Shown in pieces: positions 1-64,000 of a stretch of 64,000 nt of DNA (the first letter of the stretch is position 1; each line of letters starts with the position of its first letter). Source of the DNA: Limonium bicolor (taxonomy: Eukaryota > Streptophyta > Magnoliopsida > Caryophyllales > Plumbaginaceae); assembly GCA_023374045.1 (NCBI GenBank), contig CM041779.1, positions 272,524,062 to 272,588,061 of the forward strand, written 5' to 3'. The translations under genes and the position numbers were made by a program. The notes below the pieces were generated by a model. That model searched no databases, was not told the DNA's origin, and was given only the letters and a program-made list of their open reading frames with translations.

Positions 1-870
1 TGATAAAGCACCCAAAGACTTAATAACCAAGTGGACGAGGCCTGATTTGGATCAGAATTAAAATTAGCATGCTTAGGATCAGCGGAGTACCTTGCCTTGT
101 TCTTTTCCAACCATTTCAATCCAGTTCATTCCAAGGCTCAAAGCTAAAAGCAAGGTTCAGATGGAGAATATTCTCGTTTGTTTTAGCATTTTCAGAACAA
201 AGACTTCAATTCAGCAATTAAAAACTAGAAAATTTCAAAATTTTGCACCCCAAGATCAGCTAACCAACTAAACTTCCTCTATGGCTTCCTTCCAAGTTGA
301 GCAACCACAACTTAATTTTAACAAATGCAAGAGAAAAGAGCTCAGAGACGCACAAAAAACAAGCGCCGAAGGAGCTTACCCCACCCCATACTTAGAGTGA
401 AGCAATGTCCTCATTGCGTAGGAAGAATTAACATTGTGCAAGCAATCCAACAGGGAAACAAAATCACACACAGCAGTTCAGAGGGGAGCGTGTAAAACAT
501 AAAGAGTAGAAAAGTAAAGAATACTCCCCAGAGTCCGCTCAGGGTGTGCAGCAAGGCCAACCCCACACTTGAGTTCAGCTAAGCAACAAAGTAAGCAAGC
601 TGAGAAATTAATCGGCAAAGCCAGGAGAACTCAAGTGGAACCAGACAAAACCATCAGTAGAAAAATAAGAGCCAAGGCTCTTGCAATAAGCATAACATCA
701 GTGAACACACCACAAACTTAAAAGAAAAGAGCAAAATAAACACCTAAACTAAGAAAGGGAAAAGAGATACAAACCGGTGGGTTGCCTCCCACCAAGCTGC
801 CCGGAGTTAGAGTCTCTGGCTAGACTTTCACTTCGTCATCCCGGGTCAAAAATAAAAGTTGACAATAGCG

Positions 871-1529
871 TCAACGAGGAAAGAAGTGGACAACAATCAG
901 TAGTAAACCACCTGGATCAAAACAAAATGTTACCTCGACATATAAAGGATAAAAATAAATACTCCACAAAACCTGGTGTTTGAGAAAGTATTGACAGTAA
1001 CGGATCTCAAGCAGAAGACCAGGTGATTGTTGTTTTTCCTCAAATTGAAGGATGTAAACATCCTCCTTCTGTGGGTGAGGCTCAAAGAGACCGTGGTAAT
1101 GGCAAAGTGGTGGTGGCTCGCCCCTTTCAAATTTAAGGATGTCAACATCCTTTTCGTTTAGGACCAAGGGTGGTGAGGGAGGGTGACTTGATATTTCAAC
1201 ATGTTGCTCCACTACATTGTTCAAGATTGAATCCTGTTGTCGAAGAGTGATTTTGTGTAGGTAGTCTGGTTGATCCTCTAACCACAATTGATATTGTACT
1301 TCGAGAAGTCATCGAACTCGTGAGGTCCCCCACAATTTGAGCAATATATATCCTGTGAATAGGATGATTCGTGTTCGAATTGCTCCTCAACTCGCCTCAT
1401 CTCTTCAATTTCGGGGCAATCTTCGAACTCGTGATTTCCCCCACACTGCGAGCAACACAAATCAGAGGAAAACAGATCAAAAGAACCAGAAGACTCTTGC
1501 TCCACTGCCCAAACAGGAGTCTGTTCCAT
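871..1529 (-). pseudogene. Zinc-knuckle ORF remnant of the non-autonomous LTR element, left copy
   Basis: Two overlapping minus-strand frames carry it. The upstream frame (1529-1278) encodes two half-conserved knuckles, CSQCGGNHEFEDC and CSNCGGPHEFDD, resembling the CGGxH-type zinc knuckles near the end of plant retrotransposon Gag. The second knuckle lacks its last Cys. The downstream frame (1287-871) encodes a Gln/Glu-rich segment beginning WLEDQPDYLHKI that is also open in the second copy (5651-5079). A frameshift near 1280-1310 separates them. The position just 3' of the PBS and leader fits a gag relic. I recognise no capsid domain, so it is a truncated or rewritten gag; function unknown. 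Confidence 0.55.
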
Positions 1530-1679
1530 AGACTGCCCATCCTTTTGTTGGCTAACTGTCTATAAAGTCAGATGTCTCATCGTACGATCTTTTCAGTTCA
1601 ACCAACAACTTGTACAACTCACTTGCCATTGCTTCATCGATTCCGATGTTTGCCATTGCTAGAAATAACTAAGAAAATA

Positions 1680-2225
1680 AACTAATAATAAAAATAGAAC
1701 AAAACAAAAATACTTTAAACCAGGAATATAATAAAATAGAATAGAATTAAAAAAACAAAGAACAAAATAAACTAAAGATAAAATAGAATAGAAAAAAAAA
1801 TAAAACAAAAAAATAACTAAAATTAATTAAATAAAAACAAAACAAGGTAAACTATCAAGGAAATAATAACAAAATAAACTGAGCAATGAAATAGAATAAA
1901 ATTAAGAAAACACTAAAAAAAAATTTGATAAAATAAATTAAATATAAACAAAAGTAAGAAACACAAGTAAAATTAGAACTAAGATAAAAATAGAAAGAAA
2001 TAAACTATATAAAAAACAAAATAACTGAAACAAAAAAGTAAATAAATTAAAAATATAAACAAACAAAAATTTAAATTATAACAAGAAAAAAGTAAATTAC
2101 CAAAAAAAGTTATATTGCTAAAAATAAAATAAACTAAAGGTAAATAACGAAATAACTAAAAATAAAATAAAACTAAGAGATAACAAAAACAAATAGAAAT
2201 AAAACAAAGCAAAAAAAAAAATAGA
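1680..2225 (-). other. A-rich (U-rich in the element RNA) leader between PBS and gag relic
   Basis: About 545 bp are almost entirely A with scattered T and C and very little G on the plus strand (aaaataaaact-type runs). The element is on the minus strand, so its RNA would be U-rich here. The matching stretch at 5940-6485 has diverged mainly by small indels. No ORF. Confidence 0.8.
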
Positions 2226-2259
2226 TGACCACCAAAGTTAAGACTAGACAAATGTCAAG

Positions 2260-2277
2260 TCCCCGGCAACGGCGCCA
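2260..2277 (-). promoter_or_regulatory. Primer binding site, tRNA-Asp type (left unit)
   Basis: The plus strand reads tccccggcaacggcgcca, the 3' end of plant tRNA-Asp including CCA, so the minus-strand RNA would pair with that tRNA. It lies 3 bp from the LTR end (tgca at 2281). This fixes the element orientation as minus. Athila-type and several non-autonomous plant elements use this primer. Confidence 0.9.
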
Positions 2278-2280
2278 ATT

Positions 2281-3790
2281 TGCAAACAAGAAATTTGACC
2301 TACTAAAAGCTAAGAAATAAACCTAGAAATTAATAAAAAAAAGTCTTCGGGTTGCAAATAATCCCGGTCACTGCAGTATAGAAAACGTAGCAACCAGGTA
2401 TCGAATCCGCGGGACTTGAAGAAAGTAAGTCTAGTCCTAAGAAAACTGGAAATTCAGAGGGTTGTTCTTGTTTTGGGAATCAAATAAGAAAGAAGAAAAT
2501 AAAACGAAATAAAACTGATAAAGTTATATGGATGAGTGGAACTCCGGGTTCAAGTTATTTTTTCACTAGTCGGATTATGCGAACTTCTACAAATCGATAA
2601 GAGATATGGATTGGCTAATTCTTCAATATCTTTCCAGAATTAAATCATAATCTTGAAAAGCTCATCTAGTAGAACACACAAGGTCTAATCCAGAACCTAG
2701 CGAAACACACATAGATGGATGAAGCTTAAAGAATTACGACGCACCTGAGGGAAAATATAATCAATCCGATCTAATTTTCCACAGGCTAACAGATTAATTT
2801 GACCTTCTTGTTAATCAGATCTGATCATAACAAGATTCGTAAGGCTTTTTAAGAAATTCGCGAGATTAATTAAAAAGCACACATTTGCATTAATCTGAAA
2901 CAATCCGAAAATAAAATCTCAAATCATAATTGTAGATGTACATGTAAAACGAACTAGCTACAAATAACCAGCACCCGGAGCAAATCCTTCCTAGCCTAGC
3001 ATTTTACAAAGAGAGTATAGAGAGATAGAGAAGAATTAATCTGGTGTAGAAGATTCCTCCGTTTGTCTCGCTATCCAGATCTGCAATTTACTAGGCTGGA
3101 GGTTGAAGATGATGGTGGAGGAGAAGAACTCTCGCGGCTGCTTGCGTTCTTCTCGGCGTGAGAAAAAGAAATAAAAACTAAACCTAAAGCTAAAAATAGA
3201 ACTGAAGTGATGTTGTGTGGATGAGTGGATCTCTCCAAAGTCTTCCATATTTATAAGTCTAATTGAAGACTCTTTGTTTGCTCCTTGATGACTCATTTTA
3301 ATTTCCTTCGGTTTCGCGAAGTAAATGGAGGCCCTTCAGTTGATTCAGAATTTAAGTAACTCTTTTCAATTTACTTCCGTCATCAATAAGTTATGGAAAA
3401 CTCTAGAGTTACTAACTTCAACTAACTCCCTTCATCAATAACCTTTGGAGTTACTTTCTTTTATGTTTCCAATCTTCCCCCTTCTTCTTCTCAATCCTTT
3501 CACGGCAGTCTCGTAAATATATATAAATATATCACACCGGACACAACTTTGACAGGGTCCAAATTCTTCGTATGAGCTCCGATTTGTTCCCCGTTTGCGG
3601 CGTTGGAAAGCTCGTGAGGAGAACTATGCATTTTCACCATCATTTTCTGCTTTAAACATATAAATTGGCATCAGTTCTTGCCCAAAGTAAGAGTCATGAA
3701 AAGCATAGGATAAGTGTGAAAAAGCACATAAAAAGGTTGCATAAATAAGAATTTAGCACCAATAAAACCATATCAATTTCACACTTATCA
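2281..3790 (-). repeat. LTR of non-autonomous element (shared middle LTR, 1510 bp)
   Basis: Begins tgcaaacaag and ends cacacttatca on the plus strand, so it reads TGATAAGTGTG...TTTGCA on the element strand. It is followed outward by the PBS at 2260-2277 and preceded by a polypurine tract at 3791-3806, so it serves as the 3' LTR of the complete unit and the 5' LTR of the left unit. It is nearly identical to 6543-8048. Short ORFs inside it are not conserved as proteins. Confidence 0.9.
3248..3257 (-). promoter_or_regulatory. Probable TATA box in LTR (left copy)
   Basis: The minus strand reads CTTATAAATA, about 535 bp from the LTR 5' end. It is followed some 30 bp downstream by a C/A-rich stretch (atccactcatccacacaaca) typical of plant transcription starts. 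Inferred U3/R boundary near 3215-3220. Confidence 0.5.
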
Positions 3791-3806
3791 AATCACCCCA
3801 CACTTA
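3791..3806 (-). other. Polypurine tract of non-autonomous element
   Basis: On the minus strand AAGTGTGGGGTGATT directly precedes the LTR start TGATAAGTGTG. It would prime plus-strand DNA synthesis. Only one complete copy is in the window. Confidence 0.7.
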
Positions 3807-4640
3807 GCCTTTTGCTTGTCCCCAAGCAAAACTCTCAAGCACAAGTAAAACCGAGCTAATGGAACTCAACAGGAAAGGAAGAGCACAGAAGAAAGGAATT
3901 GCTAGCTTAACCATTAAAGGGGGCAATTCAAATTATTCAAAACAATTTATTCTTTCCAAAAACATGAAGTCATTCGAAGCTAACAAATGAGAAACGAAAC
4001 CATAAGAGTCTTGCCTTTAACCTTGAGCCAATCCACCTTTTTCCTTCACAAACCATAGAAACGACAAGGGCATGAAGTAAGATCATATTCCATCATACCT
4101 TTCAATGTCACATACTCTTGATCCATAAGAGAAATTAATCTGTACTAGCTTAGCATTTACATAAATATTTCAATTAAAGCGCTTTCAATTTCTTTCACCA
4201 CAGACTTTTCTCTCCACCCATGTAGCGGCTTTGGGTCAACTATCCCAGATCACAAGGACCTTAGGTAGCTAGGTGATAAAGCACCCTAAAAGACTTAATA
4301 ACCAAGTGGACGAGGCCTGATTTGGATCAGAATTAAAATTAGCATGCTTAGGATCAGCGGAGTACCTTGCCTTGTTCTTTTCCAACCATTTCAATCCAGT
4401 TCATTCCAAGGCTCAAAGCTAAAAGCAAGGTTCAGATGGAGAATATTCTCGTTTGTTTTAGCATTTTCAGAACAAAGACTTCAATTCAGCAATTAAAAAC
4501 TAGAGAAATTTCAAAATTTTGCACCCCAAGATCAGCTAACCAACTAAACTTCCTCTATGGCTTCCTTCCAAGTTGAGCAACCACAACTTAATTTTAACAA
4601 ATGCAAGAGAAAAGAGCTCAGAGACGCACAAAAAACAAGC
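3807..4640 (-). other. Non-coding 3' internal part of non-autonomous element
   Basis: Includes 3807-4272, which is present only once because the window begins at the point matching 4273. No conserved ORF, repeat array or RNA gene seen. Confidence 0.6.
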
Positions 4641-5078
4641 GCCGAAGGAGCTTACCCCACCCCATACTTAGAGTGAAGCAATGTCCTCATTGTGTAGGAA
4701 GAATTAACATTGTGCAAGCAATCCAACAGGGAAACAAAATCACACACAGCAGTTCAGAGGGGAGCGTGTAAAACATAAAAGAGTAGAAAAGTAAAGAATA
4801 CTCCCCAGAGTCCGCTCAGGGTGTGCAGCAAGGCCAACCCCACACTTGAGTAAGCAAGCTGAGAAATATAATCGGCAAAGCCAGGAGAACTCAAGTGGAA
4901 CCAACAAAACCATCAGTAGAAAAATAAGAGCCAAGGCTCTTGCAATAAGCATAACATCAGTGAACACACCACAAACTTAAAAGAAAAGAGCAAAATAAAC
5001 ACCTAAACTAAGAAAGGGAAAAGAGATACAAACCGGTGGGTTGCCTCCCACCAAGCTGCCCGGAGTTAGAGTCTCTGG

Positions 5079-5799
5079 CTAGACTTTCACTTCGTCATCC
5101 GGGTCAAAAATAAAAGTTGACAATAGCGTCAACGAGAGAAAGAAGTGGACAACAATCAGTAGTAAACCACCTGGATCAAAACAAAATGTTACCTCGACAT
5201 ATAAAGGATAAAAATAAATACTCCACAAAACCTGGTGTTTGAGAAAGTATTGACAGTAACGGATCTCAAGCAGAAGACCAGGTGATGATTGTTGTTTTTC
5301 CTCAAATTGAAGGATGTAAACATCCTCCTTCTGTGGGTGAGGCTCAAAGAGACCGTGGTAATGGCAAAGTGGTGGTGGCTCGCCCCTTTCAAATTTAAGG
5401 ATGTCAACATCCTTTTCGTTTAGGACCAAGGGTGGTGAGGGAGGGTGACTTGATATTTCAACATGTTGCTCCACTACATTGTTCAAGATTGAATCCTGTT
5501 GTCGAAGAGTGATTTTGTGTAGGTAGTCTGGTTGATCCTCTAACCACAACTGATATTGTACTTCGAGAATCATCGAACTCGTGAGGTCCCCCACAATTTG
5601 AGCAATATATATCCTGTGAATAGGATGATTCGTGTTCGAATTGCTCCTCAACTCGCCTCATCTCTTCAATTTCGGGGCAATCTTCGAACTCGTGATTTCC
5701 CCCACACTGCGAGCAACACAAATCAGAGGAAAACAGATCAAAAGAACCAGAAGACTTGCTCCACTGCCCAAACAGGAGTCTGTTCCATAGACTGCCCAT
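5079..5799 (-). pseudogene. Zinc-knuckle ORF remnant of the non-autonomous LTR element, right copy
   Basis: The upstream minus frame (5799-5458, 113 aa) holds two CxxCGGxHEF knuckles at about residues 28-42 and 69-80. The downstream frame (5651-5079, 190 aa) continues with a segment starting near WLEDQPDYLHKI. The frames overlap, and a frameshift close to 5560-5570, right after the second knuckle, would join them into a protein of roughly 240 aa. Both frames also stay open in the left copy, suggesting the ancestor was coding. Zinc knuckles bind element RNA in Gag; no capsid or enzyme domain is seen. Function beyond nucleic-acid binding is unknown. Confidence 0.55.
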
Positions 5800-5939
5800 C
5801 CTTTTGTTGGCTAACTGTCTATAAAGTCAGATGTCTCATCGTACGATCTTTTCAGTTCAACCAACAACTTGTACAACTCACTTGCCATTGCTTCATCGAT
5901 TCCGATGTTTGCCATTGCTAGAAATAACTAAGAACAAAA

Positions 5940-6485
5940 TAAACTAATAATAAAAATGGAACAAAACAAAAATACTTTAAACCAGGAATATAATAAATAG
6001 AATAGAATTAAAAAAACAAAGAACAAAATAAATAACTAAAGATAAAATGAATAGAAGAAAACAAAAATAAAACAAAACAAATTAACTAAAATTAATTAAT
6101 AAAAACAAAACAAGATAAACTATCAATGGAAATAATAACAAAATAAACTGAGCATGAAATAGAATAAAATTAAAGAAAACAACTAAACAAAACTTGATAA
6201 AATAATTAAATATAAACAAAAACTAAAAATTATTAAATTAGAACTAAGATAAAAGAGAAAGATAAACTATATAAAAAACAAAATAACTGAAACAAAAAAG
6301 TAAATAAATTAAAAATATAAAACAAAACAAAATTTAAATTATAACAAGAAAAAAGTAAATTACCAAAAAAAGTTATATTGCTAAAAATAAAATAAACTAA
6401 AGGTAAATAACGAAATAACTAAAAATAAAATAAAACTAAGAGATAACAAAAACAAATAGAAATAAAACAAAGCAAAAAAAAAAAT
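5940..6485 (-). other. A-rich leader, right copy
   Basis: Homologous to 1680-2225, with the same A-dominated plus-strand composition and many small indels between copies. No ORF. Confidence 0.8.
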
Positions 6486-6521
6486 AATGACCACCAAAGT
6501 TAAGACTAGACAAATGTCAAG

Positions 6522-6539
6522 TCCCCGGCAACGGCGCCA
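6522..6539 (-). promoter_or_regulatory. Primer binding site, tRNA-Asp type (complete unit)
   Basis: Same 18-bp match to the tRNA-Asp 3' end as at 2260-2277, 3 bp from the LTR at 6543. Confidence 0.9.
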
Positions 6540-6542
6540 ATT

Positions 6543-8048
6543 TGCAAACAGAAATTTGACCTACTAAAAGCTAAGAATAAACCTAGAAATTAATAAATCA
6601 AAAGTCTTCGGGTTGCAAATAATCCCGGTCACTGCAGTATAGAAACGTAGCAACCAGGTATCGAATCCGCGGGACTTGAAGAAAGTAATCTAGTCCTAAG
6701 AAAACTGGAAATTCAGAGGGTTGTTCTTGTTTTGGGAATCAAATAAGAAAGAAAAATAAAACGAAATAAAACTGATAAAGTTATGGATGAGTGGAACTCC
6801 GGGTTCAAGTTATTTTTTCACTAGTCGGATTATGCGAACTTCTACAAATCGATATGAGATATGGATTGGCTAATTCTTCAATATCTTTCCAGAATTAAAT
6901 CATAATCTCTGAAAAGCTCATCTAGTAGAACACACAAGGTCTAATCCAGAACCTAGCGAAACACACATAGATGGATGAAGCTTAAAGAATTACGACGCAC
7001 CTGAGGGAAAATATAATCAATCCGATCTAATTTTCCACAGGCTAACAGATTAATTTGACCTTCTTGTTAATCACTGATCTGATCATAACAAGATTCGTAA
7101 GGCTTTTTAAGAAATTCGCGAGATTAATTAAAAAGCACAGCATTTGCATTAATCTGAAACAATCCGAAAATAAAATCTCAAATCATAATTGTAGATGTAC
7201 ATGTAAAACGAACTAGCTACAAATAACCAGCACCCGGAGCAAATCCTTCCTAGCCTAGCATTTTACAAAGAGAGTATAGAGAGATAGAGAAGAATTAATC
7301 TGGTGTAGAAGATTCCTCCGTTTGTCTCGCTATCCAGATCTGCAATTTACTAGGCTGGAGGTTGAAGATGATGTGGAGGAGAAGAACTCTCGCGGCTGCT
7401 TGCGTTCTTCTCGGCGTGAGAAAAAGAAATAAAAACTAACCTAAAGCTAAAAATAGAACTGAAGTGATGTTGTGTGGATGAGTGGATCTCTCCAAAGTCT
7501 TCCATATTTATAAGTCTAATTGAAGACTCTTTGTTTGCTCCTTGATGACTCATTTTAATTTCCTTCGGTTTCGCGAAGTAAATGGAGGCCCTTCAGTTGA
7601 TTCAGAATTTAAGTAACTCTTTTCAATTTACTTCCGTCATCAATAAGTTATGGAAAACTCTAGAGTTACTAACTTCAACTAACTCCCTTCATCAATAACC
7701 TTTGGAGTTACTTTCTTTTATGTTTCCAATCTTCCCCCTTCTTCTTCTCAATCCTTTCACGGCAGTCTCGTAAATATATATATAAATATATCACACGGAC
7801 ACAACTTTGACAGGGTCCAAATTCTTCGTATGAGCTCCGATTTGTTCCCCGTTTGCGGCGTTGGAAAGCTCGTGAGGAGAACTATGCATTTTCACCATCA
7901 TTTTCTGCTTTAAACATATAAATTGGCATCAGTTCTTGCCCAAAGTAAGAGTCATGAAAAGCATAGGATAAGTGTGAAAAAGCACATAAAAAGGTTGCAT
8001 AAATAAGAATTTAGCACCAATAAAACCATATCAATTTCACACTTATCA
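6543..8048 (-). repeat. 5' LTR of non-autonomous element (1506 bp)
   Basis: Minus-strand LTR running TGATAAGTGTG to TTTGCA, nearly identical to 2281-3790. A TATA-like CTTATAAATA lies at 7505-7514. The outer edge at 8048 meets unrelated sequence. Confidence 0.9.
7505..7514 (-). promoter_or_regulatory. Probable TATA box in 5' LTR
   Basis: Same CTTATAAATA motif and downstream C/A-rich start region as at 3248-3257. This copy would drive the complete unit. Confidence 0.5.
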
Positions 8049-8249
8049 CATGTCCAACCAAATACCACTACTCATCCCAAAACTTCCAAACAGCCCATAA
8101 GGAGGCTCCAAGTGCACATACGTCAAATTATTATCATAAACCCCAAGTCTATACTGGGGGAAATCTGAGCTCAAGTTCTTCATCTTTCATCTTTTGTTTA
8201 AACGTGTGAACGAATTTCTGAGTGAGAAGTTCACGAGAGTGTCTTGAGA

Positions 8250-8905
8250 GGAAAACCCATGAGTGAATGAGTGTGTCATTTTTTTTACACGACTCTGGAG
8301 AGACCACATTCAAAGGTGAGGTAAACGACATAATTCTGACCAAAGAAGGTAATTTGTAAATTTACGCTTAGACTTGTGAAAAGTAACAAAGAACGGATAC
8401 ACAACTGCCAGGGATGACGAAGCACCTAGGTACAACACCACATAGCCAAAAGCTTATGAACCCTGACATAAACCCTAGGCACCCCCGCTGAGCCTTTTAC
8501 ATATCCCTTTTTCGATATTACAAAGCTCCACAAGACAAGCCAGCCCGTGATGAATATCCAACCCGGTGACCAAAAGAAGGAAGGAGCCAGATTCTCAGAT
8601 AACATTTCCATCAGTCCAAAGAAGCAACGCCGCTATCAGCATAACGAAGTGATCCGAAAATGGTCCTAGAGTGACACAGGATCCAAAGAGCTCACATCAA
8701 AAATGCTCTTAAAGCTCAAAACCGGGAGACACAAGAACCCCGAAGGCAAAGTCAAAAGAGGATAAAACAAAGAGGCAAATCCGAAGTGCCTCGAAGAAAT
8801 CCAAATGACAAAAGAAGAGAAATGGTGTAAAGGACAAATTCAAGAGTCCTAGGTCCAAAGCCCGAAAACAATGTTAAAGCAACCAGACATCTTCAAGACA
8901 AGGAA
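8250..8905 (-). repeat. Inverted copy of Ogre-like leader segment
   Basis: Its reverse complement aligns along its whole length, with scattered substitutions, to 43058-43712. Shared words include ttcacaagcttttggctatg with few changes and atcttgaatgtggtctc-like motifs. The two copies are in opposite orientation and about 35 kb apart, or roughly 4.5 kb once element 1 is removed. Confidence 0.8.
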
Positions 8906-9387
8906 AGCAAATCCAAGGATAGATGCAAGTTGTAGCTTTGGTCACCCATTTAAGCTCCACATACCTCAAATATCCCTCCATGGTCCCGTTGTCTTTCATC
9001 ACACCCCATGGCCACGTTATAAGCTTTAAAGACTTCCGACTTGTTAGTTGTGTATCTAATCACGTGAAAGTAATAGATCGAATGCGTAAATCAAACAAAT
9101 TTCAAATTCAATGGTCTAGAAGTTGTGAACGTAGGTGAGGAACGAGTGCAAGCACCAAACACGCTGAGTGTTGTTAGGACACCACATAAAAACATAAGCC
9201 TTGACCCTGTGAGGACGAGACTCGTTTGCATGTTATAATAAAGAAAATACTGGGGGCAATCGTCGTTTCGATCGATTTCCATGAACTTTAGCTTGTTCTA
9301 AAGGAAAATACTGGGGGCAATTGTTGGTTCCAACAATTGCTATGATGACACCAAATTGGAACCTAAAGCTTTGAGCACCACCAATAT

Positions 9388-9530
9388 CACCACCACACAG
9401 GCCCATATAAGCCCTTACCTTACCACACCACCACACCCCACACAAGCCCAAATAAGCCCTCACCTTCAGACCATCACTACACAGGCCCACATAAGACCAT
9501 ACCTTCACATCATAACCCACACCTCACCGG
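9388..9530. repeat. Three-unit tandem repeat (about 45 bp)
   Basis: Imperfect units built on caggcccatataagcccttacc; the second and third units vary the core (cccaaataagccctcacc, cccacataagaccatacc). Confidence 0.7.
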
Positions 9531-9628
9531 TGGCATGTTCATCTCCGAAGAAATAAATTACAAGTCCAAATTCTTTAGTTAGAAATGGTAATTTCACTTT
9601 CCTTTTCAGTAAATAGAACTTTCTTCAA

Positions 9629-9890
9629 ACATTGCCACGTTTGGCACCTTTTTCAATAATTTCATGTCTTGAACAACTTTCCTCCTTCAAACAACGTCGG
9701 TTTTATAAACCTCATCATGGCCACGTTTGGCACACTTTTCTAGCAATGTTTTGCTTTGGACAATATTTTATCCTTAACATTGCCATGTTTGGCACATTTT
9801 CCAACGGTTTTCTTGTTTTGGTTAAGTTTCCTACATACACTTGATTGTATTTACATGCATATCACATTGTCATGTTTGGCACTTTCATAT
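9629..9890. repeat. Imperfect tandem repeat with gccacgtttggcac core
   Basis: Four units at about 9630, 9717, 9780 and 9868, each with a variant of attgccatgtttggcac followed by T-rich spacer. Spacing is 60-90 bp. Confidence 0.65.
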
Positions 9891-9954
9891 CAACTTTCCT
9901 CATGATCATTTACATAAAATTTACCTTGCATCTATCTGTACGAGACTCCTCATC

Positions 9955-10039
9955 ACAAATCAGAGATATAGATTCTCACCCCAGAGATTCATTCTTTAGA
10001 GATACAGATTCTCACTCATAGATACAAATTCTTTAGAGA
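9955..10039. repeat. Left part of gatacagattct tandem array
   Basis: Beginning of the roughly 37-bp array that continues at 40456. Element 1 inserted inside it, duplicating tacag. Confidence 0.85.
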
Positions 10040-10044
10040 TACAG
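10040..10044. other. Target-site duplication of element 1 (left)
   Basis: tacag precedes the LTR start tgtaacacc; the same five bases follow the other LTR at 40456-40460. Confidence 0.9.
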
Positions 10045-13000
10045 TGTAACACCCCAACCCGAAATCCAATAACCTGAACGGCGATCACTCCCAAATAAAA
10101 TACAACTGCAGCGGAAATAAATACAACAACCGGGCGGTATTACAATGCCGTTGGCCACCCTTGTGACCAACAAGGCTAACTCCAAATACAATCTCCAAAA
10201 GTCACGGTCTGAATACGAATACAATCCGAGATACTAGGAATCAAACTCAAATGTAAAATACTTAAGTAAAAACAATATCTAGAAGAAGACTCCCATAGCT
10301 TGAATCTACCCCACCTACACTCGGTGTGGTAATCTTCTCAACTTCAGGTACCTGAAAAATGGGGGTGCCCCCAAAGGGGCTCAGCAAACAATGCTGGTAT
10401 GGAAAACGTGCAGCCCATCGTCTACCCCACACCAACTACTTTGTCGAATACATGCAGTTCATTTTTATAAAGCTGTAAACAAGCATATATGAGATAACAA
10501 GTATCCATACAAGGACAATAATGTCACAAGAACAAGACTTCAGAAGGTCAAGTTAGTGAACTGTAATCTTTAATGATAGTCGGGTCCACACAATGGGACT
10601 GACAGGTATAATGAATATCTCAAATAGTGAGGTATAGTGACCTCGTTAAGATTGAAAGGTTGGGAAATTAGTCCCTCAGAAGAAAACGTAGTTAACTCCT
10701 GTACTGAGAAATGTGGGAATCGACCCTCGAGAGGAATGAAGTCTCCCTCTCCACTGAACTGTTGGGAATTGAACCCTCGAGAGGAATAAAGTCTTCCTCT
10801 CCACTGAAATGTTCCGTCGCGACGTATAACTGAATAGGAGACGACCTGAGACAGGTACAACTCCTGTAGCATGCATGGCCAGATCCAACTGGGCTCCTCG
10901 TTCTCGTAGTATAGAATTGTTAGTGTCATATAAGACGTTAAACAAGAACACAATGTGTATTGTCAATTATCACGTTTAGGATAATGACGTTTGTTATAAG
11001 TGAAGTTAGTGAGAGACTTGTACAAGTTCTCGGTACAATAAAGGCAGGTATTTAATCCACTGGTATTGTAGTGTTTATGCGTGGGACATACACGTCGTAG
11101 TTAGCATCATTCACGCATAAAAATACACACAGTGCACAAGAGTAAAAACATTTTACATTAATTATCTTGGTCGTTATTCAAACAACAGATAGCACACAAG
11201 CCGGTGTAATCCGGTAGAAAACAGGTTGCAAGAATCCCATACCGTTCACCGTAGACTGTACTTGTTTTAATTCCCGGTCAACGTCTGGTCAAACAAAGTC
11301 CTAGAATAGGATTAACTGAGAGGGTTAATTTATGTTACCCTTATATAATAATTCTATTGGATCTTTTAACAAATCGTATTGTTATTTCATGTGAGGTTTA
11401 TTTCTTTTAATTACCTCATGATTTCATGTACAACTTATTTGTTATTCCTTTGATTTATTTATAAATCCTTTAATGTACATGTAGTATTTATTTATTCATG
11501 TACTATGTTTGTTGTTTATTTTGATTGTCTAGGTGACATAACAACTTATAATTCTTAACTATATTTATGTCATACATGGACATAATATTCTTATAGTTTT
11601 TATTATTCTCCTCCTTAACCATAATTATAATTATTGGTTACCTTTAATTTCCTTATAACTATATAAGTCATAGTTTCATCTTCATAATTCCTTTAATCAA
11701 AATTCTTTCTTCTAATTCCTCCAAATCCACATAGGACCTATATTTATTTAAATCTAAATTATTACCCTTATATTTCGGTTATTTACAAAACAACCACATT
11801 AATTCATAAACTTTACATTTAAATTCTAATCTCTCATATAATAGTTTTAATTCCTTATTTAATTAAATCACAAAACTACCATTAATATTTTGGTATATAC
11901 TTTTAAATATTGTAACTTTGAAAATTACAACTTAGCCCCTCCAATTCTCGGCCTATATATATATATTTCTTATAATTGCAATTTAGCCACAAAATCTTAT
12001 AATCTTTACATAATGCCTTATAAACTATAGTTTTAATTTTAATTCTCCATAAATGCCGAATATATATATATATATAAATTCTTAAATTACCAAACTAACC
12101 CCAAAGTAATTCGGCTTTGTCATTTATTTTTCCTTAATTACATTTTTATCCCAAAACTTTATAATAGTTTCTTAATAACTTATAAACTATAGTCTAAATA
12201 TTTAATTCCTCAAAATTTCGAAGGTGAACCTAATAAATCTCTTAATTATGAATTCGCCCACTAATAAGTTCCAAACTTTCATAACAACTTTTATAAATTA
12301 CATAATAGCCCAAAACTTTATAAAATGTTATTTTAACACTTGTTTAAATTATCTAAAATTCATAAACTTAATTCCTAACCTTATATTATATTATAATTAC
12401 ACCAAACAGACCCTTAACTCTCGGTTTTCACATTAAACTCACCAAACTTTGTAAAAATTACATTTAAGCCACATAACTTAATTAATTAGCCATTTAAGCT
12501 CTAATAAAATATTTTTAACTCACCAAACTTTATAGTATAAGTTTATATACATAAGTAGCTCATAAAAATCTATTTTTCACTTAGACAATTCGGCCATAAT
12601 TAAATAGCTACCATATAGTATATAAAAGTGGATTTATATGTCATAATAAATATACATAAATTCATATGAGTCATATAACTCATGTAAAAATTATTGTAAT
12701 GTCTTATATTGATTCTTAGCTCAAATAAAGTATTTTTTGCCCTTGACATTTCGGCTTGAACTTATATGTAACATAAATAAATTTTGTGACACAAAATGTG
12801 TCTTAAGGTAAATATTTCCATATATGTTATAGATTATATTTTTGGCATATAATACCATATAGTTTCGGTTTTAATTAACCTAGGAGATGTACATAATTTT
12901 TGTATAATTTTTAGGAGCTTAACAAAGCTTATAACATAATTTTACTTAGTAAACTTACTTCATAACAAAGGTGGTTAAGTGCTTGAACTCTTCTTGAATC

Positions 13001-14884
13001 TCCAAGCTTTCTCCAAGAAATTTTGATGCTCCCTTCGGTTATATGCAAGTGGTGAAGGAGTTTAGGAGTTAGATCTTCAATAAAGATCTTAGATTTGTAA
13101 GTAGTTTTACAAGAATTTACCTTAAGCTTTTCTCCTTATAATTTCGGCTCACTTAAGGTGGATGAAGAACAAGTTTTCCTTCATGAAAATGAAGAAGAAA
13201 AGAGCCTTAGAAGAGATAGAAATCGGTTACACAATAAAATGTGCTTTAAGGATTTTCAAGCTTGAAAACTACCTTAAGATAACCTTGAGATGCTCCTTGG
13301 TTTATGTTGGTTTTGGACAACCTCCTTGGAACAATAGTTGATGCCGAAATGCTATGGTGTGCTAGGAAGAGTTTTGCTTCAAGGCTTGACAAGAAATACT
13401 AGTAAATTACCTTAAAGATGAAGATAGAAGTTAAAACTCCATTAATGGACTTAAGAGCTTCAAAGGAAGAAGATGAAGCAAGAAGAGAGAGGAGGGAGCC
13501 TTACCAATTCGGTGGTGAAGTGTGCAAGAGGAAAAATGAGACTAAGCTCACGTAAGAAGAGAATGCAATTTGGAATTTGATTTTTGTTTTGTTAATTTTT
13601 AATGTCAAATGACTATTCTTTTTCCTTAGTTTATTACATGAGTTATTGGCTCAATAAATGCCCCTCTTTCCAGCATGTGTTCGGCTATAATGCAAGACAA
13701 GGCAATGTGGAGGGAAATAATGGTGAGCTAAATGACAAGGTAAGAAAAGTAAGGTTTATTCTTTTGATTTTTCTAAGTTTGTAACTTGTCTTCTTCTTCT
13801 TGTAGGTGGACGATTTGAAGGCCTGAATGGAGCTTACCAACCGGCCATTAAGAGCTTGGGACAAGCATGGAAGGTCACATGGAAAAGAAAGAAATCAAAA
13901 AGGTGGAATCTAGATCTACTTTTTGCCTTTTTCATTTTGTTTTTGTCTAGCACACATGGTCTTGTTTCCCTTCATAATTTCGACAGCATGGATCTCACAT
14001 GAGACTTATATTCTTCTGTCATTAAGTATTATAGCACATGGGAAGGTGAGTCACCATGTTCTATGCCTTTTATAAACTTTAAATGCAAATTTTATACTAG
14101 TTTTTGCACATAAAATCGGCCCCTATAGAGCACCTGGTTTGACACTGCCTCCAACTGATTTAGAAGGTCATTTTAACCCTATTTAATATTCTTAATTCGT
14201 GGCATGTCAAAAACTACAAGACAATTGCGTAAAACACGTTTTCGTGACACCCGAAGGTGTGTTTTTGTGCTCTAAGGAAATTTTGGGAAATAAATTGTTT
14301 TTATGAGTTCCAAGTGTTTATAAACACTTATTATAGTAAATAATGATATATTAAGACATTACATTAAGTTATATGGGGTTACATCAACCCACGACATAAT
14401 TTACGGGCCATCGGGACACTCCCGGGCAAAAAGGAGCGCTAAGAAATACTCCTGAGGTTTTTGTTGAATTTTGAGAAACCACTTCGTGGGTTCTCTTTAT
14501 AATGGTTAATAATGATGTTAGGAACTCTAAGAATTAATTTTATAGGAGTTCGTGCCACCTCGGCACTCCTCCAGGCTTTTCGTGCTTTAAGGGGCGTGCG
14601 TGAGCACTCCCGAGCATTTTGCGTTTTTGACTGAATATAGCCTAGGGAATATGTGTATATATTCATATAATGAGTGTATGACCATTTGGTTTGAGTTTTA
14701 GAAGGTCATACAAGGTCATGCTTGATCACATGTTTCTAAGGCGTTTTAGCGTTTATGGTGAAACAACTATTTTTACGTAACATTTTCATGCATGGGTTTG
14801 CATGCGTACGTGAAATGATTTATATTTGGGTTATACTCCATTAAATAATGGTTTTATAACATTAATTAGATTTGGGGTATTTCA
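10045..14884 (-). repeat. Element 1 3' LTR (4840 bp)
   Basis: Plus strand begins tgtaacaccccaacccg and ends ttggggtatttca. Matches 35572-40455 along its length with scattered substitutions and many 1-3 bp indels. Preceded on the element strand by PPT 14901-14885. Contains a doubled unit of about 53 bp (gggaatcgaccctcgagagg type) at 10710-10815 and long AT-rich stretches at 11330-12950. No protein-coding signal found. Confidence 0.93.
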
Positions 14885-14901
14885 ATCTACCCCCCTTAAA
14901 A
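14885..14901 (-). other. Terminal polypurine tract of element 1
   Basis: Minus strand TTTTAAGGGGGGTAGAT directly abuts LTR start TGAAATACCCC. The same motif precedes the 3' LTRs of elements 2 and 3. Confidence 0.9.
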
Positions 14902-14972
14902 GGACTTCGCCCCGAAGTCTCATATCTAAATTTATAAGGTTGTGGGGAATCAAGTTCCGTTAGGTATCCACA

Positions 14973-14999
14973 ACTTGATCTAGTTTTTAGGGATCAAGT
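14973..14999 (-). other. Conserved 3' UTR hairpin, element 1
   Basis: The 8-bp inverted repeat acttgatc / gatcaagt is separated by 11 nt, about 90 nt from the LTR. Equivalent stems occur in the 3' spacers of element 2 (25613-25634) and element 3 (54301-54322), with different loops. Confidence 0.5.
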
Positions 15000-15282
15000 C
15001 CCAAGTCTCTATATTCCTAAGTTCACAGTGTACATCAAACACAACAGGAATACTTTGGAACAATACAGTGTAATGTAATAAACACAATCACATTTCATAT
15101 CAGGTAGTGCAGCGTAGTGCACATGAACTTTCCATTGTAGTGTAACGAAGTACACATCAGCAAGTGGAAGTACAAAGTACATTCAAATACAGTGTTACAC
15201 AAGAACACATACAAGACAAGGTGTCATAGAAATGCACAGAAGTGCAACAAAAATGCATAATAACTCATAAACGAAAAAGGCT

Positions 15283-15298
15283 CTACCCCCCCAAAAAG
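15283..15298 (-). other. Internal polypurine tract of element 1
   Basis: Minus strand CTTTTTGGGGGGGTAG followed by AGCC, about 35 nt after the pol stop codon and 380 nt before the terminal PPT. Its context (gggggcgtacccctctttttgg) resembles the internal tracts of elements 2 and 3. Confidence 0.6.
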
Positions 15299-15331
15299 AG
15301 GGGTACGCCCCCGTACCCTAGACTAAAGTGT

Positions 15332-16126
15332 CTAGTCGGTAAATAATGAGGGAAACTTCGCTCGCATATCCGCTTCTAGTTCCCATGTGGCCTCCTCAAC
15401 ATCGTGGTTCGACCAAAGAACCTTCACGAGGCTCACAGACTTGTTTCGAGTCTCTCGTGTCTTTCTATCTAAGATTCGTTGCGGTGTCTCCACGTACCGC
15501 ATTGTTGGTTCTAATGATAGTGTCTCTGGTTGAAGAACATGAGAAGGATGAGGCATGTATTTCTTAAGCTGAGACACATGAAAAACATTGTGTACTTTGC
15601 GTAACTCTGCTGGCAAATCAAGTCGATATGCCACAAGGCCCACCCGCTCTATGATAGCGTAGGGTCCTACAAATTTCGGGCTTAGCTTGCCCTTCTGTCC
15701 AAATCTGAATACACCCTTCATGGGTGAAACTCGTAGAAATACCTGGTCGCCAACCGCGAACTCAAGGTCTCGTCGCCTCTCATCAGCATATGATTTCTGT
15801 CTGTCTTGTGCTGCTTTCATGTTATTTCTGATTTGTTGTACTTCTGCCTGAACTTGCTCCAAGTACTCAGGCCCAATGATGACGGTCTCACTAGACTCGT
15901 CCCAGCACAATGGTGTGCGACATGGTCTGCCATATAAGGCTTGAAAAGGTGACATCTGTATAGAGGCGTGATAGCTGTTATTGTATGCAAACTCGATGAG
16001 ATGTAATCTATCTATCCAGCTGCCCTGGAAATCCAAAGCACATGCTCGTAGCATGTCCTCTAAGGTCTGAATAGTCCTCTCTGACTGACCATCTGTCTGA
16101 GGATGAAATGCTGCGCTAAGCTTCAA
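15332..16126 (-). pseudogene. Integrase C-terminal half with chromodomain (element 1 pol, last segment)
   Basis: Open frame of 264 aa, the final part of the pol polyprotein. It starts inside the integrase catalytic core: the third acidic residue of the D,D-35-E triad lies in the segment FHPQTDGQSERTIQTLE at about residues 8-24. Then come the GPY/F-type module (KLSPKFVGPYAIIERVG, around residues 147-163) and a C-terminal chromodomain near residues 215-262 (ETPQRILDRKTRETRNK, then EEATWE). In chromoviruses the chromodomain steers integration towards particular chromatin. An in-frame TGA at about 16161-16163 separates it from the upstream part, where the family normally has Arg, consistent with CGA-to-TGA mutation. 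Confidence 0.9.
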
Positions 16127-16162
16127 TTCAGTGCCAAGTGCTTCGCGAGTAGCTCGCCAATA

Positions 16163-16735
16163 TCATGAGAGAAATCTAGTATCTCGATCTGAAACAATAG
16201 TCTTTGGTACTCCATGATGTCTGATAATCTCTTTCTCAAATAGTTCTGCCAACTTTGGCACTTTCCAAGTGTCTTTCATCGGAATAAACCTAGCAACTTT
16301 AGTCAGTCGGTCAACAACAACCCAAATCATGTTTAGTCCTCCTCTCGTAGGTGGTAGTCCCACCACGAAGTCCATAGAGATATCATAAAACTTCCATTCA
16401 GGAACTGGCATAGACTCTACCATACCTCTTAGTCGTCTATGTTCGAATTTCACTTTCTGACAAGTGAGACATCGAATCACATATTCTGTCACATCGCCCT
16501 TCATACCACTCCACCAGAAATACCTCTTTAGGTCTTTGTACATCTTAGAAGCTCCTGGATGGACAGATGTGGTAGAAGTGTGGGACTCTCGAAGAATATG
16601 CTCCTTTATATCAGTGCTGTCTCTGGGAATACACAATCTACCTTTTAATCTGATCAACCCATCATCGTGTAGCTGAAACTCATACTTCCCACCTTCAAAT
16701 GTACCGTCAGACAGCTTCTGACTAATCTCCATCAT
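16163..16735 (-). pseudogene. Integrase N-terminal half (element 1 pol)
   Basis: The 190-aa segment contains the HHCC zinc-binding domain (HILRESH, then CLTCQKVK, roughly residues 45-95). It also has the first two catalytic Asp of the integrase core: DISMDFVVGLP near residue 120 and VSDRDTRF near residue 183. It is bounded by TGA codons on both sides (16736-16738 upstream, about 16161-16163 downstream). Integrase inserts element cDNA into the chromosome. Reading is colinear with the neighbouring pol segments, so the stops are point lesions rather than gene ends. Confidence 0.9.
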
Positions 16736-17206
16736 TCACTGATCATTCTGCTGTGCGCTACGTATGTCGTCTATAAGGCTCGAGCTAGCCACAATGGCAT
16801 TTAAGGAATGTGCTCGTCGACTCAATGCGTCAGCTACTACATTAGCTTTTCCCTCTTTGTACTGCAAATCAATGTCATAATCCTTGAGAAATTCAACCCA
16901 TCTTCTTTGTCTCATGTTTAACTCCTTCTGGGTGAATACATACTTCAAACTTTTGTGATCCGAATATACGGTCATCTGGACACCATACAGGTAGTGGCGC
17001 CAGATCTTCAATGCAAAAACAATTGCTCCAAGCTCCAAGTCATGTGTGGGATAATTCTCCTCATGTTTCTTCAGCTGTCGGGAAGCGTAGGCGACTACCT
17101 TCCCATTCTGCATGAGTACACACCCTAATCCTCTGCCTGATGCATCACAGTAAACTTCATAACCCTCTGTGCCTTCAGGTATAGTCAAAACTGGTGTTGA
17201 TGTCAA
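16736..17206 (-). pseudogene. RNase H domain (element 1 pol)
   Basis: The 156-aa segment is a Ty3/gypsy RNase H. It has the first catalytic Asp in [10 protein letters not shown] (residue 21), the acidic residue in [13 protein letters not shown] (about 65), [10 protein letters not shown] (about 90) and the conserved ADALSRR end (about 131). RNase H degrades the RNA strand of the RNA:DNA hybrid during reverse transcription. An in-frame TAG just upstream (about 17213) cuts it from the RT connection region 17215-17371, which is itself open and reads as the expected GLAGYYRRF segment. Confidence 0.92.
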
Positions 17207-17371
17207 AGCATTCTACAAATACTGGAATGAGGTCTCACATTCTGTAGTCCATGTGAATGGTGCGTCCTTCTTCATTAAACTGGTCATAGGTTTTGCTATT
17301 TTGGAGAAGTCTCTGGCAAACCTCCTGTAGTAACCTGCTAACCCGAGGAAACTCCTGATATCAGTCACTGT

Positions 17372-17920
17372 CTATGGCCTAGGCCAGGTGCGAACTGCTT
17401 CTATTTTTGCTGGATCCACTGCGATCCCAGCATCTGAGATAACATGTCCTAGAAAGGAAACTCGGTCTAACCAAAACTCGCACTTGGAGAACTTAGCATA
17501 AAGCTGGTTCTCCCTTAAGATCTCAAGTACATGTCGGAGGTGACTCACATGCTCTTCCTTAGTCTTTGAATAAATTAGGATGTCATCGATGAATACAACC
17601 ATGGTCTTATCCAGCTGCTCTCTGAATAATCTGTTCATTAAATCCATGAAGACTGCTGGTGCATTTGACAAGCCAAAAGGCATAACTGTAAACTCATAGT
17701 GGCCGTATCGTGTTCTGAACGCTGTCTTTTCTATGTCTTGCTCCCTGATAGGTATCTGATGGTATCCTGATCTCAAATCGATCTTTGAAAACACCTTCGC
17801 TCCTCTTAACTGATCAAACAAATCAACGATTCGTGGTAGTGGATATTTGTTCTTTACTGATACTGCATTAAGCTCTCTGTAATCGATGCATAACCAAAGG
17901 CTTCCATCCTTCTTTTTCAC
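17372..17920 (-). pseudogene. Reverse transcriptase palm/fingers (element 1 pol)
   Basis: The 182-aa segment has all main RT motifs: [17 protein letters not shown] (residues 2-18), catalytic Asp in [11 protein letters not shown] (48), MPFGLSNAP (80-88) and the FIDD box (110-113), then FLGHVIS. A 1-bp expansion in the A run at 17921-17926 shifts the frame from the upstream SPWGAPVLF segment, and an in-frame TAG at 17372-17374 ends it in the connection region. Catalytic residues are intact, but this copy cannot make a continuous pol. Confidence 0.93.
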
Positions 17921-17998
17921 AAAAAAGCACTGGTGCTCCCCAAGGAGATACGCTAGGTCGTATGTATCCCTTGTCTAATAAATCTTTCAGCTGCTCCT

Positions 17999-18718
17999 TC
18001 AACTCAGCCATCTCTGCTGGTGCATACGGTATGGTGCCTTAGCTATGGGACCGGTACCTGGTAGTAATTCAATGGAGAACTCTACCTCTCTGGGTGGCGG
18101 TAAGCCTGGAAGCTCCTTTGGAAAAATATCTGGAAATTCTGACACCACTGGCATATCTGGATCAAAATCAGGGTCGTGCTCTACATCTTGAACATAGCAT
18201 AAGTATACTTCCTTCTGCTTCCTGACGTGTTTGTACATGGACATAGCAGATATCACTTTTATTGATGGTGCTCTAGGGCTCTGGCGGTATGATACTGTCA
18301 CTCCTAATGGGCTCTTAAGTAACAGTCTGCGCTCTGCACAAAGAATGCAGCCTCTGTGCCGCCCCAACCAGTCCATCCCGGCTATAACGTCGAATCCTAG
18401 ACCTCTGAACTCAATAAGGTCAATAGGAAATTCCTCCTCCTTAATACGGATAGTGGCTCCTCTATAAAGACGAGTGCAACTGATCTTCTCCTTAGACGGG
18501 AGTGCCACCTTAAAATCAGGTAACTCTACAGCGTCTAGCCCCAACTTCCCCGCAAGCGAAGGCGAAACGAAAGTATGTGAGGCTTCGGAGTCAAACAGTA
18601 CTAATACATCCACTCCATTAACAGGAAAGGTACCAGTGAGGATCGCGCCGCCCTTGCTGGCCTCCTCCTCAGTAAGAATACTTAAGGCACCTTCTGTCTC
18701 CTTAGCACAACCTAACAA
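17999..18718 (-). pseudogene. Retropepsin-type aspartic protease and pol linker (element 1)
   Basis: The open frame of 239 aa begins just after a candidate intron acceptor (18724 or 18711). The protease active site appears as LFDSEASHTFVS at residues 41-52; the usual D-S/T-G-A reads D-S-E-A here, so the glycine is lost. The distal protease part (FDVIAGMDWLGRHRG) is present, followed by the linker to RT (ELPGLPPPREVEFSIELLPG). A 1-bp loss near 18021-18024 shifts the frame before the [17 protein letters not shown] segment. The protease would process Gag-Pol; the DSE substitution alone would probably inactivate it. Confidence 0.88.
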
Positions 18719-18724
18719 CAGAAT

Positions 18725-18841
18725 CTAGGTAAGTACTTTGATATATGATGGGGTCTAAAGACATTCACTTTCATAACAATAATGCTTCATTGATGAGATT
18801 ATCTCCTTTCAGATGTCCAAAATCAATTACAACACTAGTAC
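18725..18841 (-). other. Candidate intron between AlkB block and protease (element 1)
   Basis: The minus strand starts AA|gtactag and ends cttacctag|ATTCTG after an AT-rich 117-nt stretch with no reading frame. An alternative acceptor is gttgttag at 18712. The donor lies inside the last codons of the AlkB frame, so splicing would remove its stop codon. The simplest donor/acceptor pair does not keep the protease phase (2 versus 0); an acceptor further in (ccttaag, inside the protease frame) would. Assignment is tentative. Confidence 0.35.
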
Positions 18842-19625
18842 TTTCTAAAAGTCAAACTTAATCTTCCTGGTTTCAAGTGAGTGGTGTTTATCACTGTCGA
18901 AGGTTCTGTGTTTAATTTAATCCTTTTAATTCCATGGTATAGCAACCTTGACTTTCCACCCATTATTAAAACATCTCCTGAATTCAATATGATTTTCTTT
19001 GCAAGATCCACACGCTTCTGCTCGCCATAAAGGAACTCTGCGTCATCTCCAATTGACAAAGACAATACTGGTATCCCCTGATCGAGGGACCCTTGTGTTT
19101 CATCCTTGTCTTGATGTAGCCCTAAGCGGCCTCCTTCTTCATAGAAGTTGATGATACATAGATCAGCCCTTAGATTGGGAACTGGATCTTCTTCTAGCTG
19201 TTGAGCTGTATTAACTGCTTGTTCCACAATTTGTAAAATTCTTCTGGGATTTTTGGTACTTGTGCTCCATCTCCATTTCTTGTATCCTGGTAGGTCTTTG
19301 AGTAAGGATTCCAATCCTTTCCTAAGCACATCATTTTCAGCTTCATCTTTGATCCTCCTGGAAATTCTGGAGTGTAGAACCCTCCTGGTCCTGCTCCCAA
19401 TTCTTGACATCTTCTGATGATTGCAATTTGTGTCTCCGGTGTTAGGTATCCTTTGAGTAATATCAAACCTGGTTGGATAACCTTACCTTGTTCGTTCCCT
19501 GGTTCTTGTACTTTGATAATGTTTTCTTCCAGGGAGGGCGGTGAGGGGATAGGAAAGCATATCTTATAGCTTTCTACGTGGTTTAAATTTCTACTAGTGA
19601 GTCTTATTAGTTCTTTCCTATGCAA
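18835..19625 (-). pseudogene. AlkB-family Fe(II)/2-oxoglutarate dioxygenase domain inside the retrotransposon
   Basis: Two overlapping minus-strand frames make one domain. Frame A (19625-19194) has QPGLILLKGYLTPETQ, GAGPGGFYTPEFPGG and the nucleotide-recognition segment. Frame B (19410-18835, 191 aa) has the catalytic core: NFYEEGG (88-94), metal ligands H99 and D101 in LHQDKDE, GDDAEFLYG (121-129), SGDVLIMGGKSRLLYHG with the distal ligand H159, and the 2OG-binding pair R183 and R189 in GRLSLTFRKY. One missing base near 19195-19235 shifts A into B. This family removes alkyl or methyl groups from nucleic acid bases by oxidative demethylation. The sequence style is plant nuclear ALKBH1-like (the At3g14140/At3g14160/At5g01780 group, from memory) rather than the AlkB of plant RNA viruses. 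It lies exactly between the Gag zinc knuckles and protease, on the element strand. Activity of the ancestor is inferred; this copy is broken. Confidence 0.92.
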
Positions 19626-19701
19626 CTAGGCAATCAAGGCATGCAAGCACTCATTCACATCATCCATTGCTCAATATTGGTTCACATGGGTTTAGAAGTA
19701 C
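19574..19701 (-). other. Candidate intron joining gag zinc-knuckle exon to AlkB exon (element 1)
   Basis: Donor CCAG|gtacttc at 19701; acceptor ccacgtag|AAAGC at 19574; a branch-like actaataa lies about 45 nt upstream of the acceptor. The 128-nt stretch has stops in the gag frame. The donor leaves phase 1 and this acceptor restores the AlkB frame, whereas nearer acceptors (cctag, catag) give immediate stops. This supports an in-frame gag-AlkB junction but is not proof of splicing. Confidence 0.4.
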
Positions 19702-20040
19702 CTGGGTTGGTAGAAGGACCAGCCTCATCTGAGCGGTCCGTGACATGCAGGGCGGGTCCCGATGCTGGGCCTTTGCCCCTATTTCCCTGAGCCTGGTTTG
19801 TTGGTGGAGGGCGAGTATCGCTAGCTCCATTCTTAGGGCCGGTGTTTACCTTTGCTCCCGGGCGGTAGTTCCTGCTCTCCGGGTTCTTAATGCACTCGAA
19901 GGCTTGGTGTCCCCATATCTGACAGTGGCGGCACTGGACTTTCTCCCCTTGGCAGTCTACGCCGGGGTGATCCTTTCCACAGTGTCTACAGTTGAAGCGG
20001 CGGACATACTTCTGGCCCGTGTTTAAGCCAGGTCCAGAAC
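19702..20040 (-). pseudogene. Gag exon with two zinc knuckles (element 1)
   Basis: Encodes the nucleocapsid region: CRHCGKDHPGVDC and CRHCQIWGHQAFEC, then a basic Pro/Gly-rich tail ending in a Ser/Asn-Pro segment. Knuckles bind genomic RNA during packaging. Element 4 has the same pair (CKRCGKDHPGVDC, CRYCHKEGHREFEC) in its fourth gag exon. The exon start is set by the acceptor cattag|GTTCTGG at 20041, which keeps phase with the upstream exon; the end is the gtacttc donor at 19701. Confidence 0.85.
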
Positions 20041-20128
20041 CTAATGAAATCAAGGTCAATTATACATTCCAATGGTACTGAAGTAATCACAAAAGTCTCA
20101 AATTTAACTGTTTGATTAGAGTGCCTAC
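20041..20128 (-). other. Gag intron B (element 1)
   Basis: 88 nt, TAAGG|gtaggc ... tttcattag|GT, phase 1. Element 4 has an intron at the equivalent place and phase (63727-63811). Removing it joins the basic linker to the zinc knuckles in frame. Confidence 0.8.
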
Positions 20129-20369
20129 CCTTAGATGGGTAGGTTTTCTGTGGAGTTGCCGCTCCGTAGGTTCCTGACTGGGGGTTCCCAGTAGTTTGGT
20201 TTCCCTTCCCTTGATAGGACCCCTGGCCTCTCTGATAGGGTTTGTTCCTTCTGTTGGAGTTCCCCTACTTGGCATCTTCGCCGCCAGGTCCATCCTTTCT
20301 CTTTTGGGAGCTCAAAGCATCCCTTCTCTTGCATGTAATCTCCACAACGGAGGCAGCATGGTAACATTC
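20129..20369 (-). pseudogene. Gag middle exon, basic linker (element 1)
   Basis: Starts ECYHAASVVEI directly after acceptor ttcag and continues as a Lys/Arg/Gly/Asn/Gln-rich linker. An in-frame TAG at 20265-20267 (after GGEDAK) breaks it. Element 4 has a 74-nt intron at the corresponding point that is absent here. It ends at donor AAGG|gtaggc. The N-terminal six residues match ECYDAAS in element 4. Confidence 0.8.
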
Positions 20370-20459
20370 CTGAAATCTCAAGGTGTAAATTTCCAAATCT
20401 CCCATGACGGAGTATAATAGGTAATAAAATTCTATCTGGTCACATTTCTCCTGCTTTAC
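20370..20459 (-). other. Gag intron A (element 1)
   Basis: 90 nt, TTGCAG|gtaaag ... gatttcag|GAATG, phase 0. Equivalent to intron 1 of element 4 (63315-63393). Read through, it carries stop codons. Confidence 0.8.
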
Positions 20460-20471
20460 CTGCAAGCTGGT

Positions 20472-20476
20472 GGGGA
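20472..20476. other. Target-site duplication of element 2 (left)
   Basis: gggga before tgtaacacc; repeated at 34771-34775 after the other LTR. It falls in the gag coding sequence of element 1. Confidence 0.9.
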
Positions 20477-21054
20477 TGTAACACCCCAACTCAATCCAAA
20501 TGTGGTCTCGCAACTTAACAGCATATATATATACATGTCACAGCGGAATTCTTTACACTCCAGGACCTTGCCACGGTCTGACTACAGAATATACCGAACA
20601 ATAGTGCATTACAACCTTAACCAAATACATAATCTTCTTACAATCCTCTCACATCCTATACATCTTACTAACTCAATTGCCATACGAGTGTACATGCACA
20701 ACTCGTAGGCCACACTTAACCCGTAACACTTGTCCCCCTTCTTACTCTCGCGACGGCCGCTTCCTGATGTACCTGTGTAGTAAAAACAGCCCCCAAAGGG
20801 GGTCAGCACGAATGCTGGTACGATCCCCTCATGGCCCCCAAGCTAACGTGGCTACGACGACTAATTGTCGATAGCATGGAGGTTGATTAAATGCACAACA
20901 TAATAGTAAATGCTGTAAACAACAATCCATATATGAACAATCAAAGTTCAAACACAATGAACGACTTAAATGCGTTCCCTTAATTAGAGAGTTAGTTATT
21001 TAACTCCTTAAGTAATGTTCCCTCTTAATCTTAGTCCATCCTTATCTCACCTCA

Positions 21055-21360
21055 ATCTTAGTCTTATCTTAATCTTAGAAACAACCATCCTTTAATAAGG
21101 CGTGGATGTAGCTTATCTTAATCTTAATATTACAAACCATCCTCTAAAAAGGAATGGTTGCAACTTACCTTAACCTTACCTTAACCTTAATAATACAAAT
21201 CATCTTTTAAAAAGGAATGATTGTAACTTATCTTAATCTTAACTTAATCTTAATCTTAATAATACAAATCATCCTTTAAAAAGGAATGATTGTAACTTAT
21301 CTTAATCTTAACTTATTCTCAGAATACAAACCGTTCCTGGAGGGGAATGGTTGTAGCCTA
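21055..21360. repeat. Tandem array of hairpin units in element 2 3' LTR
   Basis: Five units of about 70-80 bp. Each has an inverted repeat such as acaaatcatcctttaaaaag / gaatgattgt, separated by cttatcttaatcttaa spacers. Between units the arms change together (accat with atggt, atcat with atgat). The same array is in the 5' LTR at 30832-31138. Confidence 0.75.
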
Positions 21361-22184
21361 AGTCCAAACCTGGGATTTAGGTGATCCCACCGCACCATCT
21401 TAATGCCACCTACCCTGGACGGGAATCCAGCGTAGCTGAGCCGGCAACCGGCCCTAGGCTACAAGTCCGAAGACAAGTCCTTAAGCGGAGGGCGGATCTG
21501 ATTCAGATACTGTCCCCCTTTTCCCTTAGCATGCATGACCGGAGATCGGTCCCGGGTTTCCTCACTCAAGTTCCAGTTAGTAATAGTCTCAAGACCATGT
21601 TTGTTGGTTAACCTCTTTCGGTTTATATCAGACCCATATTAGGGTGTGTTCCTTAGTCTCACTCAATTCCTTACTAAACATTGGTTAGTAAGTTCTCACG
21701 GTATGTTGTGTTAGTTTTCAAACATCACACAACAATACAAGAAATATAGTATATTCCGGTTGCATGCTTTATCTTGTTTAGTGAGCACACAAAAACAAAT
21801 AGCACACAAGCCGAGGGACACCTCGTTAGCAAGCAGGTCACAAGAGAACTGTACCGTTCACCGTTGGCCGTTCAGTTGCTTAATCTCTTCCGGAGTCCAA
21901 TTTCCAAGTCCTAAAACATTCATTCAGTTTTAGGTTGTTAATCACTTAACTCAATTCAACTTACTTATCTTACTTAACTTACTTAACCCTTAATGACTCC
22001 AACCTAACACCTCTTAAGTCTTACAACTTAATCTTACAAACTTAATCTTAAACTTTTAAGTTTATTCTTAACTTAATCCCTTAGGTCTTTATACCTCTAA
22101 TCATCATTGCCCCCTTAATGGGGTACCATTAATACCACTAAACTCTCTTAGGGTTTCTTTCTTTTTTTTTTTTAATTTTTTTTT

Positions 22185-22312
22185 ATGGTCCGACCGACCC
22201 ACCGACCGACCCACCCCCTGGGTAGGTCGGCTGCAGAGAACATCCAACTTCACAGTTTCAGCCCGACCGACCCAGACTGGGGTCGGTCCCCTGGGTAGGT
22301 CGACTGCAGAAA
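22185..22312. repeat. GC-rich inverted-repeat patch in element 2 3' LTR
   Basis: ccgaccgaccca ... tgggtaggtcgg pairs occur twice, preceded by a T-run at 22166-22183. The right LTR copy at 31946-32053 has one fewer short unit. Resembles the gtccgacc hairpin array in the LTR of element 3. Confidence 0.65.
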
Positions 22313-25021
22313 CTTCCCATACATTGTCAAACTTTCTCCAAATTTTTCCTCAAGCCTTCTAATGTGTTCTAACAACATTTGGCACATCAAACACACCTTA
22401 TAACCTCCACCAAACTCATTAAAATCACCTCCAAAGATCATTCCAACCTTTAGCTCAATTCTTGTAAGAAATTCCTAACACTTGTTAACTAATTCCTTAT
22501 TTCTCTAACATGTGCATTCTATCTAAAACTTCAACTAACCAAAGTGTTTCTTTCCTACCCATATAACTTCTCCTTAACATCATTGCACTCCATCTTTGCT
22601 TGTTAAACCTTCCAAGGTCATCTTGCATGTCCATGCACAATTTTCCCTTCTTTCCTTTGGTTACTCATCACTCTTAAACTCTTAAGCATACCTATACCTT
22701 TCTTTCCATTACCTTAATACCTCGACATTTTTCTTCATTTACCTTAACCATGCAACGCCCTCCTTAGACATTCCCACTTCTTTTATGCAACTTACTCACC
22801 ATTCTCATGATCATAACCTCTTATACGTTACTAGTCATTTCCTTGACGACTTACAACATTCTCCTACCATTTTCACTTCCACCACCCAAGTCCGCACATT
22901 ACCATTCAACCAAACCTTACTAGTCCACCACCAACATCACCACCTCTTACACAAACTTCCCGAACTCTCATTGTTCTTCTCTTAGTTCATACCTAAATCA
23001 TCTCAAAGCATTATACATCATTTCCTCCAGATTTGCACAAGTCTTACCATTCCTCATACCATGACTTTGGTGTGTTTAGTACACTCGCCAATCCTCTAAT
23101 TCCTCCTAGACATCTCTAGGTCACTCTAAACCTCAAGAACTCCTTAGTTAACTCATTTCCACCCAATTTTTCTTTTCATGCTCCCTGGTAAACCCTAGGG
23201 CATATTAACTCACCACTACCACTTAAACACTTTGTTTTCTACTCAAATTTTGCCATAGCTTCTCTAGCATCTTATCATGCCCAACTGCATTGTTTTCCTC
23301 ATTCAACCATCTCACACACATCAAGTTCTTTCTCATCATATCTCATCACCCAAACCAACTCATTCTCAACAAACTCAATATATTGCAATAATCTTAAATT
23401 GCATAGCACTAAGGCTCTTAAATGACATGGCTCTTAGGCCCTTAAATGACATAAACTTAAACACTGAATTTCCCACATATAAAAGCTTTCAACCTGCAAA
23501 TACACTCATCAATCTCATAGTAGTTATAATGTTCTTAAAACTCATCTTAAACTTATATTACTAACTCATTCCCATTGGCTCCTTAGTCACAAGTTCACAA
23601 GCTTCTTTAAGTTCTTTTTCTTAGGTTATATAACCCAATACACAATGTAAGCTCTAAGATACATTGGTACTTATCTAAAACTCATTCCTTAATCTTAAAC
23701 CACCATTAGATAAGCATTTTACCTTGTTTTCTCAACCTTATCTTAATCTCCTCCTTAGACCTTCTTCTTGCATAGATCTCGGCCACCACTTAAATTCCCC
23801 TTGCCAATGTTCTAATCAATATTCAAGGACTCATATGAGTACTAAACAATGCACTAACCTCAAGGAATAAAAACCTAGGTTAGAAATTTGTTCTAAGGCA
23901 TAAAAGTGGATGATTACCTTTGAAGTCTCAAGGTAGACTTTGGCATTGAATGAAATAGGACCTCCACTAGTCCTTGGTGAATAAATCAAGCTAGAACAAG
24001 GCATAAAAACATAGCCCCATGAGAAGGAATTTTCGGCCATGTACAAGAAATGATGGAAACATGGTTTTTCTTACATTTTCTTTACCTTAAGAGAATGGAG
24101 AAGCTAATGAGCTCTTCAAACTTGATTTTCCTCCATCAATGAAGTTTTCTCATGGCACCAAAATGGAGCTTTGAAAGATTTGAAAAGATAGAAAGATAGG
24201 TCTTGACCTAACTAAGAATAATATGTGTTTAGTTTTTGATTTGGAGCTAAAATGAATAAGTTGTTGCCAAAGCAAGGTGAAGCAACAATGGAGGCTGCTT
24301 GGGACGGTTTGGAACAGAGGAAATAAGAGAAGAACCGTGGAAGAAGAAGAAATGAAGAAGAGAGGAGAGAAGGTAGCTTATAAGGATATTTTGCTTTATA
24401 AAAGCAAAATAACTTTTCTCACTTTACTCTTCTTTTCCTTTCTCATTTGATGACTCATGTGGTGACTCCCCACATCAAAACCGGCCCCCTCTAATAAATG
24501 GAGATATTTATGGTCTTGGTTGACCATCTTATTGACTTATGTTGACTTATGTCTTAACTAGCACTAAATAGTTACTATTCACTAAACAAGGCACATAATC
24601 AGGAAATTTTTGATTTCCCATTGATCCAGACCTCCTAATGTGATACTAATTAGTACACATGTTGATTAAAGAGTAATGATGGACATTTAGCCACTCAAAA
24701 CTCAATTCTAAGACAATTTCTCAAAAATGTGCTTTAAGACTTCTTAAAGCACATTTGTGTTTTAACTTGTTTTCAAGCTTGGTTTTCTTTGCTAATTGAT
24801 TTAAAATGACCATTAGAATATTACTAAGGTCTTACCATGATATTTGGGTACTCACCCAAGTCCCTCCAAGCTTAGAGCACATTTTTGCCCTAATTGCCCT
24901 TAAGGCATTTCCTTGTGTTTTCCTTGGTTTAAATTGTCTACCAATCTTTCTAAGGCATATTTTAGCCTTACTACATCATAATTTGATGTGTACTTAGCAT
25001 ACTTAGGTTTGGGGTATTTCA

Positions 25022-25039
25022 ATCTACCCCCCTTAAAAG
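25022..25039 (-). other. Terminal polypurine tract of element 2
   Basis: Minus strand TCTTTTAAGGGGGGTAGATT next to LTR start TGAAATACCCC. Confidence 0.9.
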
Positions 25040-25513
25040 AACTTTGTACCCAAAGTTCCCATGCATCTTATCTTATTAGAATACATGTATCACCACATTC
25101 CTCAGATCATATAGATCATACTTCTGTATACTTAATCTCATTGGATCATTAGATCTGACACATTCTTATACTTAAATATCACACAACATGCTTAAGCATG
25201 TATAGCACTCAAAATTCTCCTAGTTTCTTTTGATGATTAAAACGTTCACATAACTTCCAACGTATTCTCCCATGTCACCGGTCCGTAGACAATGGCTCAT
25301 TCGTCCTCGTCACCATGGGCCAGAATACAAAACACGCTGCTCTCCCCATGTCACCGGTCCGAAGACAAAGGCTCGTGCGTCCTCGACTTCATGGGCGAGA
25401 CTCATAAAAGGTAATCCTTTTTACGAGGTCATGTGAGGAATAATTCCTCTAATTAAAAATACAATCAACTCCAATTTCATTTTACCCTAAGGCCTCTATC
25501 CTTAGTGTGATTT

Positions 25514-25612
25514 AATTGTGACCACTGGTAGGGAGTTTCAGAATCATCCAACCCTGATGTGATCAGCATCAGTGTAGAACTATCCTTCCACCCCAATTTG
25601 TGTTCGGTTTCC
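25514..25612 (-). other. Conserved 3' UTR block, element 2
   Basis: The reverse complement is close to 54323-54410 of element 3 (ggaaaccgaacacaaattgg, then ctgatgctgatcacatcag), far more alike than the surrounding spacer. Possible cis-acting RNA signal. Confidence 0.6.
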
Positions 25613-25634
25613 CTTGATCCCTAGAAAATCAAGT
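25613..25634 (-). other. Conserved 3' UTR hairpin, element 2
   Basis: cttgatc / (a)atcaag arms with a short loop; the position next to the conserved block matches element 3. Confidence 0.45.
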
Positions 25635-26177
25635 TCCACCTCCCACGTCATTTTCAAACATCCAAATAATTCACTCATGTCCAATTTTCTATCTTTTAGT
25701 TCTTCTAATCATAATCAATACATCTCCAAGTGTGGACTCAGTCCATCGAACATTCCCGATTCATCTCTTAGTAATTACCTCAGATTTAAATTCCTACTAA
25801 GTTCTATAACTGTCCCATACCAATTCTCACCATCTTATATCTCATAGCATTACTATCTTCTTCCTCATGCTCATGTCAAATTGTATCTCATAATGTTATC
25901 TTATTCTTATCTCCCACATAGTCTCATATTGACTCATACCTCATATATTCTTATTTCTTAAGTCTCCTTAATCCTCTTCCTTAATTCTCTTAACTTGTAC
26001 TCACACCGGAGTTAACAAGATAGGTACTTAATATGTATGGTATTCTCATCTTTTGTGTGCAATAACCATGATTTATCTCAAAATGTTTATGTAAAACATA
26101 TTCTCAAATTATTTTGTGCTATGCACACCGTAGTTTATGTACTCAGTACACAAACATACGCTAAGCGGTTTTCGCTC

Positions 26178-26191
26178 TACCCCCCTTAAAA
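26178..26191 (-). other. Internal polypurine tract of element 2
   Basis: Minus strand TTTTAAGGGGGGTAGAGCG, preceded by a gattacgtgggcgtaatcc inverted motif and followed by aaaaccgctt. The same context occurs at 53662-53710 in element 3. It lies about 1.15 kb before the terminal tract. Confidence 0.75.
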
Positions 26192-29100
26192 TGGATTACG
26201 CCCACGTAATCACATTATATCATCCTTGAACATAAGTTCAAGATGTCTAATTCTTACCAAGCATTCTAGCTTCCATGTCATCATCTTACTTAGAATTCGA
26301 TCAGGAATGACTTAGTCTCTGTATCGAGGATTCTTAACGGTACTTATACCGTTTCCTTAACTTAGTTTGGTCTAATCTCAAAGTAGTGGTCTGCTAGCTT
26401 CCGCTGCACCACTCTGATGTTCTTAGGCTTAACTGCTTCACTTATCTTTTTATGGCATTGTATATCCTCCTGCCTCCTTACAGTTTAGGTATATTGGTCT
26501 CTCAATGGACACGTGTTATCTTTATATATACACGGCCTTAATGAGTTGTAACTCGTCTATCCATTCTCCTTGAAGATCTTATGTTCATACTCATAGTGTT
26601 TTCTCGAATGTCTAAGTTGTTCTTTCCAACTGACCTTTGGTCTGAGGATGATCCTTAATTTGAAACTACTGTTTAGTGCGCATTGCGCTTTACATTCTTA
26701 ATCCCTTACATCTTAAGACATGTCCAATGTCTGTACTTAACAATCCGTGCTCTTCGCACTTCATAGTCCTTAATTATCTGTTCTCTGGTTCCTCTGTGTT
26801 GCTGGTTCAACTGAATTCTTCTCCTCGACTGTTTGTGGTAGTAGTTGTTCTTGTCTGATCTTGCGTCGTTGTCCGTGGTACGGAGTCGACTACCTCCCGT
26901 GTTCCTCCACTACTGTCTACATGCATGGGGTACCTTACTGTACATTACTACTTACCCAACTAACTCATAAATGAGCGTGTCAGGCCTGCAAGCCCCTGTG
27001 GGGTGCAGTCGTCCCACGTCTCGTTTTAGTAAACTCATAGTGTCCGTCACACGTTTAGCTATTGCTAATTATGAAGTATTCTGTTGTCGATCTCCTCTTC
27101 ATCGTTCCATAATAACATTTATTGTTCTTCTTGAAGTTAATCAAGGGAAATCCATTATTGTGTTCTTGGTATGTATGCTCTAGCTCTTTTGTATCCCGTA
27201 CTGATTCTATTTCTTAGTAGCTTAGGTCTCTTTCCATAGAGCCTCTTATCTTCTTTCTCCTATTAGGAAGCACTTCCATTCCTTAAGGAATGGGTTGTGT
27301 GCTTCCTGTGTAATCTTACCAAACCATGTCCAGACTACTGGCATCAATGCACAGTCCGTCTATCATCTTATTTTCTTACTTATGCTGGTCTTAACTCATA
27401 AATCTAATTGCCTCAGTGTCAATATTTGACGGCTCATACATAATGGTCGCCTTACCGCGCACCATGACTTAATCCACTTATCTAACTATTGTACTCACGA
27501 CCACTACTACCGTGGTAGTTGGCCTTTACCATGTTGCCCATTGATGGTGCAACCTCTTACTCATTTATTCTAATGTCTTACCTTATAATCAATCCCTTCT
27601 TGGTGTAAACACACTGGGAGTTCTCTCATTTCGGTATTGGCGGTTGTCGTACCGTGTTGTAAAATAGTTGACTCTTGATATGAAGATGTTATGCTCCAAT
27701 CTCAGATTCGTAAGTAGGCTAATTTCTTTCGCTTTCTTTCATCCTTAGTGATGTTATCTACCATGTAGTTTAACTGATTACTGAAGAAGTCATCCACTGA
27801 ATCACAAGCTCTTCTGAGCATTGATTAATTGACGTGCCACAATGTGCAGTCACAATATTTATCTCTGACCATTACTAATTCTTACATCCTGGGTGTTGAG
27901 TATGAGGTCTATCTCTGCAACCTTCCTTATTACTCAAGTGTATCTGGTATGTTCTAAGGTAATCTCAAGGTTCATAGTTTCCATTTTCTAAATAAAGTGT
28001 ATTTTATCTCTAATATGTGAAAGCCATTTTGAGGGGTTCATTCCCACTCATGGCCTCACAACAAGGAGAGGTATCCCCACCCTAAAAGGCATGGTTCGTC
28101 TTCCGCTCCTGTCCTTAGCATTATCTAAATTTTCTCATTGGTACCCTTTCTTGGTAATGTTCTCCCAATCTAAGTTATAGGTTTGGTAACCGTTCATATC
28201 TACAAATTGTAGTCCCTTCGTGGCTTAAACAAGCTCTCTTATAACTTACTGCACCTCGGGCTCTGATGTGGTTAACATCCTTGGCTCGTAGGCTCTTAGT
28301 GCTTAATGTCTTAGTTCATTATTTGTGCTCTTACTCATCTGCAGGTCATTCTCTTAAGATTCTGGTTCTTGAGCACTATCCACCGTTAGGTTATACACTA
28401 AATGTAGTATCGGGTTTCATGGTAAGTTGCTGCATCCTGCTTCCTGCTATGGAAGTTGTTCAGGTGATCTGAGGTACTTAATGTCTTTGACACTACTGTC
28501 ATTTTACTAGACTTATGTCTTTTAATAGTCAAGGTTGGGTTCATGTTAGGCGTTTGCCTTACGGTGTCCAAGTTGGATATCATCCTGTCGTCTTATTCTT
28601 CCATCTCAACGCTTCGTTCAACTTCTGTTGATTACGCCACCCTTTGATGATCAATCATACTTGGGTGTTAATGAGTTAAACAAACAGTGTTAACTGTCAT
28701 TCATCAGTTGTTCGGCTTGACTATGCCCGCTCTGTGGGGGTAGTCCTCTGAGCTCCTTTTCCAGGGTTGTACGACTTTAATCCTTAGTGGTTATAGCTTA
28801 CGTTTATTTCTTTTATCCTTGTTTTCTGGGTTTTCCAACATCTTCATTGAAGAATGTTGGTATCTGCAAGTTTTAACGATCATCTCGGGAGCTTTATCCC
28901 GCTCTTTTTAGAAAACGTTGTGTCAACGGTCTCAATGGTATCTTATAATACATCCCTTGTATATCATTGCTGATATAGTGCTTTTGCTCGCATTTCCGAG
29001 CGATCTCTTAAGTTTTCCCCTTGGAGTTCGGGATTGTGTTCTTACCGTACTGTCGGTTGTTGTTGTAGTGGGTTATACCGTTGCTAATATTTATACTATT

Positions 29101-30010
29101 TAGTATTTTGTCTAAGCTCAGCTCCCTGCTGACTGATGTGTCGGCTCATCTCATCATGGTCAGGCCGTCAGGCCCTTCCAAGGTCCTATTTTTCTATTCT
29201 CATGGATTTACAATCCGGTATTAATATGTGTTACAACTGTAGCGTTCTCCTATCTCGCCTTGATGGCTTTTCATGTAGCTTAACCGTGGTAGCACTTGAT
29301 ATGGCAAGTGCGCCATGCAGGATGGGTTATTGGTACAAGGTACATCGGTAGTGACACTTCCTTCTAATTTCCATGTAATTTGTAGTCCTCGGGACTCCTT
29401 CAATAATCCCTTATTTTGGATAACCGTCCATCCGGCAGTTTCCTTGTTGTTTGACAGTACTGTCATCTACCAGGGAGTTCCTCTTTCTGAGGGAACCCCT
29501 TAATATTTTCTTATGTCTGAATCCTCGCTCCTGTCTCCACACATTTTGTTGTGGTTACTCAGTAATGATTCTCCTTAGGCACTACTTCGTAGCCTATTTC
29601 GGTATACAATTTATATGAGTTCCTATCGTCGTCCGCATTATGTTGGCCAGGTTTGTAACCTTTTTCATTGTATGGGGTTTGGAGTTCCCGTTTCTAACTG
29701 GACTTCCCAGTAATCTCAATCCTTATGCTTGGTATTATCCTACTGTTATGCTCCTTCAGACCACTGTCCGGTACTCATGTCGCTTCCCTTTTCCTTTCTA
29801 TTGCACCCGTAGTGCTTTTCTTATCATTGTATTGCGGGTTATTTCGACTGCGTAGCATGTCGACCCATGTTGCCGGTAATTACCGTTCTTTTACTGGTAA
29901 GGTTCCATTGGTAACGCCTGTTTCGCCGATGCGCTCCATTAAAAATCTCCCAGTTCTCCTTAACTGTTATGCAACAAGATGTTTCTCGTATTGCTTACTG
30001 TTAGCTAACT

Positions 30011-30057
30011 GCCAGATCGGGTTCCCCCGAGTAAGAGAAGGCTTTCTTCTCTCTGGC
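30011..30057 (-). ncRNA. Three-way-junction leader RNA, element 2
   Basis: Minus strand: outer stem GCCAGA/TCTGGC, first arm GAGAAG...CTTCTC, second arm CGGG-GGAA-CCCG with a GNRA-type tetraloop. It lies about 190 nt after the PBS. Element 3 has the same fold at 49675-49722 with tetraloop GAAA. The site suits a packaging or dimerisation signal; function is inferred. Confidence 0.55.
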
Positions 30058-30241
30058 GTTTGTTCCACATATTCAGGGTTAGGGATGTGGAGGGCGGGCC
30101 TAGGTACTATGGATGTCCGGTAAACACCGGGAAGTCTTGACTAACGCACCTCTCACTCTATCTCTCAACCCTTAACCCATAACTCAATCTCAACCTCATC
30201 ATTCTCCTAAGTTCGGTATTTCTTGTTCAGAGCGTAACTAC

Positions 30242-30253
30242 GCTCTGATACCA
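30242..30253 (-). promoter_or_regulatory. Primer binding site, tRNA-iMet (element 2)
   Basis: Minus strand TGGTATCAGAGC, complementary to the 3' end of initiator tRNA-Met, 4 bp from the LTR. Confidence 0.95.
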
Positions 30254-30831
30254 CTTTTGTAACACCCCAACTCAATCCAAATGTGGTCTCGCAACTTAAC
30301 AGCATATATATACATGTCACAGCGGAATCTTTACACTCCAGGACCTTGCCACGGTCTGACTACAGAATATACCGAACAATAGTGCATTACAACCTTAACC
30401 AAATACATAATCTTCTTACAATCCTCTCACATCCTATACATCTTACTAACTCAATTGCCATACGAGTGTACATGCACAACTCGTAGGCCACACTTAACCC
30501 GTAACACTTGTCCCCCTTCTTACTCTCACGATGGCCGCTTCCTGATGTACCTGTGTAGTAAAAACAGCCCCCAAAGGGGGTCAGCACGAATGCTGGTACG
30601 ATCCCCTCATGGCCCCCAAGCTAACGTGGCTACGACGACTAATTATCGATAGCATGGAGGTTGATTAAATGCACAACATAATAGTAAATGCTGTAAACAA
30701 CAATCCATTATGAACAATCAAAGTTCACACACAATGAACGACTTAAATGCGTTCCCTTAATTAGAGAGTTAGTTATTTAACTCCTTAAGTAATGTTCCCT
30801 CTTAATCTTAGTCCATCCTTATCTCACCTCA

Positions 30832-31138
30832 ATCTTAGTCTTATCTTAATCTTAGAAACAACCATCCTTTAATAAGGCGTGGATGTAGCTTATCTTAATC
30901 TTAATATTACAAACCATCCTCTAAAAAGGAATGGTTGCAACTTACCTTAACCTTACCTTAACCTTAATAATACAAATCATCTTTTAAAAAGGAATGATTG
31001 TAACTTATCTTAATCTTAACTTAATCTTAATCTTAATAATACAAATCATCCTTTAAAAAGGAATGATTGTAACTTATCTTAATCTTAACTTATTCTCAAA
31101 ATACAAACCGTTCCTGGAGGGGAATGGTTGTAGCCTAA
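30832..31138. repeat. Tandem array of hairpin units in element 2 5' LTR
   Basis: Same five-unit array as at 21055-21360. Confidence 0.75.
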
Positions 31139-34100
31139 GTCCAAACCTGGGATTTAGGTGATCCCACCGCACCATCTTAATGCCACCTACCCTGGACGGG
31201 AATCCAGCGTAGCTGAGCCGGCAACCGGCCCTAGGCTACAAGTCCGAAGACAAGTCCTTAAGCGGAGGGCGGATCTGATTCAGATACCGTCCCCCTTTTC
31301 CCTTAGCATGCATGACCGGAGATCGGTCCCGGGTTTCCTCACTCAAGTTCCAGTTAGTAATAGTCTCAAGACCATGTTTGTTGGTTAACCTCTTTCGGTT
31401 TATATCAGACCCATATTAGGGTGTGTTCCTTAGTCTCACTCAATTCCTTACTAAACATTGGTTAGTAAGTTCTCACGGTATGTTGTGTTAGTTTTCAAAC
31501 ATCACACAACAATACAAGAAATATAGTATATTCCGGTTGCATGCTTTATCTTGTTTAGTGAGCACACAAAAACAAATAGCACATAAGCCGAGGGACACCT
31601 CGTTAGCAAGCAGGTCACAAGAGAACTGTACCGTTCACCGTTGGCCGTTCAGTTGCTTAATCTCTTCCGGAGTCCAATTTCCAAGTCCTAAAACATTCAT
31701 TCAGTTTTAGGTTGTTAATCACTTAACTCAATTCAACTTACTTATCTTACTTAACTTACTTAACCCTTAATGACTCCAACCTAACACCTCTTAAGTCTTA
31801 CAACTTAATCTTAAACTTTTAAGTTTATTCTTAACTTAATCCCTTAGGTCTTTATACCTCTAATCATCATTGCCCCCTTAATGGGGTACCATTAATACCA
31901 CTAAACTCTCTTAGGGTTTCTTTCTTTTTTTTTTCTTTTTTTTATGGTCCGACCGACCCACCCCCTGGGTAGGTCGGCTGCAGAGAACATCCAACTTCAC
32001 AGTTTCAGCCCGACCGACCCAGACTGGGGTCGGTCCCCTGGGTAGGTCGGCTGCAGAAACTTCCCATACATTGTCAAACTTTCTCCAAATTTTTCCTCAA
32101 GCCTTCTAATGTGTTCTAACATCATTTGGCACATCAAACACACCTTATAACCTCCACCAAACTCATTAAAATCACCTCCAAAGATCATTCCAACCTTTAG
32201 CTCAATTCTTGTAAGAAATTCCTAACACTTGTTAACTAATTCCTTATTTCTCTAACATGTGCATTCTATCTAAAACTTCAACTAACCAAAGTGTTTCTTT
32301 CCTACCCATATAACTCCTCCTTAACATCATTGCACTCCATCTTTGCTTGTTAAACCTTCCAAGGTCATCTTGCATGTCCATGCACAATTTTCCCTTCTTT
32401 CCTTTGGTTACTCATCACTCTTAAACTCTTGAGCATACCTATACCTTTCTTTCCATTACCTTAATACCTCGACATTGTTCTTCATTTACCTTAACCATGC
32501 AACGCCCTCCTTAGACATTCCCACTTCTTTTATGCAACTTACTCACCATTCTCATGATCATAACCTCTTATACGTTACTAGTCATTTCCTTGACGACTTA
32601 CAACATTCTCCTACCATTTTCACTTCCACCACCCAAGTCCGCACATTACCATTCAACCAAACCTTACTAGTCCACCACCAACATCACCACCTCTTACACA
32701 AACTTCCTGAACTCTCATTGTTCTTCTCTTAGTTCATACCTAAATCATCTCAAAGCATTATACATCATTTCCTCCAGATTTGCACAAGTCTTACCATTCC
32801 TCATACCATGACTTTGGTGTGTTTAGTACACTCGCCAATCCTCTAATTCCTCCTAGACATCTCTAGGTCACTCTAAACCTCAAGAACTCCTTAGTTAACT
32901 CATTTCCACCCAATTTTTCTTTCATGCTCCCTGGTAAACCCTAGGGCATATTAACTCACCACTACCACTTAAACACTTTGTTTTCTACTCAAATTTTGCC
33001 ATAGCTTCTCTAGCATCTTATCATGCCCAACTGCATTGTTTTCCTCATTCAACCATCTCACACACATCAAGTTCTTTCTCATCATATCTCATCACCCAAA
33101 CCAACTCATTCTCAACAAACTCAATATATTGCAATAATCTTAAATTGCATAGCACTAAGGCTCTTAAATGACATGTCTCTTAGGCCCTTAAATGACATAA
33201 ACTTAAACACTGAATTTCCCACATATAAAGCTTTCAACCTGCAAATACACTCATCAATCTCATAGTAGTTATAATGTTCTTAAAACTCATCTTAAACTTA
33301 TATTACTAACTCATTCCCATTGGCTCCTTAGTCACAAGTTCACAAGCTTCTTTAAGTTCTTTTTCTAGGTTATATAACCCAATACACAATGTAAGCTCTA
33401 AGCTACATTGGTACTTATCTAAAACTCATTCCTTAATCTTAAACCACCATTAGGTAAGCATTTTACCTTGTTTTCTCAAGCTTATCTTAATCTCCTCCTT
33501 AGACCTTCTTCTTGCATAGATCTCGGCCACCACTTAAATTCCCCTTGCCAATGTTCTAATCAATATTCAAGGACTCATATGAGTACTAAACAATGCACTA
33601 ACCTCAAGGAATAAAAACCTAGGTTAGAAATGTGTTCTAAGGCATAAAAGTGGATGATTACCTTTGAAGTCTCAAGGTAGACTTTGGCATTGAATGAAAT
33701 AGGACCTCCACTAGTCCTTGGTGAATAAATCAAGCTAGAACAAGGCATAAAAACATAGCCCCATGAGAAGGAATTTTCGGCCATGTACAAGAAATGATGG
33801 AAACATGGTTTTTCTTACATTTTCTTTACCTTAAGAGAATGGAGAAGCTAATGAGCTCTTCAAACTTTATTTTCCTCCATCAATGAAGTTTTCTCATGGC
33901 ACCAAAATGGAGCTTTGAAAGATTTGAAAAGATAGAAAGATAGGTCTTGACCTAACTAAGAATAATATGTGTTTAGTTTTTGATTTGGAGCTAAAATGAA
34001 TAAGTTGTTGCCAAATCAAGGTGAAGCAACAATGGAGGCTGCTTGGGACGGTTTGGAACAGAGGAAAAGAAGAGAAGAACCGTGGAAGAAGAAGAGACAT

Positions 34101-34141
34101 GAAGAAGAGAGGAGAGAAGGTAGCTTATAAGGATATTTTGC

Positions 34142-34149
34142 TTTATAAA
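34142..34149 (-). promoter_or_regulatory. Possible TATA box in element 2 5' LTR
   Basis: TTTATAAA about 620 bp from the LTR 5' end. A C/T-rich tract (ctacctTCTCTCCTCTC type) follows within 20-45 nt on the element strand. Conserved at 24395-24402 in the other LTR. Confidence 0.35.
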
Positions 34150-34770
34150 AGCAAATAGTAACTTTTCTCACTTTACTCTTCTTTTCCTTTCTCATTTGAT
34201 GACTCATGTGGTGACTCCCCACATCAAAACCGGCCCCCCTCTAATAAATGGAGATATTTGGTCTTGGTTGACCATCTTATTGACTTATGTTGACTTATGT
34301 CTTAACTAGCACTAAATAGTTACTATTCACTAAACAAGGCACATAATCGGGAAATTTTTGATTTCCCATTGATTCAGGCCTCCTAATGTGATACTAATTA
34401 GTACACATGTTGATTAAAGAGTAATGATGGACATTTAGCCACTCAAAACTCAATTCTAAGACAATTTCTCAAAAATGTGCTTTAAGACTTCTTAAAGCAC
34501 ATTTTGTGTTTTAACTTGTTTTCAAGCTTGGTTTTCTTTGCTAATTGATTTAAAATGACCATTAGAATATTACTAAGGTCTTACCATGATATTTGGGTAC
34601 TCACCCAAGTCCCTCCAAGCTTAGAGCACATTTTTGCCCTAATTGCCCTTAAGGCATTTCCTTGTGTTTTCCTTGGTTTAAATTGTCTACCAATCTTTCT
34701 AAGGCATATTTTAGCCTTACTACATCATAATTTGATGTGTACTTAGCATACTTAGGTTTGGGGTATTTCA

Positions 34771-35388
34771 GGGGATGATTGGTCCCATCCCAAACTGGAG
34801 TCGAGGGCTCAGTCCCCCGTAGAACCGGTCAACCAACACCTGGTCCGAGTATCCTATCCCGGGTAGTAGCCGGAGTAGTGAAGTAAACTTTGCATAATAC
34901 TCATCCACGGTCATTTTTCCCGTCTGCTCCAGGGCGTCAAACTCCCTAGTCTTCACCATCTTGGTGTGGGCCGGGTAGTATTTGCCCCTCAGTAGTGCAG
35001 TGTAGTGTCCCCAAGTAAAAGCTGGGTCATCCAGATGGTCGGCCTTCACCATATTCCACCAATCTCTCGCTGCATCCTTCAGGTAAAAGGCAGCAAGCCT
35101 TACTTTTTCCCTAGCTGGGACTGCAAGTGTCTCGAACGCTGTCTCCATCTCTATGATGTATGTCTCCAAGTGAGCAGGGTCAGTCTATCCCTTGAATGCA
35201 GTTGGCCTCAGATCAGCCAAACTCTTCACCCAATCCCCCTCTCTGGGCGGTGGTGGTGGAGGTAGCTGCTGCTGCTGCTGTGCAACCCCCGCCTGTGCAA
35301 ATGCCTGAGCTATCAGTGTAGCAATATCCGCCAGCCTGACAGGCGAATCCTCAGCAGTCTGTCCACGGCGTCCTCCTCTTCCTGACAT
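34771..35388 (-). pseudogene. Gag N-terminal exon of element 1 (interrupted by element 2)
   Basis: Starts ATG at 35388 directly after ctgcag. The first 68 codons (MSGRGGRRGQ..., a Gln run, a Pro run) end at an in-frame TAG at 35185-35187. The frame then resumes and encodes the Ty3/gypsy Gag capsid domain: LAAFYLKDAARDWWNMVK, then TWGHYTALLRGKYYPAH, TVDEYYAKF and RFYGGLSPRLQFGMG. Gag forms the virus-like particle. The next codons (to TTGCAG) lie at 20471-20460 on the far side of element 2. Element 4 has an intact homologue (62688-63314). The TAG fits a CAG or GAG mutation. Confidence 0.9.
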
Positions 35389-35554
35389 CTGCAGGATGTT
35401 GAGGTATATTAGATATTGTGGTCACAATCTTGGTCTTGGATAGTAGTCTAAGCAGAAACTAACTTAAACTCCTTTCAATACTATCTCTCAACCCGTAACC
35501 TAAAGCTTTAGAAATCCTAATCTCGGTGTATCCTTGTATCCAGAGCGTAACTAC

Positions 35555-35566
35555 GCTCTGATACCA
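35555..35566 (-). promoter_or_regulatory. Primer binding site, tRNA-iMet (element 1)
   Basis: Minus strand TGGTATCAGAGC, 5 bp inside the 5' LTR. The leader from here to the gag ATG is only about 165 nt and lacks the three-way junction seen in elements 2 and 3. Confidence 0.95.
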
Positions 35567-35571
35567 CTTTT

Positions 35572-38500
35572 TGTAACACCCCAACCCGAAATCCAATAAC
35601 CTGAACGGCGATCACTCCCAAATAAAATACAACTGCAGCGGAAATAAATACAACAACCGGGCGGTATTACAATGCCGTTGGCCACCCTTGTGACCAACAA
35701 GGCTAACTCCAAATACATTCTCCAAAAGTCACGGTCTGAATACGAATACAATCCGAGATACTAGGAATCAAACTCAAATGTAAAATACTTAAGTAAAAAC
35801 AATTATCTAGAAGAAGACTCCCATAGCTTGAATCTACCCCACCTACACTCTGTGTGGTAATCTTCTCAACTTCAGGTACCTAAAAAATGGGGGTGCCCCC
35901 AAAGGGGCTCAGCAAACAATGCTGGTATGGAAAACGTGCAGCCCATCGTCTACCGGGCCACACCAACGACTTTGTCGAATACATGCAGTCCATTTTTATA
36001 AAGCTGTAAACAAGCATAATATGATGATAACAAGTATACATACAAGGACAATAATGTCACAAAGAACAAGACTTCAGAAGGTCAAGTTAGGTGAACTATA
36101 ATCTTTAATGATAGTCGGGTCCACACAATGGGACTGACAGGTATAAATGAATATCTCAAATAGTGAAGGTATAGTGACCTTGTTAAAATTGAAAGGTTGG
36201 GAAATTAGTCCCTCAGGAGAAAACGTAGTTAACTCCTGTACTGAGAAATGTGGGAATCGTACCCTCGAGAGGAATGAAGTCTTCCTCTCCACTGAACTGT
36301 TGGGAATTGAACCCTCGAGAGGAATAAAATCTTCCTTTCCACTGAAATGTTCCGTCGCGACGTATAACTGAATAGGAGACGACCTGAGACAGGTACAACT
36401 CCTGTAGCATGCATGGCCAGATCCAACTGGGCTCCTCGTTCTCGTAGTATAGAATTGTTAGGTGTCATAGAAGACGTTAAACAAGAACACAATGTGTATT
36501 GTCAATTATCACGTTTAGGATAATGACGTTTGTTATGAAGTGAAGTTAGTGAGAAACTTGTGAACAAGTTCTCGGTACAATAAAGCGCAGGTATTTAATC
36601 CACTGGTATTGTAGTGTTGTATGCGTGGGACATACACGTCGTAGTTAGCAACATTCACGCATATAAAATAACACAACAATGCACAAGAGTAAAACAACAT
36701 TTTTCATTAATTATCTTGGTCATTAATTCAAACAACAGATAGCACACAAGCTGGTGTAATCCGGTAGAAAACAGGTTGCAAGAATCCCATACCGTTCATC
36801 GTAGACTGTACTTGTTTTAATTCCCGGTCAACGTCTGGTCAAACAAGGTCCTAGAATAGGATTAACTGAGAGGGTTAATTTATGTTACCCTTATATAATA
36901 ATTCTATTGGATCTTTTAATAAATCTCGTATTCTGTTATTTCATGTGAGGTTTATTTCTTTTAATTACCTCATGATTTCATGTACAACTTATTTGTTATT
37001 CCTTTGATTTATTTATAAATCCTTTAATGTACATGTAAGTATTTATTTATTCATGTACTATGTTTGTTGTTTATTTTGATTGTCTAGGTGACATAACAAC
37101 TTATAATTCCTTAACTATATTTATATGTCACACATGGACATAATATTCTTATAGTTTTTATTATTCCTCCTTTAACCATATATTATAATTATTAGTTACC
37201 TTTAATTTCCTTATAACTATATGAGTCATAGTTTCATCTTCATAATTCCTTTAATCAACATTCTTTCTTATAATTCCTCCAAATATCCATATAGGACCTA
37301 TATTTATTTAAATCTAAATTCTTACCCTTATATTTCGGTTATTTACAAATCAACCACATTAATTCATAAACTTTATTTTTAAATTCTAATCTCATCATAT
37401 TATATAGTTTTAATTCCTTATTTAATTAAATCACAAAACTACCATTAATATTTTGGTATATACTTTTAAATATTGTAACTTTTGAAAATTATAACTTAGC
37501 CCCTCCAATTCTCGGCCTATATATATATATTTCTTATAATTGCAATTTAGCCACAAAATCTTATAATCTTTACATAATGTCTTATAAACTATAGTTTTAA
37601 TTTTAATTCTCCATAAATGCCGAATATATATATATAAAAATTCTTAAATTTCCAAACTAACCCCAAAGTAATTCGGCTTTGTCATTTATTTTTCCTTAAT
37701 TACATTCTCATCCCAAAACTTTATAATAGTTTCTTAATAACTTATAAACTATAGTCTAAATATTTAATTCCTCAAAATTTCGAAGGTGAACCTAATAAAT
37801 CTCTTAATTATGAATTCGCCCACTAATAAGTTCCAAACTTTCATAACAACTTTTATAAATTACATAATAGCCCAAAACTTAATAAAATGTTATTTTAACA
37901 CTTGTTTAAATTATCTAAAATTCATAAACTTAATTCCTAACCTTATATTATATTATAATTACACCAAACAGACCCTTAACTCTCGGTTTTCACATTAAAC
38001 TCACCAAACTTTGTAAAAATTACATTTAAGTCACATAACTTAATTAATTAGCCATTTAAGCTCTAATAAAATATTTTTAACTCACCAAACTTTATAGTAT
38101 AAGTTTATATACATAAGTAGCTCATAAAAATCAATTTTTCACTTAGACAATTCGGCCATAATTAAATAGCTACCATATAGTATATAAAAGTGGATTTATA
38201 TGTCAAAATAAATATACATAAATTCATATGAGTCATATAACTCATGTAAAAATTATTGTAATGTCTTATATTGATTCTTAGCTCAAAATAAAGTATTTTT
38301 GCCCTTGACATTTTGGCTTGAACTTATATGTAACATAAATAAATTTTGTGACACAAAACTGTGTCTTAAGGTAAATATTTTCCATATATGTTATAGATTA
38401 TATTTTTGGCATATAATACCATATAGTTTCGGTTTTAATTAACCTAGGAGATGTACATAATTTTTGTATAATTTTTAGGAGCTTAACAAAGCTTATAACA

Positions 38501-40455
38501 TAAAGATTTACTTAGTAAACTTACTTCTTAACAAAGGTGGTTAAGTGCTTGAACTCTTCTTGAATCTCCAAGCTTTCTCCAAGGAAATTTTGATGCTCCA
38601 CTTCGGTTATATGCAAGTGGTGAAGGAGTTTAGGAGTTAGATCTTCAATAAAGATCTTAACTAGATTTGTAAGTAGTTTTACAAGAATTTACCTTAAGCT
38701 TTTCTCCTTATAATTTTGGCTCACTTAAGGTGGATGAAGAACAAGTTTTCCTTCATGAAAATGAAGAAGAAAAGAGCCTTAGAAGAGATAGAAATCGGTT
38801 ACACAATAAAATGTGCTTTAAGGATTTTCAAGCTTGAAAACTACCTTAAGATAACCTTGAGATGCTCCTTGGTTTAATGTTGGTTTGGACAACCTCCTTG
38901 GAACAATAGTTGATGCCGAAATGCTATGGTGTGCTAGGAAGAGTTTTGCTTCAAGGCTTGACAAGAAATGCTAGTAAATTACCTTAAAGATGAAGATAGA
39001 AGTTAAAACTCCATTAATGGACTTAAGAGCTTCAAAGGAAGAAGATGAAGCAAGAAGAGAGAGGAGGGAGCCTTACCAATTCGGCGGTGAAGTGTGCAAG
39101 AGGAAAAATGAGAATAAGCTCACGTAAGAAGAGGATGCAATTTGGAATTTGATTTTTGTTTTGTTAATTTTTAATGTCAAATGACTATTCTTTTTCCTTA
39201 GTTTATTACATGAGTTAGTGGCTCAATAAATGCCCCTCTTTCCAGCATGTGTTCGGCTATAATGCAAGACAAGGCAATGTGGAGGGAAATAATGGTGAGC
39301 TAAATGACAAGGTAAGAAAAGTAAGGTTTATTCTTTTTATTTTTCTAAGTTTGTAACTTGTCTTCTTCTTCTTGTAGGTGGACGATTTGAAGGCCTGAAT
39401 GGAGCTTATCAACCGGCCATTAAGAGCTTGGGACAAGCATGGAAGGTCACATGGAAAAGAAAGAAATCAAAAAGGTGGAATCTAGATCTACTTTTTGCCT
39501 TTTTCATTTTGTTTTTGTCTAGCACACATGGTCTTGTTTCCCTTCATAATTTCGACAGCATGGAGCTCACATGAGACTTACATTCTTCTGTCATTAAGTA
39601 TTATAGCACATGGGAAGGTGAGTCACCATGTTCTATGCCTTTTATAAACTTTAAATGCAAATTTTATACTAGTTTTTGCACATAAAATCGGCCCCTATAG
39701 AGCACCTGGTTTGACACTGCCTCCAACTGATTTAGAAGGTCATTTTAACCCTATTTAAGATTCTTAATTCGTGGCATGTCAAAAACTACAAGGCAATTGC
39801 GTAAAACACGTTTTCGTGACACCCGAAGGTGTGTTTTTGTGCTCTAAGGAAATTTTGGGAAATAAATTGTTTTTATGAGTTCCAAGTGTTTATAAACACT
39901 TATTATAGTAAATAATGATATATTAAGACATTAATTAAGTTATATGGGGTTACATCAACCCACGACATAATTTACGGGCCATCGGGACACTCCCGGGCAA
40001 AAAGGAGCGCTAAGAAATACTCCTGAGGTTTTTGTTGAATTTTGAGAAACCACTTTGTGGGTTCTCTTTATAATGGTTAATAATGATGTTAGGAACTCTA
40101 AGAATTAATTTTATAGGAGTTCGTGCCACCTCGGGACTCCTCCGGGCTTTTCGTGCTTTAAGGGGCGTGCGTGAGCACTCCCGAGCATTTTGTGTTTTTG
40201 ACTGAATATAGCCTAGGGAATATGTTTATATATTCATATAATGAGTGTATGACCATTTGGTTTGAGTTTTAGAAGGTCATACAAGGTCATGCTTGATCAC
40301 ATGTTTCTAAGGCGTTTTAGCGTTTATGATGAAACAACTATTTTTACGTAACGTTTTCATGCATGGGTTTGCATGCGTAAGTGAAATGATTTATATTTGG
40401 GTTATACTCCATTAAATAATGGTTTTATAACATTAATTAGATTTGGGGTATTTCA
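35572..40455 (-). repeat. Element 1 5' LTR (4884 bp)
   Basis: Matches 10045-14884 with scattered substitutions and many small indels. Ends tttggggtatttca, followed by TSD tacag at 40456-40460. Confidence 0.93.
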
Positions 40456-40770
40456 TACAGATTCTCACTCATAGATACAGATTCTTCAGAGATACACATT
40501 CTCAGTCGAAGATACAGATTCTTCAGAGATACAAATTCTCACCCGAAGATACAGATTCTTCAGAGATACAGATTCTCACCCGAAGATACAGATTCTTCAG
40601 AGATACAGATTCCCACCCATAGATACATCAGATATACAGATTCTCACCCATAGATACAGACTCTTCAGAGATACAAATTCTCACCACGAAGATGCGGATT
40701 CTTTAGAGATACATATTCCTACCCGTAGATGCAGATTCTTTAGAGATACAAATTCTTGCCTGAGTAGAAG
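40456..40770. repeat. gatacagattct tandem array (about 37-bp period)
   Basis: About eight units, each of two half-units: gatacagattcttcaga and gatacagattctcacccgaa. Later units are more diverged. Continuous with 9955-10039 once element 1 is removed. Confidence 0.9.
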
Positions 40771-40937
40771 AACTCACCCTCAAGCTCGTCATAAGTCTTA
40801 CCCACTTCCTTAACACCTGCCACGTTTTGCACTCTTAGTCCTAAACCTTTTACACACACTTCGGAATAGGTTCCGGTCCCTAGATGCACCTAGGTCATAC
40901 AATTCATCATCACATTAAGCACATTTCACTCATTATG

Positions 40938-41195
40938 GATAGTCAACACCTTAGAATCACTTGACATTACTTCATCTTATAGGTAGTCAACACCTTAGAA
41001 TAGCTTGACATCATTTCATTCATTATAGGTAGTCAACGCCTTAGAATAGCTTGACATCATATCATCCTTATAGGTAGTCGGCGCCTTAGAATAGTCTGAC
41101 ATTACTTCATTTTTACCTTTAGGTGGTCGACGCCTTAGAATCGCTCGACATCCTTCCACTTTACTCATAGGTAGTCAGCGCTTTAGAATAGCTCG
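40938..41195. repeat. Six-unit tandem repeat (about 46-bp period)
   Basis: Units built on gtcaacaccttagaatagct followed by tgacat and a T-rich spacer ending ataggta. Lies between the 37-bp array and the PPT of the Ogre-like element, where Tat-lineage elements often carry tandem repeats. Confidence 0.85.
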
Positions 41196-41305
41196 ACACA
41201 ATTTATCAGTTTCCGATAACACGTAGGGTCTTGGAAAAAAATATGAAATTTTGGGGTATCACTCAAGCATCAACCAGCCTTTTCACTTTCATTACAAAGT
41301 CTAGT

Positions 41306-41320
41306 TGACGGGGGGCAATC
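41306..41320 (+). other. Polypurine tract of Ogre/Tat-like element
   Basis: gacggggggcaatc directly before LTR start tgttatacccaaaatt. Confidence 0.75.
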
Positions 41321-42904
41321 TGTTATACCCAAAATTTTGACCCCCTGGTTAGGGTCTGTAATGCTTTGGTGTTGTGAGAGGCACTTCAATCAAGTTATGA
41401 GGGATTACGGCTCGATCGGTGCATTGGGAGCAGTTTCGTCATCGTCAGGGGCATTTTCATAATTTTTAAGGCTCCCAAGACCTCCTATAGGCTTTCTCTC
41501 TCCTCCAAAATGCTCGAATCAACTTGAAATGATTTGAAATTTTAACCCATGATAGAGGATGACATTTTAAGCATAATGGCGTTAGAATTTTGATATTTCA
41601 AATTTCCAATAATATTCTAGCAATTTTCGATTGAATCTGATGAGAAATTGAATTTAAAAATATTCCAACATTTAAAAAATTCAATTCCACTTCAGAAAAA
41701 TCATAATTGAAATCCTTGACAGGTGGCTAAAATTTCACAGCAAAATTCCTTTGGGAAGTCACTTAATTAAACTGCCAAAAAATCTTACTTTTACTAGATT
41801 TTCTTTATCTTTAAGAAAGTCTATATAAAGGGATAAATCTTTTGATCAAAGAAGGATTTCACAAGCTCAAGAACCCTAGGAAGTCATAAGGCATTGCCTC
41901 CCCTCCCTTCCTCACATTTTTCAACACCCGGTCACCCGAATCATACCAAAAATCACCCAAAATCACCAACTAAACTCGTTTTCCAATTCCAAAAGCATCA
42001 ACAATCATAAAAACCCCACATAAACACCACCAAAACATAAAGAACAGTAAGAACAACCAATAACTAGAAGCTTGGTTTGAAGACCTTTCGGGTCTGCCAT
42101 CAACGGAGCACTTGACGAATCCCGACGTGAAGAATCTTTGTAAACCCGAAGGGAAAACAGGTAGAAATTCCACTTTCCTAACTCCCTACGACTTTATCAG
42201 TCTTGTCTTAACATTTGGGTTCAAACCAACTCTCCTCGGCCTCTGTACTACTAATTGTTTTAGCTACTGCCTTGTTACTTGTTTGCTACGTTTCGTGTGT
42301 TATTCGATTTCAAATTGAAAACTTTTAATCACTAACGTCTTCTACATCTTTTAGGCTACAAGTACATAAAATTTGAGCTAAAAACACCGTCGGGAACCAT
42401 CAAAAATCCACTGTCTGTGGGTGGTTCGTGACCTCGGACACCCATGGACGGTGGCGGGTTTTCTTATTTTCCAATTTTTCAAATTTTAGGGTTTCTGACA
42501 ATACATGTCCGGGCCCACAGACATGTCCGTGGCCCCAGGCTTTTCAAGTTTGCGTTTTTATTTTAGTTCTGTTTTCGTAATCATGTAATTCAATTGGGGT
42601 CTGTGGTCTCGGACATTGAGTCCGTGGCTACAGACGTAATTAAAATTTAACCTAATTCTGCCTCCGAAACCCTAGTTTGGGAAGCTTTAATTTCACTTTA
42701 ATTTTCTGTCAAAAAATGTTAAAAATATAAAAAATCAGAAGCACGCACTAAGGTTTAAAACGACTCGTAATAAGCCGTAATTAAACTAAGTAGAGGGAAA
42801 ATGACTTCTAGGGGTAATAAAAGTAATTGAACTCTAAATAAGTCGTATACCAAGCCCCCGAACCCGAACTCTCCTTTCCTAATTTGATCTAGGTAAAAAT
42901 TAGG
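41321..42904 (+). repeat. LTR of Ogre/Tat-like element (about 1.58 kb)
   Basis: Starts tgttatacccaaaattttg after a purine tract; ends just before tggcgactc, a truncated PBS-like motif. It has PPT on one side and PBS on the other, so it stands between a 3' end and a leader, as in a tandem or recombined element. Only one LTR of this family is in the window. Contains gtctgtgg/ccacagac-type inverted motifs at 42405-42640. The end is approximate. Confidence 0.65.
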
Positions 42905-42913
42905 TGGCGACTC
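42905..42913 (+). promoter_or_regulatory. Degenerate primer binding site (possibly tRNA-Arg type)
   Basis: tggcgactc, then divergence. Tat/Ogre elements commonly use a primer site beginning this way; only nine bases fit. Confidence 0.4.
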
Positions 42914-43057
42914 ATAATAGGTTCCAGTGAGCTAGCTTAGGTTTTAATAATTAATGTTACATGACATAGTTATTAATCTTAGGTTATAAGTGGACCTAAA
43001 ACCCGACTAGATCCTAATCAACTTAAGCAACATAGGGTAGGGTTTAAAAATCGAGGC

Positions 43058-43712
43058 TCACACCTTCCTTGTCTTGAAGTTGTTTGGCTACTTCATGTTG
43101 ACTTTGTTTTCGAGTTTCAGACTTGGAACTTGTGAAGCCGTCCTCTACACCATTTCTCTCCTTTTTGTCATTCGGATTTCCTCGACACACTTCAGGTTTG
43201 CCTTTTTTTATCCTTTCTTGACTTCACCTTTAGGGTTCTTGTGTTCTCGGTTTTTGAGCTATGAGAGCTATTTTGATGTGAGCTCTTTTGATCATGTGTC
43301 ACTCTGGGACCATTTACGGATCACTTCGTCATGCTGATAGCAGTGTTGCTTCTTTGGACTGATGAAAACATTATCCGAAAATCAAGCTCCTTGCTTCCTT
43401 TGGTCGCCGGGTCAGACATTCATCATCGGATAGGTTATTTTGTGGAGTTCATAATATCAAAAGGGATATATGAGAGGCTCGGCGGGGGTGCATAGGGTTT
43501 AATGTTAGGGTTCACAAGCTTTTGGCTATGTGGCGTTGTACCTTGGTGCTTCGTCATTCCTGATAGTTGTGTATCTAATCTTTGTTACTTTTCACATGTC
43601 TAAGGGTAAATTTACAAATTACCTCCTTCGGTTGGAGTTATGCTGTTTGGCTTATCTTTGAATGTGGTCTCACCGAAGTCATGTAAAAATGACATGCCCA
43701 TTCTCTTTAGTA
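43058..43712 (+). repeat. Ogre-like leader segment (direct copy)
   Basis: Matches 8250-8905 in inverted orientation. An 87-codon plus-strand frame at 43074 is not preserved in the other copy, so I treat the region as non-coding. Confidence 0.75.
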
Positions 43713-43870
43713 ACGATTTGCGTAGAAGTTATAAAAATTGAACTGCGCATTTATTCATGAAGATGAAAGAAAACATAAAAATTACAATCTTAGGAGACTG
43801 AAAACTAACTAGGAAAATAAGCTACTAGGAAAATTTGAAGATGCAAGAAAATACAATCAATGAAGAATCA
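43713..43870. other. Unassigned spacer
   Basis: A-rich non-coding sequence between the leader segment and the gag relic. Nothing recognised. Confidence 0.5.
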
Positions 43871-43879
43871 CCTAAATAA

Positions 43880-44722
43880 AATGATCTGCATACTTAGAAA
43901 AATTGGACTCCTTGCTCGAGGAGGTCCTGAATCTTGTGCCTCAATGCTTGACAATTGTCGGCATAATGGCTAGGCAACCGATGGTAGTGGAAAAATTGAT
44001 TAAGATGTCTCCCTAAATGCGTAGTTTCTGGCTGAGGGGCCAAGGGCTATAGCAAGTTTCTCCTCTAAAGCTCTTCAAATGCGCGACTTAGTGTTTGGCC
44101 AATGTCGGTGAATTCTCTTTGCGATAAGCCTCGGCGTGGTAAGGGTACCGTCCTGAAGTTTTGATTCAAAGCTCGGGGCTGTTGAATCATATTCATTTCC
44201 GGGAAACTCTTTGAGCGCAAGCTACACTTAGAGAATTTGGAACCACAGTTCTTAAGCACTCGAACTCCAACCCCTCCTTATGAATTTTTTCCTTTAGGAT
44301 ACCGACTTGTCCCATCAACATGTCAAAACTCAGAAAGTACATATTTAGCTCATTGTTGTGTAGCTTTCGCATGTTCTCAATTATCATACGGATTTGCTCT
44401 TGCTCGTCCATTTTGGTAGGCATGGCAGCAGCCTTCCTCCTTCAACGCTTGATGAAGTCGGGCATGGACTCACAGTCTTTATGTCGAGTGCCTGCTAGAT
44501 CTCATCTGGTGACTTCAAGATTCCTAGCATACTCGAAGTGATGCAGAAAGGCTTTGTAAACCTCCTTATAGGTTTTATCGTTCATTTTTTGAGTGAGATA
44601 CCAACGTTGAGGCATTTCATCCAGATAGCGAGTGAAAATTTTGGCTTTTTGCATGTCGTTGAGCCCGATAATGGACATTTCCCGGTCGAACATGGCCAAA
44701 TGAATTTATGGATCTGAGGAAC
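43880..44722 (-). pseudogene. Ogre/Tat-like gag relic, truncated by CACTA insertion
   Basis: Minus-strand reading from 44699: a capsid-like segment (KAKIFTRYLDEMPQRWY, then YKEVYKAFLHHFEYARN), two in-frame TGA codons within 44440-44510, then RRKAAAMPTKMDEQEQI, a diverged linker, and at 43980-43890 an HYHRLPSHYADNCQALRHKI motif. The last resembles the CxxHxxxGHxxxxC-type knuckle plus KxKVQDLI helix found in Ogre/Tat Gag-Pol. Several frame changes occur. The gag 5' end lies beyond the CACTA insertion and outside the window. Orientation is opposite to the adjacent LTR and leader, so the locus is rearranged. Confidence 0.6.
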
Positions 44723-44725
44723 CTT
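44723..44725. other. Probable 3-bp target duplication of CACTA element
   Basis: ctt directly precedes the CACTA terminus. The partner copy is not in the window. Confidence 0.4.
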
Positions 44726-44915
44726 CACTACAAGAAAATAGCACCATCAGTGACGGAATTTTTGGAACAGAATTTGTACGTTGGAAATAACTACTTTTAC
44801 TAACCGAATTTCCGTCTTTCTCCAACGGAAATTTCACCCGCTAGTTTCCCATGTCTATCGCCTTTTTCTAACGGAGTTTTCCGTTGGGGAAAATATTCCG
44901 TCACTAATGACAAGT

Positions 44916-44920
44916 TGTTC
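44916..44920. other. Target-site duplication of element 3 (left)
   Basis: tgttc before tgaaatacccc, repeated at 60024-60028. Confidence 0.9.
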
Positions 44921-45386
44921 TGAAATACCCCGACCTTAAATATGGCGATTAAATTATCCTAATAGGTATTTAAGAGCCTAATAATGCTTAAGTAATATGG
45001 TAAGGAAAAATAAATCCAAAAGAAATAAAGAAACGCTTAAAAAAAACGGGAAACGCTAAATAAGCGTTAAATAACCATAAGAGGTATGAAACCTCGGTTA
45101 GCGTATTGTAAGGATTCTAAAGGCTTAAGTAAGTATAAATAAATATTAGGGAACAAATCCCGAAGAAAACGGATCCTTAAAATGGATTAAAAACACTAAT
45201 GAACACTAGAGCGCATTTTTCGAGGTAACCGGGAAAACGTGTCGTTAAGCGGGTCAAATAGACTCGTAACAATTTTGGTCAACTAAATAATCATTAATAA
45301 ATATTGGTGAAGCTTTAGAACCAATAAAATCAATAAAACGAGAAATTAGTAAAAACTGTCAAAAACAGGAACTTGTGGGGAAGAAA

Positions 45387-45394
45387 TATAAATA
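45387..45394 (+). promoter_or_regulatory. Possible TATA box in element 3 5' LTR
   Basis: TATAAATA at about 465 bp from the LTR start, with CT-rich sequence (cactctctctcctctcc) some 160 bp further. Conserved in the 3' LTR near 55381-55389. Tentative. Confidence 0.3.
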
Positions 45395-46964
45395 ACACAA
45401 ACTTATGTGTCCAATAATGTAAAAAGAATTTTTCAAAACCCATGTGGGTCTGTGGGCTGTCCGATTTTGACCCCCCTCTCTCACACTCACCTATCCTCTT
45501 ATTAACTAAAGACAAAAGCAGTAAAAGAAAACAAAAAAAACAACTACATTACCCCACTCACCACTCTCTCTCCTCTCCATTCTATCTTCACTCACGTAAT
45601 ACCCTCACCCAGCACCCTCTCTTTCTTCTTCTTCCCCAAGCATGCGACATTAATGGAGAAAGGAAGCAAACAACACAAAACCTCTCTTCTCTCCTTTGTA
45701 ACTCCCTCAAATCTCTTCCAAAAATTATAAAAATACCACCATTGTAATCCTCTCACCAAGAGCTACGTTTCTATCTTTCCAAAATTCGAAAACACACATT
45801 TTCGTTTTTATGGGTATACCCCATTTGGAGCTTCAAGACCACCATTAGAGCCACCATGTTCTCCTTGTTCTTTTGAGGTAAAAATCTCTTTAAAACTCCA
45901 TTGTTTTTCTAGCCTTAGAGGCAAAACGAATCTGGAGCTAAACCCTTGTTTGCTTCTTTGAATGCTAGCCGATTTTGGCTTCTTTGGAGAGTGAGAAGTC
46001 TTGTTCTTGAACTATTCCAAACAGCTCTTGCACCTTTGGAAGGTAATATAAATACTAAACCCTAAAACCTATATTAGAACTTACATAATGGTTAGGGTTA
46101 AATTGTGTATTAAAGTAGTGTATTAAAATGTATATGTGAATGGGATGTAGTGTTAGAATTCGGTTTACAAGCCGGTGGGGAGAAGAAGGAAAGAGGAAGG
46201 AGGAGGAAAGGAGGAGCTTGTGAGGTAACAAGGTAATTATACTAACCTTTGTGTGTCTTTGTAAATAAGTAAGTAACAGATTTTTAGTAATGAAAATATG
46301 TATTGTAAAGGGTAGTGTGTTAGTAGTGTAATGTATGAGAGAACATAAATGGGTTAAACCTTTGTAAACAATTGAAAAACTGTCACAAACATAAATGGGT
46401 GAGTGTAGGAATTTAGTGTTGTTGGCATTGGTAACTGTATATGGGAGCTTGTATATTGTTGTTGCTTATGAACAGGTGAGATAATGATGTTAATGTGTGT
46501 ACAGACAATGTGGTGAGAGTATAAAAATAGGGGAGACTATGGCAAAATTTGCCTAGGATTAGAACACTTAGTGAATTAAAAACTAGGTGGAAAAACATCT
46601 TGTAACAGATTTTTGGTTAGAACTGTTTGGTTGGAAGGTTTGGAGAGATAACTAGTGTATTGTAAGTTTTAGGAATGACATTATAAGAGGCATCGAAAGA
46701 TGTAGAAGAAGAGAGTTTAAATCTGTAGCAAAATGCAACTTAGAAGAACATTGTAAATGCTGAAATGAAAACTTAAGCAAATGAGTGAGTGAATTAGTAT
46801 AAAAGGGTGTAACAGATTAGTAATGGATTTAAGCATGTTTAGGTGGCTAATTGGGTGCTAAAATATGTGGGATTAAGTGTAGGAATAATGGGGAATTGAT
46901 TAGGTGAGTTTGGGGTTGTAACAGAGAAAGAAAACTGGAAAAAAAAACTGTCAATTTCGTAGCA

Positions 46965-47296
46965 GGGTCCGGGACCTAACTTATGTAGGAAGTCCCGGAC
47001 CGTGTCAAAAATTCATTCGAGACTCCACTGCAACTTGGGTCCGGGACTTAGTCCCCATACAAGCTCCCGGACCATGCTAATAAAAAGGGCCGAGACTTTG
47101 CTAGAACTTGGGTCCGGGACTTTGTCCCTTGTACAACTCCCGGACCATATATGTAAAACCGTTCGAGGGTTCATCAAGGTTCTGGTCCGGGACTTACTCC
47201 CTGTATAAGGACCCGGACCAGGGTGTTTAAAATGGCCGAGAGTTTGGTAATGAGGTGGTCCGGGACTTAAGACCTGGACAAGGTCCCGGACCAACC
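46965..47296 (+). repeat. Array of five ggtccgggac hairpins in element 3 5' LTR
   Basis: Five direct units of about 72 bp start near 46966, 47039, 47109, 47184 and 47259. Each has GGTCCGGGAC paired with (G)TCCCGGACC about 16-18 nt later, giving a strong stem. The spacers between units are AT-rich and variable. Confidence 0.85.
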
Positions 47297-47477
47297 TAAA
47301 AGTGTAAAAATAAGTGTTTTAAATGGTTTATAAAGTATGGAAGTGAATGGTAATGATAGTATAAGATAATTAGTACTTAATTAATGATGTTTAAAGGTCC
47401 TAAGAAGTGTAAATAAGTGTAGGAAATTAATGGGAAGTAAGGACATGGCTTAAATAAACAAAACGGAAACATTCTGG

Positions 47478-47752
47478 AATGGTCCGACCCAGGGCCGTGA
47501 GTCGGACGTGGGTCGGACAGGGAAAAAAAATTGTTGTCGAGGTTTCTGACTCCGTCCGACCCAGAGGGTGAGTCGGACGTGGGTCGGACAGGGCTTGGAC
47601 AACAGACCGAAACAACCTGTAATGGTCCGACCCAGAGGTGTATGGGTCGGACGTAATACTGCTGGGTCGGACGGGGAGGATTTCAGAGGACGTAATCCTA
47701 CTGGAATGGTCCGACCCAGGGCTTGGGTCGGACGGTGGGTCGGACGGCCCAT
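47478..47752 (+). repeat. Array of gtccgaccca hairpins in element 3 5' LTR
   Basis: Four to five units of GTCCGACCCA followed by one or two TGGGTCGGAC arms. A second, different hairpin family directly downstream of the ggtccgggac array. Also at 58042-58318 in the 3' LTR. Confidence 0.8.
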
Positions 47753-47783
47753 TACTTACAAAAAAAAATGTAACTATAGTATG

Positions 47784-47784
<1 letters not shown>

Positions 47785-47840
<56 letters not shown>

Positions 47841-47870
47841 TATATATATAATATATATATGTATACCCAC
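47785..47870. repeat. (TA)n microsatellite
   Basis: About 86 bp of nearly pure TA. The 3' LTR counterpart at 58347-58376 is about 30 bp, so it changed length after insertion or during reverse transcription. Confidence 0.95.
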
Positions 47871-49477
47871 CTCTACATATGTACATATATGTAAGTGAAC
47901 CATGGATAAGTAATGAAAAGTAAGTAAATGAAAAATAAGTGTAAAGAATGCAAAGGCTTAGTAAGTATGAAGTAGGAAGTGTAAGAGTAATCAAATTAAG
48001 TTCATGATAGCTAGGGTAATCATTCAATTACATTTATATCATAGGAACTTGATTTGTGAACACCGGAGGAACGTTGGGATACAAGTACAACGGTGAAAGG
48101 TATGATTTCTTCATGCCCTGTATCCTAATCTGGTTACCCCGATTTGTGTGCTTATTTGACCACCTAAATAAGATAAATGCATGAATCGGACTATATTGCA
48201 CTTACCTGTGCTTGACTTATGTTGTGCTTGATATTTATTGACTTGAGCACTAGTTTGTATAATTCATGAAATATATGAATGATGATGAATGGTATTCGAA
48301 CCTCGTATTGTACTTGTGTAATGTATTGTACCTCGTATGTATGTGTATATGTGTATTGTATTATTGTGGCTTGGATGTTGACTTGTGCTAATTCCTAACT
48401 ATCTAACTCCTAACTTAAGTGAGTAAATTGGAATGAGTACAAGTCTGATATAGCTTCGGCCACGCGTGAGGATGCGGAGTCACAAGAGGTTGGCTGCAAT
48501 TCCTGACTCTTAAACTGGTCCGCGGCCCAAATCCCTTAAATGGGTAGCATCCCGGATTAGTGAGTCAAGTAAATCTCGGAGGTGGGACGGTGTAGTCCCC
48601 AGGGCCGGAGGTCCCGACGACTTAACTTGAGTAAGAGTAAGAGTAATTAAGTATGGATCCGTGAGTATGAGTATGAGTATGTATGCGTATGTATGAAGTA
48701 ACGAGTAAAAGAGTAATCTCCACCCGATTAACCCGGGTGGACCAATGAAGCTAACAAGTATTGTATACTGTGTATGTAATGAGTATGTGTATTCGGAAAA
48801 AGGTAAGTACGTATTGAATGGTTTATGTTGTACTCTTGTATGTAATGAAGTGTATGTATGTGTGTATGCCTTGCGTAATGTATTGTAATAATATGTATAA
48901 AAGCATGTATGCATGTATGTTTGAATGAAATCAACCGCATGTATTCGACCAAGTGGTCGGCGTACCCTCACTAGTACGCGGGGTATGCGGTTATCATGCT
49001 CGGCGAAAGCTGACCCCTTCGGGGGACATTTTTTTAGTGTGCAGGTACCCGAAGCGAATGTGGTCAAGGAAGAGACCGGAGGCACACCCTTTTAATTAGG
49101 AGTAAGTAGTTGTGAGGAACGGGTAGTAAGTAGACTCGTGGTGAGTACGTATGAACTTTGAAGAGGTAGTATATCTATATAAGGATCTTAGTAAACTCGG
49201 TGTGTGGATTATATTGTATGGTATTCGAAGTATTGTATCGAATGGAAGAATGTAGCGTGTATTGGTGTATGAAATACATATATGTAGACATGTAATACTC
49301 GGGATTCCGGTCGATCAGACCGATGCTGTATGTAATAGGAGTAGCCTTGTTAGTCACGTGGGTGGCTAACGGCATTGTATCACCCAATGTATGTCAGTAG
49401 GTATCCGCTGCGTGTATCTGATGAGTAAGGAGATTGGATGTTAATGACTGTATTAGTAGTAGGGGTGTTACAAAAAG

Positions 49478-49489
49478 TGGTATCAGAGC
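49478..49489 (+). promoter_or_regulatory. Primer binding site, tRNA-iMet (element 3)
   Basis: tggtatcagagc, 5 bp after the LTR end. Confidence 0.95.
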
Positions 49490-49674
49490 GAAGTATCGCT
49501 CTGATGACTTGAAATACCGAGCTTAGGAAATACCGAGTTAGGAATTATAAGCTTAGGGCTAAGGGCTGAGCGTTAGCATTAGAGATATGCTAGTTAGGAA
49601 CTACCGGTGAGTACCGGATACCTACAATACCAGCCCCGCCCGCCGCAAACCCCACTGTGTAACTGGGAAAGGAC

Positions 49675-49722
49675 GCCAGAGAGAAGAAAAGTCTTCTCAT
49701 ACTCGGGGAAACCCGATCTGGC
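49675..49722 (+). ncRNA. Three-way-junction leader RNA, element 3
   Basis: Outer stem GCCAGA/TCTGGC, arm one GAGAAG/CTTCTC, arm two CGGG-GAAA-CCCG. It keeps the fold of 30011-30057 of element 2 while loop bases differ, and both second arms keep a GNRA tetraloop. About 186 nt after the PBS. Confidence 0.55.
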
Positions 49723-52700
49723 AGTGGTGAATTAATCACACAGTAAACAAGAACCGACATGTAGAAGATTCCAAGAACTGGAAGTCCCGGAGATAGTTCC
49801 CGGTTGAACCACAACCCCGCACGTAATAGCGGTAGAATGAGCACTCCAACCACGAGGAGGCTATAACTTGCAACAGCATGGGGCGACCTGCTTAGCAGTC
49901 GCGAAACCTAGCTAGTCAACCAACAGCAGGACAGAAGCACTAACCGTGCAACGGAATGAAAAAGGGAGCAGTAACGGAACCCGAGACACAAGTCTACGGG
50001 ATAGTAATACTTGAATAACACCACCAACGGTATGCTAGCCGACTAAGGACATAGTCGGAAGCGGTTAACTCCAAAACTACGATGCCATCAAGGTTGCAAT
50101 ACCTGGCCAATATAGCTCAGACAACTACAATAACAACCATGAGATATAAACCAATAGGACTACAAGCGTAGTGCCTAAACAAGGAAGGCTCAGTAACCAC
50201 CACAAATGTGTGGGAACGAGCCACAAGGAGCGACACTAAACCAAATAGAACAGGAACCTCCGAGGAGTGGAGGAGTACCCAGATCTACGACAGCCATGTC
50301 TAGACCACCAAGAAGCTACCTAAAGGAGCGAGTATACCAATTATAGATCAATAAGATCGAGGGAAGCGTCAGCGAGACTAACAAACACAAATGGAAACCA
50401 TACCGAGATTGGCATAGGATTATCCAAAAACCACCGATACCATGCACTTGCCAAGGCAAGTGCAGTAAAGACAGAGATATGTAAAGGAACACTAACACGT
50501 CACAAGTACATAGCAATGTACGGTGACCGTAACGAAACAACCACAGGAATAAACATCCTAAAACTGAAGGAATGGAACCTTGGAAAGGCCTGATGGCCCG
50601 ACCACTGTATTTAGAACATACCAATCAGCGAGAAGCTAGACTTGGTCAAGACCTCAAACATGGCTATGCCATGGGAGATTTCTTTTAACACCGAACCATT
50701 GTTTTTAAACCCAAAATTTTCTTTCAAAACCATAAACCTTCTTTTAAAAACCTTGGATTTTAAAACCAGACCAACAGCATTATGGTGAGTATCATAGGAT
50801 GATACAAGAGGAGTTGGCAACAGAATACTTCACCTAGGCGTGTGACGAACACTACGAGTATACCCGTTACGGGATGTGGGACAACCGCACTCCGAAGGAG
50901 CTTGCGGGCCCGACATATAGTTGGGTAAGTGGTAACGTATCAACATGGTACCCCACGTATGTATACATGTAGTGTACGACACACAGGAAGTAGTCAACTC
51001 CGTTCTACGGACCATCAGTAAGTTCAACCCAAGACAGCTGGACACCTCAGAGGATCAAGCATAAAGGAACTCAGAGAACCCATCTGAAGATGAGGAATAA
51101 GAACTAGGAAGTGCAAGAGCACATACTAGTAAGTATAGACATTGGATATGTCTCAAATAATCCAAATAATACACGACAGCTGGAAGGTATACCCAGCCTA
51201 AACACAGTAAGGCAATCGTCTAACGTGAACACCACGATGCTCAACAAACGAGGCGGAATTCTCAAGAGCAACCCCAAGATTACCACAAGTATACTCCATC
51301 ATTGAAGGGATATCAAACCTAGTCCTAAGCACTAGGAGCAAGTGTAAACAATCTACCCAAGAACGGGAGACGTTACAACCCAAAAAGGGACAACTCAAGA
51401 ACGATACCACAAGACGGTACAGTGGACAACATATCATAACCATTAGCCGGATGTAACGGCACAACTAACAGCACTCAGGAACAATCCTTGAAGGGTGTCT
51501 GAGATAACAGCAGTTGAACAAGCGTCATGATAAGAGCACATGAGCTAAGGGAACATTCGGTTAGGACACCGAAGGGATTTCACTTAACAGGAAATACCCT
51601 AGACTACAAAAGGCACTGATCAGCACCAGATTGCCTGAGAGTCTCCTATGAACGGAAGCGTGATGCCACGACTTACCATGGAGCCCAATAATATCTCCAA
51701 CCTATGACGGTATACGTGGAGTGGAAACATGTATAAGCAGCTTGCAAAGAGCATAGCTTGCAGCAATACGGCTTAGAAGTCGTAAACCAAATACGTTATA
51801 TAAACTTAAACGGTTGCAAAACCGGCACCAATTGTTAACAAGACCTACAAGAGATATTGCCTCATACGACAAGAAATCAACAACTGGACCATAAATTCAA
51901 ACCCAACATCCTGAGTGGCTTGGAGTAATGGCCAACTCAATGTCACTGTCACTAGAGCACCAGCCTAGCATACAGTTGACAAACTTCTAATTACCCTTCA
52001 TGCCTACTGTAGCAACAATAACACGGAGGCATAAGAATCAGGAAAACGCCAAATTGGCCTAGTCCACATTTGGACACTACAAGAAACCCAAGGGAAGGTA
52101 CCCCTCGTTAGCCAAAGACCACCAATGTGGTGAAGATGTGAACCCTTGGAAAGGCTTCCATCTATTATAACAATAAGCCTGCACTTATAAATATTGTCAA
52201 GGGGCGATGGAAAAAGGAAATGAGATTTTCCAAACCATTACGACTTAAGGAGTAAGCATACTCCATATGCACTCAAGCATGTGGTGAACCGTTGTATAAA
52301 CACCAATATGATAACCTGGACATGAGACCTATGAGCGGAGACAAACCCCTCAACAAGAACCTTCACTTGTCAGTGATAGAATACCCTCCAATTGGAGAAC
52401 GGGACCAGAAAACCCTTGAAGTTTCACGGGATGTCCTGGTAATATACATACAAGCAAAACTACACAGCCAGAGCCTAAACCAATGCTCAGCACTGAAAGG
52501 CAACAATTATCAAAGCAATTAATGTGAACACACATTGAACACCATGAATGACCAACTGGTGGGAACTCCAAGTGTATTTACACCATAAGGAAATGGTGCC
52601 AAGGACAATGTCACTAAGTAAAAAGGAACTACCACAGTAACAGAAACAGTAAAAGCAATGTTGTACAATGAGTAAGAATACGGTGCGCAACAAGCGACCG

Positions 52701-53682
52701 CTATAAGGGAGTAGTTAAGCAATAACACGGAGTATAAGTATGAGATGACACACAGAAATATTCTTTCCTATCACATAAGTGACTTACTGTCAAGCGTTTA
52801 CGCCTCTGCACTCTGTATGACTGAGTGTTTTGGTATTGCACTTGTGCAGCTAATGATCTAATGGGATGGCTAGGGATATGGAGAATGTAAACTGTAGTAA
52901 ATCCTTATTTTCACCAACAGACATGGCAAGCCAATTAAGCAAGCTTAGCAACAACCGTGCGGCCCAAGGCCAAAGAAGCACAGATGTGAATTCCAACGGA
53001 ATGTAAGGTGAAAGGAGATACAGGAAAGTCGCTAGGACCGACGCATAGAAATGCAAGGTCATACAAGTAAAGAACACTTGTACTGAACCAGGAGAACTGG
53101 TATGATTTAGAAGCTAGTGACAACAGAGGAAGCACTACAACTAAGTAGTGACTTAACCTCGCCCGACAACAGGTCAGAAGGGCTTAATGAATAATCGCGG
53201 AAGCATAAATAGCATGTGCAGTAGATTACCAGAAAGCTGGTTATAATCTTAAACTCGTTGAGTTCAAACGCGGTAAAAGAATACCGTATTTGTGTAGTAA
53301 ACCTTATTCCCATAATAGATGGATAAGAAGGTGATGTATAGCACATTAATGATAACACGAAGGGTAAGTAACCCAAGCTATCAGGGTCACGCAGCAGAAG
53401 CTAGTGGGCCCTAGCTAGGAGATTAGTATACCTAGTAAGTATGACAAAATGGCTGTTAATGCCTTGAAGCCTGATAGGCTAGAACTGAATTAACGATGAG
53501 TTAAATAAACTCATATAGGAACTCTTGATGCAAAGACTAAACCATTGGTATGGTTAAGACCCTTTGACCAGAGCATATTCTATAGTATACCGTAGTGAAG
53601 CTAAACGCTTCAGTTTGCCCAAACAGATTAAACCAATGTTTAATAATAATAACATATGGTAGATCACGTGGGTGTAATCCCT

Positions 53683-53697
53683 TTTAAGGGGGGTAGA
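53683..53697 (+). other. Internal polypurine tract of element 3
   Basis: tttaaggggggtagagcg, with gtgtaatccc before and aaaaccgctt after, as in element 2. About 1.2 kb ahead of the terminal tract. Confidence 0.75.
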
Positions 53698-54300
53698 GCG
53701 AAAACCGCTTAATGTAAGTTTTATGAATAAAACACTTAAACCGTAATGTGCATATCACAAATGAGAATCAAATTGATGATTGGTACTACGTTAAATAAAC
53801 ATAAGTACTCATTCATATTGTAATTATGGTAACTAGGCATTAAACATGCAAATACCATAGGAGGAATGTACCTATCTTGTAACACCAGCGTAAGAGTATT
53901 AGTAAAATAAAAGTAATGAGTAGTGGACGGAGCTCCACAAGTATTGTAACCTTTGAAGAAGTAGTACGAAATGAATGAGGATAGTAGATGAATGAAGTTT
54001 ATGAGTAGTGGAATCGTAAGTAAAATATGTGAAACAATTGAAGCCAACTAAATCTTATAAGTGTAGTATTCCGTAGTTAGAATATAGGATATGATGGTGA
54101 GTAATGGATGGAAGTAGTGAAGGTTGAGGAAATGAGCATTAGGATTGAACCATGGAGTAAAGCATTTGGGAAATAGAGTGAGGATGATTGATGGACTGAC
54201 TCCATCCTTTGGAGATGTATGAATGACTAGGAAGAGTAAAAAGATAGAAAATGAAAACAACTAAATTATTTGCTTGTTTGAAACTGATGTGGGAAGTTGA

Positions 54301-54322
54301 ACTTGATCCTGATCAGATCAAG
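54301..54322 (+). other. Conserved 3' UTR hairpin, element 3
   Basis: acttgatc ... gatcaag, 7-nt loop; the loop differs from elements 1 and 2. Confidence 0.5.
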
Positions 54323-54410
54323 GGAAACCGAACACAAATTGGGGTGGAAAGATAGTTCAACACTGATGCTGATCACATCAGGGTCGAATGATTCTTGAAG
54401 CTCCCCTTAA
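54323..54410 (+). other. Conserved 3' UTR block, element 3
   Basis: Strong match to 25514-25612 of element 2, including ggaaaccgaacacaaattgg and an imperfect palindrome ctgatgctgatcacatcag. Confidence 0.6.
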
Positions 54411-54897
54411 GTGGTCACAAAAATCACACATAGGATAGAAGTAATGTATATATATTCGACCTTGGAGTTATGTGTTTTAGAAAATTTCTAATTGGTAGTA
54501 GTGAAGTATTTCTCTTAGACTGAAGGTTAAGAATTTGTGAGAAGCTCGTACCGGAGAAGATAGTAGTGTAGTATGTGGTATTATTCCAAAGGCAGCGGGA
54601 CATAGAGGAGTCCTGCGTCGAGATGACCAGAGTGCCTGCGGGATTGTATGTGTATTGCATTGCTTTGGGGATAGCTTTGCACTGTATGTATGTATGAACT
54701 TTGTAATGAGGAACCAGATAGTTAGTAGTAGCGCGGATTGGAGTAACTATAGTACATTTGGATGGTATGGTATGTAGAGACCTTGAGTAATGGATTTGGG
54801 AATTAGTAAGAGGAAGATTGTATAACCGTAGTATTAGACATGTAAGAATGAGTAAGCATTGTAAACTTATAACCTCGAACAACTTTGAGGACAAAGT

Positions 54898-54914
54898 TCT
54901 TAAGGGGGGTAGAT
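54898..54914 (+). other. Terminal polypurine tract of element 3
   Basis: ttcttaaggggggtagat abutting LTR start tgaaatacccc. Confidence 0.9.
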
Positions 54915-57900
54915 TGAAATACCCCGACCTTAAATATGGCGATTAAATTATCCTAATAGGTATTTAAGAGCCTAATAATGCTTAAGTAATATGGGTAAGG
55001 AAAAATAAATCCAAAAGAAATAAAGAAACGCTTAAAAAAAACGGGAAACGCTAAATAAGCGTTAAATAACCATAGGAGGTATGAAATCTCGGTTAGCGTA
55101 TTGTAAGGATTCTAAAGGCTTAAGTAAGTCTAAATAAATATTAGGGAACAAATCCTGAAGAAAACGGATCCTTAAAATGGATTAAAAACACTAATGAACA
55201 CTAGAGCGTGTTTTTCGAGGTAACCGGGAAAACGTGTCGTTAAGCGGGTCAAATAGACTCGTAACAATTTTGCTCAACTAAATAATCATTAATAAATATT
55301 GGTGAAGCTTTAGAACCAATAAAATCAATAAAACGAGAAATTAGTAAAAACTGTCAAAAACGGGAACTTGTGGGGTAGAAATATAAATAACACAAACTTA
55401 TGTGTCCAATAATGTAAAAAGAATTTTTCAAAACCCATGTGGGTCTGTGGGCTGTCCGATTTTGACCCCCGTCTCTCACACTCACCTATCCTCTTATTAA
55501 CTAAAGACAAAAGCAGTAAAAGAAAACAAAAAAAAAACAACTACATTACCCCACTCACCACTCTCTCTCCTCTCCATTCTATCTTCACTCACGTAATACC
55601 CTCACCCAGCACCCTCTCTTTCTTCTTCTTCCCCAAGCATGCGACATTAATGGAGAAAGGAAGCAAACAACACAAAACCTCTCTTCTCTCCTTTGTAACT
55701 CCTTCAAATCTCTTCCAAAAATTATAAAAATACCACCATTGTAATCCTCTCACCAAGAGCTACGTTTCTATCTTTCCAAAATTCGAAAACACACATTTTC
55801 GTTTTTATGGGTATACCCCATTTGGAGCTTCAAGACCACCATTAGAGCCACCTTGTTCTCCTTGTTCTTTTGAGGTAAAAATCTCTTTAAAACTCCATTG
55901 TTTTTCTAGCCTTAGAGGCAAAACGAATCTGGAGCTAAACCTTGTTTGCTTCTTTGAATGCTAGCCGATTTTGGCTTCTTTGGAGAGTGAGAAGTCTTGT
56001 TCTTGAACTATTCCAAACAGCTCTTGCACCTTTGGAAGGTAATATAAATACTAAACCCTAAAACCTATATTAGAACTTACATAATGGTTAGGGTTAAATT
56101 GTGTATTAAAGTAGTGTATTAAAATGTATATGTGAATGGGATGTAGTGTTAGAATTCGGTTTACAAGCCGGTGGGGAGAAGAAGGAAAGAGGAAGGAGGA
56201 GGAAAGGAGGAGCTTGTGAGGTAACAAGGTAATTATACTAACCTTTGTGTGTCTTTGTAAATAAGTAAGTAACAGATTTTTAGTAATGAAAATATGTATT
56301 GTAAAAGGGTAGTGTGTTAGTAGTGTAATGTATGAGAGAACATAAATGGGTTAAACCTTTGTAAACAATTGAAAAACTGTCACAAACATAAATGGGTGAG
56401 TGCAGGAATTTAGTGTTGTTGGTATTGGTAACTGTATATGGGAGCTTGTATATTGTTGTTGCTTATGAACAGGTGAGATAATGATGTTAATGTGTGTACA
56501 GACAATGTGGTGAGAGTATAAAAATATAGGGGAGACTATGGCAAAATTTGCCTAGGATTAGAACACTTAGTGAATTAAAAACTAGGTGGAAAAACATCTT
56601 GTAACAGATTTTTGGTTAGAACTGTTTGGTTGGAAGGTTTGGAGAGATAACTAGTGTATTGTAAGTTTTAGGAATGACATTATAAGAGGCATCGAAAGAT
56701 GTAGAAGAAGAGAGTTTAAATCTGTAGCAAAATGCAACTTAGAAGAACATTGTAAATGCTGAAATGAAAACTTAAGAAAATGAGTGAGTGAATTAGTATA
56801 AAAGGGTGTAACAGATTAGTAATGGATTTAAGCATGTTTAGGTGGCTAATTGGGTGCTAAAATATGTGGGATTAAGTGTAGGAATAATGGGGAATTGATT
56901 AGGCAAGTTTGGGGTTGTAACAGAGAAAGAAAACTGAAAAAAAAAACTGTCAATTTCGTAGCAGGGTCCGGGACCTAGAGCTGATCATAATGTGTCCGGC
57001 CCGGCAGCCCGGTCCGACCCGGCCCGTAAAAAAGCCCGACGAGCCCGAACCCGATAGGGCTTCCGGGCGGGCCTGGACATAAAATTAGGCCCGAATGAAA
57101 AACCGGGCCGGGCCGCGGCACATTTTTTGAGCCCGTGGGCAAGCCCGGCCCGGCCCGATTTTATAATTTATTAATATTTTTAAAATGTAATATAACATAT
57201 TTAATTTTTATATAATATATACAAAAATTATATAATATATAAATTTTAAATAAGTTATATATATAATATTAATTTTAAATAAGTTATATATATAATATTA
57301 AATCTATATTAAAATATATTAATTTTAAATTTTTTTTATTAATTTATAATTAAAAAATTAAAAACCGGGCCGGGCGGGCCGGGTTTCGGCAAAGTCTGGA
57401 AAAAACCGGGCCTAGCCCGGCCCGGCCCGAGCATGAAAAAACCGGGCTTGGTTTTTGAAAATAGGCCCGACGGGCCTAAAATTTTCCTCTGGCCCGGCCC
57501 GAACCCGGCCCGCCCGCCCGAATGATCACCTCTACCGGGACCTAACTTATGTAGGAAGTCCCGGACCGTGTCAAAAATTCATTCGAGACTCCACTGCAAC
57601 TTGGGTCCGGGACTTAGTCCCCATACAAGCTCCCGGACCATGCTAATAAAAAGGGCCGAGACTTTGCTAGAACTTGGGTCCGGGACTTTGTCCCTTGTAC
57701 AACTCCCGGACCATATATGTAAAACCGTTCGAGGGTTCATCAAGTTTCTGGTCCGGGACTTACTCCCTGTATAAGGACCCGGACCAGGGTGTTTAAAATG
57801 GCCGAGAGTTTGGTAATGAGGTGGTCCGGGACTTAAGACCTGGACAAGGTCCCGGACCAACCTAAAAGTGTAAAAATAAGTGTTTTAAATGGTTTATAAA

Positions 57901-60023
57901 GTATGGAAGTGAATGGTAATGATAGTATAAGATAATTAGTACTTAATTAATGATGTTTAAAGGTCCTAAGAAGTGTAAATAAATGTAGGAAATTAATGGG
58001 AAGTAAGGACATGGCTTAAATAAACAAAACGGAAACATTCTGGAATGGTCCGACCCAGGGCCGTGAGTCGGACGTGGGTCGGACAGGGAAAAAAAATTGT
58101 TGTCGAGGTTTCTGACTCCGTCCGACCCAGAGGGTGAGTCGGACGTGGGTCGGACAGGGCTTGGACAACAGACCGAAACAATCTGTAATGATCCGACCCA
58201 GAGGTGTATGGGTCGGACGTAATACTGCTAGGTTAGACGGGGAGGATTTCAGAGGACGTAATCCTACTGGAATGGTCCGACCCAGGGCTTGGGTCGGACG
58301 GTGGGTCGGACGGCCCATTACTTACAAAAAAAAATGTAACTATAGTATGTATATATATATATACATATATATATATGTAAACCCACCTCTACATATGTAC
58401 ATATATGTAAGTGAACCATGGATAAGTAATGAAAAGTAAGTAAATGAAAAATAAGTGTAAAGAATGCAAAGGCTTAGTAAGTATGAAGTAGGAAGTGTAA
58501 GAGTAATCGAATTAAGTTCATGATAGCTAGGGTAATCATTCAATTACATGTATATCATAGGAACTTGATTTGTGAACACCGGAGGAACGTTGGGATACAA
58601 GTACAACGGTGAAAGGTATGATTTCTTCATGCCCTGTATCCTAATCTGGTTACCCCGATTTGTGTGCTTATTTGACCACCTAAATAAGATAAATGCATGA
58701 ATCGGACTATATTGCACTTACCTGTGCTTGACTTATGTTGTGCTTGATATTTATTGACTTGAGCACTAGTTTGTATAATTCATGAAATATATGAATGATG
58801 ATGAATGGTATTCGAACCTCGTATTGTACTTGTGTAATGTATTGTACCTCGTATGTATGTGTATATGTGTATTGTATTATTGTGGCTTGGATGTTGACTT
58901 GTGCTAATTCCTAACTATCTAACTCCTAACTTAAGTGAGTAAATTGGAATGAGTACAAGTCCGATATAGCTTCGGCCACGCGTGAGGATGCGGAGTCACA
59001 AGAGGTTGGCTGCAATTCCTGACTCTTAAACTGGTCCGCGGCCCAAATCCCTTAAATGGGTAGCATCCCGGATTAGTGAGTCAAGTAAATCCCGGAGGTG
59101 GGACGGTGTAGTCCCCAGGGCCGAAGGTCCCGACGACTTAACTTGAGTAAGAGTAAGAGTAATTAAGTATGGATCCGTGAGTATGAGTATGAGTATGTAT
59201 GCGTATGTATGAAGTAACGAGTAAAAGAGTAATCTCCACCCGATTAACCCGGGTGGACCAATGAAGCTAACAAGTATTGTATACTGTGTATGTAATGAGT
59301 ATGTGTATTCGGAAAAAGGTAAGTACGTATTGAATGGTTTATGTTGTACTCTTGTATGTAATGAAGTGTAAGTATGTGTGTATGCCTTGCGTAATGTATT
59401 GTAATAATATGTATAAAAGCATGTATGCATGTATGTTTGAATGAAATCAACCGCATGTATTCGACCAAGTGGTCGGCGTACCCTCACTAGTATGCGGGGT
59501 ATGCGGTTATCATGCTCGGCGAAAGCTGACCCCTTCGGGGGACATTTTTTTAGTGTGCAGGTACCCGAAGCGAATCTGGTCAAGGAAGAGACCGGAGGCA
59601 CACCCTTGTAATTAGGAGTAAGTAGTTGTGAGGAACGGGTAGTAAGTAGACTCGTGGTGAGTACGTATGAACTTTGAAGAGGTAGTATATCTGTATAAGG
59701 ATCTTAGTAAACTCGGTGTGTGGATTATATTGTATGGTATTCGAAATATTGTATCGAATGGAAGAATGTAGCGTGTATTGGTGTATGAAATACATATATG
59801 TAGACATGTAATTATGATTATAATATTCATATACATGTATTAAGTATTAGCGGGATTCCGGTCCATCAGATCGATGTTGTATGTAATAGGAGTAGCCTTG
59901 TTAGTCACGTGGGTGGCTAACGACATTGTATCACCCAATGTATGTCAGTAGGTATCCGCTGTGTGTATCTGATGAGTAAGGAGATTGGATGTTAATGACT
60001 GTATTAGTAGTAGGGGTGTTACA
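54915..60023 (+). repeat. Element 3 3' LTR (5109 bp including a MITE)
   Basis: Matches 44921-49472 apart from the 567 bp added at 56976-57542 and a shorter TA tract. Without the MITE and its duplication it is 4542 bp. Hairpin arrays recur at 57527-57862 and 58042-58318. Confidence 0.93.
56976..57534. mobile_element. hAT-type MITE (559 bp) in element 3 3' LTR
   Basis: Terminal inverted repeats TAGAGCTGATCAT / ATGATCACCTCTA, 8-bp target duplication ccgggacc (56968-56975 and 57535-57542), subterminal GGCCCGGCCCG-rich arms around a 190-bp AT-rich core. No transposase. It is absent from the matching position of the 5' LTR (about 46967-46975), so it arrived after element 3. Confidence 0.92.
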
Positions 60024-62003
60024 TGTTCCGTCGGTATTATATCAAAAATCCATGTCGCGGGAGAGTGGTATCAAACCATAAAATTTCCCTCCAAAATAGT
60101 ATGTTTACTGACCATTATTTTGGTGAGAAAAAAACTAAAAAAATAATTCATCGGTTCAATCACTATTATTTGTAAATAAAATAAGTGACATGTTTTACTT
60201 CCAATTTCTGTAGGCTATCTTCGACTTCTCCATTTAGCTGGTATGTCGTGACTTCTCCTTCCACGGGGAATTTCTTCTCCTGACTTGCAGTTCTCCACAG
60301 ATTTCTTCCTTGATTATTCCCAAATCTGAGTCGCAGATTTGCTTCTTTTTGTTCTCCTGACTCGCAGCTCTCCTTAAAGTTTCTGCTCCAGCAAACCCTA
60401 GAATTGAAGTGGAGTTTGCTGAAGTTGATTGCTGCAACAATTCCTCAAGCTCCTTGCTATTCTTCAACGCAGGTATGTTCTCTAGTACATCTGTTTGCTA
60501 TTCTACAATTATTAAACCTCAAAGTCTCTCTCTGTGTCTCTGTGTGTGTTTCCCTGTCTTCAAAGTGTGTGGCTCGTCAATCGAGTTAAAATAAGATGGG
60601 TATGACAAACAGCTATACTGAAATTCCATGAAATTGCATAATATAGTGACAGAAATTTATTGAATAATATTGTCGATTGAAAGTGTCGGTACTTAATTGT
60701 TTTTCTTTTAAATTAAGCGAGTGGGAATTGTGAGTCTCCATTGGAATTCATTGAGCTCCACGTAAAATGCCGTCCCTGTCCTATTACCCTTTCTGACCTT
60801 ATCTCCTACTTTCTTTCCGGTGTTCCTTTGTGTGATCTGGTGATATCAATTTTTGCCGCTTGATATGTTGATGTCAATTTAACAAAACCGTGCAAACTTG
60901 TGAGAGATTTTGCATCTGTTTTATTAAGCGCATGGAGCATTTAAGGGTGCATTTTTTATTTCACAATCACCTCCATCTAAAAATATAAAAAGCATTAATG
61001 TATTGCAAAACAATCGTCCTATGCATTTGACATTCATATATCTTTTAAACATTTGAATAGCTTTTAGGATGTTCACGCTTGAAGTTGAAACTATGGAATA
61101 AAGTTGTTGTAGGCCAACTTCCTGATCATCTTTTGTGAGTAAATAATGTCCTCATTATATTATAGCCAAATCCAAGTATTGACCTCGGTGGTGTATGATT
61201 TTTTTTTTGCAGAAGCCACATCTAAGGCTATCATGTCTAGATCCGAAAACATAATGACCATTTCTCCTCACTAGTAATATTCGAAAAGGAACTTGCCTTT
61301 TTAACTAGTCAGAATAGTTGAGTTTTTTTAATTAAAAAAGCTCAATCCTTTTTCCTCTTAAAGGTTGAAAGAAATTGCTATGTTCTTTGTTTATGATCAA
61401 CAGGATGATAAGCATTTGACTCTGTAAGAGTTGATTTTTGTTTCTACACGTGGCCACTAGGCATCGTGTTGTATATTTACTTGTACATTATGGAAGTTGG
61501 CATATGCTGTGATATACATGAAGTACTGGAATGAATTGATATGTTATTTTAAATTTGTGGAAACTTGTATGGGTTATGCCTCCACTAAACTGTTAATTAG
61601 TTCATGGAATTTACTTGAAATGAATAAAAAAAATTGTATGCTGCACCTGCTGTGTGGATGAGTCTAAAAATTTGGATTTTAATCAAGTGTACTTTTATCC
61701 CGTATTTTCTAAAAATTAAGAAAAGTTATTATTGATCTTGACTTACCCTTGGCTTATACAGTAATGGTGATCTAAGGTTGTATTTTATTTATTTATTCTT
61801 GTACTTTTGACCAATACTTTGGTAAAGGATATACTATATGCCTTACTAGTAAAATAACCTTGTAACTTGAGAAGAATTGTAAAATAAAACAAGTTTACTA
61901 ATGAAATTTGTTGCCTATGTATTTCAGCTTTAACTTCAAGCTGAGTCATGTGATATACCAGCGTTTTAATTTGTAAAAGACCCATCAAGAAATCTGGTCC
62001 AAG
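60024..62003. other. Right-hand CACTA interior with 5'-UTR-like exon
   Basis: After subterminal ttccgt-type sequence, a C/T-rich segment at about 60212-60471 is bounded by tctgtag and caacgcag|gtatgttctc. It looks like a spliced non-coding first exon with a donor at 60472, followed by AT-rich intron-like sequence to 62003 (including a ctctctctgtgtctctgtgtg run near 60530). The ATG-led frames are short. It could be the CACTA element's own transcript leader or a captured host gene fragment. No protein identified. Confidence 0.4.
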
Positions 62004-62687
62004 TGAAATACCCCAAACTTATTAAACATGGATTAAATATCTAATCATATTAATCAAGGCTTAAACATGCCTTAAAAGTCAACTGAGAACAACAGTGGTC
62101 AACATAAAACAAGACTGTTGTCAAAGAAAACAGAGCTCAGAAACACCAGGCAACACAAAATGTGCGCTAAAACTCCTTAAAGCACGTTTTTGTGAAATTG
62201 TCTTTTAAATTGGTTTTAAATGGGCTAAAAGGTTATAAATACCTTTAAATATAATAAAATATCATATTATATGATATTAGGAATTTAATTCCAGAAATTT
62301 ATGAATTTTTACAAATTTAATATTAAAATATTAATAAAACCCTGAAGTGGGGCCCGCATGAGTCAAAATGACCAAGTTTGGTCAATGGGCAGTTAATGAC
62401 CCATTTGCCCTTGTGGAAATCGGCTGGCAAGGAGGTGGGAAGACAGCATAAGTCTTTGATTGACAATAATGCTACCTAATACAACCAAGAATAGTAAAAA
62501 GGTTACTTTTCTTACCTTTTTCAATAATTAAGCTCATTTCCAAGCTTCCCCCTTTCTCTTGTTCGTCTCAAAAGATATTGTGTCTAGAAACGCAAAATGC
62601 GTGACAGGATAGCCTTTAAGGCAACTTAATATCTATTGGTTGTGTATGATAATTTACCGAGTATTTATGTGACCTACTGTACTACAG

Positions 62688-64000
62688 ATGTCTGGTGGTA
62701 CTAGAGGGCGTGGTGCTGGAAGAGGTAGAGGCGGTGACCCCGGCATTCCAGGAGTTGCTGAGACGGTTGCAGCCGTTCTTGCACAGCTGGGTACTCAGAT
62801 AGGAGGAGCACCAGCCCACCCGCCACAGCCCAGGGAAACAAACTGGCTGAAGTCAGTTACAGAGACCCGACCACCTACATATTCAGGGGAACCAGACCCC
62901 GTAGCTTTGGAACGTTACATCGTTGAACATGAGAAGGCCTATGAAGCGTTACAGGTACCTGACGACAAGAAGGTCGCTATTGCTGCTTTCCATCTGAAGG
63001 ATGCAGCCAGCACTTGGTGGAGGTTGGTCAAGGACCAGCACCTGGCTACGCCCGACTTTTCGTGGGCTGCCTTTGTTGAGTTACTAAGAGGGAAGTACTA
63101 CCCGGCGCACCTCAAACAGAAGAAGCGCCATGAGTTTGAAACATTGACCCAGGGAGGTCTGACCGTGGACGAGTATTACGCTCGATTCATTGGTCTACTG
63201 GACTTCATCCCCGGTGTGGATTACTCAGAAACCGTAAAGATCGAGAAGTTCCGGGGAGGACTATTATTTCGCATCCAGATGGCGATGGGTGCTACCCTCT
63301 ACACTACCATCCAGGTATTAACATGAATGCCATAAATTCTTTACTTACTATAGTACCGTATAACCTTGTGAGAACTTACCAATGAGATTCCAGGAGTGTT
63401 ACGACGCTGCCTCGAGGACGGAGCTAATGCTCCAGACTCGGGAAGAGACTCTAGGGGCAAAGAAAAGGAAGAACCCTGAGGGAGAGTCTGAGGGTGGAGG
63501 AGCATCTTCAGGCGATGGCCAGAAAAAGGGAAAGTAAGGACTTAACCCAAGCTTAAATACTTATCATACTAAATACCTTACGAATGCTGACCCGAAACCT
63601 TAAACAGGAAATTCTTTCCAAAGAAAGGGCAGCAGGGTCACCAGGGAAAGAAAGGGAAAGAGCCCGTCCTGCAGTTGACCGGCCCAGCTATTGATGCTAA
63701 GCCTCTGAGATCTGCACCTCCTAAGGGTGAGAACACCTACCTCTTAAATTCAAATATAATCTTAACCCATATATCAACAGATTTTAACTTAAACTTAAAT
63801 ACTATCATCAGGCACCGGACAGCCCCAGCGCCATTTTTACTGTAAGCGTTGTGGGAAGGACCATCCAGGGGTCGACTGCGAAGGCCGCAAAGTCGAGTGT
63901 CGGTACTGCCACAAAGAGGGCCATAGGGAATTTGAATGTTGGATGAACCCAGAGAGCCGTAATTACAGGCCACCAAAGAATACTCAGAAGACCTCAGCTG
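62688..64000 (+). CDS. Gag of element 4, four exons, C-terminus and pol beyond window
   Basis: ATG at 62688 follows ctacag. Exon 1 (62688-63314) has an RGRGAGRGRGG-type basic N-terminus and the Gag capsid domain at about residues 65-200 (AAFHLKDAASTWWRLVKDQ, LLRGKYYPAHLKQKKR, TVDEYYARF, KFRGGLLFRIQ). Exon 2 (63394-63533) starts ECYDAAS; exon 3 (63608-63726) is a basic Gln/Lys linker; exon 4 (63812 onward) has the zinc knuckles CKRCGKDHPGVDC and CRYCHKEGHREFEC. Splicing at the three GT-AG sites gives one frame with phases 0, 2 and 1; unspliced, each intron stops translation. Residue by residue it parallels the Gag of element 1. It forms the particle and binds genomic RNA. Whether an AlkB block follows cannot be seen. 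Confidence 0.85.
63315..63393 (+). other. Gag intron 1 (element 4)
   Basis: 79 nt, ATCCAG|gtatta ... gattccag|GAGTG, phase 0; equivalent to element 1 intron 20459-20370. Confidence 0.8.
63534..63607 (+). other. Gag intron 2 (element 4)
   Basis: 74 nt, GGGAAA|gtaagg ... cttaaacag|GAAATTC, phase 2. Element 1 has no intron here. Confidence 0.75.
63727..63811 (+). other. Gag intron 3 (element 4)
   Basis: 85 nt, TAAGG|gtgaga ... atcatcag|GCACC, phase 1; equivalent to element 1 intron 20128-20041. Confidence 0.8.

What the first reader, a model, noticed from the sequence alone, without database searches (positions are those of the whole stretch)
18835..19625. AlkB-type demethylase domain captured between gag and protease of a Tekay retrotransposon
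Seen: a full AlkB fold signature (NFYEEGG, H99-x-D101, H159, R183/R189 and the nucleotide-recognition segment) on the element strand, exactly between the Gag zinc knuckles and the protease. Known: AlkB dioxygenases remove methyl groups from DNA or RNA bases, and several plant RNA viruses encode one. I do not know of an established Ty3/gypsy family carrying one. Inference: the element took a host ALKBH1-like coding sequence and could use it to demethylate its own RNA or cDNA, or to blunt host RNA or DNA methylation. This is the best candidate for a new system here.
Basis: partly seen in the sequence, partly recalled or inferred. Interest (0 to 1): 0.95.

Follow-up and report, generated by a model that had tools for sequence, protein, structure and literature searches.

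The report
Demethylase exon inside a jumping gene
A high-copy plant retrotransposon family carries, between its coat-protein gene and its protease gene, a well-preserved exon for an AlkB-type (demethylase-family) enzyme, which would be joined to the coat protein by alternative splicing and is likely to strip methyl marks from nucleic acids inside the element's particles.

Summary
The AlkB block is real and is not a one-copy accident. It lies on the minus strand in a chromodomain Ty3/gypsy element (10045-40455), split inside gag by a younger element. In the window's own genome, protease-sampled copies of this family (A) have AlkB upstream of protease in 20 of 20. A divergent family (B) has the same gag-AlkB-protease order (10 of 10). 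Reverse transcriptase places A, B and an element from elsewhere in one clade (100/97.6). AlkB is under purifying selection: dN/dS 0.15 in A and 0.16 in B, against 0.30 for gag and 0.24 for protease. Active-site residues are nearly invariant. AlkB sits in an intron-like stretch: one conserved gag donor and two conserved acceptors in matching phase would give Gag-AlkB or Gag-Pol. Splicing, activity and substrate are inferred. The window's own AlkB is broken (two frames); intact copies exist. Orchid Gypsy elements with another AlkB (ALKBH5-type, Ogre/Tat lineage) are published, so the kind is known. New here: the chromodomain lineage, the ALKBH1 type, the position, and the predicted Gag fusion. 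The AlkB tree leaves open one capture or two.

The parts
10045..40455 (-). Chromodomain Ty3/gypsy element that carries AlkB; LTRs 35572-40455 (5') and 10045-14884 (3'), TSD TACAG
   Evidence: self-alignment and ends; LTR K2P 0.018
35555..35566 (-). Primer binding site TGGTATCAGAGC (methionine-tRNA type, recalled)
34771..35184 (-). gag, capsid part, cut by the inner element
   Evidence: PF03732 9.5e-20, open frame
20377..20459 (-). Putative short intron in gag, 83 nt
   Evidence: GT-AG at the same gag position as in the second gag of the window; not tested across copies
20041..20128 (-). Putative short intron in gag, 88 nt
   Evidence: restores the gag frame; GT 27/29, AG 27/29 in L002-L030; but gap rate no higher than in its flanks
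19702..20040 (-). gag exon with two zinc knuckles, ending at the donor
19700..19701 (-). 5' splice donor GT, phase 1
   Evidence: GT in 19/19 protease-sampled A copies; 30/30 B copies at the matching place
19574..19701 (-). Noncoding stretch between donor and AlkB exon
   Evidence: gap openings 13.4 per kb per pair against 2.85 in AlkB
18835..19573 (-). AlkB (ALKBH1-type) exon with its own stop codon; broken by a frame offset in this copy
18712..18834 (-). Noncoding stretch from AlkB stop to the protease acceptor AG (18713-18712)
   Evidence: gap openings 17.3 per kb per pair; AG 19/19; 28/30 in B
15335..18711 (-). pol: protease, RT, RNase H, integrase, chromodomain; seven in-frame stops in this copy
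20477..34770 (-). Younger LTR element inserted in gag (not part of the AlkB element)
   Evidence: TSD GGGGA, LTR K2P 0.006

Best explanation
The block is an ALKBH1-type AlkB exon that a high-copy chromodomain Ty3/gypsy lineage carries inside an intron-like stretch between gag and protease and keeps under purifying selection; alternative splicing from one gag donor would yield either a Gag-AlkB or a Gag-Pol protein, and the Gag-AlkB form is predicted to bring a demethylase into the element's particle. Shown: the order gag-AlkB-protease in many copies of two divergent families, the conserved frame and active-site residues, dN/dS near 0.15, conserved GT and AG sites in compatible phase, and noncoding behaviour of the stretches on either side of the AlkB exon. 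Inferred: that the splice sites are used, that Gag carries AlkB into particles, and that the enzyme removes N-methyl groups (from the element's RNA, its tRNA primer or its cDNA) so as to help reverse transcription or blunt host marking.
For: Same arrangement in 30/30 AlkB-sampled A loci, one of them the window itself, 20/20 protease-sampled A pieces, one with only part of AlkB, 10/10 B loci checked and 5/6 pol-sampled pieces. dN/dS of AlkB 0.15 in 19 protease-sampled A copies and 0.16 in 27 of 30 B copies; C part read out of frame 1.27 and 1.85. Active-site residues kept in 18-19 of 19 and 29-30 of 30. Donor GT 19/19, AlkB acceptor AG 19/19, protease acceptor AG 19/19 in A; 30/30, 28/30, 28/30 in B, by my count of the rows; 5/5 for all three in pol-sampled copies. 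In 18 of 19 A copies no in-frame ATG lies between the last upstream stop and codon 34 of the exon. RT clade of window, six B copies and P0069 100/97.6. P0002 (AlkB) and P0069 (pol) are each listed from one contig of 26,561 bases. Model of P0002 matches OsALKBH1 best (5xoi, TM 0.92 by target).
Against: No RNA evidence of splicing. The window copy is broken, and 8 of 19 protease-sampled A copies are not intact. Two of 30 B copies have lost the AlkB acceptor and two the protease acceptor. L087 has no AlkB in the 1.3 kb fetched; a tandem-repeat sequence abuts its protease. B copies were picked by AlkB score, so their low indel rate is inflated. B exons do hold in-frame ATGs, so a stand-alone start is possible there. 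The gag 88-nt intron shows no more gaps than its flanks. The best AlkB tree does not unite the element AlkBs. Activity and substrate are untested.
Confidence: 0.68

Rival explanations
1. AlkB is made as its own protein from unspliced genomic RNA (re-initiation after the gag stop, internal or non-AUG start) and is not joined to Gag.
For: The exon has its own stop codon; B exons hold in-frame ATGs; the orchid precedent is a separate ORF (PMC9289625).
Against: In A, 18 of 19 copies have no in-frame ATG before codon 34 of the exon and all 19 have an upstream in-frame stop; the acceptor AG and its phase are conserved in both families.
Confidence: 0.2
2. A retained passenger or dead gene fragment without function for the element (including the single-copy processed pseudogene).
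For: The window copy is broken; all 30 loci of the first search share its frame offset, but that query held 62 out-of-frame residues and favoured such copies.
Confidence: 0.03
3. The AlkB acts mainly on host nucleic acids (chromatin 6mA, host RNA or tRNA pools) to ease silencing, rather than on the element's own RNA, primer or cDNA.
For: Rice ALKBH1 acts on 6mA of single-stranded or unpaired DNA and binds genes (PMC10469495, abstract only). The orchid authors leave both options open (PMC9289625 Discussion).
Against: The predicted fusion to Gag would keep the enzyme with the element's particle (inference).
Confidence: 0.25
4. Families A and B captured their AlkB separately.
For: In the best AlkB tree the B rows, P0002 and the 12 host rows share a fork against A (96/88).
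Against: A single clade of the element and unnamed AlkBs is not rejected (p-AU 0.242); the RT clade is single; AlkB lies at the same place, with donor and acceptors in the same phase.
Confidence: 0.2

Closest known systems
Phalaenopsis Gypsy_Pa_2799 family with paALKBH5-like ORF2 (PMC9289625)
   Same: Plant Ty3/gypsy LTR retrotransposon, high copy, carrying a complete AlkB domain with all cofactor residues; proposed to serve epitranscriptomic escape.
   Different: There: Ogre/Tat lineage, tRNA-Arg primer, dual RNase H, 25 kb, separate ORF2 of 565 aa, ALKBH5-type, m6A activity shown in vitro. Here: chromodomain lineage, methionine-type primer site, ALKBH1-type, between gag and protease inside an intron-like stretch with acceptors for a predicted Gag fusion; no activity test.
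Ogre elements with a spliced intron between gag-pro and pol (PMC6317226, passage)
   Same: Noncoding GT-AG stretch separating coding regions, removed from only part of the RNA (there shown, here inferred).
   Different: Here the stretch lies between gag and protease, and holds an enzyme exon with its own acceptor.
Plant ALKBH1 / rice OsALKBH1 (5xeg, 5xoi)
   Same: Closest solved sequence and fold; same active-site residues.
   Different: Element AlkBs lie outside the 12-row host clade (100/100); the exon lacks the introns seen in a host-type locus, L082.
AlkB domains of plant RNA viruses (Alphaflexi-, Betaflexi-, Closteroviridae; named in PMC9289625)
   Same: A parasite-borne AlkB domain thought to act on RNA.
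   Different: RNA viruses with another replication cycle; not compared by sequence here.

Membership tests
AlkB family, ALKBH1 type | PF13532 domain with HxD...H iron site and RxxxxxR 2-oxoglutarate site | tested here: met
   residues kept in 18-19 of 19 A and 29-30 of 30 B copies
AlkB family, ALKBH1 type | Closest to ALKBH1 rather than other AlkB homologues | tested here: met
   best solved relatives by sequence and fold are OsALKBH1, with E. coli AlkB next; the tree holds ALKBH1-type and bacterial rows only
AlkB family, ALKBH1 type | Demethylase activity | not testable with these tools
   no assay
Ty3/gypsy chromovirus | Order gag-PR-RT-RH-IN-chromodomain between LTRs, 5-bp TSD | tested here: met
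   the chromodomain scores 25.0 bits against a Pfam cut-off of 25.1
Ty3/gypsy chromovirus | Methionine-tRNA primer site (most chromoviruses, PMC6317226 passage) | tested here: met
   TGGTATCAGAGC next to the LTR; that this is the tRNA-Met complement is recalled
Tekay clade | RT/RH/INT branch with Tekay reference elements | not tested
   no reference set of named clades at hand
Phalaenopsis AlkB Gypsy family (Ogre/Tat) | Ogre/Tat lineage with tRNA-Arg primer and no chromodomain | tested here: not met
   chromodomain match and another primer site; RT not compared directly
Phalaenopsis AlkB Gypsy family (Ogre/Tat) | ALKBH5-type domain | tested here: not met
   best matches OsALKBH1; ALKBH5 structures rank far lower
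Retrotransposon with a regulated gag-pol intron (works like Ogre) | Spliceosomal intron removed from part of the RNA | tested here: inconclusive
   GT/AG sites and phase conserved and flanks noncoding, but no RNA

The most novel reading that the evidence does not exclude
A chromovirus lineage turned a captured ALKBH1 into an alternative exon, so that one gag donor makes Gag-AlkB or Gag-Pol. Gag-AlkB carries the demethylase into the particle, where it edits methyl marks on the genomic RNA, on the initiator-tRNA-type primer (m1A58) or on nascent cDNA, steering reverse transcription and escaping host marking.
Probability: 0.4. Interest if true: 0.9.

Novelty: new variant of a known kind. Interest (0 to 1): 0.75.

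Why it matters
It would be a second, separate capture of an AlkB enzyme by plant LTR retrotransposons, from another AlkB subfamily and in another element lineage. That argues that methylation marks on nucleic acids are a recurring battleground between plants and transposons. The predicted Gag-AlkB fusion makes the question directly testable: look for the splice junctions, then assay the enzyme on tRNA, RNA and cDNA. If Gag-AlkB is made, it would also be a new way of loading an accessory enzyme into a retroelement particle.

Tried and rejected
Single-copy processed pseudogene: rejected. Programmed frameshift in AlkB, suggested when all 30 loci of the first search shared the window's frame offset: rejected, because that query held 62 out-of-frame residues and picked such copies; 19 of 19 protease-sampled copies differ from the window there. 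AlkB as part of one long polyprotein: 320 candidates of that length, none at E<=0.001. Viral contigs: no relatives of AlkB or RT. Codon comparison without alignment gave dN/dS 0.57 for A; copies with paired indels were compared out of register, so I replaced it, which skips gapped codons and stops. Copy number by DNA pattern: not completed. Host gene: one intron-containing, partly frame-broken ALKBH1-type locus found (L082); the 150-place cap is filled by element-like copies, and an intact host gene was not identified. The element that owns the gag at the window's right edge has no AlkB or protease match in the next 3 kb (L081).

Full report
What is in the window. The finding lies on the minus strand. 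Two ORFs, 19625-19194 and 19410-18835, match the two halves of PF13532 and of rice OsALKBH1 5xeg. They lie in different frames, so this copy's AlkB is broken. Upstream are two gag zinc knuckles, downstream the protease. The element runs from 10045 to 40455 with LTRs of 4.8-4.9 kb, TSD TACAG and a TGGTATCAGAGC primer site. Its gag is split by a younger element, 20477-34770, TSD GGGGA. LTR divergence (K2P) is 0.018 for the AlkB element and 0.006 for the inner one. Pol of this copy has seven in-frame stops.

Copies in the same genome. The window's genome is held (2.92 Gb, 2,686 contigs). With the AlkB C-part ORF as query, 150 places were scored of 55,913 first-look candidates, 79-100% identical; 150 is a cap, so this is a lower bound. 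All 30 loci fetched (L001 is the window itself) have zinc knuckles, both AlkB parts and protease matches; in L007 only the first part of protease is matched, and in L015 protease lies further off. That query held 62 out-of-frame residues and so favoured copies with the window's frame offset. I therefore sampled by protease: 150 places scored of 62,514 candidates, all 93-100% identical, and fetched 1.28 kb upstream of 20 of these 150. AlkB was found in 20 of 20 (only part of it in L080) and zinc knuckles in 19 of 20. Of the 19 copies used (L080 dropped), 11 have an intact AlkB exon. At the place of the window's frame break all 19 differ from the window.

A second family. Dioscorea AlkB P0006 as query gave 150 scored places of 47,656 candidates, nearly all covering the whole query, open frames mostly about 252 residues. 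Ten of ten loci checked have zinc knuckles (34-57% identical to the window's), AlkB C part (64-70%) and protease (49-55% over the long matches) in the same order. These were sampled by AlkB. Sampled instead by pol (P0069 as query, 42 scored of 156,683 candidates), 5 of 6 pieces fetched have AlkB upstream of pol, 3 of the 5 intact. In the sixth, L087, a sequence with a tandem repeat abuts the protease.

Beyond this genome. P0002 (AlkB) and P0069 (pol, the best protease hit at 59%, next best 45%) are each listed from one ENA contig of 26,561 bases. They therefore almost surely lie on one contig, which I could not open. P0069 is 84-87% identical to pol copies here. An RT tree of 26 rows puts the window, six B copies (the 6 of 20 loci with a long RT piece free of stops) and P0069 in one clade (100/97.6). 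Next to it (89/92) stand P0070, P0072, P0073 and P0075. P0070, P0072 and P0073 hold gag and protease in one protein without PF13532, with zinc knuckles and protease adjoining in two and close in the third. So the relatives without AlkB have an uninterrupted gag-protease junction at this place.

AlkB tree. In a tree of 35 rows the 12 host-type rows form a clade (100/100); P0003 and P0005 go with A (99/94), P0002 with B (88/76). The element AlkBs are not one clade in the best tree: B, P0002 and the host rows share a fork against A (96/88). Holding the element and unnamed AlkBs together is not rejected (p-AU 0.242). With the single RT clade and the same place and phases in A and B, one capture before A and B split is my preferred reading; two captures stay possible.

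Selection. In 19 protease-sampled A copies AlkB has dN/dS 0.15 (pN/pS 0.16, 0.11-0.24 over codon resamples). The C part read out of frame gives 1.27 and 1.85. The gag exon of the same copies gives 0.30. In 27 of 30 B copies (L051 and L058, a third subfamily, and L054, broken acceptor, left out) AlkB gives 0.16 and protease 0.24. Gap openings per kb per pair in A: AlkB 2.85, gag 4.56, the stretches either side of AlkB 13.4 and 17.3. In B: 0.10 against 18.8 and 18.7, protease 2.58; B copies were chosen by AlkB score, which makes that contrast too strong. Active-site residues are kept in 18-19 of 19 A and 29-30 of 30 B copies.

How it would be expressed. The gag frame runs to a GT donor in phase 1: GT in 19/19 A and 30/30 B copies (my count of its rows). 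The protease frame opens at an AG in matching phase (19/19 A; 28/30 B), and the AlkB frame opens at another AG in the same phase (19/19 A; 28/30 B). Five of five pol-sampled copies with AlkB keep all three. In A, 18 of 19 copies have no in-frame ATG between the last upstream stop and codon 34 of the exon; B exons do hold ATGs. The best reading is alternative splicing from one donor: Gag-AlkB or Gag-Pol. This is inferred from DNA; there is no RNA. The gag itself has putative short introns, 20459-20377 and 20128-20041; the second shows GT and AG in 27 of 29 copies, but its gap rate (11.6) is not above its flanks (10.9, 8.7). A second gag in the window has intron-like stretches at the same positions. 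Among plant LTR elements, PMC6317226 names Ogre as having a spliced intron between gag-protease and RT (passage; also passages and its section on Ty3/gypsy).

What it would do. A model of P0002 (mean pLDDT 87, 24 sequences) matches OsALKBH1 best (5xoi, TM 0.92 by target, 51% identity), then E. coli AlkB, some with methylated DNA. Rice ALKBH1 acts on 6mA, preferably of single-stranded or unpaired DNA (PMC10469495, abstract). A review says ALKBH1 acts mainly on tRNA m1A58 and that its loss raises tRNA-iMet (PMC10826226, passages). An element primed by a methionine-type tRNA, with an ALKBH1-type enzyme on Gag, could act on primer, genomic RNA or cDNA. Which of these is my inference.

Origin. A host-type ALKBH1 locus in the same genome (L082) has introns inside the AlkB region and some broken frames. 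The element exon has none of these introns, as expected if it came through spliced RNA. Only this one host-type locus was found.

What is known. PMC9289625 (read: outline with abstract, parts 1-4 of 7, and the Discussion) reports an Ogre/Tat family in Phalaenopsis with an ALKBH5-type ORF2 that demethylates m6A RNA in vitro, and no such domain in its consensuses from the other genomes of a 121-genome screen. Searches of the held library listed no other paper that I could recognise, from listed titles and abstract starts, as describing AlkB in a plant LTR element; subscription papers and preprints are not held. PMC7264820 (part 1 of 3) says that extra ORFs lie most often between pol and the 3' LTR. 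So the kind is known and this is a new variant: another lineage, another AlkB type, another position, and a predicted Gag fusion by alternative splicing.

Noticed in passing
20459-20377, 20128-20041 (-); 63315-63386, 63727-63811 (+): Two gag genes of divergent elements have intron-like GT-AG stretches at the same gag positions; multi-intron gag genes look unusual for LTR elements.
   Followed up: partly
62683-64000 and L081: A second related gag starts at the right edge; in the next 3 kb outside the window no AlkB or protease match was found.
   Followed up: partly
20477-34770: Younger LTR element nested in gag; its inner part 25022-30257 shows only a decayed integrase remnant (26489-26689), so it looks non-autonomous.
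   Followed up: no
44921-49472 and 54915-60023: Another LTR-like direct repeat pair (about 99% identical) with a TGGTATCAGAGC primer site at 49478; no coding region recognised between.
   Followed up: no
1-3790 and 4274-8048: A 3.8 kb direct repeat, 97.5% identical, with only 0.5 kb between the copies.
   Followed up: no
L051, L058, L085, L086, L088: A third AlkB-bearing subfamily by donor sequence, AlkB 63-75% identical to B over the long matches.
   Followed up: partly
L082:1948-2952: Host-type ALKBH1 locus with introns in the AlkB region and some broken frames; may be a decaying paralogue.
   Followed up: partly
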